This document shows positions 1 to 62,682 of a DNA stretch of 62,682 nt, in pieces. The position numbers and the translations under genes are program-made. Position 1 is the first letter of the stretch. Each line of letters starts with the position of its first letter. The notes beneath the pieces were generated by a model. It was given only the letters and a program-made list of their open reading frames with translations, ran no database searches and was not told the origin of the DNA. Source of the DNA: Planctomycetaceae bacterium (lineage in GTDB: Bacteria > Planctomycetota > Planctomycetia > Pirellulales > Pirellulaceae); assembly GCA_021298315.1 (NCBI GenBank), contig JAJTFC010000004.1, positions 1 to 62,682 on the forward strand. The letters are read 5' to 3'.

Positions 1-126
1 TATCGCTAATCGCGATGCTGGATGAATCATCACTCATTGCACTTATCCCGCTTATAAAAAATGAAACTAATTGTTTGTTTTCAAGCTATATGTATTTGAT
101 GGAACCACCCATGGCTCGTTCGTATT
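1..126. other. left-edge stretch without a recognised gene
   Basis: These 126 bases downstream of the isomerase-like gene contain no convincing reading frame or hairpin terminator. The stretch is AT-richer than its surroundings. It may be the intergenic part of a longer region cut by the window edge. Confidence 0.4.
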
Positions 127-1080
127 TCAAGCGGGCACAACACTCTTCATCTTCTTGAGCCCCACAGTAGCGTTCTCAAGAGGATCGAGTTTCCAATACT
201 CGCGATTGAAGAGCTCCAACGACAACACGCCATTAAAACCACTTGCAAACACCGTCTTAAGCACCGATCCAATCGGTGCGATCCCGTCGCCAGGATATAC
301 CCGATCCGCATCGGTGATCTTGTCTCGCGGCATGTCCGGATAATCGTTCATGTGGAAAACAGGGATCTTGTTGCCTGCCAAGAGTCCAAGGTCGCTGAAA
401 TTCGAACCTCCCTTGTACAAATGGTACACGTCGGGAAGCACGCAAGCGTCCGGATGCTGCGAGGCAGCCGCCACATGCAACACCTCCGAAAGCTTGGATA
501 GGTTCTTCGAAAAACCCCACACCTCAAGCATCGGCAGACAACCTACGCTGCGACCGAGTTCGAGCAAAGCCCGATATCGCTCGCCAGCAACATCCAAGTT
601 GAGCAAATCTCCATCGACCGCTCCTGCCGGAGGTGCCGCTATCCGCTTGCCTCCCAAGGACACGACTATCTCCATCTCCTTCTTAGCCTGCTCCAGAGCT
701 TTCTTATGGCCGTTTGGATCCATCAAGATCCAAGGCGCAAAGGCGATGGCACTTTCCAATGTCAGTCCCGCATCGCTGATCCGCTTGCGCAGATCCCCAA
801 GACTACCACCCGACGCGGTGTACTTGTCTACGTCTCGAAGCCAGATCTCGATCGAATCATAACCGGCCTTTTGCGCGATCCCAACTTGGTCGACGATGGG
901 AACGACTTCCCCATGAATCGTGCTAGTATTCAAACAGTACTTCAATTGAGAAACTCCTATCGGTTTGGCTTGGGCCTGGGAATGCAGTACCACCGAAGGC
1001 CCGACGGCAAGAGCCACGGCGGTGGTGGCAAGCAATTCTCGACGTGGTATCTGCAGGTTTGTTTTATCTGGTTGCATCAT
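127..1080 (-). CDS. Tat-exported sugar phosphate isomerase/epimerase-like TIM-barrel protein
   Basis: The 317-residue protein begins with a twin-arginine signal (PRRELLATT at about residues 13-21, then a hydrophobic stretch and an AQA cleavage site near residue 38), so it is probably exported folded. The rest resembles the xylose isomerase-like TIM-barrel family (AP endonuclease 2 fold): motifs such as YDSIEIW near the start, EVWGFS in the middle, FHMNDYPD and GVLSLELFN near the end carry the Glu, His and Asp residues that usually bind a divalent metal. Family members isomerise or epimerise sugars, but the substrate cannot be told from sequence. Exported members are very common in planctomycetes. 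Two adjacent ATG codons occur at the start; the difference is one residue. It lies downstream of the HTTM gene on the same strand, 44 bases away. Confidence 0.85.
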   Translation of the reverse strand: MMQPDKTNLQIPRRELLATTAVALAVGPSVVLHSQAQAKPIGVSQLKYCLNTSTIHGEVVPIVDQVGIAQKAGYDSIEIWLRDVDKYTASGGSLGDLRKRISDAGLTLESAIAFAPWILMDPNGHKKALEQAKKEMEIVVSLGGKRIAAPPAGAVDGDLLNLDVAGERYRALLELGRSVGCLPMLEVWGFSKNLSKLSEVLHVAAASQHPDACVLPDVYHLYKGGSNFSDLGLLAGNKIPVFHMNDYPDMPRDKITDADRVYPGDGIAPIGSVLKTVFASGFNGVLSLELFNREYWKLDPLENATVGLKKMKSVVPA

Positions 1081-1124
1081 TCAATCAAAACCTTTGCGGT
1101 CAAACAGTCACTGGGCGGATTGTA

Positions 1125-2033
1125 TCAGATTTTCTCCGGCTCGACGTAAGGTAAAAAGGCCAAGCCAAAGCAACAAGCCACGAGCCCCATCGACCAATCC
1201 CCAGCCAATAGCAAATGGCTTATCCCAAGCACCATGGTCAGCAGGATCCCGAGCCCTCGAAGACTCCGATTGCATAAACAAAGCAGACTCGATGCTTGAA
1301 GCAAAAGTGCAAGAACCCCAAGGATTTGAGCAAACCAACCCCCGCGAGGCATCTTACCAAACCATCCTGACCCCTGCTCGGAGAGGATCGAAAGGGCCGT
1401 ACCATCCCACCACGGCGTTTGCTGGAACATGCTCGCTAATGAAAACCCGGCCCACAAGATCCAATGCACCTGCAAACAACGCAGCGCAAGATTGGCAAGA
1501 ACGCTCGATGGTTCATCCCGCACCGCTTCCCTTTGCTTACGAAACATCGCCGTCCCTGGCTCCATCGCAAGATACAAAAGAGCCGCAGAGGCAAGTACCT
1601 CGGCAGGCATCGTAAGCCATGGTGCTCGGTGATGGATCATCATCATGCAGGCCCAAGCTCCTATCGGAGCCCAGCGCCTTGCAATCCCCAAGACCATCAA
1701 AACACCTGCCACCAAACCCAGCACGCAGATGACTCGGCCGACAATCGGTGTTGCTAACGGATAGAGCAACGACCAACGATACTCACTACCTGTTCCTGGC
1801 ATTCCATCACCAATGAAATACCTCCCTGCGTCGATTCCAAGCCAACCGTCGGCAGAAAGCCAATCGGGAACCCAAAACCAAGACCACAGAAACAACAGCC
1901 CAACCAAAACTCCGACCCCTTGCCGCACAACGTTCACGCAAGAAGCATCGATGGGTTCAAACCAAAAGCGTGTCCATGCACGAGGCACAGCCAGCAGAGA
2001 TTCTATCCATTTTTCAACTGCTGTTCGCTGCAC
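1125..2033 (-). CDS. HTTM-domain integral membrane protein
   Basis: A 302-residue polytopic membrane protein. The order is a short amphipathic N-terminus (about 20 residues with Trp-Thr-Arg-Phe-Trp), then about six hydrophobic helices. The opening region FEPIDASCVNVVRQGVG followed by hydrophobic helices and the motif IHHRAP fits the HTTM family (horizontally transferred transmembrane domain, related to vitamin K-dependent gamma-carboxylase). The function of bacterial HTTM proteins is mostly unknown. Translation seems to start at GTG. It follows, 36 bases downstream, a gene for a single-span membrane protein on the same strand; the two probably form an operon, as HTTM genes often sit beside a small partner. 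The family call is good; no reaction can be assigned. Confidence 0.75.
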   Translation of the reverse strand: MQRTAVEKWIESLLAVPRAWTRFWFEPIDASCVNVVRQGVGVLVGLLFLWSWFWVPDWLSADGWLGIDAGRYFIGDGMPGTGSEYRWSLLYPLATPIVGRVICVLGLVAGVLMVLGIARRWAPIGAWACMMMIHHRAPWLTMPAEVLASAALLYLAMEPGTAMFRKQREAVRDEPSSVLANLALRCLQVHWILWAGFSLASMFQQTPWWDGTALSILSEQGSGWFGKMPRGGWFAQILGVLALLLQASSLLCLCNRSLRGLGILLTMVLGISHLLLAGDWSMGLVACCFGLAFLPYVEPEKI

Positions 2034-2069
2034 GCAATGATTCCTATCGAGCGAATAAAGGGAAATTGG

Positions 2070-2690
2070 CTAAGGCTTGGTAACTTGGGAGACCGGCACG
2101 GTTCGTGTCGAGTCGAGCTCTGGAACCAGCGTCAACTCCCCGCTCGATAACGGGATGATGGTCGCTTGGTAAAGGAGCACGTTTTTTTCCGAGTCAGCCT
2201 CTTTGGCAGTGAAGCGAATCTGTTCGAATTCCAAGCCCTCGGCTTGTGCACGGCGAACTAAAGAAAGGGCGATCTGTCCCATCCCCTCATCGTCATCGTT
2301 AACCGCTAATGCACCGGCCAGTTGAGCTAATCGTTTCCATCGAACATCCGAGGTTGTCGAATCGATCCACGAGTTCCATGTCTTGCTGGTTCGCTCCAAT
2401 CGGTAGTCGATCGTCACCGGTTTGTCATAAGCCTCAGAGCCGATGATCGACATCGGCAAAAGTTCGGTGTACCAACCAAAACCGATCAGATAAGGGTGAA
2501 ATTTTTCAAGAACTCGATCCGCCAAAGGCATACGGCTCAGGCTGTTATTGGAGAAGTACACCAATGCGATCAAAGCAAAATGCAGGATTAAAACCAACGA
2601 TACAATGAACTTGACCCAAGCCGGCCAAGCACCCTTGGGCGCAGTCCGCTCTTGGGACCCGCTATTTTCGTTGGATATTTTCGAACCCAT
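2070..2690 (-). CDS. single-span membrane protein, HTTM partner of unknown function
   Basis: I place the start at the ATG at 2690 (protein MGSKISNENS..., 206 residues). A longer in-frame reading to 2813 adds about 41 residues of poor composition and would overlap the region opposite the zinc-ribbon gene. The protein has a charged, polar N-terminus, one hydrophobic segment at about residues 24-48 (KFIVSLVLILHFALIALVYF) and then a soluble domain of about 150 residues that would face the periplasm. No known domain was recognised. Close spacing to the downstream HTTM gene suggests that the two products act together, which is inference from context. Confidence 0.7.
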   Translation of the reverse strand: MGSKISNENSGSQERTAPKGAWPAWVKFIVSLVLILHFALIALVYFSNNSLSRMPLADRVLEKFHPYLIGFGWYTELLPMSIIGSEAYDKPVTIDYRLERTSKTWNSWIDSTTSDVRWKRLAQLAGALAVNDDDEGMGQIALSLVRRAQAEGLEFEQIRFTAKEADSEKNVLLYQATIIPLSSGELTLVPELDSTRTVPVSQVTKP

Positions 2691-2866
2691 AGAAGTCTTA
2701 GCATTCACACGGTAAACAACCAGAAAACATCGGTTTTCGCAACCGTTGGCTTGCTGTTGGTTGTCGACGAACCAAGCCCGTTGGGATATCGTAATCGGAA
2801 TCTTTGATCGCAAAAGGTCGCTTGATTAGTCGTCGAAGGATTCCGATACCTAATTCGATACCGAAT

Positions 2867-3100
2867 ATGGCCGACTCGAACCAAAACCCAACAAGCCCCA
2901 GCCCCCAAACCATCGGCATCCATCCCATCGAGCTAGGGGGCGCGAATTCCTCACGCACCCCCGCATCGATGGCATCCGAGCTTACGAATATCCCCTGTTG
3001 CCCAGTTTGCGGGGCCGCTTTGATCGAAATCCGAGCCAAATACCATTGCAGTCGATGCCATCGCATCTGCGAGACTTGCTGCGAAGGGGGACGGGGTTAA
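2867..3100 (+). CDS. small zinc-ribbon protein
   Basis: A 77-residue protein starting MADSNQ. The N-terminal half is polar and Pro/Ser/Asn-rich. The C-terminal half has a compact cysteine array: CPVCG, then about 14 residues, CSRC, CETCC and a GGRG end, a pattern that would bind one or two zinc ions. The arrangement CxxC-x14-CxxC is a zinc ribbon, and the ICETCCEG tail recurs in small planctomycete proteins as far as I recall. An in-frame ATG at 2804 would add 21 Arg/Ile-rich residues and is less likely. It lies 71 bases upstream of purA on the same strand, and a promoter-like sequence lies between them. Its role is unknown; nucleic acid or protein binding is possible. Confidence 0.65.
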
Positions 3101-3103
3101 GCC

Positions 3104-3133
3104 TTGACGTTTCGAGGCTTGAGCCCATAGACT
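3104..3133 (+). promoter_or_regulatory. possible sigma-70-like promoter for purA
   Basis: TTGACG at 3104-3109 is followed after 18 bases by TAGACT at 3128-3133. This would start transcription near 3140, about 30 bases before the GTG start of purA at 3172. The match to the consensus is moderate (5 of 6 and 4 of 6) and planctomycete promoters are poorly defined, so this is tentative. Confidence 0.35.
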
Positions 3134-3171
3134 CTAGGCCTTTTCCACTCACTTTTTTCCAGGAACTATCC

Positions 3172-4461
3172 GTGCCAGCGACTTGCGTAATCGGTCTGCA
3201 ATGGGGTGACGAAGCCAAAGGTAAACTCGTCGACTTGCTCGCTCCAAACTATGACGTTGTGGTTCGGTACCAAGGTGGAGCCAACGCCGGCCACACGGTC
3301 GTCACCGGTAGCGAGGTCTATAAACTGCACCATGTCCCATCGGGGATCCTCTCGAGCCATATCCAAAACGTCATCTGTCCAGGGGTGGTGATCGAACCGA
3401 ACATGCTCATCAAGGAGCTAACGGGCCTGGAATCTCGTGGAATTCAACCTCGCCTCAATTTGAAGATCAGCGAGCGCGCTCACGTCGTCATGCCTTGGCA
3501 CATGATCGAAGATCAAGCGATCAACAAGACCGTTGTCAGCGGCGAAAGTATCGGAACGACCAACCGAGGCATCGGCCCGTGTTACCGCGATAAGGTAGGT
3601 CGGACACACGCGATTCGCATGGCCGACTTGATCAGCCCCTCGCTGCCCAACCGCATCTCCGAGATCGTCCAAGCAAAACGGACTCTGCTGGCACCCTTGG
3701 CAAGCCGAGAAGAACTCGATCAGCTCGATGCAGATCGAATCACCAGCCTATGTCGCACTTGGGCCGATTCCCTCGGAAGCATGATCTGCGATACGACTTA
3801 CTTCCTCCATGACCAACTCGATGAAGGAAAAAAGCTTCTCATGGAAGGGGCCCAAGGATCGTTGCTCGATATCGATCATGGAACGTTTCCGTTCGTTACC
3901 AGCAGCAATGCTTCGGGTGTCGGTGTTACCAGCGGTTCAGGGATCCCTCCCAGAGCCATCGATCGAATGATTGGCGTAGCGAAAGCTTATTCGACCCGTG
4001 TCGGAGGTGGACCGTTTCCGACCGAATTGCTCGACGCGACCGGCAATAAGATCCGGGAGATTGGACGTGAGTATGGTACAACCACGGGTCGCCCACGGCG
4101 ATGCGGATGGTTTGATGCCGTTGCTGTTCGTTACACGGCAAGACTTAGCGGTGCGAACTACTTGTCCTTGATGATGCTCGATGTGCTCAGCCACTTCGAT
4201 GAGCTCAAGGTCTGTGTCGCTTACGAATTGGATGGTCAACGCATCGACCGATTGCCTTGCCAAGCTGATGTGCTAAGGCGTTGCCAGCCTATCTACGAAA
4301 CCCTTCCTGGATGGAATCACGACGTGACCAAAGTCCGTTCGATGAAGGATTTTCCAGTCAACGCACGCAAGTACATGGATCGGATCTCCGAACTCGTTTC
4401 CGTTCCACTAGGTGTTGTTTCGGTCGGCCCAGACCGCCAGCAGACGATTTTCCTCATTTAG
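3172..4461 (+). CDS. purA: adenylosuccinate synthetase
   Basis: This enzyme joins IMP and aspartate using GTP to form adenylosuccinate, the first committed step from IMP to AMP, in the cytoplasm. The 429 residues match the usual length. The N-terminal GTP loop WGDEAKGK, the substrate-binding NAGHTVV segment, [34 protein letters not shown] and the arginine-containing loop [12 protein letters not shown] are all present. The start is the GTG at 3172, with AGGA at 3161-3164 as ribosome binding site; the reading frame is open further upstream, but that extension lacks family similarity. The loop has Ala where most bacteria have Gly (WGDEGKGK). uppS follows after 22 bases and is probably co-transcribed. 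Confidence 0.97.
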
Positions 4462-4483
4462 TCGCTCCGGCAAGGTCAACTCG

Positions 4484-5251
4484 ATGGCACTTTTCGGTCG
4501 AAAAAAACGGGACACCAGCCAGGTTGTTTCACTCGATGCCGTCGATCGAAATCGGATGCCCAAGCATGTTGCGATCATCATGGATGGCAACGGGCGTTGG
4601 GCAAAGTCTAGGGGATTGCCGAGGATCGAAGGGCATCGCCAAGGTGCCAATTCGGTCGAGGAGGCCCTGACTGCATGCGGCGAGTTAGGGATCCCGTTTT
4701 TGACCCTCTACTGTTTTTCGAATGAGAATTGGAAGCGACCCAAGGACGAGCTCGATTTCTTGATGGGGCTTCTGAAAACCTACTTGATCAATCAGACCAA
4801 ACGACTCATTGATAACGGTGTTCGATTGTTGGTCATCGGTCGGCGCGATGGCTTGGGCAAGGAGGTGCTTGATGTCATGGAGCAAGCGATCGAAAAATGC
4901 AAAGGAGGCACCAAGCAGACACTCGTCTTGGCGATCAATTATGGAGCAAGACAAGAGATCGTCGATGCGGTCAAGGCGATTGCCAAGGATGTTGCCTCGG
5001 GAGAGCTAAAGCCCGATTCGATTTGCGAACAAACCATCTCAGAGCATCTCTATACGGCAGGTATGCCTGATCCGGATCTATTGATCCGAACCAGTGGAGA
5101 GCTGAGGATCAGCAATTTTTTGCTGTGGCAGATCAGTTACAGTGAGATCTGGATCACGCCGAAGGCTTGGCCTGAGTTTGGTAAACCTGAGCTTTACGAA
5201 GCTGTCGCGGAGTACGTCAAGCGAGATCGACGATTTGGGGGCTTGGCCTAG
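4484..5251 (+). CDS. uppS: undecaprenyl (polyprenyl) diphosphate synthase
   Basis: A cis-prenyltransferase that condenses isopentenyl diphosphate units onto farnesyl diphosphate to make the C55 lipid carrier for peptidoglycan and polysaccharide assembly. The 255 residues are typical. The signature MDGNGRWAK with the catalytic Asp lies near residue 29, followed by GHRQG, LYCFSNENWKRP, and the C-terminal block DLLIRTSGE.RISNFLLWQ.SYSE.W. The ATG at 4484 gives MALFGRKKRD, a basic N-terminus; the open frame extends upstream into the end of purA but without conservation. It sits between purA and a diguanylate cyclase gene on the same strand. Its product supplies the carrier lipid that the polysaccharide locus further right would need. 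Confidence 0.96.
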   Translation: MALFGRKKRDTSQVVSLDAVDRNRMPKHVAIIMDGNGRWAKSRGLPRIEGHRQGANSVEEALTACGELGIPFLTLYCFSNENWKRPKDELDFLMGLLKTYLINQTKRLIDNGVRLLVIGRRDGLGKEVLDVMEQAIEKCKGGTKQTLVLAINYGARQEIVDAVKAIAKDVASGELKPDSICEQTISEHLYTAGMPDPDLLIRTSGELRISNFLLWQISYSEIWITPKAWPEFGKPELYEAVAEYVKRDRRFGGLA

Positions 5252-5286
5252 TTTCATCGGTTCACTGATTCGAAAGCCCAAGCTCT

Positions 5287-5922
5287 ATGGTAGAGACAAA
5301 CAGAGAACTGCTAACGATCGCTATGGTAATCGTCAGCTTCGTTTGTTTGTGTCTTGCGATGATTAGCGTGCAGCTATATCGAGCAAATAGGAATTTGAAA
5401 TCCCAATTGGCTCAGCGTGTATTTCAATCGAGGGACGATCACCATCAGGCTCGGCATGATTATTTAACTGGTTTATTGAATCGCAGAGGATGGGACGAGG
5501 TATTGCGTCAGGCAGGCAATGACGGGGAGTGGACCTTAGTGATTTTCGATTTGGATCAGTTCAAGCGGATCAACGATCAGCATGGACATGCGGTAGGTGA
5601 TCGGGTTCTTGTGGAGTTCGCAAGTCGGTTGCGTCAGGTTTTTGAACAGAGGGCAGGGGGGCGAATCGCGCGGCTTGGGGGAGAGGAGTTTGGGCTAATA
5701 TCCAATGAAGAACCGAAAATGGTTTGTCGAGAGGTCGAGCGATTCCTAGTGGGTTTGGGAGAGCAGCCGAGTGTTGTCATGGGTATAGGGGTAACGGTTC
5801 GGTGCAGCGTAGGGATAGCGGGTCGTTTGGAGGGAGAAGGGTTAGAGGGCTGGATGCATCGGGCCGACGCAGCCTTGTACGCGTCAAAGCAACACGGGGG
5901 CAATCGAGTCAGCCTCGCTTAA
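5287..5922 (+). CDS. membrane-anchored GGDEF diguanylate cyclase
   Basis: A 211-residue protein with one N-terminal membrane helix (about residues 8-30), a short helical linker, and a GGDEF domain from about residue 55. The motifs DYLTGLLNRRGWDE, FDLDQFKRINDQHGHAVGD and LGGEEFG at the active site indicate a functional cyclase that makes cyclic di-GMP from two GTP. The RxxD inhibitory site usually found just before the active-site motif is not conserved (RAGG), so product feedback is probably weak or absent. There is no sensory domain apart from the helix. It starts 35 bases after uppS and may share its transcript. Confidence 0.9.
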   Translation: MVETNRELLTIAMVIVSFVCLCLAMISVQLYRANRNLKSQLAQRVFQSRDDHHQARHDYLTGLLNRRGWDEVLRQAGNDGEWTLVIFDLDQFKRINDQHGHAVGDRVLVEFASRLRQVFEQRAGGRIARLGGEEFGLISNEEPKMVCREVERFLVGLGEQPSVVMGIGVTVRCSVGIAGRLEGEGLEGWMHRADAALYASKQHGGNRVSLA

Positions 5923-6084
5923 TTGTCGTTTCGTCCGTACGTGCCGATGAAACAACGAAGGGGCGATATGATCCCCCCCAACTTTTCGGAAAACTCCTTT
6001 TCTCCCAATGGAACCGCAGGCCCCTAAGGGAATCTAAACGTTTATTCAAAATCCTTGTTCTATCGTGGGTGGGAGTCTCCTCGG

Positions 6085-9000
6085 TTGACACAATCAAAAC
6101 ACACAACCAACGCCGTCCTTGTTCCTGCCGCTCTTATCGGTTGCTTGGATCAAGCTTCTCTCCAGCACCGTAACCTTTGGCTGGCCAATTTTACCGATGT
6201 GTCTCTCCGTGGCTCGGCAGCCGAAGAATGGCTCGTCGTCTCACCCCAAGAGGTCTCCGTCGTTGAAAAATTCAACGACCCCTCCGGCGAACCGTCCGCC
6301 AAACTCTTGAGGTCGATTCCCTGGGCCGACATCAAATCGATCCGTACTCAATCCGGTGTCGGTAGCGGCACACTCCAAGTCCGAGTCGGCGACGATTGGA
6401 TCGACCTAGTCCGATTCTCCAACGCTTATGCAACCCGATTCCACAAGATATCCCGCTTGATGGAGAAGATGAGGGAGATGCCCGATAGCTGGGCCGAAGA
6501 CCTCTTCGAGGAGTCCCACGATCCACATGCCAACAGCCAAGGATTCGACGCTCCCCAATGCCCGAAGTGCGCACTCTATCTGTCGAGCAAAGAGGAAAGC
6601 TGTCCTCGCTGCATGCAAAAGGGACAGATCCTACGCCGGGTCCACCAACTCTTGCGCCCCTATCGACGCGGTGCAATCCTTCTATGCTTGCTAACCTTTG
6701 CAGGGGTGGTCGCCGAACTGATCCCCCCGAAACTTCAGCAGTACATGATCGATCATGTACTGACCGGCTCGGCCCAAGGCTCCGATGCTCGTCAAGTCGA
6801 CTTCCGCACGGCATTGCTCTTGATCGTCCTGGCTCTTGCAGCCTCCCGAGTTTTGCTTTCGTTTGTCGCGGTTTTCAAAGGTAAACTCGCCACACTCATC
6901 GGCACGGGCTTGACCCGCACGCTTCGGGCCGAGATGGTGCGCAAACTCCAAAGCCTTGCGATCGTCTACTACGATCGGCATCAAGTCGGCTCGATGCTCG
7001 GTCGCGTGGCCCATGATTCGGAAGCCATGCACGGATTGATGTATCAAATCACCGGCGGATTCTTGCTCCAAATCGCTCAACTGATCGGCGTTGGTGCCAT
7101 GCTCCTGTGGATCAACCCGAAACTAGCTCTCTTTACGTTGATCCCAGTTCCCCTTGTCATCCTCGGAACCTCGATCTTTTGGAAAAAAGTCTATCCGAGG
7201 TACTACCGTCTCTGGGACGCTTCTTCGAAACAGATCTCGGTGCTCAGCGGGATGCTCACGGGTATCCGCGTCGTCAAAGCTTTTTCGCAAGAAGATCGCG
7301 AGTACGAACGTTTTTCGAAAACGAGCGAACAGCTTCGGGATTGGAGACTCTGGGTCGAGAACGCAAACGCTTGGTACTCGGCGGCCATGTCGATCGTCTT
7401 TAGTCTCGGCGGTTTGATCGTTTGGTATGTTGGTGGCCGCGATGTGATCGGCAACTCGATGAGTCTCGGCGAACTGATCGCCTTCCTGGCTTACTTGGGT
7501 ATGTTCTATGCACCCCTCAGCGCCTTGTCGAGCTTTACCTCTTGGTTGACAAGCTTCCTGACTGGTAGCAAACGGGTATTGGAGTTGCTCGATACGCCAC
7601 TGACAGTGTTGGAGCCTAAGAATCCGGTCAACTGGGAAGAATCAAGAGGAGAGATTCGATTCGAAGAGGTCACCTTTGGCTACGACCGCAACCAACCTGT
7701 CTTGAAGAACATCAGCTTTGATGTCCAAGCTGGCGAGATGGTCGGAATCGTAGGCCGAAGCGGCTCGGGCAAATCGACGATGGTCAATCTTCTAGGTCGA
7801 TTCTATGACGTTCAAGAAGGTAAAATTTTGGTCGACGGTCACGACATTCGGGATCTATCAAGCCAACAGCTTCGAGAAAGGCTTGGGATTGTCTTTCAGG
7901 AGTCCTATATGTTCCGGGGCACCATCTGGCGCAATTTGAGTTTTGGAAAGCCGATGTCGACGGTCGAACAAGGATTAGCGGCCGCCAAAGCAGCCGGTGC
8001 TCACGATTTCATTTGCCGGCAACAACTCGGCTATGAAACTCTGCTCGGTGAGAATGGATCAGGCCTCTCAGGTGGCGAAAAGCAGCGGCTTTCCATCGCC
8101 CGAACTCTCCTGTACGATCCCAAAATACTCGTGCTCGATGAAGCCACCAGCAATATCGATGCGGAAGCGGAAAAGAGTATCCAAGATGCCTTGAAGGTTC
8201 TCATCCGAGGGCGTACGACACTTGCCATCGCGCACCGTCTCTCGACGCTTCGAAACGCCGATCGCATCATCGTGTTCGATCAAGGTCGATTGATCGAACA
8301 AGGAACGCACGCGGAACTTCTGGCGATGGACGGAACCTATGCAAGACTCGTCCGCATACAAACATCCGTCAGCAAGAATCCGGATGTCGACAAACTGATC
8401 CATACGGCTGCCGAGATGGAAAAGGAGAATCAATCTGCGGCTACCAAAAAGACCAAGGGCAAGAATGCGCTCGGGTCTTCGAACGGATCCGAAACGAGCG
8501 TATCGGTCATGGAACGCCCTAAGAATGGATCTGAAAAAGGGGATACCGATACACAAGACGAAATCGATCAAGGAGAACAATCCGATACCGACTCGATCGA
8601 CGGCCAAGAAGATCCTAATGCAAACGCAGAGACCAGCACCGCACCGACCCTGCGATGGCTTGAGCCGGAATCCTGTGAATTCCGCAACGGGAGCCACGAC
8701 CGGATTGAACTATGGATCGATGGAAGCCTCCATGCCGCATCGGTTTTCATCGTAAAAACCTTCCCGTCGAAATACCCTCAAGGGTACTTGAGCGTGCGAA
8801 GTTGGAAGGACAACGGGGAGGAGTTCGAGTGCGGAATGATCCGCGATTTGAACCTTTGGGGCCCCGAGAATCGATGCTTGATCGATGAACTGATCGATCG
8901 TCGGTATTTGCTGCGTAAGATCCTCCGCGTCAAGAAAAATCAGTTAGAATCCGGCTACCTCAACTTGGAAGTTGAGACTGACCGAGGGCCGAGCAAGTTC

Positions 9001-9150
9001 ACGATGCGATGGACTCAAGGTCAGGCGCTCGATTACAGCGAGAACGGCAAACTACTGATCGACACTTGCGAAAACCGCTATGTAGTCGAAGACGTCGATG
9101 CATTGCCTGCTGAGGATCGAGAGCGATTCCTTCAGTACATTTATTGGTAG
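6085..9150 (+). CDS. ABC exporter half-transporter with PH-like, zinc-ribbon and DUF1854 domains
   Basis: A 1021-residue fusion. In order: a PH-like beta domain (about 10-145), a zinc ribbon with two CxxC pairs (CPKC, CPRC, about 158-175), an ABC exporter membrane domain of six helices (about 195-490), an ATPase domain with Walker A GRSGSGKST (about 556), signature LSGGEKQR (about 661) and Walker B ILVLDEATSN, then an acidic, low-complexity linker (about 775-855) and a C-terminal DUF1854 domain ending FLQYIYW. DUF1854 occurs in the cyanophycin-metabolism-associated ABC transporter family; no cyanophycin gene is nearby, so the cargo is unknown. I choose the TTG at 6085 because GGTGGGAG at 6068-6075 is a good ribosome binding site; another TTG at 6055 is possible, and no in-frame ATG lies near. 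The transporter probably acts as a homodimer. Confidence 0.88.
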   Translation: MTQSKHTTNAVLVPAALIGCLDQASLQHRNLWLANFTDVSLRGSAAEEWLVVSPQEVSVVEKFNDPSGEPSAKLLRSIPWADIKSIRTQSGVGSGTLQVRVGDDWIDLVRFSNAYATRFHKISRLMEKMREMPDSWAEDLFEESHDPHANSQGFDAPQCPKCALYLSSKEESCPRCMQKGQILRRVHQLLRPYRRGAILLCLLTFAGVVAELIPPKLQQYMIDHVLTGSAQGSDARQVDFRTALLLIVLALAASRVLLSFVAVFKGKLATLIGTGLTRTLRAEMVRKLQSLAIVYYDRHQVGSMLGRVAHDSEAMHGLMYQITGGFLLQIAQLIGVGAMLLWINPKLALFTLIPVPLVILGTSIFWKKVYPRYYRLWDASSKQISVLSGMLTGIRVVKAFSQEDREYERFSKTSEQLRDWRLWVENANAWYSAAMSIVFSLGGLIVWYVGGRDVIGNSMSLGELIAFLAYLGMFYAPLSALSSFTSWLTSFLTGSKRVLELLDTPLTVLEPKNPVNWEESRGEIRFEEVTFGYDRNQPVLKNISFDVQAGEMVGIVGRSGSGKSTMVNLLGRFYDVQEGKILVDGHDIRDLSSQQLRERLGIVFQESYMFRGTIWRNLSFGKPMSTVEQGLAAAKAAGAHDFICRQQLGYETLLGENGSGLSGGEKQRLSIARTLLYDPKILVLDEATSNIDAEAEKSIQDALKVLIRGRTTLAIAHRLSTLRNADRIIVFDQGRLIEQGTHAELLAMDGTYARLVRIQTSVSKNPDVDKLIHTAAEMEKENQSAATKKTKGKNALGSSNGSETSVSVMERPKNGSEKGDTDTQDEIDQGEQSDTDSIDGQEDPNANAETSTAPTLRWLEPESCEFRNGSHDRIELWIDGSLHAASVFIVKTFPSKYPQGYLSVRSWKDNGEEFECGMIRDLNLWGPENRCLIDELIDRRYLLRKILRVKKNQLESGYLNLEVETDRGPSKFTMRWTQGQALDYSENGKLLIDTCENRYVVEDVDALPAEDRERFLQYIYW

Positions 9151-9171
9151 TGCTCGACTTTGGATCGTCTT

Positions 9172-10323
9172 ATGAATTTTCGTTGCCAGTCTTGGTTATC
9201 TGTGGCTGTTTGTTTGATCTCGACTGGACTCCAGGTCGGTTTGGCTCAGGACAAAGCATCGCAAGTCGATGCGGGTGATTCGGTACGCAGCAGCGAATCG
9301 AAGCGCGAGATTCGCTTGCCTAGGGCTACTCCGGAATCCCAAGGTGTATCATCGGAAGCGATCGCAAAATTTGTGCGGGCTGCTGACGAAAAGGTCAACT
9401 CCATGCACAGCGTGATGATCCTCAGGCATGGCAAAGTGATTGCAGAAGCTTGGTGGGCCCCCGAGGATGCAAGCAAGCCGCACGTATTATGGTCGCTGAG
9501 CAAATCGTTTACGTCGACTGCCGTTGGACTTGTTGTCGAAGAAGGAAAACTATCGATCGAGGATCGTGTGGTCGGTTTCTTTCCCGACGATCTGCCGGCA
9601 GAACCAACGGAGAATTTGCGAAAGATGCAAGTGAAGGATTTGCTGACGATGTCCACTGGACACGCAGACGAACCCAATGTCAGGCAGTCACAGGATTGGA
9701 TCAAGAGTTTCCTAGCTCACCCGTTGCCTCATCCACCTGGAACCTTTTTCCGGTACAACACGCCAGCAACCTTCATGCAATCGGCAATCGTGCAAAAGGT
9801 TACCGGCAAGACCGTTGTCGATTATCTTCAAAGCCGTCTGTTTGATCCGCTTGGGATCCAGCCCCCACGTTGGGATACGAACCCACAAGGAATCTCACTG
9901 GGCGGTTATGGTTTGTTTCTGAAGACAGAGGACATCGCTAAATTCGGGCAGCTGTATTTGCAGAATGGAAAGTGGGAAGGAAAACAATTGATCCCCACAA
10001 CTTGGGTGCAGCAGGCCACCAGCAAGCAGGTATCCAACGGGGATAATCCTTCGAGCGATTGGAATCAGGGTTATGGATTTCAGTTTTGGAGATGTCGGCA
10101 TAATGCGTTTCGAGGTGACGGCAAAGATGGCCAATTTTGCGTCGTGATGCCCGATCAAGATGCCGTCGTCGTGATGACAGCGAATACGACCAACATGCAG
10201 GCGCAGTTGAGCCTCGTGTGGGATCATTTGCTCGAAGGATTCCAAGAAGGAGCGATGGCCGAAGACCCCAAAAATCAAGAAGCACTATCGGGTTTGTGCA
10301 AAAACCTACGGGCAACCCGCTAG
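9172..10323 (+). CDS. secreted serine hydrolase, beta-lactamase/class C family
   Basis: A 383-residue protein with a Sec signal peptide (MNFRCQSW then a hydrophobic core, ending GLAQ at about residue 26). The catalytic SxxK motif occurs as WSLSKS at about 112, followed by a YxN-type motif (RYNTPA) at about 195. The fold family includes class C beta-lactamases, D-alanyl carboxypeptidases and esterases; members in planctomycetes are usually called serine hydrolases and true antibiotic hydrolysis is unproven. The ATG at 9172 is preferred over a TTG four codons earlier. It begins 21 bases after the ABC transporter gene. Its last codons form one arm of an apparent transcription terminator. Confidence 0.88.
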   Translation: MNFRCQSWLSVAVCLISTGLQVGLAQDKASQVDAGDSVRSSESKREIRLPRATPESQGVSSEAIAKFVRAADEKVNSMHSVMILRHGKVIAEAWWAPEDASKPHVLWSLSKSFTSTAVGLVVEEGKLSIEDRVVGFFPDDLPAEPTENLRKMQVKDLLTMSTGHADEPNVRQSQDWIKSFLAHPLPHPPGTFFRYNTPATFMQSAIVQKVTGKTVVDYLQSRLFDPLGIQPPRWDTNPQGISLGGYGLFLKTEDIAKFGQLYLQNGKWEGKQLIPTTWVQQATSKQVSNGDNPSSDWNQGYGFQFWRCRHNAFRGDGKDGQFCVVMPDQDAVVVMTANTTNMQAQLSLVWDHLLEGFQEGAMAEDPKNQEALSGLCKNLRATR

Positions 10324-10332
10324 GTTTTTTTT
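10305..10332 (+). terminator. intrinsic terminator overlapping the stop codon of the serine hydrolase gene
   Basis: CCTACGGG (10305-10312), loop CAA, then CCCG-C-TAGG (10316-10324) form a hairpin with one bulged C, followed at once by eight T residues (10325-10332). The TAG stop codon at 10321-10323 is inside the 3' arm. It would end plus-strand transcription of the genes before it. Confidence 0.75.
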
Positions 10333-10369
10333 GAGGGCTCGTAATCGAAACTCCTTCATCAGCTCTAAT

Positions 10370-10415
10370 CGTTTTCTTGATGAAAACGGTAGGGCGCAAG
10401 CCCTCCGGTTAACCG
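10370..10415. repeat. cluster of short inverted repeats between convergent genes
   Basis: Three palindromic elements follow one another. CGTTTTC-TTGAT-GAAAACG spans 10370-10388. AGGGC-GCAA-GCCCT spans 10391-10404 and has a GNRA-type loop. The perfect palindrome CGGTTAACCG spans 10406-10415. They lie between the stop codons of two convergent genes (10323 and 10445). They could be a minus-strand terminator region or a dispersed intergenic repeat; no T-tract follows on the minus strand, so the repeat explanation is at least as likely. Confidence 0.5.
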
Positions 10416-10444
10416 TTCACAAGACACTCACCGGATGAGTAAAC

Positions 10445-11623
10445 CTATTGAACATTCCCTCGATGAAGTCGGAATGGTTCAAGATCGATCGCCGTGGACT
10501 CACCTTGCATGTGCTGTCCCATCAGAAGTGCCGTCGCGGTCGACCAGTGCAACCCATGTCGAAAGTGACCCGCAGCGATGAAACCGTTTGTATAAGGATA
10601 CAACGTTCCCAAATAAGGGAACGCATCGATCGACCCGGGCCTCAAGCCCGACCACTGCGATTCCAAAGTGGCTTGGGCAAGCTTCGGACAAACACTCACT
10701 GCCCAAGCCTTTAATTGCTCCATCATCTCCTGAGTTGTCGCTTTGACAAAGCCCACCTCTTCCTCGCAAGAGCCAACCAAGACTCGTCCATCCTCTCGCG
10801 GAACCATGTATCGATGCCCTTCGTTGATCACGCACGGAAAGGGAATCTGGTCAAATCGATACAACTGCATCTGCCCTCGCACAGGATAGATCCCCGTCTC
10901 GATCCCCAACGGCTTGAGCAGTTGGGCAGTCCACGCTCCGGTGGTCAAGCAATAGCGTTGGGCGACAATTTGCATCCTGTGATCCTCGTGCAAATCGCTA
11001 GCGCATTCCGCGCGTTCGATCGTCGACCCACTGGCATTCAATTCCAAAACTTCCGTATGCTCGAACAAGTCGATGTTGAGTTTTCGGCATGCAACTTTTA
11101 GCGCTGCTAGGTGGCGCGGGTTCCGCAACTTGGCATCGCGCTGGATCCAATAGTACTCGCCGGCTGAACCGTACGACTCGATCGGTGCGATAGTAGCGCT
11201 CAAGTTGCAGACTTCATGCATACTTAGTTTACGATAACCGATGCCAAGTTCCTCCCACCAGATGCAATTGCCTCGCAAAGTCGCCCGCTCGGCGGGACTT
11301 CGAGCAAGATACAATCCACCGCTGCGTCGATATTCGTTATCGATTTGAGTAAAGTCCAGCAACCAAGCAGCCCACTCCTCATGCAATCGATCCGACAATT
11401 GTCTCAATTGCTCGATCGGATCATCCACCGAGACAGTCGCTCCGGCGGGCAAGATGCCCGCACCGGCCCATGAGGCTTCTTTACCGACCTGACCCCTCTC
11501 GACCACACAAACACGCCAACCCAATTTGGCACATTGGACTGCGATCGAAAGGCCCACAACTCCACCACCGAGAACTGCAAGGTCGTAATGCGACGCCAAA
11601 CTCACCTCCGCATCTGATTGCAT
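10445..11623 (-). CDS. FAD-dependent oxidoreductase, glycine oxidase ThiO-like
   Basis: A 392-residue DAO-family flavoprotein. The FAD-binding motif LGGGVVGLS lies at about residues 18-26, followed by the ADP-ribose acidic residue in VVERG and the ThiO-like segment EASWAGAGILPAG near 50. Later motifs include PVRGQM (about 243) and WSGLRPGSIDAFPYLG near the C-terminus, and the end has GHFRHGLHWS, which fits the second FAD contact of glycine oxidases. ThiO makes iminoglycine for the thiazole part of thiamine. No other thiamine genes are present here, so an amino-acid oxidase with another substrate is possible. It lies 10 bases downstream of an amino-acid symporter gene, which suggests a linked uptake and oxidation role. 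Confidence 0.82.
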   Translation of the reverse strand: MQSDAEVSLASHYDLAVLGGGVVGLSIAVQCAKLGWRVCVVERGQVGKEASWAGAGILPAGATVSVDDPIEQLRQLSDRLHEEWAAWLLDFTQIDNEYRRSGGLYLARSPAERATLRGNCIWWEELGIGYRKLSMHEVCNLSATIAPIESYGSAGEYYWIQRDAKLRNPRHLAALKVACRKLNIDLFEHTEVLELNASGSTIERAECASDLHEDHRMQIVAQRYCLTTGAWTAQLLKPLGIETGIYPVRGQMQLYRFDQIPFPCVINEGHRYMVPREDGRVLVGSCEEEVGFVKATTQEMMEQLKAWAVSVCPKLAQATLESQWSGLRPGSIDAFPYLGTLYPYTNGFIAAGHFRHGLHWSTATALLMGQHMQGESTAIDLEPFRLHRGNVQ

Positions 11624-11633
11624 GCCACCTGTA

Positions 11634-13331
11634 TCAACGCTGTGGCTTGATCTGCCCCGACTTGAGCTTGCCTATATAAATCTGCAATTGCTTGTAGATT
11701 TCATTGCTCAAGATAAACACACCCAGCAGATTGGGAATGGACATCGTGAGAATCATCATGTCACTGAATTCCAGAACGTTCGTCGGTTGAACGATCGATC
11801 CGAGAATGGTGAATGCCAGGAACAGCAACTTATAGATCAACGAAGATTTTTGGCCAAAAAGAGAAACAAAGCATCGTTCGCCGTAATAGGACCAAGACAC
11901 ACAGGTCGAATAGGCGAAGAAGAAAATCGCCATGTAAAGAACGTATTTGAACCAAGCGAAGTTCTCGTTCTGCGTGACTGCTTTGAGTGTGATCATCGAT
12001 CCTTGATTATCGACGGCCATCTGCTGCACCTCAGGGTTCTGATAAACTCCTGTGATGACGATCATCAGTCCCGTCAATGTGCAGACGATGACCGTATCGA
12101 TAAAAGGCTCCAGCAAAGCGACGATCCCTTCGCTCACGGGTTCCTCGGTCTTGGCCGCCGAGTGCGCGATAGCCGCAGAACCCGCACCGGCTTCGTTCGA
12201 GAAACAAGCCCGCTTGGCACCGATGACTAGTACTCCAAAAAAGCCTCCGTACATGGCTGCGGGTGAAAAAGCTCCCCGCAAAATTTCCACCGCCGCTGTG
12301 GGTATCCGTTGATAATTGAACCCGAGAATCGCCAGACACATCATGATGTAAGCGATGCACATAAACGGAACGACGATTCCTGCGAAATTTCCGATCGACT
12401 TGATCCCTCCGATGATCACAACACCGACGGCAACAGCCATCAAAAGTCCGTATATCCATGGGGACGACTTGAGGATTGCAAAGGCCGGTTCGGCTTGAAA
12501 GGCATTGAGCGATTGAGCCACTTGGTAGGAGTTCCCGCCACCAAAAGACCCACCGATACACAGGATGGTAAAGACGATCGCAAGCACCTTGCCCAAACCC
12601 CCAAGTCCCCTGGCTTCCAAACCCTTGTGCAAGTAAACCATCGGGCCGCCGAGCACGCTCCCTTTTTCATCCGTCGTTCGGTACATGACAGCCAAAGTGC
12701 ACTCGGCAAATTTGGTCGTCATTCCGATGAGTCCAAAAAAGATCAACCAAAATGTTGCTCCAGGTCCCCCTGTTCCTATCGCGATGGCCACGCCAGCGAT
12801 ATTCCCAAGCCCCACGGTTCCCGATAGTGCCGACGCAAGAGCTTGGAAGTGCGACACATCTCCTCGATCCCCCTCATGGTCATAACGACCTCGAATCAAA
12901 TCGATCGAGTGCTTGAAAAGCCGCACATTGATAAAACCCATTCGGACGGTCAAAAAGATTCCAGCAAACAAAAGCCACAGGACCACAAACGGAACCTTCA
13001 CCCCCAGCCAGTTCTTTGTCCCAAAGTCATAGAACAACACCGCTTCGAGTGGATCCACCAGATAATGCTTTGCGAACTGATCGAACTTCTGGATCCAGTC
13101 TGGTAACTCGCTTGCCTTGATCTCCGATGGCTCGGGTAACTTGTCTGGCAGTGGGTTCGCCGCTTGAACCTTTTCATTACCAACAGCCCGTTGGGTTCCA
13201 AGTGCCGCAGACGAAAACACCAAAACGAGGAAAGAAACTGACAAGAAAAGGAGTTTAGAAAAACTTCTTCGATGCGGTTGATTTGCTAACGAGGGAACGG
13301 GGGTTGAAACCATAACATCCACAACATCCAT
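11634..13331 (-). CDS. sodium:alanine/glycine-type symporter (AGCS family)
   Basis: About 565 residues. An N-terminal hydrophobic segment ending near a VGN site may be a signal peptide or first helix; after an approximately 60-residue linker there are around ten membrane helices. The family signature is clear: GTVGLGNIAGVAIAIGTGGPGA near residue 170, then FGLIGMTTKFAECTLAV, and later GAKRACFSNEAGAGSAAIAHSAA. AGCS proteins import alanine or glycine with sodium. The N-terminal extension is longer than in classical members. The start is uncertain: ATG at 13331, ATG at 13313 and GTG at 13340 are all in frame and none has a clear ribosome binding site. The oxidase gene downstream is probably in the same operon. 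Confidence 0.85.
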   Translation of the reverse strand: MDVVDVMVSTPVPSLANQPHRRSFSKLLFLSVSFLVLVFSSAALGTQRAVGNEKVQAANPLPDKLPEPSEIKASELPDWIQKFDQFAKHYLVDPLEAVLFYDFGTKNWLGVKVPFVVLWLLFAGIFLTVRMGFINVRLFKHSIDLIRGRYDHEGDRGDVSHFQALASALSGTVGLGNIAGVAIAIGTGGPGATFWLIFFGLIGMTTKFAECTLAVMYRTTDEKGSVLGGPMVYLHKGLEARGLGGLGKVLAIVFTILCIGGSFGGGNSYQVAQSLNAFQAEPAFAILKSSPWIYGLLMAVAVGVVIIGGIKSIGNFAGIVVPFMCIAYIMMCLAILGFNYQRIPTAAVEILRGAFSPAAMYGGFFGVLVIGAKRACFSNEAGAGSAAIAHSAAKTEEPVSEGIVALLEPFIDTVIVCTLTGLMIVITGVYQNPEVQQMAVDNQGSMITLKAVTQNENFAWFKYVLYMAIFFFAYSTCVSWSYYGERCFVSLFGQKSSLIYKLLFLAFTILGSIVQPTNVLEFSDMMILTMSIPNLLGVFILSNEIYKQLQIYIGKLKSGQIKPQR

Positions 13332-13390
13332 TAAAAACACAACAAAACTGCCAGCAGGAGGGCTATCATAGCCCGCAAATGTCCCTTACG

Positions 13391-13478
13391 CATTAGCCGT
13401 ATTCGCAAAAGAACCGGCTAATGGCGTAGAAAAAACGCTCATTATTTTGCATAATAACGGTTACAAGACGCTCGCGTC
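13391..13478. repeat. inverted-repeat-rich stretch between divergent genes
   Basis: Nine-base arms CATTAGCCG (13391-13399) and CGGCTAATG (13415-13423) enclose a 15-base loop, and flanking ACGC and GCGT can extend the stem with one bulge. Next come ATTAT-TTTGC-ATAAT (13441-13455) and GACG-CTCG-CGTC (13467-13478). The stretch lies between the AGCS gene (minus) and the DUF1549 gene (plus). It may be a dispersed intergenic repeat or a regulatory site; which one is not decidable here. Confidence 0.5.
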
Positions 13479-13511
13479 CTGAAGGCACAATTCCTACCTC
13501 AAAGCACCTCG

Positions 13512-16403
13512 ATGATCCCATCCCACCTCGATAACCGGTCAGAGCATCGGCTTGTGACCAGAGTTTCATCCGCTCTGCTGATCTTCGCCGTCTCGATGAT
13601 TGCTTCCGAGCGATCGTTGGCACAAGAATCCGAGACGGAGGTTCGGTTCAGTCAAGACATTCAACCTCTGCTTGCCCGCAGATGCTTTGCGTGCCATGGA
13701 CCAGACCAAGCCGAAGCAGGCTTGCGACTAAACTCCCGTGAGCAAGCCATCGCGAAGCTCGAATCCGGACACACGGCCATCGCGCCAGGAGCCCCCGACC
13801 AAAGCGAACTACTCAAACGTATTCGCTCGACGGATGAAGCAGACCGAATGCCACCCGAAGGCAAACCGCTTACGGAGCGAGAACAGAAGCTCATCGAACG
13901 CTGGATAGCCCAAGGTGCCGAGTGGAAACAGCACTGGGCCTTTGAGCCACTGGTCAAACCCGAAATCCCAAAAACGAACGCCTCGACAGGAAACCCGATC
14001 GATGCATTCGTGGACCAGAAACTCGAAAAACGGGGACTTCAGCGCGCCCCGCAAGCAGATCCGATCCATCTGCTGCGCCGATTGCATTACGACCTTACCG
14101 GCTTGCCTCCGAGCCCCTCAGCAGCCGAGAGCTTTGTACAACGGTCCAAAGAGAACTTCGATCATGCTTGGGAATCCGAAATCGATTCGCTCTTGGCATC
14201 AGAACAGTATGGGGAACGTTGGGCTCGTCACTGGCTCGATGTGGTTCGCTACGCGGAAACCAACAGTTTCGAACGCGATGGGGCCAAACCTCACGTGTGG
14301 CGATATCGAGATTATGTCATCCGAGCCTTCAATCAAGACAAACCCTACAACGAGTTCCTCATGGAGCAACTCGCTGGTGACGAGTTGCCTCAAGTCACTC
14401 GCGACTCATTGATTGCGACAGGTTTCTATCGACTCGGTATCTGGGATGATGAACCCGCTGATCGCGAACTGGCTGTCTACGAAGGCTTTGACGATATCCT
14501 CACTACAGTCGGCCAAGGCATTCTAGGTTTGACGATCAATTGCAGCCGATGCCACGACCACAAGATCGATCCGATCCCAACGAAGGATTACTACAGCACG
14601 TTGGCATTTTTCCGAAACCTAACCTCCAACGGTTACGGGCCTCAGGTCGAGAGACCTTTGATTGCAAGCGATGCCGACAAAGAGCAAATGCGGGCAATCG
14701 AACAGGAAATTCGCGAGACCGGTGATCGGATCCAAAAACGACTCTCAGAAGTTGAAAACAAACTGAGGGAGCAATTCAACGAACTAACAAAAACGGAGTC
14801 GGCAACTTACGATCTCGATGACCTCGAGTACAAGTTCTACAGAGATACCTGGGATAAACTCCCGAACTTTGACGAACTCAAACCTGAAACGATTGCCAAA
14901 GTCACCCCTCCACTGATCGACATCGGAGCTTCCACGCGTCCTGACTTCTTTGGATTCGTATTCACCGCTTCCTTGATCGTTCCCAAAGATGGTGAATACA
15001 CTTTCATCCTCGATTCCGACGATGGATCTAGGCTGACCATCGACGGCAAGCAACTCATCGAATACGACGGAATCCATGGGGTCGGAAAGCCAAAGCGGGC
15101 TAGCTTGCAACTCAAACAAGGTCGCTACCCGCTGAGACTCGATTACTTCCAAAAGCAATTCGGCAAAGGTTTGAGCCTAGCGTGGTCAGGGCCCGGATTC
15201 CGCCGTAAACGACTCAGCGCCGACTCCGGCGAACAAGCCAAGGATCTGCAACAAGCGATCGCAAGTTCAAGGGTCGAAGGACTCGATCCAGGACTTGTCG
15301 AGGAATTCAAGTCCCTTCGCAAAGAACTCGAGGAGAACAAACGACGCAAGCCGTGGGAAGAGTACGGCATGTGTGTGAGCGAGGCCGGCACCAATGCGCC
15401 AGAGACATTCGTGCTAACCCGTGGAAGTCCGCAAGCCAAGGCCGATAAAGTTGAGCCAGGGTTCCTTTCGATCATCGGAGGAGATGCTCCAAAGATTGAA
15501 CCAAACGCAACGGCCAACACAACGGGACGTCGATTGGCCTTCGCAAAATGGGCTACCGACCCGAGCAACAAGCTTACCAGTCGAGTCTTCGTCAACCGAA
15601 TCTGGCAACACCATTTCGGGCGCGGCATTGTCCGATCTCCAAACAACTTTGGACAACTCGGAGAACAGCCGACGCATCCGGAACTGCTGGACTGGCTGGC
15701 GTCAAATTTCGTAGAACAAGGCTGGCGAGTAAAAGCCCTGCACAAGCAAATCCTCATGTCACACACTTATCGCCAATCAACGATGGCGTCCCAAGAGGGA
15801 CTTGCAAAGGATGCCAACAACGACCTTTTCAGTCGCTTTGATCTCAGGCGCCTGAGTGCCGAGGAGCTACGCGACTCTATCTTGGCTGTAAACGGGAATC
15901 TGAATTTGAAGATGTTCGGGCCAAGCATTTATCCTGCACTTTCCCGAGAGGTGCTGGCAAGCCAGTCGGTGCCGGGCAAAGGCTGGGAAAGATCCGATCC
16001 AAGCGAGCAAACGCGACGCAGTGTTTACATCCACATCAAACGCTCGCTGCTGGTCCCCATGCTCTCGAACTTTGACTTCCCAGATCCGGATGTAAGCTGC
16101 GAAGCACGCTTCATAACGACTCAGCCTGGACAAGCACTCGGTATGCTCAACAGCGATTTCCTCCACAGCCAATCCGAAGAGTTTGCCAAGCGGCTCAAGG
16201 CCCAGGCACCGGACAACCAGGACCATCAGATCCAAATCGCCTACCGATTGGCCTTGGCTCGCGAGCCGTCGGCAGATGAAATTTTACGGGCCAAGAAACT
16301 CATCGAAGATCTTCAGTCGAAACACAACCTATCAGCGGACAAGGCTTTGGCCTTCTTCTGCTTGTTCGTTTACAACCTCAACGAATTCTCCTACGTCGAC
16401 TAA
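13512..16403 (+). CDS. secreted PSCyt1-DUF1549-PA14-DUF1553 cytochrome-like protein
   Basis: A 963-residue exported protein with a signal peptide (hydrophobic core about residues 22-34, SLAQ site). Domains in order: a cytochrome c-like PSCyt1 domain with CFACH at about 58; DUF1549 (PSCyt2) at about 155-360 with a second CxxCH (CSRCH) near 344; a coiled segment; a PA14-like beta domain at about 445-560 (FILDSDDGSRLTIDG); and DUF1553 (PSD1) at about 680-940 with SRVFVNRIWQHHFGRG. These multidomain proteins are characteristic of planctomycetes and Verrucomicrobia; haem binding is likely from the motifs, but the function is unknown. The PA14 module suggests carbohydrate binding. It is followed 31 bases later by a DUF1501 gene, the usual pairing. 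Confidence 0.92.
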   Translation: MIPSHLDNRSEHRLVTRVSSALLIFAVSMIASERSLAQESETEVRFSQDIQPLLARRCFACHGPDQAEAGLRLNSREQAIAKLESGHTAIAPGAPDQSELLKRIRSTDEADRMPPEGKPLTEREQKLIERWIAQGAEWKQHWAFEPLVKPEIPKTNASTGNPIDAFVDQKLEKRGLQRAPQADPIHLLRRLHYDLTGLPPSPSAAESFVQRSKENFDHAWESEIDSLLASEQYGERWARHWLDVVRYAETNSFERDGAKPHVWRYRDYVIRAFNQDKPYNEFLMEQLAGDELPQVTRDSLIATGFYRLGIWDDEPADRELAVYEGFDDILTTVGQGILGLTINCSRCHDHKIDPIPTKDYYSTLAFFRNLTSNGYGPQVERPLIASDADKEQMRAIEQEIRETGDRIQKRLSEVENKLREQFNELTKTESATYDLDDLEYKFYRDTWDKLPNFDELKPETIAKVTPPLIDIGASTRPDFFGFVFTASLIVPKDGEYTFILDSDDGSRLTIDGKQLIEYDGIHGVGKPKRASLQLKQGRYPLRLDYFQKQFGKGLSLAWSGPGFRRKRLSADSGEQAKDLQQAIASSRVEGLDPGLVEEFKSLRKELEENKRRKPWEEYGMCVSEAGTNAPETFVLTRGSPQAKADKVEPGFLSIIGGDAPKIEPNATANTTGRRLAFAKWATDPSNKLTSRVFVNRIWQHHFGRGIVRSPNNFGQLGEQPTHPELLDWLASNFVEQGWRVKALHKQILMSHTYRQSTMASQEGLAKDANNDLFSRFDLRRLSAEELRDSILAVNGNLNLKMFGPSIYPALSREVLASQSVPGKGWERSDPSEQTRRSVYIHIKRSLLVPMLSNFDFPDPDVSCEARFITTQPGQALGMLNSDFLHSQSEEFAKRLKAQAPDNQDHQIQIAYRLALAREPSADEILRAKKLIEDLQSKHNLSADKALAFFCLFVYNLNEFSYVD

Positions 16404-16434
16404 ACCCTAAACTCCAAGCAAAGCGAATATTCTT

Positions 16435-17868
16435 ATGCGTCGAAATTTTTGCGGACGAACACGCCGAGAATTCCTCTGGCAAACCGGAGGGGGCTTTGGT
16501 GGTCTAGCCCTCACGGGAATGCTTTCGGGGGACGGTTTTTTTGGCAATGCGCAAGGAGCCGATGGGCGAAAATTGCCCGAGCCCCATTTTGCACCGAAAG
16601 CAAAAAGCGTCATCTTCTTGTTCATGTATGGTGGACCGAGTCACATCGATACGTTTGACTACAAGCCCACCATGAAGGGCCGCGACAATCAAGTCATCAC
16701 TGTAAAAACCTTCGGTCGCGGTGGTCACAAGAATCAAGGTCGCATCGTTGAACCACGCTGGGACTTTAAGCAATACGGACAATGCGGAAAGTGGGTTAGC
16801 GAACTTTTCCCAAACGTGGCCAACCATGTCGACGACATCGCATTCATTCATTCGATGACCGCCGACTCGCCGATCCACGGCTCGGCCATGCTCATGATGA
16901 ATTCCGGACGTGTCCAAAGCGGACACCCCTGCTTGGGCTCATGGGTCAACTACGGCCTTGGTAGCGTCAACGAAAACCTTCCTGGCTTTGTCGTCATGCT
17001 CGATCCAACAGGGGGGCCCATTTCCGGTGCCAAGAATTGGTCGAGCGGATACATGCCCGCAAGTTTCCAAGGTTCGATCTTCAGGACTCAAGGCACTCCG
17101 ATCTTGGATCTTAAGTCGCAAGAGGGTGTTTCGCGTGATTTGCAACGTGAATTGCTCAACTCCCTGAACGAGCAAAACACGCTGCATGCCAAGCAGCGAG
17201 GTGATCGTAGCGATCTGTTATCGAGAATCTCGACCTACGAATTGGCTTATAAAATGCAAGAAAGTACACCCGAGGCCGTCGACATCGCCGACGAATCGGC
17301 AGAGACACTTTCTCTCTATGGGATCGACAAGGATCGTACGAAGGATTTCGGAACCAAATGCTTGCTCGCTCGACGACTCGTTGAGCGGGGGGTTCGGTTC
17401 GTTCAAATCTACTCGGGCGGGGCACACAACGACGACAACTGGGACGCACACTCCGATCTCAAGAAGAATCACGATTTCCATGCGGGCAACACCGACAAGC
17501 CGATCGCAGGCCTGATCGCAGATCTCAAGCGTCGGGGACTCCTGGATGAAACGCTTATTATCTGGGGTGGTGAATTCGGACGCCAACCGACGGCTGAGTA
17601 TGCCGAGGGAACTGGACGCGATCACAATTCCTATGGCTTTACGATGTGGATGGCTGGTGGTGGGATCAAAGGTGGAGTAAGTGTTGGAACCACCGATGAG
17701 TTAGGTGCGGCAGCCGTCGAAAAACCGTTCCATGTAAAGAACCTTCACGCAACGGTTTTGCATCAACTCGGGATCGACCCGAACCGTCTGTCCTACTTCC
17801 ACTCCGGATTGGATCAAAAACTTGTGGGCGTCGAACCCATCGAGCCGATCCAAGAGATCATCGCGTAA
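16435..17868 (+). CDS. Tat-exported DUF1501 protein (sulfatase-like fold)
   Basis: A 477-residue protein of the DUF1501 family, which belongs to the alkaline phosphatase/sulfatase superfamily. The Tat signal is TRREFLWQTGG at about residues 9-19 with a hydrophobic stretch to about 32. Family motifs visible include FLFMYGGPSHIDTFD near 62, HSMTADSPIHGSAM in the middle, DNWDAHSDL and IIWGGEFGRQP, and GRDHN.YGFTMWMAGGG, with His and Asp residues in places suited to metal ligands. The substrate is unknown. DUF1501 genes regularly follow DUF1549/DUF1553 genes, so these products may work together outside the cytoplasm. A further DUF1501 gene follows at 26 bases. Confidence 0.92.
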   Translation: MRRNFCGRTRREFLWQTGGGFGGLALTGMLSGDGFFGNAQGADGRKLPEPHFAPKAKSVIFLFMYGGPSHIDTFDYKPTMKGRDNQVITVKTFGRGGHKNQGRIVEPRWDFKQYGQCGKWVSELFPNVANHVDDIAFIHSMTADSPIHGSAMLMMNSGRVQSGHPCLGSWVNYGLGSVNENLPGFVVMLDPTGGPISGAKNWSSGYMPASFQGSIFRTQGTPILDLKSQEGVSRDLQRELLNSLNEQNTLHAKQRGDRSDLLSRISTYELAYKMQESTPEAVDIADESAETLSLYGIDKDRTKDFGTKCLLARRLVERGVRFVQIYSGGAHNDDNWDAHSDLKKNHDFHAGNTDKPIAGLIADLKRRGLLDETLIIWGGEFGRQPTAEYAEGTGRDHNSYGFTMWMAGGGIKGGVSVGTTDELGAAAVEKPFHVKNLHATVLHQLGIDPNRLSYFHSGLDQKLVGVEPIEPIQEIIA

Positions 17869-17894
17869 TGGTCATCGAATAAGAGGGATAAGCC

Positions 17895-19361
17895 ATGTCC
17901 AGCAAACCGATTTGGAACCACTCGCCGTTTGGTCGTCGCGAAGCGTTGCAGATCGGAGCGGCGAGCATCCTGGGTCTTGGTACCAACCATCTTTTTGCAT
18001 TGCGAGAGGCCCAAGCGGCCCTTGGGTCGATGCCACAGGCGAAAGCCAAATCGTGCATCTTCATCTTTCTCTCGGGTGGTTTGGCTCAGCACGAGAGTTT
18101 CGACATGAAACCCGATGCCCCGGCGGATATCCGAGGCGAGTTCAATCCCATTTCAACGCGAACACCTGGGTTGCAAATCTGCGAACACTTGCCCAAACTC
18201 GCGAGCATCAGCCACCTATGGTCTATCTGCCGGTCGCTGACCCACCCGTCGAACGACCACTCTGCCGGACACCATATCATGCTCACCGGCCAGTCCAATC
18301 TGCCGGTCGGTTTTAATCCAAACGCACCGAGTCGAACCGACCACCCCTCGATTGCGTCCAAAGTTGGGCACGCCATGAGTCGCTCGCGAGGAATTGCTAC
18401 CAACAACCTTCCTCCTGCGGTCGTACTGCCCGATCGAATCGTTCACAATACGGGACGCACTCTTCCCGGGCAAAGCGCCGGGATGATGGGCCAAGCCGCC
18501 GATCCATGGTTCATCGAAGCCTCCCCTTTCCACACGACCTCCTACGGTGCCTTTCCTCAATACAAATTCGATCATCAGCAACGCGGCAAACCCGACGATA
18601 GAGTTTTCCAAGCTCCACAGCTTTCGGTCCCTCATACCAACGGTATTGCCGATATCCACAATCGGATGCAGCTCCTGGATCGTTTAAACCGACAACGTAA
18701 ACGAATCGATCAGATCGGCGAATCGAGCAACTTGGATCGCTATCGACAAACCGCCGCTTCGATGATGGTCGATGCCAATGTTCACAAAGCACTAGATGTC
18801 GCTAAAGCAGATCCTGCGATCGTCGACAAGTATGGCAGAAATTCCTTCGGTTACTCGCTCTTGATGGCGCGTAAACTCGTCGATGCTGGAGTACCGATCA
18901 TCCAAGTCAACCTCGGGAATAACGAGACCTGGGACACCCACGGAAACGCCTTTCCGCACCTGAAGGACCGCCTCTTGCCCCCAACGGATCAAGCCCTCTG
19001 GGCACTCATCGAAGATCTCCAACAAAGTGGACAATTGGATGAAACACTGATTGTCATGGCTGGGGAATTTGGACGCACCGCAAAAATCACCCTCTTGGCC
19101 GAGCACTACAAGCTCCCTGGCCGAGATCACTGGGGTGCTGCCCAATCCGTTTTGTTCGCCGGCGGTGGCATTCGTCCCGGGACAGTCATTGGCAAGACCG
19201 ATGGCAAAGGGGAGTACCCTGTCGATACGCCCGTTAAACCCGAGAATTTCGCTGCGACCATCTACCACTTGCTCGGAATACCGTCAGAAGCGGTATGGCA
19301 CGACACTCTAGGTCGCCCATTTGCGATTTATCACGGCGAACCGATCGCCGGTTTGGTGTAG
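17895..19361 (+). CDS. Tat-exported DUF1501 protein, second copy
   Basis: A 488-residue DUF1501 protein. The Tat signal is GRREALQIGAAS near residues 13-24. Family motifs include FIFLSGGLAQHESFDMKP near 58, HPSNDHSAGHHIMLTG near 117, NNETWDTHGN, VMAGEFGRTAK and GRDHWGAAQSVLFAGGGI. It is clearly diverged from the preceding DUF1501 protein: it has LAQHES where the other has PSHIDT, and it is closer in pattern to the third copy at 26584-27963 (PPQHETWD). This suggests two subfamilies at one locus instead of a recent tandem duplication. The ribosome binding region is GAGGGAT at 17883-17889. It precedes a large DUF1549 gene, probably in one operon. Confidence 0.92.
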   Translation: MSSKPIWNHSPFGRREALQIGAASILGLGTNHLFALREAQAALGSMPQAKAKSCIFIFLSGGLAQHESFDMKPDAPADIRGEFNPISTRTPGLQICEHLPKLASISHLWSICRSLTHPSNDHSAGHHIMLTGQSNLPVGFNPNAPSRTDHPSIASKVGHAMSRSRGIATNNLPPAVVLPDRIVHNTGRTLPGQSAGMMGQAADPWFIEASPFHTTSYGAFPQYKFDHQQRGKPDDRVFQAPQLSVPHTNGIADIHNRMQLLDRLNRQRKRIDQIGESSNLDRYRQTAASMMVDANVHKALDVAKADPAIVDKYGRNSFGYSLLMARKLVDAGVPIIQVNLGNNETWDTHGNAFPHLKDRLLPPTDQALWALIEDLQQSGQLDETLIVMAGEFGRTAKITLLAEHYKLPGRDHWGAAQSVLFAGGGIRPGTVIGKTDGKGEYPVDTPVKPENFAATIYHLLGIPSEAVWHDTLGRPFAIYHGEPIAGLV

Positions 19362-19452
19362 AATATAACGACTGCACCTAGGGAAGCGATTAGCGAAAAC
19401 TTCGCACTTGCTTGCCGTCCCCTCCCAACCATATCCCCTCCGCAAACCGACC

Positions 19453-22400
19453 ATGGCAAACCGAGCCCTACCTCGGCCAACTTCCTGGCGACACCACCGC
19501 GCCAGCCATTTCATTTTGCACTGGCTTGCAAGATCCTGGGTACTGCTAGTTACCCTGAGCCCCTGCGGGGAGTTCGCGAAACTCCAAGCCCAAATGCCAT
19601 TCTCGGCGATGGCCCCGCAAGCTCTTGCACCTGGCAAAACCACTCGGGTTGAATTCACCGGAAACCAATTCAAAGCTCCCCTTCGCATCGGCGGTTCAAT
19701 ACCGATGGAAGCTCAGTGGGTTAGCATCGAACCGACCAAAGCCATCGCCGATATTCGCCTCCCTGAAAACGCTCCTCTTGGACCCAAATCCCTTTGGCTT
19801 GCAACCGACGAGTCGATCAGCGAACCGCTTCAGATTCTCGTTGATGATCTCAATAGCGTCGCCGACAACGGTGCCAATCATAACCGTTCTCAACCTCAAG
19901 TCCTTTCGATCCCTTGTGCGGTCGATGGCAAAAGCGACGCAGCCCAAAGCGACTTCTATCAAATCCATTTAGCGGCAAATGCAAGCATCAGCATCGATTG
20001 CATCGCAGAGCGTATTGGCTCAACCATGGACTCGGTCCTCCGCATTTGGGATGCCCAAGGCAAGCTTCTCGTGCAAGCGGACGATACCCCTGCTAGCCCC
20101 GATAGTCAAACTCGCTTCGTTGCACCGAGCGAAGGGGACTATACGATCGAGATTGTCGACAATCGTTTCGCTGGCGATGCTCGCTATCGCTTGCGAGTCT
20201 GCGATGCCCCATTATCTCCAGTCCCCTATCCACTTGCCGTTCAGCCCAACACTCCAAACCCTATCGCTTGGATTCTCTCCGAAGGCGTTGTGATCAAAGC
20301 CGAACAGAATCCTGACCAATGGGGATTGAACGTCCAAGTTCCACCGGAAGCGATCGGCAATCGCTTGATGATCAGTTCATCAAGCCCTGCTCGACCTGGC
20401 GGATTTTGGTCTGACATCCTCGTCCGAGACATCCCGCTTTACACCGAACCGATCGATTCGGAGTCCCATGCATCATCCAAGGATACGCCATTGGCGATCC
20501 CGGTGGGTATCACAGGTCGACTTACGAAACAGGGACAAACGGATCTTTATGCGATTGCAGGCACGCAGGGACAAACCATCCAGATTCAAACGATCACTCG
20601 GAGCCTCGGTCTGCCAACGCTTCTTAAAATCGCTGTGTTGCATCCTAATGGCAATGTCTTGGCCGAGAATTCGATCAACGACGCAGACGAATGGCCCCTG
20701 GATGTATCCTTTCCAGAAAATGGAGTCTATCAAATACGCGTCACGGATCTGCTTGGCCAAGCAAGTCCTAAGCATGCCTATTGGATCGAAGCCAAATCGA
20801 AGCCACTGTTTTCCATCGGAGTCAAACCCGATCCAAAAACTTCCGAAAGCCGTTTGCTCGAGACTGGCTCAGGCGCCACCTTCATCGACCTTGCTATACA
20901 AAGAACTCCCTACGAGGGACCGATCCAAATCGATTTGCAAACCCCGCTCCCAGGCCTTCGGATCCTCAATCCAAGCGTGCCAGCCAAGGCAGCCGAGTTC
21001 CGCATGTTCCTCTCGACGGACGCAAGCTGGGATCCTGCACGCATCGGACAGATTCGATTCATTGCAAGACAGGTCGAAGGAGGCACGTATTCAACTCCTG
21101 TCAGCACGATCGCTCTACGCCGTGTGAAAGCCCCCCACCAGCCATTCCCTTCCTCAGCCATCGAAGGAATCGTTGGATATGCAGCCCTAAGTGCCGGGGC
21201 GCAGTTCTTCACTGCGGAATTCCCGAATGCGATCGCGCTTGCAGCACCCCTCAAACAACACATAGTTACTGGTACCATCAAACGACTCAAAGAGGAATTC
21301 AAAGAGCCGGTATCGATCTTGTCGGCCAGCGGTCCAGATGGATGGAGCGTCCAACCGGTGCTCGATAAAGACGCCCTCAAACTAACGCTCACTCGCTCGG
21401 ATGCGACGCCCGCCCCGAACCCTTCGGCAACACCCAGCGGACGAATCCAAGTGTCACTCTACGGTCAGACCAGCCGAGGCCGTATCGAAAATATCGAAAT
21501 CCCATTCAATTGGTACGATCCGCTGATCGTTTCAAGTCCCGCGATTCCAGCACTTTTGCTGGGAGGAACGCAAAGCGTTCAAGTGGACATCCAGCGAAAA
21601 GGAATCGATGCCGCACCCGTCAACCTCCAACTTGTAAACCCTCCACCGGGAATTACTGCAGATCCGGTCGTCATCGCAGGCGATCAAACCACCGGAATTC
21701 TGAACTTGCGAACTGCAATTGAAACTCCGATCAATGCACCGCTCCAATTGGTTATCTCCGCAACGGCCAAAGTTTCCGAAAATGAAATAATCGCCATCAG
21801 CAAACCTATTCCTCTAACCTTTGAGCAATCACCGACTCGCGTTGAACCCTTTCCACAACAAATCGCTTTGACCCGCTCACGCGACTCGGCCCAATTTGTT
21901 CTCACGGGTTGGGATGCAAATGGCTTAGCCCGTGATTGGACCGAGCGGGCTCGCTGGTCGGTTGCAAACCCGGCCATAGCGACAATTGCTTCAGGAAGGA
22001 TCATTCCAACAGCCAACGGTCAAACCGAATTGATCGCGGAACTAGCAACCCATCGCATCGTGGTTCCGGTAAGTATCAGCGGGATCGATGCACCCGCAAG
22101 GGTCGAATTCGAAAACGAAGTTCTCGTCGCTCTTTCGAAACAAGGTTGCAATTCAGGAGCCTGTCACGGATCGCCAAGCGGCAAAGGAAACTTCCGCCTG
22201 TCGCTCCGCGCATTTGATAAAGCACTCGATTCATTGACCCTCGTCCGAGAGGAAAACCAGCGGCGACTTAACACGCTCGAAGCCGATAAAAGTCTGTTGG
22301 TCACTAAACCTCTGATGAAAGTTCCCCATGGTGGCGGAATGCAACTTCGGAAATCCGATCCAGCCTACCGTACCCTTGTCGATTGGATTCAACAAGGTGC

Positions 22401-24192
22401 TCCGCTAGACCCCGCCAATCAAGCAAGATGCGTAAAGCTAGAGGTCTTCCCCAACTCCCAACGCGTTCTCTCGAAAGACCTAGGCACACAGCAAATCGTC
22501 GTCTTGGCACATTTTCCAGATGGAACGAAAAGGGATGTGACCCAACTGTGCGCCTACGAGAGCTCCAATACAACCGTGGCTACCATCGATGTGAAAGGCA
22601 AGGTTACTCCGCACCAAAAAGGCGAGACGGTGATCCTTGTGCGTTTCCTCGAACACATCGAGTCGATCCCATTTCTCTTCAATCAAGAAGTACCTGGCTT
22701 CCAATGGACTCCGCAAACCCAACTGAACTTTATCGACAACCTTGTCGACGCAAAACTCCAGCAACTCCAAATCAATCCAGCACCCCTTTGCACCGATGAA
22801 GTCTACTTGCGTCGAGTCTACTTGGATCTACTTGGAATCCTACCGACCAACGACGAGTCGCAGGCCTTTTTCTCCGATAGCAATCCAGACAAGCGGAATC
22901 AACTGATCGACAAACTTTTGGCGAGACCCGAGCACGCGAAGTACTGGGCCCTCAAATGGGGCGATCTGCTGAAGATGACCGGAAAGGCTGTCGGCAATGA
23001 GGCCGTCTTTAAATACTACCGATGGGTTGAATCGTCGATCCGCGAGAATCAACCTTACGACCAATTTGCTCGCGAACTGCTTTCCGCAAGCGGCTCGACC
23101 TTTGCCAACCCTCCGGCGAATTTCTTTCGAACCGCCGGTGACATGAACGAATCGGTTGAAACGATCTCCCAAGTGTTCCTAGGTGCAAGGCTCCAGTGTG
23201 CCAAGTGCCATAATCACCCCTTTGAACGTTGGACGCAAGACAACTACTACGGCCTTGGGGCTTTCTTTAACCGGGTTCAGCGCAAGAAAACCCAACGTCC
23301 AAACGAGTGGCTCGTCTACAGCAGCAATGCTGGAGAAGTTACTCAGCCTCGCACCGGGCAAACCATGAAGCCGTGGGTTCCCGGTAGCAATGAACTACCT
23401 TTGGATCCAGCCCAAGACCGCCGTCAAGCGTTCGTTGATTGGTTGGTCAGGCCAGACAACCCTTTCTTGGCTCGCGTGGAAACCAACCGTATTTGGTCGC
23501 AACTTTTCGCACGCGGAATCGTCGACCCGATCGATGACTTTAGAGATAGCAATCCTCCAACGAATCGCCCCTTGCTCGACGCGTTGACGAAGCATTTTGT
23601 CGATAGCGGATTCAATCGCAGGGAACTGATCCGAACGATCCTTCAGAGCCGCACTTATCAAGCCAGTTACGAGACAACACCCTTTAATGAAAAGGATCAG
23701 CTCTATTTCTCGCACCAAAGCCCCCGTTTACTGAGTGCCGAGCAGCTCCTCGATGCGATCAACCAATTGACCCAAACCGAACAGACCTTTGCCGGCCTAC
23801 CTGCAGGTACCAAAGCCACCCAGATCCCAGCCCCGGATCTTGCGAAAGTCGACTTCTTGAAAGTCTTCGGCCAACCGGAGAGATCCACGGTTTGCGCTTG
23901 CGAACGCTCCGAGGATTCTAATCTGAGCATGGCGATCGAACTGTTCAATGGTGCCACGGTGCACGAGAAGCTCAAGAACCCCAAGAATCGATTCCGCAAT
24001 CTAATGGCCGAAGGCAAACCGCTCGAGGAGATCATCAAGAACCTCTACCTTGCTGGCCTGTCTCGCAATCCTACGAGCGAGGAATTGCAGGAGTCGCTTA
24101 AGCATTGCCAAAGCAAACCTGACCCAGTTCTTGGCTTGGAAGATCTCTGCTGGGTGCTGATCAACACCGACGAATTCCTCTTCCAACACTAG
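19453..24192 (+). CDS. very large secreted PPC-BIG2-PSCyt-DUF1549-DUF1553 protein
   Basis: A 1579-residue exported protein (hydrophobic signal at about 25-40). I see two bacterial pre-peptidase C-like beta domains (about 160-250 and 350-446), further beta-rich repeats, BIG2-like immunoglobulin folds (about 830-873 and 1015-1075), a PSCyt1-like cytochrome segment between them, DUF1549 (about 1093-1270) and DUF1553 (about 1316-1566). The first haem-type motif is CNSGACH, with four residues between the cysteines instead of two; the second, in DUF1549, is the normal CAKCH. The ATG at 19453 is used; an in-frame TTG at 19408 would add 15 residues. It stands in an apparent operon between a DUF1501 gene and a cytochrome-WD40 gene, whose reading frame begins at its stop codon. 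A cell-surface role is likely but unproven. Confidence 0.9.
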   Translation: MANRALPRPTSWRHHRASHFILHWLARSWVLLVTLSPCGEFAKLQAQMPFSAMAPQALAPGKTTRVEFTGNQFKAPLRIGGSIPMEAQWVSIEPTKAIADIRLPENAPLGPKSLWLATDESISEPLQILVDDLNSVADNGANHNRSQPQVLSIPCAVDGKSDAAQSDFYQIHLAANASISIDCIAERIGSTMDSVLRIWDAQGKLLVQADDTPASPDSQTRFVAPSEGDYTIEIVDNRFAGDARYRLRVCDAPLSPVPYPLAVQPNTPNPIAWILSEGVVIKAEQNPDQWGLNVQVPPEAIGNRLMISSSSPARPGGFWSDILVRDIPLYTEPIDSESHASSKDTPLAIPVGITGRLTKQGQTDLYAIAGTQGQTIQIQTITRSLGLPTLLKIAVLHPNGNVLAENSINDADEWPLDVSFPENGVYQIRVTDLLGQASPKHAYWIEAKSKPLFSIGVKPDPKTSESRLLETGSGATFIDLAIQRTPYEGPIQIDLQTPLPGLRILNPSVPAKAAEFRMFLSTDASWDPARIGQIRFIARQVEGGTYSTPVSTIALRRVKAPHQPFPSSAIEGIVGYAALSAGAQFFTAEFPNAIALAAPLKQHIVTGTIKRLKEEFKEPVSILSASGPDGWSVQPVLDKDALKLTLTRSDATPAPNPSATPSGRIQVSLYGQTSRGRIENIEIPFNWYDPLIVSSPAIPALLLGGTQSVQVDIQRKGIDAAPVNLQLVNPPPGITADPVVIAGDQTTGILNLRTAIETPINAPLQLVISATAKVSENEIIAISKPIPLTFEQSPTRVEPFPQQIALTRSRDSAQFVLTGWDANGLARDWTERARWSVANPAIATIASGRIIPTANGQTELIAELATHRIVVPVSISGIDAPARVEFENEVLVALSKQGCNSGACHGSPSGKGNFRLSLRAFDKALDSLTLVREENQRRLNTLEADKSLLVTKPLMKVPHGGGMQLRKSDPAYRTLVDWIQQGAPLDPANQARCVKLEVFPNSQRVLSKDLGTQQIVVLAHFPDGTKRDVTQLCAYESSNTTVATIDVKGKVTPHQKGETVILVRFLEHIESIPFLFNQEVPGFQWTPQTQLNFIDNLVDAKLQQLQINPAPLCTDEVYLRRVYLDLLGILPTNDESQAFFSDSNPDKRNQLIDKLLARPEHAKYWALKWGDLLKMTGKAVGNEAVFKYYRWVESSIRENQPYDQFARELLSASGSTFANPPANFFRTAGDMNESVETISQVFLGARLQCAKCHNHPFERWTQDNYYGLGAFFNRVQRKKTQRPNEWLVYSSNAGEVTQPRTGQTMKPWVPGSNELPLDPAQDRRQAFVDWLVRPDNPFLARVETNRIWSQLFARGIVDPIDDFRDSNPPTNRPLLDALTKHFVDSGFNRRELIRTILQSRTYQASYETTPFNEKDQLYFSHQSPRLLSAEQLLDAINQLTQTEQTFAGLPAGTKATQIPAPDLAKVDFLKVFGQPERSTVCACERSEDSNLSMAIELFNGATVHEKLKNPKNRFRNLMAEGKPLEEIIKNLYLAGLSRNPTSEELQESLKHCQSKPDPVLGLEDLCWVLINTDEFLFQH

Positions 24193-24200
24193 TGGCTAAC

Positions 24201-25535
24201 ATGATACGTCGAATTCGGATCTTCGCACTGATAGGCGCAAGCGTTACATCGATTTGCATCAATTTACAAGCACAGGATGCTGTAGGTTTTCGCGATCAAG
24301 TCGCACCGATTCTTCAAGAGCATTGCGTAGCTTGCCATTGCGCTAAACGGGCCGAAGGTGGATACAGACTCGATACGATTGAGCAGCTTTCCAAGCCAGG
24401 AGATGGTGCGGCCAGTCCGATCGTTGCAGGCAAGCGTGATCAAAGCGAATGGATCCTTCGCATGAAGCATGCCGATCCAGACCTGCGCATGCCTTTAGAT
24501 AGCGAGCCTCTTTCGGCGGAATCGATCGAATTGATTTCCAAATGGATCGATCAAGGTGCCAAGCTCGAGGGAATTCCCGCGACCGACCCCCTTTGGTCGA
24601 TTATTCCACCTCGAACGTATCCGCCAGCCCCCGAGCACTATGCACTTGCATTCCCGATTACCGCTCTTGCCTTCTCCAGCGATGGTACCCAGGTCTTCTC
24701 CTCAGGGTACCATGAGGTTCTCGCTTGGAATGCCGCCGATGGCGCCTTGGTAGGCCGCTTTGGAAATCAAACCCAAAGGATATATGCCATCGCATCGAGT
24801 TCCGATCCTAACAAATTGTTCGTCGGGGGAGGTACTCCCGGATCGATCGGAGAAGTCCGTTTGCTCAATCTAGCGAATCGTTCGGTCGAGCAAACCATCG
24901 TACGAGGCTCGGACGTAGTGCTCGATGTGGCTCTCAGGCCCGGTAGCCAGGAACTCGCAGTGGCGATGGCTGACAACACCATTCGGATCATCAATCTCGA
25001 AAAGAACGAGCAGAGACGAATGATTGCAAGCCATGCCGATTGGGTCACACAACTTGCTTACAGCGAAGATGGCAAGCGACTCGGATCTTCGAGCCGAGAT
25101 AAATCGGCCAAGGTTGCCGATGCCGAGACTGGCGAATTGCTCGGTAGTTACCCTGGACATGCTGCTGCCGTACGAGGGATTGCGGCTTTCCAAGATGGCA
25201 AGCAATGGATCAGTGTTGGAGCTGACAACAAAATCCATCGCTGGGAAGTCGAAAACGCCAAAAAGGTTGCCGAGATCCCTCTAGGGGGAGACCCCCAAAA
25301 GCTTGTGAAGGATCAATCATCGGTATGGATCCCAAACGCAGATAAGCATTGGTATCGACTCGAGCTTGCAAACAACGCGATCGCGACCAAACAACCTGGA
25401 CATGAGGACTGGATCACCTCGATCGCCATCCATAGTGCAGCAGGCAAAATCGCTACAGGTTCGATGGACGGCTCGATTCGTGTTTGGAATCTCTCAGATG
25501 CAGCCCTTGTTAAGGCTTGGGTCGCGAAGCCTTAG
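24201..25535 (+). CDS. secreted PSCyt1 cytochrome - WD40 repeat protein
   Basis: About 444 residues with a signal peptide (RIRIFALIGASVTSICINLQAQ). A cytochrome-like domain holds CVACH at about 41 and the PSCyt1 continuation KRAEGGYRLDT, followed by an MPLDSEPLS stretch. From about residue 155 to the end there are WD40-type repeats, for example FSSDGTQVFSSGYHEVLAWNA, YSEDGKRLGSSSRDKSAKV and IATGSMDGSIRVWNL. Such proteins accompany DUF1549/DUF1501 genes in planctomycetes; the function is unknown. A GTG at 24192 overlaps the stop codon of the previous gene (TAGTG) and could be the start by translational coupling, adding three residues. The 3' end overlaps the convergent serine hydrolase gene by 26 bases. 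Confidence 0.9.
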   Translation: MIRRIRIFALIGASVTSICINLQAQDAVGFRDQVAPILQEHCVACHCAKRAEGGYRLDTIEQLSKPGDGAASPIVAGKRDQSEWILRMKHADPDLRMPLDSEPLSAESIELISKWIDQGAKLEGIPATDPLWSIIPPRTYPPAPEHYALAFPITALAFSSDGTQVFSSGYHEVLAWNAADGALVGRFGNQTQRIYAIASSSDPNKLFVGGGTPGSIGEVRLLNLANRSVEQTIVRGSDVVLDVALRPGSQELAVAMADNTIRIINLEKNEQRRMIASHADWVTQLAYSEDGKRLGSSSRDKSAKVADAETGELLGSYPGHAAAVRGIAAFQDGKQWISVGADNKIHRWEVENAKKVAEIPLGGDPQKLVKDQSSVWIPNADKHWYRLELANNAIATKQPGHEDWITSIAIHSAAGKIATGSMDGSIRVWNLSDAALVKAWVAKP

Positions 25536-26565
25536 CAATCCACTCGGATGCCAAATGCCGAGGATGTTGCGATTCATCCAAGGCTCTTGCAGGCAGTGTC
25601 GTGAGCACCACGCAAATCCGAGATGAATCACGATCGACCCAAGCGAGCGTACCGGTCGACCCCGAATGCCCGAATGAATTCGGAGAGCAACTGACCTTGC
25701 TGCTTCGCATGTCGACATCAAATCCTAAGCCTCGCGATTCGATTTCCGGCGGGTTATGGTTCGTAAGCATCAAACGCTTGGTCGATGCTTTGAGGAAGTC
25801 ATCCTGATCGGTCATCATTGCACGAAGAAACTTGCCGATGTCGGTTGCTGAGGCATGTCCGCCACCCCACGGGGCACCTAGCTCCCTCCAATACTTGCTG
25901 TTCCAATTCCATCTTGCTGCATCTGCGGAACCACCACCGGCTTCGGGAGCCCCGAATTCGGTTTGAACGGGCATGCGGCTGACTTCCGATAGCTTACCGA
26001 TACCGAGTGCGGAATCCGACATTGCCAAGGGATCCAATACACGCTTCTGGACTAGTTCCAAGATCGTTGTCGATGCGATCCTTTCGGCCACAGCGCATGC
26101 GAGCAAGATCCCCATGCTCGAGTATTCGTAACCAGTGCCAGGTGCGAAGCGGAATTGTAGGCTTTTGCAAGATTCGACAAATGCGTTCAGTGGTGAAAGC
26201 CCCGAGCGCAGCTGATGATTGTCAGGAACTTGATCGGGGAGTCCCGATGTGTGGGTCAGCAGATGCTTGATCGTCACTCTCGGAAAATCCGCTTTGGTAA
26301 ACTCTGGCAGGTAGCAAGCTAGAGAATCGTCGAGCTTGAAGGCACCTTGATCGTAAAGACTCATCAAGGCGCAGACGGCGATCGGTTTAGTGATCGAACC
26401 TAGCAAATAGCTAGCGTGATCATCCGAGGCCAAACCGTAGTTGGCCGTAAAACGAGTACCAGCGTCCTGCGCGAATATCGAACCTGCAAGGATCTGTTTT
26501 TCTTGCGAGGAGTCCGAGAGAACTTGGCAAGCTTTTTCGCAGGCAGCAAGAAAATCAATCTCCAT
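25510..26565 (-). CDS. serine hydrolase, beta-lactamase/class C family
   Basis: A 351-residue serine hydrolase. The SxxK motif is GSITKP at about residue 56, the YxS-type motif is YEYSSMG at about 144, and a HxG-type motif, FGHSGSTG, lies near 298. Together these fit the penicillin-binding protein/class C beta-lactamase fold; the substrate may be a peptide or an ester. No signal peptide is apparent, so it may be cytoplasmic, unlike the homologue at 9172-10323. It lies 18 bases downstream of a DUF1501 gene on the same strand and is probably co-transcribed with it. Its 3' end overlaps the opposite-strand cytochrome-WD40 gene by 26 bases. Confidence 0.88.
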   Translation of the reverse strand: MEIDFLAACEKACQVLSDSSQEKQILAGSIFAQDAGTRFTANYGLASDDHASYLLGSITKPIAVCALMSLYDQGAFKLDDSLACYLPEFTKADFPRVTIKHLLTHTSGLPDQVPDNHQLRSGLSPLNAFVESCKSLQFRFAPGTGYEYSSMGILLACAVAERIASTTILELVQKRVLDPLAMSDSALGIGKLSEVSRMPVQTEFGAPEAGGGSADAARWNWNSKYWRELGAPWGGGHASATDIGKFLRAMMTDQDDFLKASTKRLMLTNHNPPEIESRGLGFDVDMRSSKVSCSPNSFGHSGSTGTLAWVDRDSSRICVVLTTLPARALDESQHPRHLASEWIAKASRPKP

Positions 26566-26583
26566 CGGTCGCTCGATTGGATC

Positions 26584-27963
26584 CTAGAGGATCGCCTCAA
26601 TGGGTGAGCCCTTGCTGATCGCAAGGGGTCGTCCGAGGCGGTCGTGAATTTCGGTACTAGGGGCAAAGCCCAAGCAGTGGTAGACGGTGGCCGTGATATC
26701 TTGAGGTTCGACACGACCATCGAGTGGAAAGGCACCTTGGCGATCGGAAGCCCCGTAGACCGTGCCACCTTGAACCCCTCCGCCTGCAAGTGCTCCGCTA
26801 AAGACATGTCCCCAATGATCTCGACCGCCACCTGGATTATGTTTCGGGGATCGACCGAACTCACCCATCCACACGACCAAGGTATCCTCGAGCATACCTC
26901 GCTGCATCAGGTCTTCGAGCAAGGCCGAGTAGGCTTGATCCATCGGTGGCATAAGAACGGTCTTTAGCCGTTCCGCATTTTTCGCGTGGGTATCCCAAGC
27001 TGGAGCGTTGTCTGGGTCGTCCTTCCAACGGGTCCAGTTGACTTGGACAAGCGATACGCCTGATTCGACAAGTCTTCGAGCAAGCAGGACGCTCTGTCCG
27101 AACCGATTTCGACCGTAGCGATCCCGCATCGAATCGGACTCTTGATCAAGCGAGAATGCGTTTTGAGTTTCTTTCGTCCGGATCAGATCGATTGCTTTGT
27201 TTTGCCAAGTCCCCCAGCGCTCGAGGGCTGGGTTTTGCTGTATCTTGTCAAGCGAACGATTCAATTGTGCAAGAAAGTTTTTGCGTTGTTCGAATCGCTC
27301 TGTGGTAAGTTCTGCGGGTAGAGCGATATCAGGGACACGAAAGTCAGGAGCATTCGGATCACAAGTCACTAGCCAAGGATCCGCATGGCTACCGAGCCAG
27401 CCGGCATCTTGGCCTGGCCAAAGCAACCGTCCGGTATTCCATATCTCCTCGGGGAGTCTTATAGAACCAGGCAACGGGCCTGAATCTCCTTTGAGGTGTC
27501 GCACGACGGCGGCCATAGAGGGCCAATCGTTGGGGGGGCCGGGAAGTGAGTTCTCCGCATTCTTGGGCGAATGAGGATACCCTGTAAGCATCCAATAGCC
27601 GCTGGCTGAATGAGCATTATCATCAGTAGCCATGGCGCGGAGCACGGCGATCTGTTTAGTAAGTTTCGCCGTCAGGGGCATCAGTTCCCCAACGTGCAGT
27701 CCGGGAGTTGCCGTTGGAATGGGCTTGAATTCTCCGCGAACTTCGGCGGGCGCATCGGGCTTGGGATCCCAAGTTTCGTGTTGAGGAGGACCGCCGAGCA
27801 TGAACAGGACGATGCATCTTTTGGCTTTGCCGAAAGAACCCGCGATACTGCGGGGCTGCATGGCAGAAGCCACTGCAGGGGAGCCGATCGACAAGCCGAA
27901 CGAGCTTAGCGAACCGATTTCCAGCAATTCGCGACGCGAGAACTTCCCTTGTATCTTGATCAT
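26584..27963 (-). CDS. Tat-exported DUF1501 protein, third copy
   Basis: A 459-residue DUF1501 protein with the Tat signal SRRELLEIGSLSSFG at about residues 9-23. Motifs: VLFMLGGPPQHETWDPKP near 52, MATDDNAHSASGYWMLTG near 110, WDTHAKNAERL, VVWMGEFGRSPK and GRDHWGHVFSGALAGGG. It resembles the copy at 17895-19361 more than the one at 16435-17868. It faces away from the main DUF1549 block, is upstream of a serine hydrolase gene and is divergent from the zinc-ribbon hydrolase gene at 28188. No DUF1549 partner adjoins it on this strand, so it may be recruited by another system or act alone. Confidence 0.92.
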   Translation of the reverse strand: MIKIQGKFSRRELLEIGSLSSFGLSIGSPAVASAMQPRSIAGSFGKAKRCIVLFMLGGPPQHETWDPKPDAPAEVRGEFKPIPTATPGLHVGELMPLTAKLTKQIAVLRAMATDDNAHSASGYWMLTGYPHSPKNAENSLPGPPNDWPSMAAVVRHLKGDSGPLPGSIRLPEEIWNTGRLLWPGQDAGWLGSHADPWLVTCDPNAPDFRVPDIALPAELTTERFEQRKNFLAQLNRSLDKIQQNPALERWGTWQNKAIDLIRTKETQNAFSLDQESDSMRDRYGRNRFGQSVLLARRLVESGVSLVQVNWTRWKDDPDNAPAWDTHAKNAERLKTVLMPPMDQAYSALLEDLMQRGMLEDTLVVWMGEFGRSPKHNPGGGRDHWGHVFSGALAGGGVQGGTVYGASDRQGAFPLDGRVEPQDITATVYHCLGFAPSTEIHDRLGRPLAISKGSPIEAIL

Positions 27964-28187
27964 CTTGGAAAGCTTCGAAACGGTGGAATTCAGAGAGGAT
28001 ACAAACCAGTTGGAATAGTATAGCTTACCCTAAACCTGGCAACAAACCCGCTCAGAGTGCGGTGCTTGGATGAGCAAAACCGCCGATAAACCAGTAAAAC
28101 CCCCCGTTGTTGCAACCAAGCACTCGCGCGGTATTCTAGGAAGCCTCTTTTTGAGAGTATCCCGGACAAGCTCACTAGGAATGATTT

Positions 28188-29492
28188 ATGCCCGAAAGTT
28201 CGAAACTACAGGTTCGTTGCGGAGGTTGCCAAACTCTTCTGAAGGTCTCATCGGAAGCCCTCGGGAAAACTATCGCTTGCCCGAAATGTGGTAAGCAGAT
28301 GAAACTCGCACGGCCCACATCTGCTCCACCTCTTGAGAGGAATATGGATGTAGGGTTTCCTGAAACGAATCAAGCCGACTTGTTCGATCTGCCGGCGACG
28401 AGTTACAGCATGCCGACTAGTTCGAATAAGAGTCTTGCCGGATCCAAGAAGCGTTCGACCCCTTGGCCATGGATCATCGGGATTGCTGCTGCCCTAGGAG
28501 TGCTGTTGTTCCTGGCTTCTGTGGGTGTGATTTTCTTGTCGATGATGTACAAAGGGCCCAACATTACCGCTTCTGCACCAGCAAAGAACGCACCTGCATT
28601 GGCTGCTAACACACCGACATCACCACCCTCTTATTCAATTCCGAAGCCCACGATCAAGATCGATTTTCCACAGCTTGGACAATTTCGTCCTTTTGGCAAC
28701 AAAGGTATTCTTTGGCAAAGGGTTGACCTCCCTCGCCTAGGGATTCCGCCTTTAAAACTCAATGTATTCATACCAAGCGGAAACCACGCCGAGAAATCGT
28801 TGCCCGTGGTCTTCGAAGCCCCTTCGGGAACACCCTTGCTGCATGGAGCCAGCATAGAACAACCTCAACCTGATACGGAGTATCTACCCTTCACCGAGGC
28901 TGGAATGATCACTGTTAGTTTTGATATTGATGGACCGATGCGTAGTGACATGAGTCCAGAAGATGGTGAAAGGTATTGGCTAGCGTTGAACAATGCTTTT
29001 CAGAAGTTTCTTGTCGCAGACGCTGGTGTTGAGAACGGCAAGATGGCAATCGACTTCGTCTTAGAAAGGTTGCCGATGGCAGACCCGAAGAAAATAATCG
29101 TATGGGGACACAGTTCTGCAGCCACGCTTTCACTTTTGTTAGCCTCTAAAGATCCTCGGATCAGTAGATGTATCGCGATGGCGCCGATTACCGATTTGAA
29201 GCTTAGACTCGGCGAACTCTTGGAAGAACCAGCGATCGTCAAACGTCTACCGAATCTGAAAAATTACCTTGTTGCAGGATCTCCTCTGACGAGCATCGGA
29301 GCTTTAAAATGCCCAGTATTTATTGCTCATGCGAAAAACGACGATAACGAACCTTTTGAGCACACAAAAATTTTCGTCAATGCGCTTCAAAAGTCCGGCG
29401 GCAAGATCAGTTTCTTGGAGCTCGAGCGAGAGGGTCACGGCGATCCTCTTTTACAAGCTGGGATACCCAAAGCGATCGAATGGCTCAAGTGA
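28188..29492 (+). CDS. zinc-ribbon, single-span, alpha/beta-hydrolase fusion protein
   Basis: A 434-residue protein. An N-terminal zinc ribbon (CGGC at about 11-14 and CPKCGK near 33) is followed by a linker, one membrane helix at about residues 92-116 (WIIGIAAALGVLLFLASVGV), a Pro/Ala/Thr-rich stretch and a C-terminal alpha/beta hydrolase domain of about 270 residues. The nucleophile motif is WGHSSAA at about 305; a later Asp (HAKNDD) and His (EREGHGDP) complete a plausible triad. The fold is that of prolyl oligopeptidase or dienelactone hydrolase relatives. The zinc ribbon would be cytoplasmic and the hydrolase outside. AGGA at 28177-28180 lies 7 bases before the ATG. It converges with the symporter gene at 29515, 22 bases away. 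Confidence 0.85.
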   Translation: MPESSKLQVRCGGCQTLLKVSSEALGKTIACPKCGKQMKLARPTSAPPLERNMDVGFPETNQADLFDLPATSYSMPTSSNKSLAGSKKRSTPWPWIIGIAAALGVLLFLASVGVIFLSMMYKGPNITASAPAKNAPALAANTPTSPPSYSIPKPTIKIDFPQLGQFRPFGNKGILWQRVDLPRLGIPPLKLNVFIPSGNHAEKSLPVVFEAPSGTPLLHGASIEQPQPDTEYLPFTEAGMITVSFDIDGPMRSDMSPEDGERYWLALNNAFQKFLVADAGVENGKMAIDFVLERLPMADPKKIIVWGHSSAATLSLLLASKDPRISRCIAMAPITDLKLRLGELLEEPAIVKRLPNLKNYLVAGSPLTSIGALKCPVFIAHAKNDDNEPFEHTKIFVNALQKSGGKISFLELEREGHGDPLLQAGIPKAIEWLK

Positions 29493-29514
29493 CCTGACGG
29501 TTCACTCGAATGCT

Positions 29515-31023
29515 TTAGCCGGCATGATCGCTATGACTGTAGACGGGACTCAGCCCCAGGTGCTCCATCAAGATATGACATCGGTTCCTGATAAACTGCG
29601 GTGCGTAAGACCCTGAGATCATACCGGTGATTGCAAAGACCAAGGCCACCAAAGGGGACAGCTTGGGGTTGATATCAGCCATCCCTGGTATCTGCAATAC
29701 CTCCGCAAAAGCGACGAGGAACCAAGCTCCTATTCCAAAGGCAATCGAGCAGATTGCACCTTGTGTCGTGGCACGCTTCCAATACAGCCCAGCAGTCAAA
29801 GGAACGAACGCCCCTGCCAACGTGATTTGATAAGCGTTGGAAACCAAATCGTAGATCGGAGTTCCCTTGGTCAAAATCGCGTAGGTCAAGACCAACGAGG
29901 TAAAGACCAAGATCGTGATTCGCATCGCAAGCAACAACTGCTTGTCTCTCAGATTTGGATTGATGTGCCTAAGTATGTTCTCGACGAAACTCGTCGAAGG
30001 TGCAAGCAATGTTGCTGACGAACAAGACTTGATCGCCGATACCAAGGCACCAAAAAAGAGGATCTGAGCAAAGAAAGGCATGTGATCGAGAATCATCCTG
30101 GGCAAGACCTTCTGCGGATCACTCTTGAGTAACTCTTGGGAGTGTTCGGGCATCTTGATCAACGCCGCAACGACCACAAACATCGGTACGAAGGCGAAGA
30201 CCAAATAACACAATCCTCCGATGACGGCCCCGTACTTGGCCGACTTCTCATCCTTGGCAGACATGACCCGTTGAAAAACGTCTTGCTGGGGGATTGAACC
30301 GAGCATCATGGTGATAGCCGCAGCCAGAAAGAGTAACCAATCGAGCAAATTGGGTTCGGGAAGAATACGGAACCAATCCCGATCTTGAGCATACTGGATT
30401 ACTTTGGGTGCTCCACCGACCAAATCGGCTGAATACCATGCGATATACGATAGCCCTAGAACCAAGACGATCATCTGGATAAAGTCGGTCCAAGCCACTG
30501 CGAGCATTCCACCCATCATGACGTAAATCAGAACCAAGACGGTCCCGACGACCATGCCGGTCTCGTGGGAGATAGCCCCCCCAGAGAGGATGGTAAAAAC
30601 CAACCCCAGCGCGGTCACTTGGGCCGCCACCCATCCCAAATAACTCAGGATGATCATGACCGAGCAGAGGATCTCGACGGGAACTCCGTAGCGTCTTCGA
30701 AAGAAATCCCCGATCGTCAAGAGCTTCATCCTGTAGAGTCTGACGGCAAAGAACAGACCTACGAAGACCAAGCACATCGAAGCGCCAAAGGGATCTTCGA
30801 TGATTCCCTTGAGTCCACCTTCGACAAATTTCGCCGGTATCCCCATGACGGTTTCGGCGCCGAACCACGTTGCGAAACTCGTGGTGATCACCATATACAA
30901 CGGCAGCGTGTGGCCTGCAACGGCAAAGTCCTCGGTGTTTTTGACCCGAGTACCAGCCCAGGCACCGATAGCTAACGTGCCGATAAGGTAAATAAACACG
31001 AAAATCAGTAGTTCGACGTTCAT
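29515..31023 (-). CDS. sodium:solute symporter (SSS family)
   Basis: A 502-residue polytopic membrane protein with about 13 helices, typical of the SSS family. Motifs include GTLAIGAWAG near the start, TSFATWFGAETVMGIPAKFVEGGLKGI near residue 50, GDFFRRRYG and later SPS-type loop residues. SSS carriers import sugars, amino acids, vitamins or organic acids with sodium; the substrate cannot be told here. It is preceded, 29 bases upstream, by the RNase E/G gene, so the two may be co-transcribed. A long open frame on the same strand but another phase exists within it; it is not a gene. Confidence 0.9.
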   Translation of the reverse strand: MNVELLIFVFIYLIGTLAIGAWAGTRVKNTEDFAVAGHTLPLYMVITTSFATWFGAETVMGIPAKFVEGGLKGIIEDPFGASMCLVFVGLFFAVRLYRMKLLTIGDFFRRRYGVPVEILCSVMIILSYLGWVAAQVTALGLVFTILSGGAISHETGMVVGTVLVLIYVMMGGMLAVAWTDFIQMIVLVLGLSYIAWYSADLVGGAPKVIQYAQDRDWFRILPEPNLLDWLLFLAAAITMMLGSIPQQDVFQRVMSAKDEKSAKYGAVIGGLCYLVFAFVPMFVVVAALIKMPEHSQELLKSDPQKVLPRMILDHMPFFAQILFFGALVSAIKSCSSATLLAPSTSFVENILRHINPNLRDKQLLLAMRITILVFTSLVLTYAILTKGTPIYDLVSNAYQITLAGAFVPLTAGLYWKRATTQGAICSIAFGIGAWFLVAFAEVLQIPGMADINPKLSPLVALVFAITGMISGSYAPQFIRNRCHILMEHLGLSPVYSHSDHAG

Positions 31024-31052
31024 GGTTTCGCACCCCGCAGATGAATCTATAA

Positions 31053-32693
31053 CTATTGAGCAAGCAAAAACGGCACAGAGACCATTGATCCGTCTTTATC
31101 TCTGCAATCAACTTCTAAGAACTCTGGGAACTGCGAATCGCTTCCCAAAATGAGGATAGCTACTCCGCTGGATTCCTCGAGTTGGATCAACTCACGGCGT
31201 TTGCGATTGTTCAAGTAAGCGGCCACGTTCTCGTTGACCCGAATATTGACTTTCGCGACACCTTGATGATGACAAGCGAGCAATAAAATGCGAGTCACCT
31301 CGATCGCCATGCTTTCGGCGGTCTTGACCAGTGCACGACCTCTGCAGCAAGGACAATCTTCGTAGACGCTTCTCTTGAAACTCGGTCGAATCCTCTGACG
31401 GGTCATCTCGATGAGACCAAACGGGCTCGTGCGAAGGATTTTCGTACGAGCTCGATCCCGTTTCATCGCATCGCGAAGAGACTTCTCGACTTTGCGTCGA
31501 TGGGACTCTTTCCGCATATCGATAAAGTCGTTGACGATCACCCCGCCTAAATCCCTCAATCGCAATTGCCTTGCGATTTCTTTGGCTGCGGCAAGATTCA
31601 AATGAAAAGCGTTTTCTTCGGCGTTTTCATCACCACCGCGGAAATTACCGCTGTTGACATCGATGGCCACCAGAGCTTCGGTCGGGTCGATAACGATCGA
31701 GCCACCCCCTTTGAGAGGGACAACTCGCTGGTGGATCCGAGCGATCTCTTGCTCGAGTTTGTAACGGTGGAATAAAGGTTCGCGGCTATCGTAGAGTTGG
31801 ATTCGATCTGCATATTTTGGCATGACCAATTCCATGAACTCTTTGGCTCGCTGGTAAGCATCAGGAGAATCGATCACAATCGAATCGATATCTTCGGTAA
31901 ACGTATCTCGGATGGTACGAATCATGATGTCGGATTCCTCGTAAACATCACAAGGCCCGGACTCATTTTTGATCCGCTTAGCGAGTAATTTCCACAATCG
32001 CAGCAGATAAGCTACATCGCGGTAAAGCTCTTTGCGATTGCGTTCTTGAGCTGCTGTCCGAACGATGAACCCGACCCCTTTGGGGATGTTCATCTCGTGC
32101 ATGGTGGACTTAAGCTTCTTTCGAGCCGCTTCGTCCTCGATTTTGCGGCTGATGCCAACTCGGCCTAACGAGGGCATCAAAACCAAGTAGCGACCTGGGA
32201 TACTGATGTAGGTCGACAGGGTTGGACCTTTGGTTCCGATCCCTTCTTTAATCACTTGAACGATGACTTCATCGCCACGTTTGAATATCTCTTGGATTGG
32301 GGGTTTGAACCGTGGACGACCACTTCGCAGCTTCCCGCCGCGTGGCCCGGGCCCAGAAGTCCGTTGCGAGGACTCTTGGTCACCGGAGGCTTCTTCGTCG
32401 TCGATGCCAAAGTTCTTACCGCTGAGAATTTCCGCAGGATCGTAACCGGCTTGTCGAAAGTATTCGGGTTCGATATCGCTGATGTGCAAAAATCCGTTTC
32501 GACCTACACCGAAATCGACGAAAGCCGCTTGGATGCTCGGTTCGATGTTGACGATTTTGCCTTTATAGATGTTTCCAACCCAATTGTTCTGACTGGTTCT
32601 TTCCGTGTAGAGTTCTTCAAGAGTCCCGTCTTCTAGGAGTGCTATTCGGCACTCTTCAGCCTGCGAGACATTGATGAGCATTTCCTTCTTCAT
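31053..32693 (-). CDS. Rne/Rng family endoribonuclease (RNase G-like)
   Basis: A 546-residue ribonuclease. The S1 RNA-binding domain is at about 35-120 (IYKGKIVNIEPSIQAAFVDFG), split by an acidic/basic insert at about 95-130 (DDEEASGDQESS, GPGPRGGK), and the catalytic domain carries AIDVNSGNF near 350 and GGVIVNDFIDM near 390, with the Asp residues that bind magnesium. The zinc-link cysteines appear as CPCC near 445. There is no long C-terminal degradosome scaffold, so it is closer to RNase G in layout. It processes rRNA and mRNA in the cytoplasm. The start MKKEMLINVSQ has an ATG. It lies downstream of the PTS-type genes on the same strand and upstream of the symporter. Confidence 0.95.
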   Translation of the reverse strand: MKKEMLINVSQAEECRIALLEDGTLEELYTERTSQNNWVGNIYKGKIVNIEPSIQAAFVDFGVGRNGFLHISDIEPEYFRQAGYDPAEILSGKNFGIDDEEASGDQESSQRTSGPGPRGGKLRSGRPRFKPPIQEIFKRGDEVIVQVIKEGIGTKGPTLSTYISIPGRYLVLMPSLGRVGISRKIEDEAARKKLKSTMHEMNIPKGVGFIVRTAAQERNRKELYRDVAYLLRLWKLLAKRIKNESGPCDVYEESDIMIRTIRDTFTEDIDSIVIDSPDAYQRAKEFMELVMPKYADRIQLYDSREPLFHRYKLEQEIARIHQRVVPLKGGGSIVIDPTEALVAIDVNSGNFRGGDENAEENAFHLNLAAAKEIARQLRLRDLGGVIVNDFIDMRKESHRRKVEKSLRDAMKRDRARTKILRTSPFGLIEMTRQRIRPSFKRSVYEDCPCCRGRALVKTAESMAIEVTRILLLACHHQGVAKVNIRVNENVAAYLNNRKRRELIQLEESSGVAILILGSDSQFPEFLEVDCRDKDGSMVSVPFLLAQ

Positions 32694-32739
32694 AGGGAAT
32701 GGTTTCCTTTTGCATTGAATTTGTATCCTTGTAGTTTTT

Positions 32740-34506
32740 TCATGCTTGGAGCACGATTTCGGGCACGAGCCCTGCGAGTTGGTTCATCAAGAAAGCGTCG
32801 ACCTCGCGCGCAGTACCCAGTCTCAGCGCGCGCCACGCTATGGCTTCACATTGCCCGAGCGTCACCGAACGGATCGCTTTCTTGATCACCGGGATCGTCG
32901 AAGGAGCAAGGCTCAACGAGCGGATTCCCATCCCAACTAAAAGTAGTGCGTAAGCGGGGTTATTACTCATCTCCCCGCAGACACTCGTAGATTTGCCATG
33001 TTTTGATGTGATCTCATGTGTTTGTTTGATCAACCGCAACACGGCCGGATCGCACGCTTGGTAAAGGTCTGCCACCGAGTCGTTGCTTCGGTCAACAGCA
33101 AGCGTGTATTGCGTCAAGTCGTTGGTACCGATGCTCACGAAGTCGATTTCTTCGATGAATCGATCCAACATCAAAACCGCCGCAGGCACCTCGACCATCA
33201 TGCCTACTTTGATATTGGCTGGAATGCGGATCCCTTCGCATGTCAAATCGTCGGCGACGCTCCGAAGCAGAAACTTGGCGCTTCGGTACTCATCCAACGT
33301 GGTGACCATCGGAAACATGATCCAGCAATTTCCAGAACTCGCGGCCCTGAGGATGGCGCGTACCTGGACTCGAAATAAGGCTGGATTCCGCAAACTCAAC
33401 CGGATGGATCTAAGTCCCAAGAACGGGTTGTTCTCGGGTTCAATCGGCCTTGTCATCCCCATCTTGTCCGCACCTAGATCCAAGGTACGGATGACCACAG
33501 GGCGGCCTTGCATATCGCGCAGCACCTGCTGATATGCCTGATAATGCTCCTCCTCGGTGGGCTCTTTTTCATGCCCAAGATAGAGGAACTCGGTGCGGTA
33601 AAGCCCCACACCATCGGCTCCACGGGCCAAACACGTCTGAGTTTCGGTCGGAAACTCGACATTTGCCATAAGTTCTACATGCACCCCATCAGAGGTTTCC
33701 GCAGGTAGATCCTTGAGTTCCGAAAGCTCCGTGAAGATCGTTTCTCTCGCGAGGCGTCGCTTGAGATATCTTTCTCGAGTTGGCAGATCGGGTGAGACAA
33801 ATATGCGTCCCAGATGGCCATCGATGATGACCTCATCGCCAGAGCGAATGTTGTGCAGAAAGTTACCCACCCCTACGACCGCAGGGATCTCCATCCCTCG
33901 AGCGACAATCGCCGTGTGCCCTCCAGGACCACCGGCTTCGGTGCAGATGGCCAAGACTTTTTCGGTGTCGAACGAAGCGGTCTCGCCAGGAGTTAAATCG
34001 TGGCTAACGACGATCGCCTCGTGGGGAATCTCTTTGAGAGTCTGCGTGGGTTTCCCCGTCAAAGCCTCCAGCAGAGTTTGTTCGACATCTCTGACATCTG
34101 CGGCGCGTTCTGCCAAGAACGAAGAACTCGCTTTGCGAAACGCAGCAGCATACTTCGCGAAAACCTCGCTTACCGCATACTCGGCTGCATAGAGATTGTC
34201 CTTGATCAGGTGCTCCATCTCGGATCGAACGTGAGGATCCAAGAGCAATTGCTGTTGCGCAGAAAAGATCCCGCCTAAATCCGATCCCCATGTGTCGGTG
34301 GTTTGCTTGCCGCGTAGACCCAACGCATGGTGTGCCCGTCCGACAGCTTCGACCAACCGCTCCCATTCTTTTTGCGTTTCGGATCTAGAAATCAAACATC
34401 GGGCGATACTGTACCCTTCTCGGTCAAAAACGATCGCTTTGCCGATTGCTACGCCAGGGGATACTGCAATGCCTTGTAATTCCAGCATGCGAGGGTTAGT
34501 GGTCAT
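32740..34506 (-). CDS. ptsI: phosphoenolpyruvate-protein phosphotransferase (enzyme I of PTS)
   Basis: About 588 residues, enzyme I. The swivelling domain has the active His in GGPGGHTAIVARGMEIPAVVG at about 190; the usual GGRTSH is here GGPGGH. The PEP-binding domain has YRTEFLYL, the conserved GTNDLTQYTLAVDR and SVCGEMSNNP with the catalytic Cys. There is no N-terminal GAF domain, so this is PtsI rather than PtsP in form. The ATG at 34506 overlaps the end of the HPr gene by 11 bases; a second ATG at 34488 is almost as good. It transfers phosphate from PEP to HPr. Gene order hpf-ptsN-like-ptsH-ptsI lacks any permease. Confidence 0.95.
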   Translation of the reverse strand: MTTNPRMLELQGIAVSPGVAIGKAIVFDREGYSIARCLISRSETQKEWERLVEAVGRAHHALGLRGKQTTDTWGSDLGGIFSAQQQLLLDPHVRSEMEHLIKDNLYAAEYAVSEVFAKYAAAFRKASSSFLAERAADVRDVEQTLLEALTGKPTQTLKEIPHEAIVVSHDLTPGETASFDTEKVLAICTEAGGPGGHTAIVARGMEIPAVVGVGNFLHNIRSGDEVIIDGHLGRIFVSPDLPTRERYLKRRLARETIFTELSELKDLPAETSDGVHVELMANVEFPTETQTCLARGADGVGLYRTEFLYLGHEKEPTEEEHYQAYQQVLRDMQGRPVVIRTLDLGADKMGMTRPIEPENNPFLGLRSIRLSLRNPALFRVQVRAILRAASSGNCWIMFPMVTTLDEYRSAKFLLRSVADDLTCEGIRIPANIKVGMMVEVPAAVLMLDRFIEEIDFVSIGTNDLTQYTLAVDRSNDSVADLYQACDPAVLRLIKQTHEITSKHGKSTSVCGEMSNNPAYALLLVGMGIRSLSLAPSTIPVIKKAIRSVTLGQCEAIAWRALRLGTAREVDAFLMNQLAGLVPEIVLQA

Positions 34507-34762
34507 CAAATTGTGAATCAAAAAGACGCGAGATGGCCTCGATGGCCAAATCCGCATCCGGGCCCTGAGCTCGCAAAGTCAATTGCGTGCCTTGGGGTGC
34601 CCCCAGTGTCAATAATCCAATCATCGAGCGACAGTCGGCAACCTGTCCGCATCGCTCCAATTCAATCTGGCATTGGTATCCAGAGGCCGCACGCACCAAC
34701 TTGTCAGCCGGACGCATATGCAAACCTTCAGGGTTTTGTACCGTAACTAATCGGGTGATCAT
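34496..34762 (-). CDS. ptsH: HPr phosphocarrier protein
   Basis: An 88-residue HPr. The phosphorylated His lies in GLHMRPADKLV (His at about 15), and a conserved Ser that in Firmicutes is a kinase target lies in CRSMIGLLTLGA (about 46). The family length is 85-90. It receives phosphate from enzyme I and passes it to the EIIA-type protein. The Ser is kept, but no HPr kinase gene is in the window. It is translationally close to ptsI (11 bases overlap) and 19 bases from the EIIA gene. Confidence 0.95.
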   Translation of the reverse strand: MITRLVTVQNPEGLHMRPADKLVRAASGYQCQIELERCGQVADCRSMIGLLTLGAPQGTQLTLRAQGPDADLAIEAISRLFDSQFDDH

Positions 34763-34781
34763 CGTGAGTTTGCTTTACCCG

Positions 34782-35258
34782 CTAGTTGCCACTTTGTTGG
34801 CTGTCGGCTTCTTCGAGCAATTGCAAGATGTCATGCGCCGACTTGGACTGACTGAGCACTTTGCAAAATTGATCGTCTCGCAATTGCCTAGAAATATTCT
34901 CTAAAGCCCGCAGGTGATCCCCAGGGCGATCTGGAGGAGAGACCAAGAGAAAAAACAGACAAGCCTTTTGGCCATCTAGGGATTCGAAGTCCAAGCCCGA
35001 GGCACTTACACCAACAGTGCCAACTAGCTTTTTAACACTCGGATGCTTCGTATGAGGTACTGCAACCCCTCTTCCAATGCCGGTGCTTCCGAGCTCCTCA
35101 CGTCGCATGATCGCCTTGATGATGTCTTCTCGATCCTTGTCCAAGATCTCGCCAGCATCGACAAGCGATTGAACCAATTCCGAGATCACATCATCCTTGG
35201 TAGTCGACGCAAGATCTGCCTTGACCGCTTTAGGCGCCACGAAAACAGAAAACTTCAT
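34782..35258 (-). CDS. ptsN: PTS EIIA protein, nitrogen/fructose subfamily (PtsN-like)
   Basis: About 158 residues, EIIA of the fructose/mannitol family. The phosphorylated His is in GRGVAVPHTKHPSV at about 66. The protein is a single EIIA domain without EIIB or EIIC, as in the EIIA-Ntr regulator. In other bacteria it controls potassium uptake, nitrogen metabolism or stress responses; the role in planctomycetes is not established. The ATG at 35258 is preferred over the upstream one at 35285: AGGAAAAGG lies about 10 bases before it. It sits between the hpf and ptsH genes in one operon. Confidence 0.88.
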   Translation of the reverse strand: MKFSVFVAPKAVKADLASTTKDDVISELVQSLVDAGEILDKDREDIIKAIMRREELGSTGIGRGVAVPHTKHPSVKKLVGTVGVSASGLDFESLDGQKACLFFLLVSPPDRPGDHLRALENISRQLRDDQFCKVLSQSKSAHDILQLLEEADSQQSGN

Positions 35259-35362
35259 GAATGCTGTTGCCTTTTCCTGAAACAAATCCCGCCCGAACTA
35301 TCGTCCAGTCCACTGATGAACTTCGAGACTACCGGGGCTTTCAAGGATCGAGTATATGAGGA

Positions 35363-35683
35363 CTAAGTGTGCCGAGCGTTGGGACCACCCTTGTGATCGG
35401 TCACACGCTCTTTGTGCTTGCGAATCTGCTGTTCAACCTTGTCGATCGTCAAATCCAAAGCCGAGATCACTGATGTCGACTCGGTGGCCGCAACGAAGTC
35501 CGGTGCGTGCTCAGCCGAGACGTTGATTTCAACACTCGGACGATCCAACTTCTCCAAGTCTACGGTCACCTCGATGGCGTTGATACGGTCGAAAAATCGA
35601 CGGAGCTTCTCCACCTTCGTAGCTATGATCTCTTGGTCTTCACCTTGTAAGTGCCCGTGACGTGTAGATATGTTGACTTGCAC
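35363..35683 (-). CDS. hpf: ribosome hibernation promoting factor, HPF/RaiA family, short form
   Basis: A 106-residue protein of the short HPF/YfiA type: MQVNISTRHG at the start, a beta-alpha-beta core with EKLRRFFDRINAIEV, and ALDLTIDKVEQQIRKHKER near the end. It would bind the decoding centre of the 30S subunit and inactivate ribosomes in stationary phase. The start is GTG at 35683 with GGGGGAG about 6 bases upstream, a strong ribosome binding site. It lacks the C-terminal extension of long HPF. It leads the operon with ptsN, ptsH and ptsI; hpf and ptsN are neighbours in many bacteria. Confidence 0.93.
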   Translation of the reverse strand: MQVNISTRHGHLQGEDQEIIATKVEKLRRFFDRINAIEVTVDLEKLDRPSVEINVSAEHAPDFVAATESTSVISALDLTIDKVEQQIRKHKERVTDHKGGPNARHT

Positions 35684-36054
35684 TGCTTACTCCCCCAAAT
35701 CGGTTCCTTAGAGGTAGAAAACCTATCGAATTGCTCCCGTTAAACGGGCAGCGACAGGCGTTTCAAAATACCGAAAGAATTGTAACCCTTGTTATGCCGG
35801 TCAGAAATCCCAAACCCTAAACTACCAAGAAAACCGACCGGGAAACCGAATTAATCCGGGAAAATCGAATTTCCTTGATAAACATGAAAAACCTTAAACC
35901 CTCTTGAGGGTTTGCGATATTCCGGTTCCTTCTTGTCTATACTGACGAGTCGATTGGTCGATCTGTCGCGTCATACGCACGTCTTTATCCTATGATTTCA
36001 CATCCCAAGTCGTCGAGCATCCGCAATTCACGGTTTCCAGGCAGCACAAACTTC
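35684..36054. promoter_or_regulatory. 371-base divergent intergenic region with hairpins
   Basis: No gene is seen. Two small inverted repeats are present: CCCGT-TAA-ACGGG at 35736-35748, close to hpf, and AAACCCT-CTTG-AGGGTTT at 35896-35913. A TATACT at 35938-35943 could be the -10 element of a plus-strand promoter for the EF-hand gene, but no convincing -35 is at the right distance. The region must hold promoters for both the hpf operon and the EF-hand gene. Confidence 0.45.
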
Positions 36055-37545
36055 ATGAGCAAAACTTATCGAAACCTCGCCCTATCGCTTGCCGCTGCAA
36101 CCCTAGGGCAACTATCCCCTTGTCAAACGGCTTGTGCCCAGCCCCCAGGAATGTCCTTTGGCCCGGGAGGGCCGGGGATGGTCATCATGGGAGGCGGCGG
36201 TGATCGCGTATCGGATCGGGGGGGAGACAGGGGCGATCGAGGGCGTGGAGGCTTCAGCGGCGGTTGGGGTGGTGGAGGCTTCAGCGGCGGTTTTGGTGGT
36301 GGAGGTTTCGACCCGTCGTCATTTATCTCCCGCATGGATACGAACGGCAACGGTTCGATCGATCCTGAGGAGGCCCAAGGCCCGGCTCGCTTCATGCTCG
36401 ATCGCATGGCACGAAACAATCCAAAAATCGACCTTAGCAAACCCATCCCTATCTCGGTTATCACCGAATCTTTTCAGGCGATGCGAAGTGGCGGTAGCTT
36501 TGGCGGCGGTGGATCTTGGGGGAGCCCCTGGGGCGGAGAGAACTCCGATGAGTCAGTCGCTGGTAGCACAAGCGGATCCTTGGTACCTGGCTTCGGTGTC
36601 AAAGTCGCAAAAAACCCTGTCCCAGGATTTGGCTCGTCGAGCAAGACGCCTCCGACCAAAGTGGAAGACCAAGACCTTAGGGATGCCGACGAACGAATGC
36701 GGCGCTACGACCGAAACAACGACGGTAGTATCGATGAAACAGAGTATCGAGAAACCCGTTGGTCCGAGCAGATGTCCCAATGGGACACCAACAAAGATGG
36801 CAAGCTCACTCGAGAAGAAGTGGCCGTCCGCTATGCTCGACGAAGACTACTCAGTAGCAACCAAGCTTCTCCAGAGCAATCTCGAGGAGGCTGGGAAGCT
36901 CGCAATCGTGGCGATTCCCGAGGTGATGGCCAAGGTGGGCAAAGAGCCGAAGGGGATCAAAAATCCGCATCTGTGCCACATCCCTTCGAGAAGCGAGCCA
37001 GTTTCCGCCTGACCGATAACTCAGGCAACAATCCAAGACCCGCAGGCGTTCCGGAATGGTTCGCTCGAGACGATACGAACATCGACAACCAAGTTTCCAT
37101 GAGCGAGTTTGCTCGCAAATGGGACGCGACGAGCCTCGAAGACTTTTACAAATTCGATACCAACCAAGATGGTTTCATCACCCTGAAGGAATGCCTTGCG
37201 GCAGTCAAGAAAGGGTACCTCAAGGGATCTGGAGGTTCTTCGAGCAGCGTAGCACTCACCGAAGGAGGACCTGCTGGTTCGGACAACTCGGCTATGGCTG
37301 GGTCTGCCGGAGGTACCCCATCTGCCCCCGCTGCTAGCGGTGCACCGTCGGCTCCCGGAGTCATCGATGATCGAATGAAACAATTTGCAAAACGATCGAT
37401 CGAACGAGCTGACAAGGACAAGAACGGATTCTTAACCCCCGACGAGTTCAAATCCACCAATGGTTCCAGTTTTGCCGATGTCGATAAGGATAAGAACGGC
37501 AAAATTGATGTGGATGAATACGCCCTGTATCGCAACTCTCGCTAA
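36055..37545 (+). CDS. secreted EF-hand protein with a glycine-rich segment
   Basis: About 496 residues beginning MSKTYRNLALSL with a signal peptide (ending TACA near residue 26). A Gly/Arg-rich stretch (GGxGGGG repeats, about 35-90) follows. I count seven EF-hand-like loops: MDTNGNGSIDPEE (about 95), YDRNNDGSIDETE (219), WDTNKDGKLTREE (244), a degenerate RDDTNIDNQVSMSE (about 340), FDTNQDGFITLKE (368), DKDKNGFLTPDE (453) and DVDKDKNGKIDVDE (477). Most have Asp/Asn at positions 1, 3 and 5 and Glu at 12, so calcium binding is likely. Ala/Gly/Pro-rich linkers separate them. An upstream ATG at 35992 is possible but gives an unlikely N-terminus. Function is unknown; EF-hand proteins are common in planctomycetes. 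Confidence 0.88.
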   Translation: MSKTYRNLALSLAAATLGQLSPCQTACAQPPGMSFGPGGPGMVIMGGGGDRVSDRGGDRGDRGRGGFSGGWGGGGFSGGFGGGGFDPSSFISRMDTNGNGSIDPEEAQGPARFMLDRMARNNPKIDLSKPIPISVITESFQAMRSGGSFGGGGSWGSPWGGENSDESVAGSTSGSLVPGFGVKVAKNPVPGFGSSSKTPPTKVEDQDLRDADERMRRYDRNNDGSIDETEYRETRWSEQMSQWDTNKDGKLTREEVAVRYARRRLLSSNQASPEQSRGGWEARNRGDSRGDGQGGQRAEGDQKSASVPHPFEKRASFRLTDNSGNNPRPAGVPEWFARDDTNIDNQVSMSEFARKWDATSLEDFYKFDTNQDGFITLKECLAAVKKGYLKGSGGSSSSVALTEGGPAGSDNSAMAGSAGGTPSAPAASGAPSAPGVIDDRMKQFAKRSIERADKDKNGFLTPDEFKSTNGSSFADVDKDKNGKIDVDEYALYRNSR

Positions 37546-37571
37546 CACAAACCGTTTTACCCGAATCCACA

Positions 37572-39599
37572 ATGATATCCCCAATGTCCGCTTACCGCAT
37601 CGTTGGCAAACAATTGCAACGAGCGGTTCTCGCAGGTGCGTCTCTTGCACTCTTGCTGACCCTATCGTTCGATACCCAAGCTTGCCAAAACCAAGAAGAG
37701 ATTTGGGTCGGTTGGTTGGAGACAAAAGCCCAAAACCTTAGGCTCGTCATCAATCTCTCTTCGAGCAAAACAGCCAACCCCTCGGGTACGATCCACAGTC
37801 CCGACCAATCGGCAACTCCCCTCCCGATTACCAAAGCCACTATCGATGCCCAGCGGCAAGTGAGTTTTCAAGTCAACCCAGAGGGCATTGGCTCGGCTGC
37901 TTATTCCTTCCAAGGTAAATTTACACAAGATGCATTGATCGGTGAAATAGAACAGGGTGGCGCTAAGCTCCCGATACAGTTCACCAAAGCAGAAAGTTTG
38001 CCAAACGAGACTAAAGATCTCTTAGGAGCCGATTCAGCTTGGGTCGGGGCCTTGGACGTAGGTACTCGAAAAGTACCACTCCGTTTTCGAATCTACTCCT
38101 CGGCGCCTTATGCAACGAACACCAAGCCGAGAATCCTGCTTGACTCACTCGCAGAGAACGCCAATGGATTTCCCGCTTCGGTATCCTTGAGCGACTCTGG
38201 CATGATTGAATTCTCAATTCCAGCCATTCCTGGAAATGCAAAATACATTGCCAAGCTCTCAGAGGACAAAAAAATCCTCTCGGGCAAATTCCAACAAGGA
38301 TTCCTGCCACTGCAACTCGACATGCAAAGAGTTGGTGAGTTGGGCAAGAAAGATCCCACCCAAGACGCCATGGTGCGGGTGCTTGGAAGTCTAGCGAATG
38401 CTGAAAAAACTCTCGAGGTTGCTCAAGCCCCGCAGCCTCAACCAGTTCTGATGCCAAAGAAGCCGACCGAATCACCACGTGCTTCGAATCCCTATGGCCT
38501 CCAACCCAATGGACTCCAAGAGCAAGACTTCGTAGTCGATCGATTCGATACCCGCAAACCCTTGCTCAATGAGTCCGGTAAACGTGCGGACAACTCTTTT
38601 AAACTCGCAGGCACCATCACCTTCCCCAAGGGTTTTGATCCCAAGCTTCAATACCCTGCGGTCGTCTTTGTCACAGGTAGCGGCCCCCAAGACAGGGACG
38701 AAACGATCGGCAAACACAAACCGTTTAGGGAGATCGCAAACTATCTGGCTTCCCAAGGGATGGTTGTGCTGCGGTATGACGATCGCGGTGTGGGACAAAG
38801 CAGCGGTGAGTTTATCAAGGCAACCAGTTTGGACTTTGCCGATGATGCTATGGCCGTCTGGCAATTCGCTCGCCAGATCGAAGGAGTCGATCGCAGTAGG
38901 GTTGGATTGCTAGGTCACAGCGAAGGAGGGATCATCGGACCGATGGTAGCCGCGTGGCAACGGGAGGTTGGGTTCCTCATTCTCATCGCCCCACCAGTGC
39001 TTCCCGGATCCGAGATACTCAGCAGTCAGATCGATCGCATCGCCGAGCTCGAAGGGGTTGGGCAAGAAGATCGCGCGGCGGCCAAGGCGCTACAGATCGA
39101 GCTTCAGCAGATCGCCCTGAGATTTCCATCAGACGACGAATCGGCACTAAGTGAAGTGCGCAGAGCGATTGTCCAGCGATGGGATACTCTGGGGCGACTT
39201 TCCCAATCGGTGGCTGCTGCCGATGAGGGTGCTCGTAAAAAGATAGTCATCGATGCAATCACGGCTCAGTTCAAAGGTCTCCAATCCCCTTGGATGCGCC
39301 AGTTCTTGGCTTACGATCCCTCCTCGAACTGGGTGTTGTTCGACTGCCCTGTGCTTGCTGTATGGGCCGAAAAAGACACGCAAGTACTCTACGAACCAAA
39401 TCTTAAAAAGCTCGAAAGCATCGTTACTCACAATATGAATCTGAAGGCTGACATGGTTGTGCTCTCTGGGCTAAACCATCTTTTGCAACGAGCCGATACG
39501 GGCCTTCCCGACGAGTACGATAAGATCGACCAAACCATCGATCCGATCGCTCTGGATACTTTTGGTAATTGGCTTAAGAAGCGAGAAATACTGCCCTAG
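37572..39599 (+). CDS. secreted alpha/beta hydrolase, serine aminopeptidase-like
   Basis: A 675-residue exported hydrolase. A signal peptide (hydrophobic core about 18-32, site near CQNQ; the Cys suggests a lipoprotein is possible) is followed by an N-terminal beta-rich region of about 300 residues without a recognised family, a Pro/Gln linker and a C-terminal alpha/beta hydrolase domain. The domain has VTGSGPQDRDE near 370, RYDDRGVGQSSG, the nucleophile in LGHSEGGIIG (about 448), an Asp in AEKDTQV and His in LNHLL. This matches the prolyl oligopeptidase/serine aminopeptidase S33 type. The substrate is unknown. It lies 26 bases after the EF-hand gene. Confidence 0.85.
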   Translation: MISPMSAYRIVGKQLQRAVLAGASLALLLTLSFDTQACQNQEEIWVGWLETKAQNLRLVINLSSSKTANPSGTIHSPDQSATPLPITKATIDAQRQVSFQVNPEGIGSAAYSFQGKFTQDALIGEIEQGGAKLPIQFTKAESLPNETKDLLGADSAWVGALDVGTRKVPLRFRIYSSAPYATNTKPRILLDSLAENANGFPASVSLSDSGMIEFSIPAIPGNAKYIAKLSEDKKILSGKFQQGFLPLQLDMQRVGELGKKDPTQDAMVRVLGSLANAEKTLEVAQAPQPQPVLMPKKPTESPRASNPYGLQPNGLQEQDFVVDRFDTRKPLLNESGKRADNSFKLAGTITFPKGFDPKLQYPAVVFVTGSGPQDRDETIGKHKPFREIANYLASQGMVVLRYDDRGVGQSSGEFIKATSLDFADDAMAVWQFARQIEGVDRSRVGLLGHSEGGIIGPMVAAWQREVGFLILIAPPVLPGSEILSSQIDRIAELEGVGQEDRAAAKALQIELQQIALRFPSDDESALSEVRRAIVQRWDTLGRLSQSVAAADEGARKKIVIDAITAQFKGLQSPWMRQFLAYDPSSNWVLFDCPVLAVWAEKDTQVLYEPNLKKLESIVTHNMNLKADMVVLSGLNHLLQRADTGLPDEYDKIDQTIDPIALDTFGNWLKKREILP

Positions 39600-39613
39600 A
39601 GTCGGAGAGTGTC

Positions 39614-39940
39614 ATGAAAACTCGATGGATGGAACACGAGTCGGCCAGCAACGATGATATCCGCGATGAAATCTTCCGCTTGCTCATGGAGATGAAGTCT
39701 GGGGAGAGCATTTGCCCTACGGACGCAGCTAGAGGTTTCGGTTCCAAATGGAGGCAGTTGATGCCCCAAGTCCGAGAAGTCGTTACCGACATGGCTCGCG
39801 ATGGAGCGATCGAAGTTACCCTGCGTGGGGAATTGGTCGATGTCGACGAGGTCGACCTGGAGACAATCAAGGGCCCACTGCGATTGAGACTGGCACCAAA
39901 GCAGATTCTGTTTGCCGACACGCAGGAACTAAGCGATTAA
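39614..39940 (+). CDS. DUF3253 family protein
   Basis: A 108-residue protein. The central region (IRDEIFRLLMEMKSGESICPTDAAR, WRQLMPQVREVVTDMARDGAIEVTLRGELVDVDEV) fits DUF3253, a small winged-helix-like family. The C-terminal segment (KGPLRLRLAP) is also part of that family. Function is unknown; a DNA-binding role is possible from the fold. GGAGAG lies at 39604-39609, a few bases before the ATG. It comes 14 bases after the hydrolase gene. Confidence 0.82.
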   Translation: MKTRWMEHESASNDDIRDEIFRLLMEMKSGESICPTDAARGFGSKWRQLMPQVREVVTDMARDGAIEVTLRGELVDVDEVDLETIKGPLRLRLAPKQILFADTQELSD

Positions 39941-40108
39941 AACGGGTGGGTCATTAGGTAATTCTCCGCACCAGCGATCTCATTGGGGAAAGGTTCTTGT
40001 TCTTTTTCTGAAATCACCCTTTGGGGTCGCCTGTTCATCGGCAAAAGGTTTCTGTAGACTCTCAAAGTCTGCTTAGTTCAGGAAGCTTGCGTCTCAGGAG
40101 GAGTAGCG

Positions 40109-41182
40109 ATGAGATCTCGTTTGAATGCGCTCGGTTTTTTCGCGATCGCGATTTTGGGTTTGAACAACGGTGTCTTTCCTGGGGCTTGCTTGGCTCAAAA
40201 CACCCCTGCGACAACCGTCAGCGGACCTGCCTCCGTGCCTGGCAATGCAGCCCAGGACAACAGTCAGCACGTTGCCCTGATGCAGTTGGTTGAGTCCCTC
40301 GAACCCTATCATGCCAAGAGTGAGATCAAGGGAACGGCGGTCATATCGGGATCGACAACCATGCAGTCGTTGGCTCGAGCTTGGTCTGAACGATTCCAAA
40401 AATTCCACCCAGAAGTTTCCTTCAGCAAGGGAAAAGACGGCACTGAAAGTGCATTGCAGGAGATTTCCGAAAATCCTGCGGTGATCGCAGGTGCGAGTCG
40501 ACCTTTGACCGATGCGGAGCTCTCGGCGCTCAAGAGCAAGAATTGCAAAGATCCGATGTCAGTGATTGTTGCATTGGATCCTTTAGCGCTGTACGTGCAT
40601 CAAGACAATCCGATCAATAGCGTTAGTCCCGAACAAATCGAATCGATTTTCCGCGCCGCAACATCGGATAAACCGCAAGCCAAAAAGTGGGGCGATTTGG
40701 GTGTGAAGGGAGAGTGGGCCGATCAGCCGATCCGTATCCACAGCCGTAGCGACGTCAGCGGTACAACAGGATTCATCAAGCAGTGGGTTGCCGGTGGGGC
40801 AGAGCTAGCGAAATCCGCTCAAGTGCACGAGACCAACCACGATGTGACCAAGGGTGTCGGCAGCGATAAATACGGCGTGGCTATGAGTGGATTTGGCGAA
40901 GCAATCCCATCGGTCAAAGCGGTTCCGCTGGTCTTAAATGGTGCCGCGATTGAAGCGACTGAAGCGAACTTTCTTGCAGGTAGGTACCCGTTGGTCAGGC
41001 CCTTGATTTTGATCATCGACAAAGAAACAGCGAAATCCGATCAAGGCTTGCGAGAAGGCATTCTGCGTTATGTTCTGAGCCGCGATGGGCAGTTAGAAGC
41101 GATCCGAGCTGGATTCTTCCCAGTTGATCCAGCCTTCATCCGTAAACAACTCGATGGGATCAGCGGCCCTCAGGTGCGTTGA
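40109..41182 (+). CDS. periplasmic phosphate-binding-protein-like (PstS-type)
   Basis: A 357-residue exported protein with a signal peptide (to about residue 31, CLAQ). The binding-protein fold is shown by SGSTTMQSLARAW near 80, GKDGTESAL, GASRPLTDAEL, VALDPLALYVHQDNPI and RSDVSGTTGFIKQW; these match the PstS-like substrate-binding proteins of phosphate ABC transporters. No pstC, pstA, pstB or phoU is nearby, so a sensor or orphan uptake role is possible. An AGGAGGAG ribosome binding site at 40096-40103 lies 5 bases from the ATG. A 7-base stem with loop (40054-40072) lies in the leader and could be regulatory. Confidence 0.85.
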   Translation: MRSRLNALGFFAIAILGLNNGVFPGACLAQNTPATTVSGPASVPGNAAQDNSQHVALMQLVESLEPYHAKSEIKGTAVISGSTTMQSLARAWSERFQKFHPEVSFSKGKDGTESALQEISENPAVIAGASRPLTDAELSALKSKNCKDPMSVIVALDPLALYVHQDNPINSVSPEQIESIFRAATSDKPQAKKWGDLGVKGEWADQPIRIHSRSDVSGTTGFIKQWVAGGAELAKSAQVHETNHDVTKGVGSDKYGVAMSGFGEAIPSVKAVPLVLNGAAIEATEANFLAGRYPLVRPLILIIDKETAKSDQGLREGILRYVLSRDGQLEAIRAGFFPVDPAFIRKQLDGISGPQVR

Positions 41183-41219
41183 TACACCCCTGCAAAAAAT
41201 AGTCATAAGGAGTATCGAG

Positions 41220-42437
41220 ATGAGATCTGCATTGTTTGTTGTCTGCTTGCTGGCGAGCCTTCCAACTGCCTTGGGTCAAAGCTGGCTGGGTTTCAACGCG
41301 GCTGTTCCAAAGGTAACTCCGGGGTACGGCACTGGAGTTTCCGTAACTACGCCCGGAGTTTCTACAATGCCGGCCCCTGGCGTTGCATCACCAAACCTTA
41401 CCTCCGTCGCACCAACACTTGTTCCAACATCAAGGCCCTGGAAGCTTGGGGTCGTCGTTCGAAACACCGATATCGGTGCGATTGTTCAAACCCTGGAACC
41501 CAACAGTGCCGCCCAAGCGGCTGGAATTATTCCCGGTGACAACATCATCGCCGTCTCTGGAACTCGAATCGGGGAGTTCGATGGCAGAGTGGTCGATATC
41601 GGCGAGGAAATCAAACGCTATGTCGACGGCGCAGGTCGCGTTCCTTTGCTGATCCAAGACTCCCGAACCAAAGCCCTCCGAGCCAGCGTCGTGACTCTCG
41701 CCTCGGCAGCCACCGCCTTGAGTGGTACTGTTTCGATTGCCGACCGCAGCAGCCTACCTCCTGGCTCTGTACTTACTGTGCAACTGCAAAATCTTACTCG
41801 CCCCTTCTATGAGGTCGCCGGTGGCAAAGCGGTCTTGAAAGCCGAAGGCCCCGGACCTTTCCGTTTCGACTTATTTATCGATCCTCGCTATCTGACACCT
41901 ACTGATCAGTACCAACTCACATCCTTTGTCAGTTGGAACAATCAGGTTCTCTATGCGCTCAGGCAACCTTTGTTGGTCCCAATCCAAGCGATCAATCAGC
42001 AGTTCAATTTGCTGCTCGATCGTTCGGTATCGACAGCCGCTGCGACGACCGCATCAATACCCACCGCAGTACCCGCCGGCGGAGTCATCACTGCGGCGTT
42101 GCCTGCAGCACCAGCCCTCCCAGGACAAGTCAGCACCGATGCTTTGAATCAAGTCTTTGTGTCTCTACTGGGTAGACAACCCTCGAGTCGCGAGCTGATC
42201 GCTTGGCAAGACTACATGCAGCAGGGCCATACGCTCAACGATGTGGCAGCCAAAATCATGGCCAGCCCCCAGTTCCGTGAACGCTACGCGACGGATCAAG
42301 CTTACGTGCAACAAGTCATACAAACCTTGACCGGCAAGCTTGCTACGAGCAATGACGTGAACTACTGGATCGGTCGAATGCAAACTCTCGGATCAGCCGA
42401 GAAGATGATTGCCGAGTTGACCGCGCAGAAGCGATAA
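41220..42437 (+). CDS. secreted PDZ-domain protein with DUF4214-like C-terminus
   Basis: About 405 residues starting MRSALFVVCLLASLP, a signal peptide ending LGQ. A proline/threonine-rich segment precedes a PDZ-like domain (about 75-150) with GVVVRNTDIGAIVQTLEPNSAAQAAGIIPGDNIIAVSG, then a beta domain of about 100 residues. The C-terminal 100 residues (NQVFVSLLGRQPSSRELIAW, then IMASPQFRERY, and a second similar repeat) resemble DUF4214-type phycobilisome-linker-like repeats. The role is unknown. The ATG at 41220 has AAGGAG upstream; the longer reading from 41124 overlaps the previous gene. Its 3' end overlaps the convergent gene at 42393 by 45 bases. Confidence 0.82.
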   Translation: MRSALFVVCLLASLPTALGQSWLGFNAAVPKVTPGYGTGVSVTTPGVSTMPAPGVASPNLTSVAPTLVPTSRPWKLGVVVRNTDIGAIVQTLEPNSAAQAAGIIPGDNIIAVSGTRIGEFDGRVVDIGEEIKRYVDGAGRVPLLIQDSRTKALRASVVTLASAATALSGTVSIADRSSLPPGSVLTVQLQNLTRPFYEVAGGKAVLKAEGPGPFRFDLFIDPRYLTPTDQYQLTSFVSWNNQVLYALRQPLLVPIQAINQQFNLLLDRSVSTAAATTASIPTAVPAGGVITAALPAAPALPGQVSTDALNQVFVSLLGRQPSSRELIAWQDYMQQGHTLNDVAAKIMASPQFRERYATDQAYVQQVIQTLTGKLATSNDVNYWIGRMQTLGSAEKMIAELTAQKR

Positions 42438-43769
42438 TTTTTCGATGGAATATACCGGCCAGCGCGAGTGATGCGATATCGCTTGCGCTTCGGCATCGCG
42501 GGCCACAAACAGGAATGCATCATCGCATGGAAGGTGCGAGAGCCTAATGTCTTTTTGCAGCCGCCATTCTTTCTCGGTGGTCCAGTCGCGGTCGGACACT
42601 TTTTCCGCAATCGGCTGGCAATAGGCTTGCTCATCAAGATCTAGCGCTGCGATCTGCTTCCTCGATAGGTAACGGACAGGCTTTGCCCCCAGTTCCTCTA
42701 AGGTGGTTTTCTTGATCGCCAGCCCGTAAGGTTCCCAGTCCCAACGCGCAAGGTGGGATTGAAAGGCTCGCATACCCAGGAGCACCGAGATAGTGTTTTC
42801 AGTAAACGAGATCGATGCAAGCCCTGCGCGTTTGCAAGCCGTCGTCGCTAGTAGCCTTTGATCGGTAATGATTCTCAGAAGTGTTTCAAGCGGTGTTGGA
42901 TTCGGGTTCCAGGCCAAACGGAAAGCCTCGTCGAGAACATCGAGATTGGACTGATCAGGCCAAAGCGATTGACGAGCTCTTGTGGTATGAATCAGGTACT
43001 GCTGGCTTACGGCAAGTGCCTCAGGAATCCCTGCATGGATTTGCAGCGTTGCAGGGGTGACTCGATGGTGGCAAGCCCAGGAACTGAACTCGCTAGGATG
43101 GGTGGGTTTGGGAAACCATAAGATTGCTCCCGCATCGCTCCACCTTTTTTGGGCTTCAGCCAAGGCACTCGATGGTTTCGGTTGAGCATTTATCCACACA
43201 CGGCCAGGATCGGTCGATGAGCAATCCAAAACACGTTCTAGGATCGTCGCGATCTTGCCACCCGGAGTAACATTCAATGCAGCAATTCGCTCGGCAAGAA
43301 CGGCAACCGCAAGGTCTTCGGCGGGCAGTTTGCCCGCAGCGATTTGTCCTGTGGAGTCAAATACGATTCGAGAGGACAGGCCGATTTGCTTTTGGCTTGT
43401 CCGGCTCGGGACTTGCGATCCGGTGGTCACAGCGATCGAGGGGAGGCCTAAACGGGAACAGGCAAAGGCAATGGACTCTGAGTGAGGAGCCGACAGCGGA
43501 AAGAGCACCACGGATGGAGTTCGTTTCGCGTGCTCGAGGATCGAATGCAAAGCTTGTTGCCACGCTGGGGATCGAAAGGCGTTTCGTGACGGATGCGAGG
43601 AGAGAATACCGAGACTTCGATAATTGCTAAGCCATCGGAAGGCATCCTCTGATTCAAAGCGAACAACGACTTGATCGCTCAGCCAATCGAGTCGATCTTG
43701 GATGGACCAGGGTGAGAAATCGCTGAGTTTAATTAGGATTTGCGTCCATTCAGAAGTATCCGAGCTCAT
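42393..43769 (-). CDS. unrecognised two-part protein, 458 residues
   Basis: I do not recognise this protein. It is soluble, without signal or membrane segment. The N-terminal 200 residues alternate hydrophobic strands and helices (VVLFPLSAPHSESIAFACSRLGLPS) in a way that suggests a Rossmann-like fold. The C-terminal 150 residues carry SFTENTISVLLGMR, WDWEPYGLAIKK, GAKPVRYLS, DWTTEKEWR and LPCDDAFLFVA. The combination of FTEN, a PYGLA segment and ExEWR resembles proteins such as AbiGi-like or DUF2971 types, but this is a weak impression. The start ATG at 43769 is clear and codon use looks normal. It overlaps the convergent PDZ gene by 45 bases and is divergent from moxR. Confidence 0.7.
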   Translation of the reverse strand: MSSDTSEWTQILIKLSDFSPWSIQDRLDWLSDQVVVRFESEDAFRWLSNYRSLGILSSHPSRNAFRSPAWQQALHSILEHAKRTPSVVLFPLSAPHSESIAFACSRLGLPSIAVTTGSQVPSRTSQKQIGLSSRIVFDSTGQIAAGKLPAEDLAVAVLAERIAALNVTPGGKIATILERVLDCSSTDPGRVWINAQPKPSSALAEAQKRWSDAGAILWFPKPTHPSEFSSWACHHRVTPATLQIHAGIPEALAVSQQYLIHTTRARQSLWPDQSNLDVLDEAFRLAWNPNPTPLETLLRIITDQRLLATTACKRAGLASISFTENTISVLLGMRAFQSHLARWDWEPYGLAIKKTTLEELGAKPVRYLSRKQIAALDLDEQAYCQPIAEKVSDRDWTTEKEWRLQKDIRLSHLPCDDAFLFVARDAEAQAISHHSRWPVYSIEKLSLLRGQLGNHLLG

Positions 43770-43935
43770 GGTTTGAATAGTTCGGTTTGACTGGTTTGGT
43801 TCGAAATTTTCAGCGTATCAATCCCAAAGCGACCTAGGATAACGTAAAATGGTTTTTTAAGCCCGGATTTGGTTCGTTTGTTTTTTCAGGCGACTCCGAG
43901 GATAACTCGTCCACCCAATTCTCTGCACTTTCAAA

Positions 43936-44949
43936 ATGAATGATTCGAATGCGTCCGACCCATTGGTAGGATCCCCCGAAGGGTTGTCACAAACGGTTTC
44001 CGAAGTCCGGACGTTTTTTGAAAGAGTCAGCCGGGAGGTTGGCAAAGTATTCGTTGGACAAGACGAGTTGGTTACTACCGCGCTGATTGCACTGGTTTCC
44101 GGCGGTCACGTGCTGATCGAAGGCGTACCGGGGCTAGGGAAGACTCTTTTTGTCAAGACATTGGGCAGAGTGATCGGTTGTCAATTTGGCCGAATTCAAT
44201 TCACCGCCGATTTGATGCCTTCGGACGTCACGGGAGCTCCTATCTTCGATATGAAGACCCAAGATTTCCGTTTTCGTCCAGGTCCAGTCTTTACGCAATT
44301 GCTCTTGGCCGACGAAATCAATCGATCACCGGCAAAAACGCACGCCGCACTTTTGGAGATCATGCAGGAAGCCCGAGTGACAATCGATGGGGTAACCCAT
44401 AGTGTACCGGCACCCTTTTTGGTCTTTGCGACGCAGAACCCATTGGAAAGCGAGGGAACTTATTCACTCCCCGAGGCCCAACTCGATCGGTTCATGTTCA
44501 AGGCGATGGTTGGATACCCCAGCGAGGAAGAGGAGGCTAGGGTTCTGCAGATGCACTCGCAAAAGGTTGACATGGACACCTACCTCTCGAACGAAGTAGC
44601 GAATGTTTCGAACTCGCAAACAATCCAAAACTTGATTCAACAGGTATCAAAAATCAATGTTGAGCCCAAACTCTTGCAGTACATCAATCGGATCGTGCGG
44701 GCCACACGGAATTGGCCGACCTTCCATCTAGGTGCTTCGCCCCGAGCCGGACTGTCCTTAGTGCAAGGGGCCAGAGCGCTGGCAGCTTTTCGTGGTCGCG
44801 ATTACGCAGTCCCTGACGATGTCGCTGAAATTGTCTTGCCTGCCTTGCGACATCGCGTCGTATTAGGGGCCGAAGCGGAAGTCGAAGGGTTGGGAATCGA
44901 TCAAGAGTTGCGGACGCTCCTGAAGAGTATTGAAGTACCAAGGACGTAA
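43936..44949 (+). CDS. MoxR family AAA+ ATPase
   Basis: A 337-residue AAA+ ATPase of the MoxR type. Walker A is GVPGLGKT at about 67, Walker B LLLADEINR at about 122 with the MoxR signature RSPAKTHAALLEIMQE, sensor 1 FATQNPLE and sensor 2 region SPRAGLSLVQGA. MoxR proteins act as chaperones with von Willebrand and DUF58 partners; the adjacent DUF58 gene, 7 bases away, is the expected partner. Sits upstream of a DUF58-moaA-pfkB run on one strand. Confidence 0.95.
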   Translation: MNDSNASDPLVGSPEGLSQTVSEVRTFFERVSREVGKVFVGQDELVTTALIALVSGGHVLIEGVPGLGKTLFVKTLGRVIGCQFGRIQFTADLMPSDVTGAPIFDMKTQDFRFRPGPVFTQLLLADEINRSPAKTHAALLEIMQEARVTIDGVTHSVPAPFLVFATQNPLESEGTYSLPEAQLDRFMFKAMVGYPSEEEEARVLQMHSQKVDMDTYLSNEVANVSNSQTIQNLIQQVSKINVEPKLLQYINRIVRATRNWPTFHLGASPRAGLSLVQGARALAAFRGRDYAVPDDVAEIVLPALRHRVVLGAEAEVEGLGIDQELRTLLKSIEVPRT

Positions 44950-44956
44950 AGAATCG

Positions 44957-46450
44957 ATGGATCCACAGGTACCTTTGTATGATCTGATTGGCCGGTATCT
45001 TTTCTTGGCTCCCTGGCTGGGCTTGTTTTTGCTAGTAGCTCCGCTTCTTGTCCTTGCCTTTGGCTGGCGGATTTATCCGACCCGTTTGGCAGTCCGATTG
45101 CTGTTTCCCTTATTGATTCTGTCGATCTTGATGGTCGCTGCACCTCCGATCGCCCAGATGTTTGATCCAGGTGGTAAATCGCGGATTCTTTGGTTGCTTC
45201 AATTCAGTGCAAATCTGTTGATTTACTTCCTGATCTTGATCGATCTTCTGGTGCTTGCCACGCTTGTGTTCGATCTGCTGACGATCACCTCGCCTTCGGG
45301 GATTCGGGTCTATCGAAACATGATTCGAAGCGGTTCGTTAGGGGGACAACACTCGGTCAAACTCTTTGTGGAGAATCTCGGTCGCAGGACACATCGGCTT
45401 TCGGTTAAGGATGATTTGCCAGAAAGCATGCAAGCGAGCCCAGAGTCCCAGGATGCGGTTTTGGATCCTCGCAAAAGGCTCGAGCTCGAATACATGCTCA
45501 CCCCTACGCGGCGTGGGGTCTTCCATTTTGAAAATATTTACCTGCGATTGCAGAGCAAACTAGGGTTTTGGCAACGCTTTGTATCGCGAGAATGCCCATC
45601 GGAATTCTTAGTTTATCCCGATATGCAGCAATTGCAGGAATATGCGCACTTGGCTCGAACCAATCGCCTTAACCTCATCGGTGTACGCAAGACTCGCAAA
45701 GCCGGACAAGACAACAACTTCGAGCGACTCCGAGACTACAACTTAGATGACAACTACAAACATATCGATTGGCGGGCGACGGCTCGCAGGCAAAAGCTAA
45801 CTGTCAAACAGTTCCAACAGGATCAAAGCCAACGTATCGTATTTATGCTCGATTGTGGTCGCCTGATGACCAATGAGTACAAAGGGCTGAGCATGCTCGA
45901 CTATGCGATGAACTCCATCCTTATGATGAGTTATGTTGCATTGAACCAAGGGGATTCGGTCGGTTTGCTCTGTTTTTCGGACAAGGTCGAAAAGTACGTG
46001 CCTGTGCGGGGTGGTCCAAGACAGATGAACCACATGTTGCACGGCCTGTTTGACCGTTTCCCAAAATTCACTCAGTCGAATTTTGATGAAGCGTTCCTCT
46101 ATTTTTCGAATCACTGCCGAAGACGTACGTTGGTGATTCTTATTTCCAACGTCATCGATGAGATCAGCTCGACGCAAATCACAGGATACCTGTCGACACT
46201 TATGCCAAGGCACCTGCCAGTACTATGCTTGATGCGGGATCGAAGTGTTTTCGAAATAGCAGACAACCCCGCGTTGGACGAAACGGTACTTTATCGAAGC
46301 GGAGCGGCGGCGAATCTACTCCTGTGGCGGCATGAAGTTTTGAAAAAAATATCCGACAATGGGGCTTTAGTTGTCGATGCATTTCCCGATCAATTGACAG
46401 CCCCACTGGTCAATCGATACCTTGAAGTGAAAGCCAAGCACCTCCTGTAA
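44957..46450 (+). CDS. DUF58 membrane protein, MoxR partner
   Basis: About 497 residues starting MDPQVPLYDLIG. Two to three membrane helices lie at about 12-36, 42-60 and 85-110. The DUF58 core carries NFERLRDYNLDDNYKHIDWRATARR at about 260, the family signature, followed by a von Willebrand A-like region with MLDCGRLM, and DEAFLYFSNHCRRRTLVILIS. The family acts with MoxR ATPases, though the process here is unknown. The open frame extends upstream into the end of moxR; the ATG at 44957 is preferred. It overlaps the start of moaA by one base. Confidence 0.92.
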   Translation: MDPQVPLYDLIGRYLFLAPWLGLFLLVAPLLVLAFGWRIYPTRLAVRLLFPLLILSILMVAAPPIAQMFDPGGKSRILWLLQFSANLLIYFLILIDLLVLATLVFDLLTITSPSGIRVYRNMIRSGSLGGQHSVKLFVENLGRRTHRLSVKDDLPESMQASPESQDAVLDPRKRLELEYMLTPTRRGVFHFENIYLRLQSKLGFWQRFVSRECPSEFLVYPDMQQLQEYAHLARTNRLNLIGVRKTRKAGQDNNFERLRDYNLDDNYKHIDWRATARRQKLTVKQFQQDQSQRIVFMLDCGRLMTNEYKGLSMLDYAMNSILMMSYVALNQGDSVGLLCFSDKVEKYVPVRGGPRQMNHMLHGLFDRFPKFTQSNFDEAFLYFSNHCRRRTLVILISNVIDEISSTQITGYLSTLMPRHLPVLCLMRDRSVFEIADNPALDETVLYRSGAAANLLLWRHEVLKKISDNGALVVDAFPDQLTAPLVNRYLEVKAKHLL

Positions 46451-47508
46451 TGCCGCTTGTACCGTGCTCTCTTGCAAACCCTACTATGGAGTTCCAGAAC
46501 CTCGAATCGCAACTGATCGATCGGTTTGGCAGAGTTCATACCTCGCTGCGAGTGTCGGTTACCGACGCTTGCAACATCCGATGCCGTTATTGCATGCCCG
46601 AATCGGTTGAAGGATTTTTGCCTCAAAACCATCTGCTCAGTTTTCCGTCGATCACACGGCTCGTGAGCGTTCTGGCACAAGCTGGGGTCAACAAGGTTCG
46701 ATTGACCGGCGGCGAACCGCTGATGCGACCCAAACTTTGGGAATTGGTCGCACAGCTAGCAGAGATTAAGGGTCTAAGGCAAATTGCACTCACCACCAAT
46801 GGGATGCTTTTGGCAAGCCAACTCGATCAGTTCGTTCGAGCAGGCTTGACCCATATCAATCTTTCCTTGGACACCTTGCGTGAACCCGCATTTCGTCAAA
46901 TATCTCGTCGCGATGGACTGGATCGAGTTTTAGAAGGGATTCAAGCGGCAGTGGAGAGTCCACTCAAGGTTCGTATCAACGCGCTGCTCCTGAGGGATAT
47001 CAATCTCGACGACTGCCTACCCCTGATCCACTACGCGAGAAAGCTTGGGGTCGTTATCCGCTTTATCGAGTTCATGCCCTTGGATGCCAATCGATCTTGG
47101 AGCCAGTCTCAAGTGGTCACCGGGAGCGAAATACGCCGATTGGTCGAGGATGAATTTGGCCCATTGGCACCCTCGGATCATTCAGATCCCTCGCAACCAG
47201 CCAAGGACTATCTTTTTCAGGATCGGATTGGCGGAATCGGCTTCATCTCGCCAGTTTCTGAGCCTTTCTGTTCGAGTTGCAATCGTTTGCGGTTGACGGC
47301 TGACGGTAAGTTCCGAAACTGCCTTTTCGGTCGGGAGGAATGGGATGTGAAAAGCATTTTGGAACCGTCCGAGGGCGGGAGTCCGTGTTCCGATGAAGCG
47401 ATTCTTGCGGTTGCCAAAAAATGCGTGGCCAACAAGCATGCTTCGCACGGAATCTCAGAGACGCATTTTCAACCGCCCGAGAGGGCGATGTATCAAATTG
47501 GGGGATAG
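46450..47508 (+). CDS. moaA: GTP 3',8-cyclase, molybdenum cofactor biosynthesis
   Basis: A radical SAM enzyme that, with MoaC, converts GTP to cyclic pyranopterin monophosphate, the first step of molybdopterin synthesis. The 352 residues contain the radical SAM cluster CNIRCRYC at about 41, the TGGEPL motif near 81, and the second cluster region FCSSCNRLRLTADG with a further Cys (NCLFG) at the C-terminal end. The last residues are Gly-Gly, needed for activity in the family. The ATG overlaps the DUF58 stop codon (TAATG); a second ATG at 46486 is in frame. No other moa gene is in the window. Confidence 0.95.
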   Translation: MPLVPCSLANPTMEFQNLESQLIDRFGRVHTSLRVSVTDACNIRCRYCMPESVEGFLPQNHLLSFPSITRLVSVLAQAGVNKVRLTGGEPLMRPKLWELVAQLAEIKGLRQIALTTNGMLLASQLDQFVRAGLTHINLSLDTLREPAFRQISRRDGLDRVLEGIQAAVESPLKVRINALLLRDINLDDCLPLIHYARKLGVVIRFIEFMPLDANRSWSQSQVVTGSEIRRLVEDEFGPLAPSDHSDPSQPAKDYLFQDRIGGIGFISPVSEPFCSSCNRLRLTADGKFRNCLFGREEWDVKSILEPSEGGSPCSDEAILAVAKKCVANKHASHGISETHFQPPERAMYQIGG

Positions 47509-47514
47509 GGTTCG

Positions 47515-48534
47515 ATGAAGCGTTACGATATTTGCGGACTGGGCAATGCGATCGTTGACATCTTTTTGCAAGTCGATGAATCCGAGTTTGTAGCCATGGG
47601 CTACGAGCGAGGAACCATGCGTCTTGTTGAGATCGAAGACCAGAAAACCTTGTTGAATCGATTCGCTAAGGGGAACCACGAACTGCAATTGGTAAGCGGT
47701 GGGTCGGTCGCAAACTCGATCATTGCAGCTTCCCAACTCGGAGCCCAAGGAGCTTACATCGGTTGCGTGGGGGATGATCGGTATGGGCTTCATTATGTCG
47801 ATGAGTTTAAAGATCTCCGGATCCATATGGGCAATCCAGTCATCGTTGGGGAAAGCACAGGGACTTGCGTTGCGGTCATCACCCCCGATGCCGAACGGAC
47901 TATGCGCACATGCTTGGGCGTCGCAAGTCACCTATCGGATAAACATGTCGATGAGGAACGTATCGCCCAGTCCACATGGCTGTTCATCGAAGGGTACATG
48001 TTCGCTAATCCAAACACCGGACAACACGCTATCCGTAAATCGATCGAAATTGCTAAAAAGCATGGCACCAAGGTCGCCGTGACTTGTTCTGAGCAATTCG
48101 TCCCGCAGGTCTTCGGTGATGCATTTAGAGACGCACTGAAAGACACCGATTTGCTTTTCTGCAACGGTCCTGAATCTCTTGCCGTTACTGGCAAAGAGAA
48201 TACGTCGGATGCATTCGTTGCGCTAAAGGAGATTGTTCCCCATTGCGTCTTGACCGATGGCCCAAACGGAGCCTTCGTTCGATTCGAAGGCCAAGAGGCC
48301 CATGTACCCGCTTTCGCTTGCCAGCCTAAAGACTTAACCGGAGCGGGCGATATGTTTGCTGGCGCCTTCCTTTTCGGTATCACTCACGGATACGATGCCG
48401 CGATCGCTGCACGAGGCGCAAACTTTCTTTGCTCCAAGGTGATCAGCCAAATCGGTGCCAGACTTCAAGACGACGCGGTCTCGCTGTGGCGAGAAGCTCT
48501 CGAAGAAACACGCGCGACAGATGTAGGTGGCTAA
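47515..48534 (+). CDS. PfkB family carbohydrate/adenosine kinase
   Basis: A 339-residue PfkB kinase. The first PfkB signature is GGSVANSIIAASQLG at about 63, and the second, with the catalytic Asp, is DLTGAGDMFAGAFLFG at about 273. The overall pattern (GLGNAIVDIFLQVDE, then EIVPHCVLTDGPNGA) is closest to the adenosine kinase-like branch. The substrate may be a sugar or a nucleoside. It follows moaA by 6 bases, so is likely in the same transcript. It converges with the LuxR gene, only 6 bases away. Confidence 0.93.
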   Translation: MKRYDICGLGNAIVDIFLQVDESEFVAMGYERGTMRLVEIEDQKTLLNRFAKGNHELQLVSGGSVANSIIAASQLGAQGAYIGCVGDDRYGLHYVDEFKDLRIHMGNPVIVGESTGTCVAVITPDAERTMRTCLGVASHLSDKHVDEERIAQSTWLFIEGYMFANPNTGQHAIRKSIEIAKKHGTKVAVTCSEQFVPQVFGDAFRDALKDTDLLFCNGPESLAVTGKENTSDAFVALKEIVPHCVLTDGPNGAFVRFEGQEAHVPAFACQPKDLTGAGDMFAGAFLFGITHGYDAAIAARGANFLCSKVISQIGARLQDDAVSLWREALEETRATDVGG

Positions 48535-48540
48535 GCGATC

Positions 48541-49182
48541 CTAAAAAAGACGGTTTCGGACCGCCCAAACCGCCGCTTGGGTTCGGTCCGTCACGCCAAC
48601 CTTGCGCAAGATATGTTGGACGTGCTCCTTGACCGTTTCATAGCTGATCCCAAGCTCTTCAGCAATTCGCCTGTTGGTTAGTCCGGTTGCAAGTTTGCTT
48701 AAGACATCCGATTCGCGTAACGTAAACGGTGTCTCGAGTCCCGGGATCGAAGGTCCAGTCGAAAAACAAGCTTGATACCGTCTAAGTTCTTCTTTGTTCC
48801 AGAGGTTCTGTTTTCTGACCGCAGCATCGAGTTTCCGCAAAATCTCTCCTGGACTATCCGTCTTTTGAACGACTCCAAGCACCCCGCACTGAAGGCCGCG
48901 AAGGAACAACTGGGGCGAATCCGAACGCGCTAGAAACAATAGCGGTATACCTGGACGAAACTCAGACAGCTCTGAGGCAACTGCGATGGGATCAGCATCA
49001 AATAGTTCAGCGTCGATCATCCCAACGAGACTCGAATTGGTTCCTTCAAACAAGCTTGAATTAATACGATTTGGACGAAGCGTATGAAGCTTGTATCGCA
49101 TCGATGTATCGAGGATCGACGCAAGTCCAGATCGATCGATGTCAAAGGATGTAATCAAAAACAAATCATGCGTTAGAGTCAT
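48541..49182 (-). CDS. LuxR-type regulator with degenerate receiver domain
   Basis: About 213 residues, NarL/FixJ layout: an N-terminal receiver-like domain (about 1-125) and a C-terminal LuxR helix-turn-helix (about 145-213, TLRESDVLSKLATGLTNRRIAEELGISYETVKEHVQHILRKVGV). The receiver part is odd: the acidic pair after the first strand is not evident (ITSFDIDRSG), the Thr/Ser position reads ARS, while the conserved Lys (VVQKTDS) and a possible acceptor Asp (GMIDAEL) remain. It could be a pseudo-receiver that does not need phosphorylation. It lies at the downstream end of the polysaccharide cluster on the same strand, 199 bases after its last gene, so it is a candidate regulator of it. The ATG at 49182 is preferred over the one at 49203. 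Confidence 0.85.
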   Translation of the reverse strand: MTLTHDLFLITSFDIDRSGLASILDTSMRYKLHTLRPNRINSSLFEGTNSSLVGMIDAELFDADPIAVASELSEFRPGIPLLFLARSDSPQLFLRGLQCGVLGVVQKTDSPGEILRKLDAAVRKQNLWNKEELRRYQACFSTGPSIPGLETPFTLRESDVLSKLATGLTNRRIAEELGISYETVKEHVQHILRKVGVTDRTQAAVWAVRNRLF

Positions 49183-49381
49183 CGAGAAAGACCCTGCCAG
49201 CAAAAGAAAAAGAAGAGATAAGGAAAAGGAGATTCGTATCGTAATTCAATCCGCGGCAGATGAAAAGGTTCCTCAGGTATTTTAGGGTTCTTCAGGAATG
49301 ATCGTGGCTGAGTCGATTTGTTTAGGGACAGGCTGCTGCGTGCTGGTGCTCAGTGATACGGTGCTCGTACTCAAAAGGAGT

Positions 49382-50794
49382 TTAGTTAGATTTTCGCCAA
49401 GCCAATAAACGCTCGTGGTATTGGGATTGCTCGGCCGACGCAGCTACCAAGTGATCCGCAAGTTGGCTAACAATTCCCCGAATCGAATCGTCGTATCGAT
49501 AAGCTTGTTCCAAATGCCAATCACCCGATTTTGCATCACCGGAAACAACTTTGCAAAGGGCTAAAAACAGATGCACCATGGGTAAATCCAAGCCTTCGAC
49601 GAGCCACTGGTTGAGCGCGTTTTGCAACTGTTCAAGTTCCTGTTTCGGTCTAAGCAACGATTCAGAAACGAAATTTCTAGTGGATTTTTCACCTCCTTGA
49701 GTTCTTGCGATTCGGACCAAACAGTAAGCGATTTCTCTTGGATTTCTAGGTTCGGCCAATGCGCTTTGGATACGGCGTTGTAAAAAGCCTTGATAAGCCA
49801 TCGCTGTTGGCCCGTCACGACTAATTTGTAAACCTTCGATGAACACCAACTCAGCCTTGCTCCACTCACCTAGGGACTCATAAACTCCTGCAAGCTGACT
49901 GCGCGCGCTTCGATTCCATGGATCGGAACGCAATAGATTGCCAAGCAACTGGGCACTGGTTTGTAAAACCTCGGTGCGTTCCTGCTCCTTACCCATCCTT
50001 TTGAGTAGCGAAGCATAGCCGAGACTCTCTGAAGGGTTCTGCTGCCATAAAGCACGATACGCCTCTAGTGCTTGGGATTCCTCTCCAGACCAATAGAATT
50101 CCAACGCTTTCAAAACCCCGATTTGGCTCGGATTCACACCTGAGGATCTCTCCAAATGCCAGCGGAATCGCTCGAGTTGCTCACCCCGATTTTCAGTATC
50201 CGACGCGTTTTTTTCCAGCTCCGCAGCATACTTGCTTGCTCGCCAAAAATGGGCCACTCCAAGTCCGGTCGAATCCTCCGGAGATAAATGCTCTAGCATG
50301 CTCTCGGCAGCTTTTTCTTCTCCGGCCTGCACCTGAACGAGCGAGATCAGAAATTTCCGATCGAGATTCGAAAAATCCTGGTCGTTGATCCATCGCATGG
50401 AGTATCGAACTCCCAAGGATCCTTTTTGCTTCGAATAAGCATTCTGAACTTTTGCAAGATACCGGTTGAAGATTCTCTCTTGATTAAAACCTACAACCAA
50501 CCAGACGGCGAATGTACCGATGGATAAAACAACGAATGGAAGGCTCCAAAAGTAAGATCTTTTTCGAGCACCGCGATAGAATAAACCAGCGATAGGATAA
50601 GTGATAACCTGCGCAGAATATTGCACCAATCGCAGCACAATAGTTTTTGCACGTTTTTTTGAATCCTGCGATTTAGAAATATCTTCGGTATCTAAAGGTC
50701 TAAAGATTCTCAGGCTGTTTCGCAGGCCCTTTTCGATCGCGTCGGACAACCAAGCGATCAATCTAACTGGAATCGTTGTCAAAAATCTGAGCAT
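49382..50794 (-). CDS. TPR-like membrane-anchored protein linked to exosortase
   Basis: A 470-residue protein. An N-terminal basic amphipathic stretch precedes two hydrophobic segments (about 50-75 and 82-103, SLPFVVLSIGTFAVWLVVGF). The remainder is helical, with TPR-like repeats, for example PSESLGYASLLKRMGK and WNRSARSQLAGVYESLGEWSKAELVFIEG near 260-310. It has no catalytic motifs. It comes 15 bases after the exosortase gene, on the same strand, and resembles in layout the 535-residue protein at 60312-61919, which follows the second exosortase fragment. A role in assembly or recognition of exported proteins is inference from context. Confidence 0.75.
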   Translation of the reverse strand: MLRFLTTIPVRLIAWLSDAIEKGLRNSLRIFRPLDTEDISKSQDSKKRAKTIVLRLVQYSAQVITYPIAGLFYRGARKRSYFWSLPFVVLSIGTFAVWLVVGFNQERIFNRYLAKVQNAYSKQKGSLGVRYSMRWINDQDFSNLDRKFLISLVQVQAGEEKAAESMLEHLSPEDSTGLGVAHFWRASKYAAELEKNASDTENRGEQLERFRWHLERSSGVNPSQIGVLKALEFYWSGEESQALEAYRALWQQNPSESLGYASLLKRMGKEQERTEVLQTSAQLLGNLLRSDPWNRSARSQLAGVYESLGEWSKAELVFIEGLQISRDGPTAMAYQGFLQRRIQSALAEPRNPREIAYCLVRIARTQGGEKSTRNFVSESLLRPKQELEQLQNALNQWLVEGLDLPMVHLFLALCKVVSGDAKSGDWHLEQAYRYDDSIRGIVSQLADHLVAASAEQSQYHERLLAWRKSN

Positions 50795-50809
50795 GGTTTG
50801 TGCGCCTAG

Positions 50810-52306
50810 CTATCTATCCAAACCATCTGAAACCTTCGCCCTAATTTGTTCCTCAATCGCCTTGCGAAATTTTCCGAAGAGCTCCTTCTGGGACTTTTGT
50901 TGCTTTTGAGAATAAGGCTGATAGCCTTGTTGAATCAAAGAAAGCTGCAGCACCGGCGAACCCGATGGGTCGGAACTAGCAATACCGAGGTTACTACTGA
51001 CCACAAAGGCTTCCTCGACGATCGATCGATTCATCGCCCAACTGAATTGCCCAAGTTCGTCGACGATCGGTGTGTTTAAATGCCATCCAAACCAGCGCCA
51101 ATGCCAATCGATTTGCGGGGGATACGACCAAGGCCCCTCTAATCGAAGTTGCATAGAAGACGAGTCATCGGATTGCTTCGCTAGGTGCCATTCACGTTGA
51201 AACCAAGTCTCCCCATGTTTAAAAACCGGCTTGATCGATTCCTTCGAGTTAGAGACTTCGGTTAACTTCCAACCCTCTATTTCCTCAGGTATCTTTATCC
51301 CCTCTAGGGCACTTGCCATCGCTCGACTTGATAGCCGGACATAGGGATGCGTCGAATCTCGATAGAGGATGGCCGATCCGATGAAAACAATCCCAATCAA
51401 GAACCCATAAACGAAATAGATCGCTTGGCTGAAATCCTTCGTCGCTGTACCTGATGAATTCGCTTGGTCGGGATCTGATTCTACTTCCTTGGTTCTCAGC
51501 GCCTCGAAGAACTGATTTGCACTCCAACTGAGAAACAAAATCCCCAACAGACACAGCGTATCGGCCAACGGAGCATTGAAGCTCAACGGCGAGGGCTGGT
51601 TATCTTGTCGCCAGGCAAAATAAGCAATTCTGACTCCATTGAGCACCAGGACCCAAAAAACACAAACCAACGCAAGATAGATCGTGCGCATCGAGCGGTA
51701 ACCGCAAAGAAATGAATACCCCAGAGTGACCAGCAAAGCCGGACCGAGCAATCGTAGCCCCGAACATTGACCGTTCTCCAAAAAATCTGTACTGACCAAG
51801 CCGATGACGTTTCCTCTGGCAAAGTAAAAGATCTTTGCAAGATCGAGCATCGCACCGGCAAAGCTCGTTGCAATCATCTGGCCGTAACTGTGAATCTCCG
51901 GTGCAAGCCTCCAGAGCGATAGCGGCAGAAAGAACGCCAAACAGGCTAGGTGAAAGAAGGTCAATGATGACAATCTCGCGGAAAGACAAATCAAGCCGCT
52001 CAGACACACAGCCCAACCTCGGAAAACCCAAACGGGGTCGGACGCATACCAACCCCAAACGACCCCCAAGAACGCCAACAAGAGGCCCATTGCCAATGCA
52101 TTTGGAGTTACAGCGGATGTTGAACTCGTAGCGCCGGAACGTCTGCTTGCAATTGCTGCAAGCAGGATCGATGCAAAACCGAGTATCAATAATCCAAATT
52201 CAAACCAGAAACCACCTAAGACGATCTCCGAGAGCACTCGCCAAACGGATGGGGACAGAACGGCAACCGAAATTGCCAGTAAGCCAAGGGTTAAAGTCTT
52301 TACCAT
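50810..52306 (-). CDS. exosortase (planctomycete XrtU-like) with EpsI-like C-terminal domain
   Basis: A 498-residue polytopic membrane protein. About eight to nine helices span residues 1-330; the catalytic Cys is in NGQCSGLR (Cys about 181) and the catalytic Arg in NGVRIAYFAW (Arg about 226). Exosortases cut and transfer proteins with PEP-CTERM-like tails, usually in connection with polysaccharide export. The usual third residue, a His about 25 residues after the Arg, is absent: the segment reads FNAPLADTLCLLG. After a last membrane helix the C-terminal 165 residues form an extracytoplasmic EpsI-like domain (IPEEIEGWKLTE, WFGWHLN). The family is clear, the XrtU subtype is from memory. The downstream neighbour is the TPR-like protein and the upstream one is the tyrosine kinase. 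Confidence 0.85.
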   Translation of the reverse strand: MVKTLTLGLLAISVAVLSPSVWRVLSEIVLGGFWFEFGLLILGFASILLAAIASRRSGATSSTSAVTPNALAMGLLLAFLGVVWGWYASDPVWVFRGWAVCLSGLICLSARLSSLTFFHLACLAFFLPLSLWRLAPEIHSYGQMIATSFAGAMLDLAKIFYFARGNVIGLVSTDFLENGQCSGLRLLGPALLVTLGYSFLCGYRSMRTIYLALVCVFWVLVLNGVRIAYFAWRQDNQPSPLSFNAPLADTLCLLGILFLSWSANQFFEALRTKEVESDPDQANSSGTATKDFSQAIYFVYGFLIGIVFIGSAILYRDSTHPYVRLSSRAMASALEGIKIPEEIEGWKLTEVSNSKESIKPVFKHGETWFQREWHLAKQSDDSSSMQLRLEGPWSYPPQIDWHWRWFGWHLNTPIVDELGQFSWAMNRSIVEEAFVVSSNLGIASSDPSGSPVLQLSLIQQGYQPYSQKQQKSQKELFGKFRKAIEEQIRAKVSDGLDR

Positions 52307-52401
52307 GACTCGGTTGTTCGTTCGATCAGAAGCATAAGACGGGCCGTTTGCTTGCTGCCAATTGAAATTTTCGCTATCGAATACTTTCGCCGGGACTGCC
52401 T

Positions 52402-54879
52402 TTAGCTCTCTCGGCCAACACGGTCGTCAGACCGCACCCTATCAGAATAATCTGAATATTTCTTGTCGTAGTAATTTTTGTAGGAATATCCGTGGTAATA
52501 AGCCCCCCGATAGTAGGTTCCATACTCATTGTAGTAGAGATTCTCGTCCATTCCATTGACGATCACTCCAATGAGATTCCCATTGACCATCGTCAAACGA
52601 CTCTTGGCTTTGTGCGCCGAAAGCACCACACCCCTGCGAATCCGTAGTACCATAATGATACCGTCGACCAAACTGCAAATCGAAGTTGCATCGGCAACGG
52701 GAATCACTGGGGGAGAATCGATCAATACGAAATCAAATCGATTGCGTAATTCAGAGATAAAATCGACGAATGATGAAGATGCGACCAATTCTCCTGGATT
52801 TTTAGGACGGCCACCGGTCGTAAGGAGATAAAGATTCTTTTGAAAATCACAAGGCCTAATTGCATCATCGAGGCTACAGGTACCTTCCAAGTACTGCATC
52901 CCCCCGGGTTCGAATTGAACACCAAAATTCTGCTGAACTCTTGGACGTCGATAGTCTGCATCCAGTAAACAAACTCGCTTGTTGGTTTGCGCAAGCGATA
53001 TCGCAAGATTGGCGATCGTGGTGGATTTGCCATCGCCCGGCGAAGGGCTTGTAAACATAAAGACTTTGCCGCCAGACTGTGCTGCTGTAAAGAGCAATGA
53101 GGTTCTGGCTGCCCGGAACGACTCGGATACCGATGAGTTCGGTTGATGCGTCGCGACAAGCATCGGAGACCCAACAAACCCTTCAGGCGTCTTGGATTTC
53201 CTGATTCTTGGGATCTTGCATATGACCGGTGTGTTGAGGTTCTCTTGGATATCGATCGGGGTTCGATAGGCTAGATCAGAATGATCGATCAAAACAGCTA
53301 GTCCACAACCAAGCAGACCGCCCAGGGTTAAACCGGCGAGTAGAAACTTCCAGAGTTTTGGGAATACCTGTAGTGGAAATGAAGCCTCATCGATGATTTT
53401 AACCCGAGTCGAGGAGTAAGAGTTGGACATGGCTCGCATCGCCGATAGCTTTTCAAGGATTTGCCCGACAGTATTCCTACGATCCTCGATCTGATCGCGA
53501 AGCATATTTAGCTCAGTGATATCTCCCGCGATGACAGTCGACTTGCTGGTTAGCTCCGTGATGTCTTCTGCGATACGATCCAGATTGTATTTGGCGCGAT
53601 CTCGCTTGTTGGACATCGCTGCTGCATAGAGTTGAAGAATATCGGTGTCTCGGGTGCGAGACTGCTTGGATAGTGTTTCAGCATACTGCTCGACGGCCTC
53701 ACTGCCTGACTTACGGGCAACGCCGCCTAAGCTATCGCTTTTTGCCTCGATCTCTTGTTCTTTTCTGAGGAAACCTCTTAACGTTTCGAGTTCTTGGCTG
53801 AGCCGGTTCCTGGTCGCGACGGCCGCTTGAAATTTCGCTTCGACGAACTCGACTTGCGGATGCTTAGCCCCATAGCGGGCCTGAGCCTCGGCTCGTTCCG
53901 AATCCATCGTCACAACATCGGCGTTGGCCGCCTCCATACGCTGCTCGTATCGCATTAACCGCAGACGGTCTTCTTCGGACATACCGTTGAGAAAATCCAA
54001 TCCACGATCCTGCTTATCGAGACTAAAGTACTTTCGCCCTTCGATCACTGCTAAGCGTAAAAGATCATCCCTGGGATTATCTGGATCGGTTGCTACGCGA
54101 ATCTGCTCGAGCTGTTGATCTGCATCGCGAAAATCCTCGAGGATTTCATCCCTCTCCAATCGAAGCTTTTCAATCTCAGAGACATAGGGATTGACCCACC
54201 GCCCTTTGTCATTCTCAGCCGTAAGATTCAACTCCTTGAGCAACTGATAATATCGCTCTTGGTCTGTTTTTTGATCATCGACCAATGACCTTTGTAGTCG
54301 TTCGATAAGTTCAACGGACTCTTTGCCAGAGATTTCAGAATCCTTTTCAATCGCCGAGATGTACGATGCAACAACTTGATTTAGAATCCCGGGCAAATCC
54401 TCTTTGACGGTCCCTTCCAAGACGATCTCCAGAGCGTCTGATGTCAAATCTTTGCCAACTGGAGATATCGTAAGCATTTTCCGCAGATCACTGATCGGTG
54501 AGTCTACGGACTTGAACGTTTCGAGCTTATCGAGCTGGCCATTGCGGATCGCTTCGGTTAGCACCGTTTGTCCTGAGAGCAAGACGCGATGTTTCTCCAG
54601 CGAAACAGCCTGCGGGAGAACCTCTCCATTGACAACGCTCGGAGGCGCCTGAACAAAGAGCATGAGCTTCATCACCGAGGCATATGCCGGTGTAACCTGG
54701 GTGTAGAGGATACTGGCGATTGCAGCACCCAGTACCGAGAGCAGAATGATGACCGATTTACGCCGCCAAAGAGCGCCGTAAAAATCGATCGATGGCATCG
54801 ATGGCTCATCCTGAAGCCCACCGCCCCGTCCGATGTTGCTAGACTCATCGAATCCATACTGCAAATTTGGCTTATCCAT
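52402..54879 (-). CDS. Wzc-like polysaccharide co-polymerase/tyrosine autokinase
   Basis: An 825-residue protein. Wzz-type N-terminus with membrane helix at about 40-60 (SVIILLSVLGAAIASILY), a long coiled-coil periplasmic region (about 100-490), a second helix at about 513-537, and a BY-kinase domain: Walker A in SPSPGDGKSTT (about 630), Walker A' CLLDADYRRP, Walker B FVLIDSPPVIP. The C-terminal tail has 13 tyrosines in about 34 residues, the autophosphorylation cluster. It would regulate polymer length and export of a polysaccharide. It lies between the glycosyltransferase and the exosortase genes; no Wzx, Wzy or Wza is seen in the window. Confidence 0.93.
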   Translation of the reverse strand: MDKPNLQYGFDESSNIGRGGGLQDEPSMPSIDFYGALWRRKSVIILLSVLGAAIASILYTQVTPAYASVMKLMLFVQAPPSVVNGEVLPQAVSLEKHRVLLSGQTVLTEAIRNGQLDKLETFKSVDSPISDLRKMLTISPVGKDLTSDALEIVLEGTVKEDLPGILNQVVASYISAIEKDSEISGKESVELIERLQRSLVDDQKTDQERYYQLLKELNLTAENDKGRWVNPYVSEIEKLRLERDEILEDFRDADQQLEQIRVATDPDNPRDDLLRLAVIEGRKYFSLDKQDRGLDFLNGMSEEDRLRLMRYEQRMEAANADVVTMDSERAEAQARYGAKHPQVEFVEAKFQAAVATRNRLSQELETLRGFLRKEQEIEAKSDSLGGVARKSGSEAVEQYAETLSKQSRTRDTDILQLYAAAMSNKRDRAKYNLDRIAEDITELTSKSTVIAGDITELNMLRDQIEDRRNTVGQILEKLSAMRAMSNSYSSTRVKIIDEASFPLQVFPKLWKFLLAGLTLGGLLGCGLAVLIDHSDLAYRTPIDIQENLNTPVICKIPRIRKSKTPEGFVGSPMLVATHQPNSSVSESFRAARTSLLFTAAQSGGKVFMFTSPSPGDGKSTTIANLAISLAQTNKRVCLLDADYRRPRVQQNFGVQFEPGGMQYLEGTCSLDDAIRPCDFQKNLYLLTTGGRPKNPGELVASSSFVDFISELRNRFDFVLIDSPPVIPVADATSICSLVDGIIMVLRIRRGVVLSAHKAKSRLTMVNGNLIGVIVNGMDENLYYNEYGTYYRGAYYHGYSYKNYYDKKYSDYSDRVRSDDRVGRES

Positions 54880-55078
54880 CGATTCGACTATCCTCGCGAT
54901 CCAGCAGTTTCACGGTACCGATTCTTTGCATCGAGTATTTTCACGTAGCGCAACGGCTATCTACTGATTTCCCTCTTCATCTTAGGAAAGCCCCTATTGC
55001 ATGTCTACTCGTTTCGACCAATCCAGCCTTCGACCTACACTGCTTCCCCAGAGAGATGTCCACAAATTCTTCCATTTT

Positions 55079-55837
55079 TCAGCCGGTCGAGCGAAAAAAC
55101 TGGGACAATTTGCGAAGTGGTTTCAAGACCCTCAATGCCCATGGCGGTCGTGTCCCGTTGACGGTCCAGGCTCTGGCGTCCTGTCTGTTGGCCTTGATTC
55201 GGTTAAGAATCGATGCGTTGCTCGCTCCTCCGGTTCGCATGCACACGAGAATTTCTGGAATATAGGCTATCGGTATCCTCCCAAAATACATCATGCGAAG
55301 CATGATTTCGTAGTCTGCTGCTGACCCGAAATCTTCCCGGAAAAAGCCATAACCCTCATAGCACGCCCGACGAAGGTACACTGTCGGATGAGGAGGCATC
55401 CATCCATAGCGAAAGTTCTTTAAATCGTAATTGCCCGAAATCCACCGACGGACCAATCTGGAGGGATCTTTGGAATCCACATAATTAAGGTCTCCATAAG
55501 TACCCATGAGCTGCCGGTCGCTTTGGAATTCCTCGGCAATTCGAGCCACCACCTGCGAGCCGGAGAAAAAGTCGTCGGCGTGCAAGAAACCGACAACTTC
55601 GCCAGTCGCTAGCCTGAGCCCCTTGTTGAGCGCATCGTAGATCCCAGAGTCTTTTTCTCTAACATAAGTGGAAATCCGATCCGAGTACCTCCCAACAACA
55701 CGATGCGTACCGTCGTCGGACATTCCATCGATCACGATATACTCGATATCGGGATAGGATTGACTCAATACAGATCCAATTGCGTTGGAGATCGTATCGC
55801 AACGATTGTAAACTGCGGTGATAATCGAAACTTTCAT
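55079..55837 (-). CDS. family 2 glycosyltransferase
   Basis: About 252 residues. A GT-A fold: KVSIITAVYNRCDTISNAIGSV at the start, the UDP-binding IDGMSDDGT, DSGIYDALNKGLRLATGE and the metal-binding LHADDFF (about 93), then FGSAADYEIMLRM near 185. It resembles WcaA/WbbD-type transferases that add a sugar to a lipid-linked oligosaccharide. The ATG at 55837 overlaps the previous stop codon (ATGA, 4 bases), so translation is coupled to the epimerase. A longer frame to 55900 lies within the epimerase gene. The acceptor and sugar are unknown; the nearby pathway suggests a dideoxyhexose, but family 2 enzymes use many donors. Confidence 0.92.
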   Translation of the reverse strand: MKVSIITAVYNRCDTISNAIGSVLSQSYPDIEYIVIDGMSDDGTHRVVGRYSDRISTYVREKDSGIYDALNKGLRLATGEVVGFLHADDFFSGSQVVARIAEEFQSDRQLMGTYGDLNYVDSKDPSRLVRRWISGNYDLKNFRYGWMPPHPTVYLRRACYEGYGFFREDFGSAADYEIMLRMMYFGRIPIAYIPEILVCMRTGGASNASILNRIKANRQDARAWTVNGTRPPWALRVLKPLRKLSQFFRSTG

Positions 55838-56886
55838 ATCCCTTGCACCCATTGAATCATCTGCGTCAACCCCTCCAAAACCCCGATCGATGGCGACCAA
55901 CCAAGCACCCGTTCCGCTTTATCGATATCGGCAACAAAAAAATCCTGGTCGCTTTGACGCCTCGGTAGCTTATCGAAAACCAATCCTTGGTTCATCCCTA
56001 AGAGATCTTCGAGCATCTGAAAAAGCTCCAACATACTCACGCTGTTTCGGATCCCACCACCGATGTTAAAAACCTCGCCTGCACACTGTTGGCGGTGCTG
56101 AAATGCTTGCCGATAAAGTGCAACAAGATCTCGGCTGTCGAGCAAATCTCGAACCTGCTTTCCGGATCCGGAAATCGCAAATGGTTTTACGCTCGAACCT
56201 TCCAAGCGACATCGTTGCTGCTGGATCGCTTGGGTCGTTGACCAACCTACCCAGCCTTGGTCTTCCGTAGCGTATTGCCTCTGGCCATAGATCGATGAAT
56301 GCCTAAAAACGACCGTCTCCAATCCGAAATTTCGATACCAGTCCTTCACATACTGATCTGCACAACCTTTTGAACATCCATAGGGTGATGCAAAATCAAC
56401 CGACATCGATTCATCGATACCCTTTGGGTAGTCGAGCAAACAATATCTAGTTTCAGTTTCTCCGTACCTAAGGTGTTTTAAATCTCCATAGACTTTATTG
56501 GTCGAACTAAAGGCAAAAAAACAATCCGGAGACTTCCTGCGCGAAACCTCCAGTAAGTTCATCGTTCCCAGAGCATTGGTTCGAAAATCCGCAATCGGGT
56601 CTTTCATCGAAAACGTCATCGCCACTTGGCCCGCAAAGTGACATACGTAATCAAAGGGTCCACGTCTAGAGAAGACATCTTCGAGCGAGCCGATTTCTGC
56701 GATGTCCGTTTGAACCAATTCCAGACATCCTGGCCGGCAACGCATACCCTCAAGCCAATGAAAATTTTCCCAGCAACCTCGCTTGAGCATCCTATCAATG
56801 ATCGTTACTCTCGAACCTTCTTGCAAATAGCTCGCCGCAATGTTCGATCCTAAAAAACCACACCCACCAGTTATCAAAATGTTCAT
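55834..56886 (-). CDS. rfbE: CDP-paratose 2-epimerase (tyvelose epimerase)-like
   Basis: A 350-residue SDR extended enzyme. The NAD motif GGCGFLGSN is at about 7-15, and the family-specific segments HFAGQVAMTFSMKDPI, SSTNKVYGDLKHLRYGETETRY, SPYGCSKGCADQYV (Tyr-x3-Lys) and FRHSSIYGQRQYATEDQGWVGW match the Salmonella/Yersinia RfbE tyvelose epimerase closely. It interconverts CDP-paratose and CDP-tyvelose. The expected upstream enzyme, RfbS (CDP-paratose synthase), was not found in the window. It follows rfbH by 47 bases and overlaps the glycosyltransferase by 4 bases. Confidence 0.87.
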   Translation of the reverse strand: MNILITGGCGFLGSNIAASYLQEGSRVTIIDRMLKRGCWENFHWLEGMRCRPGCLELVQTDIAEIGSLEDVFSRRGPFDYVCHFAGQVAMTFSMKDPIADFRTNALGTMNLLEVSRRKSPDCFFAFSSTNKVYGDLKHLRYGETETRYCLLDYPKGIDESMSVDFASPYGCSKGCADQYVKDWYRNFGLETVVFRHSSIYGQRQYATEDQGWVGWSTTQAIQQQRCRLEGSSVKPFAISGSGKQVRDLLDSRDLVALYRQAFQHRQQCAGEVFNIGGGIRNSVSMLELFQMLEDLLGMNQGLVFDKLPRRQSDQDFFVADIDKAERVLGWSPSIGVLEGLTQMIQWVQGI

Positions 56887-56933
56887 ACCAAGGCTCGTGG
56901 ATACTTAGAACTCGTCAGTTTTTGTCAAATCCA

Positions 56934-58385
56934 TCAACGCTTGCAAAAGGCTCGGATCGTAGCGATGATGTGACCAATCATGTCATCGCTAAGCCCAGGA
57001 TAAGTTCCAACAAAGAACGCATGCTTCATGATTTGATCTGCACCTGACAAGTCGCCAATGATTCGAATCGATGCAGGAGACTCTTTGAGAACCTGGGTAA
57101 AGACTGGCTGCCTGAGGAGATTCCCTCCGAAAAACATTCGATTGCCAATCTTGTTTTGATCGAGGAATTGAACGAGCTCCGTTCGGGAAAAACCAGCTTG
57201 AGGTCTAACGCTCATCTTGAAACCAAACCAAGAACAATCGGACCTGCAGCCGCTTGAATCCCATGAAAAATCACCCGAGGGATTCCAACTCGTCGCGTGG
57301 GTGGGTAGGGAGAAATCAAGCACATCCTCTAGATCAGCCAATCCCTTCCGCAACTTCTGCCAGTTTCGCTTCCTTGCTTGAATAAAACTTGGCAGCTTAT
57401 CGAGCTGCCGGAGTCCGATCGCAGCTTGCAAGTCTAAAGGTTTTAAGTTGTAACCCAGATGGGTGTAGATGTACTTGTGATCGTATCCACTCGGAAGATC
57501 TCCGAGTTGCCATTGATACCTTTTGTTGCAGGTGTTGTCTTTACCTGAAGCGCACCAGCAATCTCGCCCCCAGTCGCGATAGCTCTCAACGATCGGCCTT
57601 AGCGCCGCCTGACTGACGACATTGACAAGCCCCCCCTCTCCCATGGTCAGATGGTGCGGTGGGTAAAAACTCTGCGTTGAGAGATCGCCCCAACTTCCGG
57701 TGTATTTGCTCGTCGGTTCCGATGCACTGCCGACCGAAGCGCAATAGATCGATCCCAGGGCATCACAATTGTCCTCGATCAACCACAGATCGTTTTCCCG
57801 GCAGAATTCCAAAGTCGTTTTAAGATCGAAAGGATTTCCCATCGCGTGGGCCATCATCACCGCTTTGGTCTTTCCTGGGCAATATGCGTCTTGAAGCCTT
57901 TCGCACTTGGCATTTCCTGTGATAGGGTCTGCATCGATGAAGACTGCCGTTGCGCCGCACTGGAGGATGGGCGCTACAGTCGTTGGAAATCCCGCAGCGA
58001 CCGTAATAACCTCGTCACCAGGTAACAACCGCCGATCCCTAGGCAACTTGGGACTTGTAAGGGCTGAAAGGGCAAGCAGATTAGCGCTCGAACCTGAATT
58101 GACCAAGAGCGAATGGCGAACACCCAGAAACTCGGAAAACCTTCGTTCGAATCGTTCACCATTTGGACCTAGAGTCAGCCAAAAATCCAGTGCGCTGAGC
58201 ACCGCCGCTTCAACCTCCTCCTCGTCAAAAACACGACCCGCGTAGGGGACTGGAGTTTCACCAGGTTCAAAGAACTCATGGTTCGATGGATCCTCGCCCG
58301 GTCGATTCGAACCGTGTTCTAACCGAGAATACTCTCGCACCAAGCGAGATATCTCTTGGCGGATTCTTTCCGAATTCGAGTCCAT
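56934..58385 (-). CDS. rfbH: CDP-6-deoxy-4-keto-glucose 3-dehydrase (E1), RfbH-type
   Basis: A 483-residue PLP and iron-sulfur enzyme of the DegT/DnrJ family. It removes the 3-hydroxyl of CDP-4-keto-6-deoxyglucose with a partner reductase. The distinguishing mark is His in the place of the PLP lysine: FYPPHHLTMGEGGLV at about 240-254. Three cysteines close together, in DCWCASGKDNTCNK, fit the [2Fe-2S] cluster of the family. The N-terminus holds LGPNGERFERRFSEFLG and the glycine-rich VNSGSSANLLAL. The E3 reductase (RfbI/AscD) it needs is not in the window. It is 30 bases from rfbG upstream. Confidence 0.94.
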   Translation of the reverse strand: MDSNSERIRQEISRLVREYSRLEHGSNRPGEDPSNHEFFEPGETPVPYAGRVFDEEEVEAAVLSALDFWLTLGPNGERFERRFSEFLGVRHSLLVNSGSSANLLALSALTSPKLPRDRRLLPGDEVITVAAGFPTTVAPILQCGATAVFIDADPITGNAKCERLQDAYCPGKTKAVMMAHAMGNPFDLKTTLEFCRENDLWLIEDNCDALGSIYCASVGSASEPTSKYTGSWGDLSTQSFYPPHHLTMGEGGLVNVVSQAALRPIVESYRDWGRDCWCASGKDNTCNKRYQWQLGDLPSGYDHKYIYTHLGYNLKPLDLQAAIGLRQLDKLPSFIQARKRNWQKLRKGLADLEDVLDFSLPTHATSWNPSGDFSWDSSGCRSDCSWFGFKMSVRPQAGFSRTELVQFLDQNKIGNRMFFGGNLLRQPVFTQVLKESPASIRIIGDLSGADQIMKHAFFVGTYPGLSDDMIGHIIATIRAFCKR

Positions 58386-58415
58386 CGGTTTTCTGCTTGT
58401 TTACCCCAAAGAATT

Positions 58416-59522
58416 TTAGATTGCCCAAGCTTGTTCAGCTCGGATTGCATCATCCACGTAGGATCTTATCGACCGATCCGTAGCAATCACAGGATCTATC
58501 CCTGAATGAACGGATTGATACCAAGCCGCCGTTTGGGAAATACAGGTCTCGAACGACCAAGTCGGCTTCCAACGTAGCAACCGGATCGCCTTGTCGATCG
58601 CAAGCCTCAAATTGGCTGACTCATGCGGCTGACTTAGGATTGACGATTCGATCCAATCTCCTCCTGTATGTCGGATCATCGTCTCGACCAATTCCAAAAC
58701 AGTGCGTTCGTGATCTCTTTGCGGTCCAAAATTGAAGGCTGAACACAAGGATTCGCGGGAACTTGAACTCTCTTCTTCGCGACTCATTTGTGCTGCCAAC
58801 CAAAGATAACCTGATAGAGGTTCCAAGACATGTTGCCATGGCCGAGTCGATTTTCCGTTACGAACCACAATCGGATCTCCGGCCAAGACGGCTCGCATGA
58901 TATCAGGCACAATTCGATCCCTAGCCCAATCTCCACCTCCAAGTACATTTCCGGACCGACCGCTAGCCAAACGCACAAGATGTCCGTGACCAGAGAAGAA
59001 TGAAGAACGATACGCTGAGACTACCAGCTCAGCACAAGCCTTTGAGGCGCTATAAGGGTCATGTCCTCCGAGTGGATCTTCTTCGCGATAGAAATCTATT
59101 GTTTCTTGGTCGCGATAGCATTTATCGGAAGTAACGACAACAACCGCACAGGGTTTTTTGTAGCCGACTAACGCCTGCAAGAGATTCACCGTTCCAACGA
59201 CGTTAATCTCAAATGTCTCGTCAGGTATTTCGTAAGAACGCCTTACTAAAGGCTGTGCTGCAAGATGAAAAACAAAATCGGGTTCGAACTTGTGAATGTG
59301 TTTGGACAACAAAACCCCATCCCTGATATCGCCTTGCACCTGGTAGGGGATCCTGTTGTTCAAACCCAATTGCCCGTAGAGCAAATCCTGTGATTGAGGC
59401 TCAAGAGAAAATCCACAAACCTCGGCACCCAAGCTCAATAGCCAATGAGAAAGCCACCCGCCTTTGAAACCTGTGTGACCAGTGACCAAAACACGTTTAG
59501 AAAAGTAGGCGTCCTCAAACAC
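58416..59522 (-). CDS. rfbG: CDP-glucose 4,6-dehydratase
   Basis: A 368-residue SDR enzyme that converts CDP-glucose to CDP-4-keto-6-deoxyglucose. Motifs: VTGHTGFKGGWLSHWL at about 12-27 (NAD binding), HLAAQPLVRRSYE near 88, TSDKCYRD, the active-site region DPYSASKACAELV (Tyr-x3-Lys) near 155 and RSGNVLGGGDWARDRIVPD. The start is GTG at 59522. It lies 7 bases after rfbF and 30 before rfbH, in one operon. Confidence 0.94.
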   Translation of the reverse strand: MFEDAYFSKRVLVTGHTGFKGGWLSHWLLSLGAEVCGFSLEPQSQDLLYGQLGLNNRIPYQVQGDIRDGVLLSKHIHKFEPDFVFHLAAQPLVRRSYEIPDETFEINVVGTVNLLQALVGYKKPCAVVVVTSDKCYRDQETIDFYREEDPLGGHDPYSASKACAELVVSAYRSSFFSGHGHLVRLASGRSGNVLGGGDWARDRIVPDIMRAVLAGDPIVVRNGKSTRPWQHVLEPLSGYLWLAAQMSREEESSSSRESLCSAFNFGPQRDHERTVLELVETMIRHTGGDWIESSILSQPHESANLRLAIDKAIRLLRWKPTWSFETCISQTAAWYQSVHSGIDPVIATDRSIRSYVDDAIRAEQAWAI

Positions 59523-59529
59523 GACCGAA

Positions 59530-60315
59530 TCAATCCTTCCAAATTTTCCAAGGTGCTTTGCCGGAATCCCAGAGATTTTGCAATTCGTTGCGATCGCGTA
59601 GGGTGTCCATGGCTAACCAGAAACCTCGATGTCGATATGCAGCCAACGCACCTGTTTCTGACAGTTTCTTCAGCGGTTTACGTTCCCAGATCGTCTCGTC
59701 TCCTTCCTCGATGAAATCAATCGCCCCAGGTTCCATGACGAAAAAACCTCCGTTAACCCAAGCATCGTTCACCTCGGACTTCTCCTGAAAATCAGAGATC
59801 CGGGAAGGGTCTTTTTTGCTAAACGATAAAGCACCATAACGTCCTGGGGGTTCAACGGCAGTCAAAGTGACCATCGCCCCGCTGGAACGATGAAACTCGA
59901 TAAGCTTCGTTAAATCAACATCTGCGACTCCATCGCCGTATGTTAAACAGAAAGTTTCGCCTCCCAAAAAACGCTCGATTCTCTTGATGCGTCCACCCGT
60001 CATCGTGGCTTCACCGGTATCAACAACAGTAACTCGCCAAGGCTCTGCATGCCTTTGGTGAACCTCGATGGAATTGCTCGCCATATCGAAGGTTACATCG
60101 GACATATGCAAGAAGTAATTCGAGAAGTACTCTTTGATCATGTATCCTTTGTATCCTGCACAAATGATGAAATCATGGATTCCAAATGCAGAATAGATCT
60201 TCATGATATGCCATAGGATTGGCTTTCCTCCGACCTCGATCATCGGCTTAGGTCTCAGATGCGTCTCCTCAGATATCCTCGTCCCCATCCCACCTGCTAG
60301 GATCACAGCTCTCAT
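59530..60315 (-). CDS. rfbF: glucose-1-phosphate cytidylyltransferase
   Basis: A 261-residue nucleotidyltransferase that makes CDP-glucose from CTP and glucose 1-phosphate, opening the CDP-dideoxyhexose pathway. The N-terminal pyrophosphorylase motif is [16 protein letters not shown] at about 3-18, with the conserved [19 protein letters not shown] at about 23-41; [14 protein letters not shown] near 127 holds the metal-binding Asp, and NGGFFVMEP near 191 contacts the sugar. The length equals family members. The ATG overlaps the stop codon of the preceding TPR-like gene by 4 bases (ATGA), tying both to one transcript. Confidence 0.95.
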
Positions 60316-61919
60316 CTTTGGACGTGCTCCGTTTTGGGATCGCCTTCCTGATCGGTCAAAGATTGCTCTTGAGCCTTTCTCAAGAGCTGATCGATAAGCT
60401 TATTCGCAGGATCGATCTTGGCAAGCATTTCCAAATCCGCGATGGCTTGCCCCCACCTGCGGTTCTCGCACAGAAGAATCGCCCGCCCTAGCTTAAACTC
60501 CGCACGGCTTGGATAAGCCTGAATCATCGATTCGACCACAGGTTCTAACTGCGTCCATTCCAGATGACGTTTTCGTGAAATCTGAATCAACAGTGACATC
60601 ATGGACAACGCGACATCCATATCCTTTTCCGACCACTCTGGAGATCGATCCATCCCACGGATTGCCTCGACTGTTTTTCTTTCAATGACGCGTCTAATCC
60701 AATCCAATTGGTCCATGAATGGATCTTCAGAGCTTTTCAACGAGCGATCCGATCCTTCAGCCAGTTGCGTTTCTATTTGTTCTTGATCCAACAGCAAGCT
60801 TTCCAGAAGCCAACTCAAATCGGGATGATCAGAACCAAGCCGCACGGCAGATTTTAATATGGCACCTGGGGGCATCGAAGCGTAAGCACCCTTGGGATAG
60901 GATTTCGCTGACGCCCATGCCCTTAGCTGACTTGCTACCGCAAGATGCCTTAGCAGCATCTGATCGGAGCTGGGAATTTGTTCCAGGCGACTTAAGACCG
61001 AACTTGTGGCCTCCTCTGGCCCGGAAAGAATCATCAAACAACGAAAAAAACCCTCGAATTCATCGATGCGCTGAGCAACGCTCAGATTCGATACGTTTTG
61101 CAATCGCGATGAATGTTTCAGAATCACATCTCGAGCGATCTGAATCGCTTTCTCCGGTACGATGCTCGCCAAGCCTTCGGCCAACCAAGCTTCCGCAGAC
61201 AATAATCCGCCGGGTTCTTCTTGCGAGGCACCGGACCGTTCGAGATTCATGGCGATCCTTTGAACTCCTGAACCTAGCAACTGGTCCTTGATATCGTGGC
61301 TCAAAGGCGGACTTAGGCGGTTTGCCAATTGAATCTCAAGTGAGCCAATCGCAATAGCTGATTCCGCAGTTTCCGACTGATTGCTATTTTGGAGATATCG
61401 CTCCAGGAGCCCCTGAATCTGACCGGAATCGTCTCGACAAGACTGCCGTATCCATCGGATTTCCTCCCCAAGAAGCCATCGCTTGGCCCATTGCCCATCC
61501 GTCCCCTTCAATCTGGACGCTGAGCGTATCGATTCTCTCGCGCGGCTTCGAGTTGCATTCATCAAATGACTCCACTGCTCGTATTCCGAGGAATCCTTTC
61601 CGATTTCCTCGGACAGGAGCCGACTAGTTATCGATGAAATCTTCAGATTGACCTCCGCATGCATACGCCGGTACTTCGGTTCATCTGGATACCGAACCAT
61701 CAACCTTTGCGAGGCCAACTCGGCTGTTTTGAGATCCTCAAGTCGCCCCCCGCCTAGGGCCCTTTGGACCACCGAGTCGTATCGACTGTCTATGGACGGT
61801 TCAATGACCCATTGACTTGTGGCGACCAGCACAACGGTAGTGATTGCCAAAATCAGCGAAGGCAAACCCCATCTCCAATAGGTTTGGGGGGTCTCCGGAA
61901 GGTTTACGATCTGCGACAT
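60312..61919 (-). CDS. TPR-like membrane-anchored protein, second copy
   Basis: A 535-residue protein with one N-terminal membrane helix (about 18-40, [20 protein letters not shown]) and a long helical remainder. TPR-like helices occur along it, clearest near the end ([39 protein letters not shown], about 470-510). No catalytic motifs. Its layout matches the 470-residue protein at 49382-50794, but similarity is low. It lies 4 bases after the exosortase-related fragment and overlaps rfbF by 4 bases, so it joins the second exosortase copy to the sugar operon. Confidence 0.75.
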
Positions 61920-61923
61920 AGGC

Positions 61924-62682
61924 TCAATCGCTTCGAAGGTTTCGTAGCGCGTCGGAGGATTTGCCTTGAACCTGCCGCCTATTGGATATAAATATTTTGC
62001 GAAGTTTCGCTAGTTGCTCTTGATGGGGTTCAGAGCTGGTATAGGCAATCTGCTGAAACTGAAAAGTGATCGGCTCTAGGATAGGGTCTGAAGGACGCTT
62101 TCTATTGAACAAAGTCGTCGTCCATCGATTCGCTTTCGATCGATACTCAAAGGATCCTTCGTAAGTGTACGGTTGGCCGTTTTGGTCAAAAAGTGAAAAA
62201 TGCAAAATAGCAATATCCCCAAGATCATTTCTCAGTTTCGTTTCATAGAATGATTCGCCTTGGTCATCGGTAACAAGCTGGCTATTTTCTCTTTGCCAAC
62301 CAGAGTTGATATAGCACTCCCATAAGGGATGCCATCCTCGAAACGGAAAATCCAGACAGACCGTCATGTTACCGAGTTCCCATTGCAGATCCCAGATCCG
62401 AGAATGCTGACCGAGCATGTCATTGCGATCTCGCGACTCGGTATGGAACCCTACCAATCGAGCACCGCCACCGGGAAGCAAATCCTTCATGCCGGGGAAT
62501 CTTTCGGAATCCTCTGCCCTTATGCTCGGCAGATCTGGCTTGGAATGGAACTCAGAGACCGCTCGAATGCTTTCCGGAAAAAACAAAAAAAGAACCAAGG
62601 GTATTGCCGCCCACGGGTAACCGAGGCGTAGAAATCCAGGTGACTTCAGGGCAGGGGGGGCATCAGCAGTCACTGCTTCGGA
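61924..62682 (-). CDS. partial exosortase-associated protein, cut by the window edge
   Basis: About 250 residues are visible; the frame is open to the last base of the window (a GTG at 62673 is only a possible start). A hydrophobic helix lies at about residues 19-38 (LGYPWAAIPLVLFLFFPESI), followed by an extracytoplasmic domain of about 200 residues with GWHPLWECYINSGWQ, which parallels the EpsI-like tail of the exosortase at 50810-52306 (both have Trp-rich, GWH-type segments). I infer that it is the C-terminal part of a second exosortase whose membrane part lies to the right. It could instead be a separate EpsI-like protein. The TPR-like gene follows after 4 bases. Confidence 0.65.
   Translation of the reverse strand, partial: SEAVTADAPPALKSPGFLRLGYPWAAIPLVLFLFFPESIRAVSEFHSKPDLPSIRAEDSERFPGMKDLLPGGGARLVGFHTESRDRNDMLGQHSRIWDLQWELGNMTVCLDFPFRGWHPLWECYINSGWQRENSQLVTDDQGESFYETKLRNDLGDIAILHFSLFDQNGQPYTYEGSFEYRSKANRWTTTLFNRKRPSDPILEPITFQFQQIAYTSSEPHQEQLAKLRKIFISNRRQVQGKSSDALRNLRSD

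Follow-up and report, generated by a model that had tools for sequence, protein, structure and literature searches.

The window, that is, the whole 62,682-nucleotide stretch of DNA analysed here, is the entire contig C83 of a Planctomycetaceae MAG with 205 contigs (89.55% complete, 4.43% contamination). A preliminary description of this DNA had proposed that two exosortase and TPR pairs flank a sugar operon, and we indeed found two related pairs bracketing one polysaccharide locus. All the open frames of that description were recovered on the minus strand, and the features of the locus are the following.

49382..50794, minus strand: TPR1, single-pass membrane TPR protein of 470 aa, paired with the left exosortase (TPR_19, TPR profile, one hydrophobic segment)
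50810..52306, minus strand: left exosortase with an EpsI-like tail, 498 aa, putative pseudo-exosortase (pXrt) (PF09721, profile alignment to XrtU, motif checks)
51551..51601, minus strand: expected HxxxG site of pXrt, residues 236-252, holding no His (alignment columns 277-300)
51629..51631, minus strand: Arg226 of NxxR in pXrt, retained (NGVR) (alignment A3, motif table)
51764..51766, minus strand: Cys181 of CxG in pXrt, retained (CSG) (C181 and G183 invariant in alignment A3)
52402..54879, minus strand: Wzc-like chain-length determinant and tyrosine autokinase, 825 aa (TIGR01007, eps_fam, 143.8 bits, cut-off 108)
55079..55900, minus strand: family 2 glycosyltransferase (PF00535, Glycos_transf_2, 83 bits)
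55834..56886, minus strand: NAD-dependent sugar epimerase/dehydratase (SDR) (PF16363, 148.6 bits)
56934..58385, minus strand: RfbH (NF011936, 625.5 bits, cut-off 423)
58416..59522, minus strand: RfbG, CDP-glucose 4,6-dehydratase (TIGR02622, 438.3 bits, cut-off 278)
59530..60315, minus strand: RfbF, glucose-1-phosphate cytidylyltransferase (TIGR02623, 434 bits, cut-off 300)
60312..61919, minus strand: TPR2, single-pass membrane TPR-like protein of 535 aa, paired with XrtU (TPR profile, one hydrophobic segment)
61924..62682, minus strand: EpsI-like C-terminal part of exosortase U (XrtU), truncated where the contig ends (NF033780)

As had been suspected, the right-hand fragment belongs to the C-terminal end of an exosortase, since positions 61924-62673 matched the NCBIfam model exosort_XrtU_C (NF033780) with 111.3 bits (cut-off 40); at 111 bits, an unrelated protein was ruled out. 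Its missing catalytic half most likely corresponds to the start of contig C123 (positions 2-874, minus strand). The C123 frame is open at the contig end and is 66% identical to the XrtU of contig C161, which carries a second full cassette in the same MAG. Upstream of this half lies the same glycosyltransferase as in C161, and the window ends with the four bases with which C123 begins. Three motifs, CxG, NxxR and HxxxG, define exosortases; their Cys, Arg and His are reported as absolutely conserved and were proposed as the acting set (PMC1569441, available part). All three motifs are present in the C123 half and in the C161 paralogue, the assignment to the window copy hinging on the putative C83/C123 adjacency. 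Both proteins passed TIGR04178 (43.5 bits for the C161 XrtU and 40.0 for the C123 half; cut-off 23).

The left protein matched Pfam Exosortase_EpsH (PF09721) with 52.8 bits (cut-off 25.7), the match stopping at profile position 214 of 254, and left-type and right-type exosortases could be aligned over 358 columns including the tails (hhalign 95%, E 1.9e-8). In the alignments, the His of HxxxG was absent from the left-type proteins of all seven loci compared, which rules out an ordinary second exosortase in this position. The preliminary description had seen the same pair twice; given this absence, the pairs do not amount to one working module present twice. The Arg was lost in four of the seven left-type proteins (C161, L208, L209 and L210) and the Cys in one, that of a Lake Erken relative (L210), where Cys, Arg and His are all gone from a full-length protein in the same place. 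The left proteins of the window, G123 and G010 retain both Cys and Arg, and the proposed loss of activity in the window copy thus hinges on one motif. Against TIGR04178, the left proteins of the window (21.4 bits) and G123 (22.1) fell below the cut-off, that of G010 passed (24.8), and those of C161 and L210 gave no match. The XrtU_C model scored below its cut-off on the left-type proteins of the window (13 bits) and G010 (20.6) and did not match those of C161, G123 and L210; the L210 protein had no Pfam match either. Neither the left-type profile nor the exosortase of contig C110 matched any PDB sequence. Single-sequence fold prediction gave a pLDDT of 42, and a six-sequence structural model reached a pLDDT of 68.6 (pTM 0.64).

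The Wzc-like kinase, the glycosyltransferase and the CDP-dideoxyhexose genes previously noted between the pairs stood up to profile searches: RfbF, RfbG and RfbH scored above equivalog cut-offs, and eps_fam and Glycos_transf_2 were passed. The SDR may act late in the dideoxyhexose pathway. The link drawn earlier to a dideoxyhexose polymer did not prove general. RfbF, RfbG and RfbH occurred together in 3 of the 123 exosortase-holding stretches of the family (window, C161 and G123; stretches of at most 20 kb), and the twin frame of L210 and L211 lacks them; these counts and loci rule out a fixed association of the twin with rfbFGH as a general rule. The three genes were also found in two named MAGs, L208 and L209. 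The rfbFGH block is a swappable insert, present in five of the seven loci.

TPR1 passed Pfam TPR_19 (29.7 bits, cut-off 25) and has one hydrophobic segment over threshold, which is internal, while TPR2 scored 20.6 bits with TPR_9, under the cut-off of 35. The likeness of these two proteins is weaker than that of the two exosortases. A TPR profile built from 62 exosortase-adjacent TPR proteins of other genera provides a common link, matching TPR1 (E 1.2e-45), the TPR2 of the window in two segments (E 3.3e-10) and that of G010 (3.1e-5). However, the TPR2-type proteins of C161, G123 and G074 were unmatched at E ≤ 10 (three of five missed), and the direct comparison of the TPR1 and TPR2 profiles was weak (46 columns, probability 9.9).

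The frame is colinear among the loci, with the order XrtU-TPR2-[sugar genes]-GT-Wzc-pXrt-TPR1. The left-type protein was the search query, so that the presence of pXrt in seven of seven loci is by construction; in the other six, pXrt and XrtU share a strand and are approximately 8-11 kb apart. The left protein was unmatched in four of the six further genomes sampled from the genus (G074, G105, G136 and G146), each of which has an XrtU. A classical exosortase set lies on contig C110 of the same MAG (TIGR02602, 137.7 bits, with DUF3485/EpsI adjoining). The genome search for PEP-CTERM in this MAG gave 30 matches at E ≤ 1 (21 above cut-off), with none listed on C83 or C123.

We surveyed the stretches around XrtU_C matches in the window's family, where the model was passed in 79 of 149 genomes, versus 5 of 294 in a draw from the phylum (two of the 5 from the window's own family). 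The survey gave 139 exosortase-like frames. Three were set aside: the classical exosortase on C110, fragment L074 from G010 and the right fragment of the window, which was counted via its C123 half. Five of the remaining 136 were unreadable, a triad column being missing at a contig edge or masked. Of the 131 readable XrtU-type proteins, 103 have Cys, Arg and His and 28 are degenerate; 13 of the latter lack all three residues and 10 lack one only. The Asn of NxxR was present in 103/103 intact versus 12/28 degenerate proteins, and the Gly of CxG in 103/103 versus 18/28. Some degenerates of other clades pass the XrtU_C model (L083, 40.9 bits; L084, 83.8).

Both members were readable in 14 twin loci: 12 combine an intact with a degenerate protein, two have two intact ones and none has two degenerates. 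In three further twin loci one member was unreadable. Degenerates were enriched in twins (14/31 versus 14/100; Fisher p 7e-4, relatedness ignored), and the other half of them (14/28) have no second exosortase within 15 kb. Among the 22 genomes with a degenerate copy, six lack an intact XrtU that could be read. A contig end truncates the partner in G118 and G095; no such explanation applies to G073, G098, G122 and G143, of which three are <90% complete. An adjacency rule assigned no neighbouring TPR gene to 11/28 degenerate and 41/104 intact proteins, a rule that also missed the real one in C161. Parsimony gave 11 changes on 132 rows, and an AU test of a single clade gave p 7.9e-8 (26 degenerate rows versus 41 hand-picked intact rows, two long-branch degenerates being left out). 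By these tree-based measures, the degenerates are not one clade and several separate losses took place.

The reading that we favour, with some confidence, is that the locus is a Wzc-type surface-polysaccharide cluster carrying an exosortase enzyme/pseudoenzyme pair, in which pXrt would be a non-catalytic partner of XrtU. The left protein is most likely non-catalytic because part or all of the catalytic set is lost, and the second copy is probably a helper rather than an enzyme because the pairing recurs in related bacteria. XrtU, which has TPR2 beside it and keeps Cys, Arg and His, would cleave exported proteins at their C-terminal sorting tails and transfer them to an acceptor. pXrt, with TPR1, keeps the membrane part and the EpsI-like tail, and would bind substrate tails or the polymer machinery and position them for XrtU. 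We observe the homology, the colinear frame, the residue losses, the purifying selection in three close pairs and the recurrence across the family, and infer the loss of activity, the physical partnership, the substrate and the acceptor. A wider proposal, held tentatively and with more doubt than assent, is that XrtU systems of this family are commonly such pairs: dead copies would have arisen several times and been selected beside a working one, often with their own TPR adaptor, as membrane cofactors guiding substrates or growing polymer to the active enzyme.

It is unlikely that pXrt is still an enzyme whose His is substituted by a different residue or by water, perhaps with altered specificity. 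The Cys and Arg kept in the window, G123 and G010 would fit such an activity, as would the G010 protein passing TIGR04178 and the 10 family degenerates that lack just one residue; but the Arg is gone in C161, L208 and L209, all three residues are gone in 13 of the 28 degenerates, and L210 keeps its place at full length without any of them.

A decaying duplicate without function, on its way to loss, is a poor candidate. Within the cassette no gene changes faster than pXrt (35% identity between C83 and C161, versus 39% for TPR2, 62-66% for XrtU and 85% for Wzc), the residues of pXrt go one after another, and it was unmatched in the four genomes of the genus named above. However, pXrt is under purifying selection in three close pairs among C161, L208 and L209 (dN/dS 0.18-0.25, in proteins all already without Arg and His). 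Moreover, the left-type genes are full length, no premature stop was found in the copies of the window, C161 and G123, and the order of pXrt and its own TPR gene is the same in seven loci.

We give similarly little credit to the idea that pXrt is not the partner of XrtU and that the exosortase fold was reused as a membrane anchor for the EpsI-like domain, serving polysaccharide assembly alone. It would account for pXrt adjoining Wzc in all seven loci and for the degenerates without a nearby second exosortase, and the modelled EpsI-like tail is weakly similar to ligand-binding folds of the helix-grip type (Bet v 1/PYR-like; lowest E 0.028, no hit ≤ 0.001). The pairing of intact with degenerate members in 12 of 14 readable twin loci argues for the partnership instead. 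Finally, it is extremely improbable that MAG assembly or contamination of the bin created the twin: the completeness and contamination of the MAG, the splitting of XrtU over two contigs and the presumed origin of C83 and C161 from one organism leave room for it, but both cassettes have the twin, five other genomes carry it in order, and the two proteins of the C83 flank that match G123 (85 and 87%) fall within the range of the C161 flanks (76-97%).

Approximately a fifth of the readable XrtU-type proteins of the family (28/131) thus lack at least one residue of the Cys-Arg-His set, and in most twin loci one member is intact and the other degenerate. Homology annotation would mislabel such proteins as "exosortase", as the left protein of the window passes PF09721. 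If the degenerates are cofactors, the tie of a multi-pass sorting enzyme to polysaccharide export and the role of the EpsI-like domain become testable. Our literature search returned no description of exosortase U or of exosortase pseudoenzymes, and "not described" means here not found in that search.

Among known systems, exosortase U (NF033780) resembles the right-hand protein, whose C-terminal domain is over the cut-off and whose exosortase domain, as read from the C123 half and from the paralogue on C161, has the three motifs. This model describes a single protein, and the left-type proteins of the window's clade fall below its cut-off or are unmatched. PrsT (TIGR02917) is likewise a TPR protein tied to an exosortase system. 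It is described with a lipoprotein signal (PMC1569441, available part), unlike TPR1 with its one internal hydrophobic segment, which reached 18 bits against a cut-off of 312. The rhomboid pseudoproteases iRhom1/2, cofactors of ADAM17 (PMC13142363, available part), are comparable in logic alone, in that dead relatives of an intramembrane protease serve as cofactors; protein and organisms are unrelated, and the cofactor role of pXrt is putative. The EpsH/EpsI/PEP-CTERM system, as presented in the available part of PMC1569441, comes close in having an exosortase and an EpsI-like domain among exopolysaccharide genes, with a TPR protein in the wider system. The catalytic residues are reported as absolutely conserved there, whereas the present locus has a second exosortase in which they are partly or wholly lost.

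The window is the entire contig C83 of a MAG of 205 contigs (completeness, 89.55%; contamination, 4.43%). The gene coordinates proposed for 49382-62682 in the preliminary description were borne out by open frames and domain matches, and from 62682 to 49382 the cassette reads as follows:

61924-62682, minus strand, C-terminal part of an exosortase (right fragment)
60312-61919, minus strand, TPR-like membrane protein (TPR2)
then, minus strand, RfbF, RfbG, RfbH, a sugar epimerase/dehydratase, a family 2 glycosyltransferase and a Wzc-like kinase
50810-52306, minus strand, exosortase with an EpsI-like tail (left protein)
49382-50794, minus strand, TPR protein (TPR1)

A LuxR-family regulator that could control the cassette (48541-49203, minus strand; GerE, 64.6 bits) lies between it and the core flank.

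The right fragment is indeed the end of an exosortase, scoring 111.3 bits against the exosortase U (XrtU) C-terminal model (cut-off, 40). An exosortase catalytic half opens contig C123 of the same MAG (2-874, minus strand, open at the contig start; PF09721, 82.2 bits). This half shares 66% identity with the XrtU encoded on a third contig, C161, where the protein is complete (541 aa, with exosortase and XrtU_C domains), and its upstream neighbor is a glycosyltransferase, in agreement with the order on C161. The final four bases of C83 are identical to the initial four of C123, and the two parts are taken as probably one gene. A repeat array in which a 45-base unit recurs about 11 times (L016:18450-18947; 91% match) extends to the far end of C123.

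The preliminary description took the two exosortase-TPR pairs as copies of one another. Homology of the two exosortase types holds over 358 profile columns, tails covered (95%, E = 1.9e-8), but of the motifs given as exosortase-defining (CxG, NxxR, and HxxxG; PMC1569441), all present in XrtU, the left protein keeps CSG and NGVR and has no His at the HxxxG place. A scan of named genomes gave five loci with a left-type protein, two of which appear to be the sampled genomes G123 (L207) and G010 (L211), while the remaining three, L208, L209, and L210, come from additional MAGs. Two of the five records bear the name Pirellula sp. and one more “uncultured Pirellula,” among records with lake-like sample names. 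Across seven left-type loci (C83, C161, G123, G010, and these three MAGs), His is absent from all seven proteins, Arg from four, and Cys from one. The L210 protein has lost all three residues and is still an open frame of 533 codons at an unchanged position. In six loci, XrtU lies about 8 to 11 kb from the left-type gene, on the same strand; in the seventh, the window, the contig end truncates it. Among C161, L208, and L209, whose copies of the left gene are already without Arg and His, dN/dS for that gene is 0.18 to 0.25 (NG86 with JC correction, custom script). The C161-G123 pair gives about 0.19 for the left gene and 0.12 for XrtU; thus, the left gene changes faster than XrtU and is nevertheless under constraint.

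Of 149 sampled genomes from the window's family, 79 had XrtU_C; a phylum draw of 294 genomes gave 5, two of which belonged to that family. The stretches fetched around the family matches held 139 exosortase-like frames. Among 131 readable XrtU-type proteins, 103 kept Cys, Arg, and His (intact) and 28, spread over 22 of 78 genomes, did not (degenerate). Residues not used to define these classes tracked the split: the Asn of NxxR (103/103 intact versus 12/28 degenerate), the Gly of CxG (103/103 versus 18/28), and the Gly of HxxxG (99/103 versus 4/28). Sequence errors could be among the single-residue losses, e.g., R to C in L089 or H to Q in L088. The degenerate proteins do not form a single clade (11 parsimony changes; AU test, P = 7.9e-8), and several sit on long branches. 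Two sister XrtU-type proteins of the window's genus (100% SH-aLRT) differ at the His site, with Tyr in L080:9854-11746 (G136, which holds another intact XrtU, L079) and His in L081:9784-11538 (G146).

We found 17 twin loci (two exosortases at most 15 kb apart, the window's pair being counted across the contig break): 12 intact plus degenerate, 2 intact plus intact, 2 degenerate plus unreadable, 1 intact plus unreadable, and none with two degenerate members. With the window excluded, 11 of 13 readable twin loci were intact plus degenerate. Degenerate proteins made up 14 of 31 twin members versus 14 of 100 lone proteins (Fisher test, P = 7e-4, relatedness ignored). Head-to-tail pairs with a gap of about 0 to 0.1 kb occur in L083, L084, L085, and L086 (G049, G067, G118, and G095), the second member lacking all three catalytic residues.

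Directly downstream of 73 of the 92 exosortase frames followed by a sizeable frame was a protein matching TPR1- or TPR2-seeded profiles. A profile of 62 such TPR proteins from other genera matched TPR1 (E = 1.2e-45) and, in two segments, the window's TPR2 (E = 3.3e-10), but not the TPR2-type counterparts in C161, G123, and G074, and direct TPR1-TPR2 profile comparison gave weak likeness. The two pairs are judged to be related, less certainly so for TPR2. In G010, a left-type exosortase is followed by two consecutive TPR proteins and a protein with a PEP-CTERM tail (L073:10792-15471; 23.6 bits), a possible substrate adjoining the twin.

The order TPR2-glycosyltransferase-Wzc-left exosortase-TPR1 is constant in all seven loci, but the sugar genes vary. 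RfbF, RfbG, and RfbH, which the preliminary description saw as flanked by the twin, are present in C83, C161, G123, L208, and L209 but not in L210 or L211, and in 3 of 123 exosortase-holding family stretches. On C161 the full set of ten genes recurs in the order of C83/C123, with identities ranging from 35% (left exosortase) and 39% (TPR2) through 62 to 66% (XrtU) and 77% (RfbF) to 85% (Wzc), and this copy is syntenic with G123, a genome of the same genus. Two C83 flank proteins match one G123 contig, C35 (87% and 85%, order kept), on which no exosortase was found, which makes the C83 cassette look like an additional copy at a different genomic place. Assigning C83 and C161 to one organism depends on the binning and on their lying at similar distances from G123. 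Window 16411-17865 and its neighbors (region 13458-28029) are 27 to 40% identical to a DUF1501-type pair beside the C161 cassette (L019:6575-11503), and a DUF1501 protein on C123 (458 bits) is 84% identical to its C161 counterpart.

The best-supported reading is that XrtU would be the working sorting enzyme and the left protein a membrane partner, presumably inactive and non-catalytic, that has a TPR adaptor of its own, adjoins Wzc, and may bind substrate tails or polymer machinery. Homology, gene order, residue loss, and constraint are what the data show directly, whereas inactivity, partnership, substrate, and acceptor are inferred. Counting against this reading are the 14 of 28 degenerate proteins standing alone outside twin loci, the 6 of 22 genomes with a degenerate copy and no readable intact XrtU, the lack of a match to the window's left protein in 4 of the 6 other sampled genomes of the genus, and the G010 left protein, which is still over the exosortase signature cut-off. 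Elsewhere in the MAG, contig C110 has a classical exosortase, a Wzc-like protein, a very large TPR protein (1529 aa), and a separate EpsI/DUF3485 protein in one locus (L017:9475-18413). The predicted fold of the EpsI-like tail weakly resembles those of helix-grip ligand binders, a lead toward a possible acceptor- or lipid-binding role.
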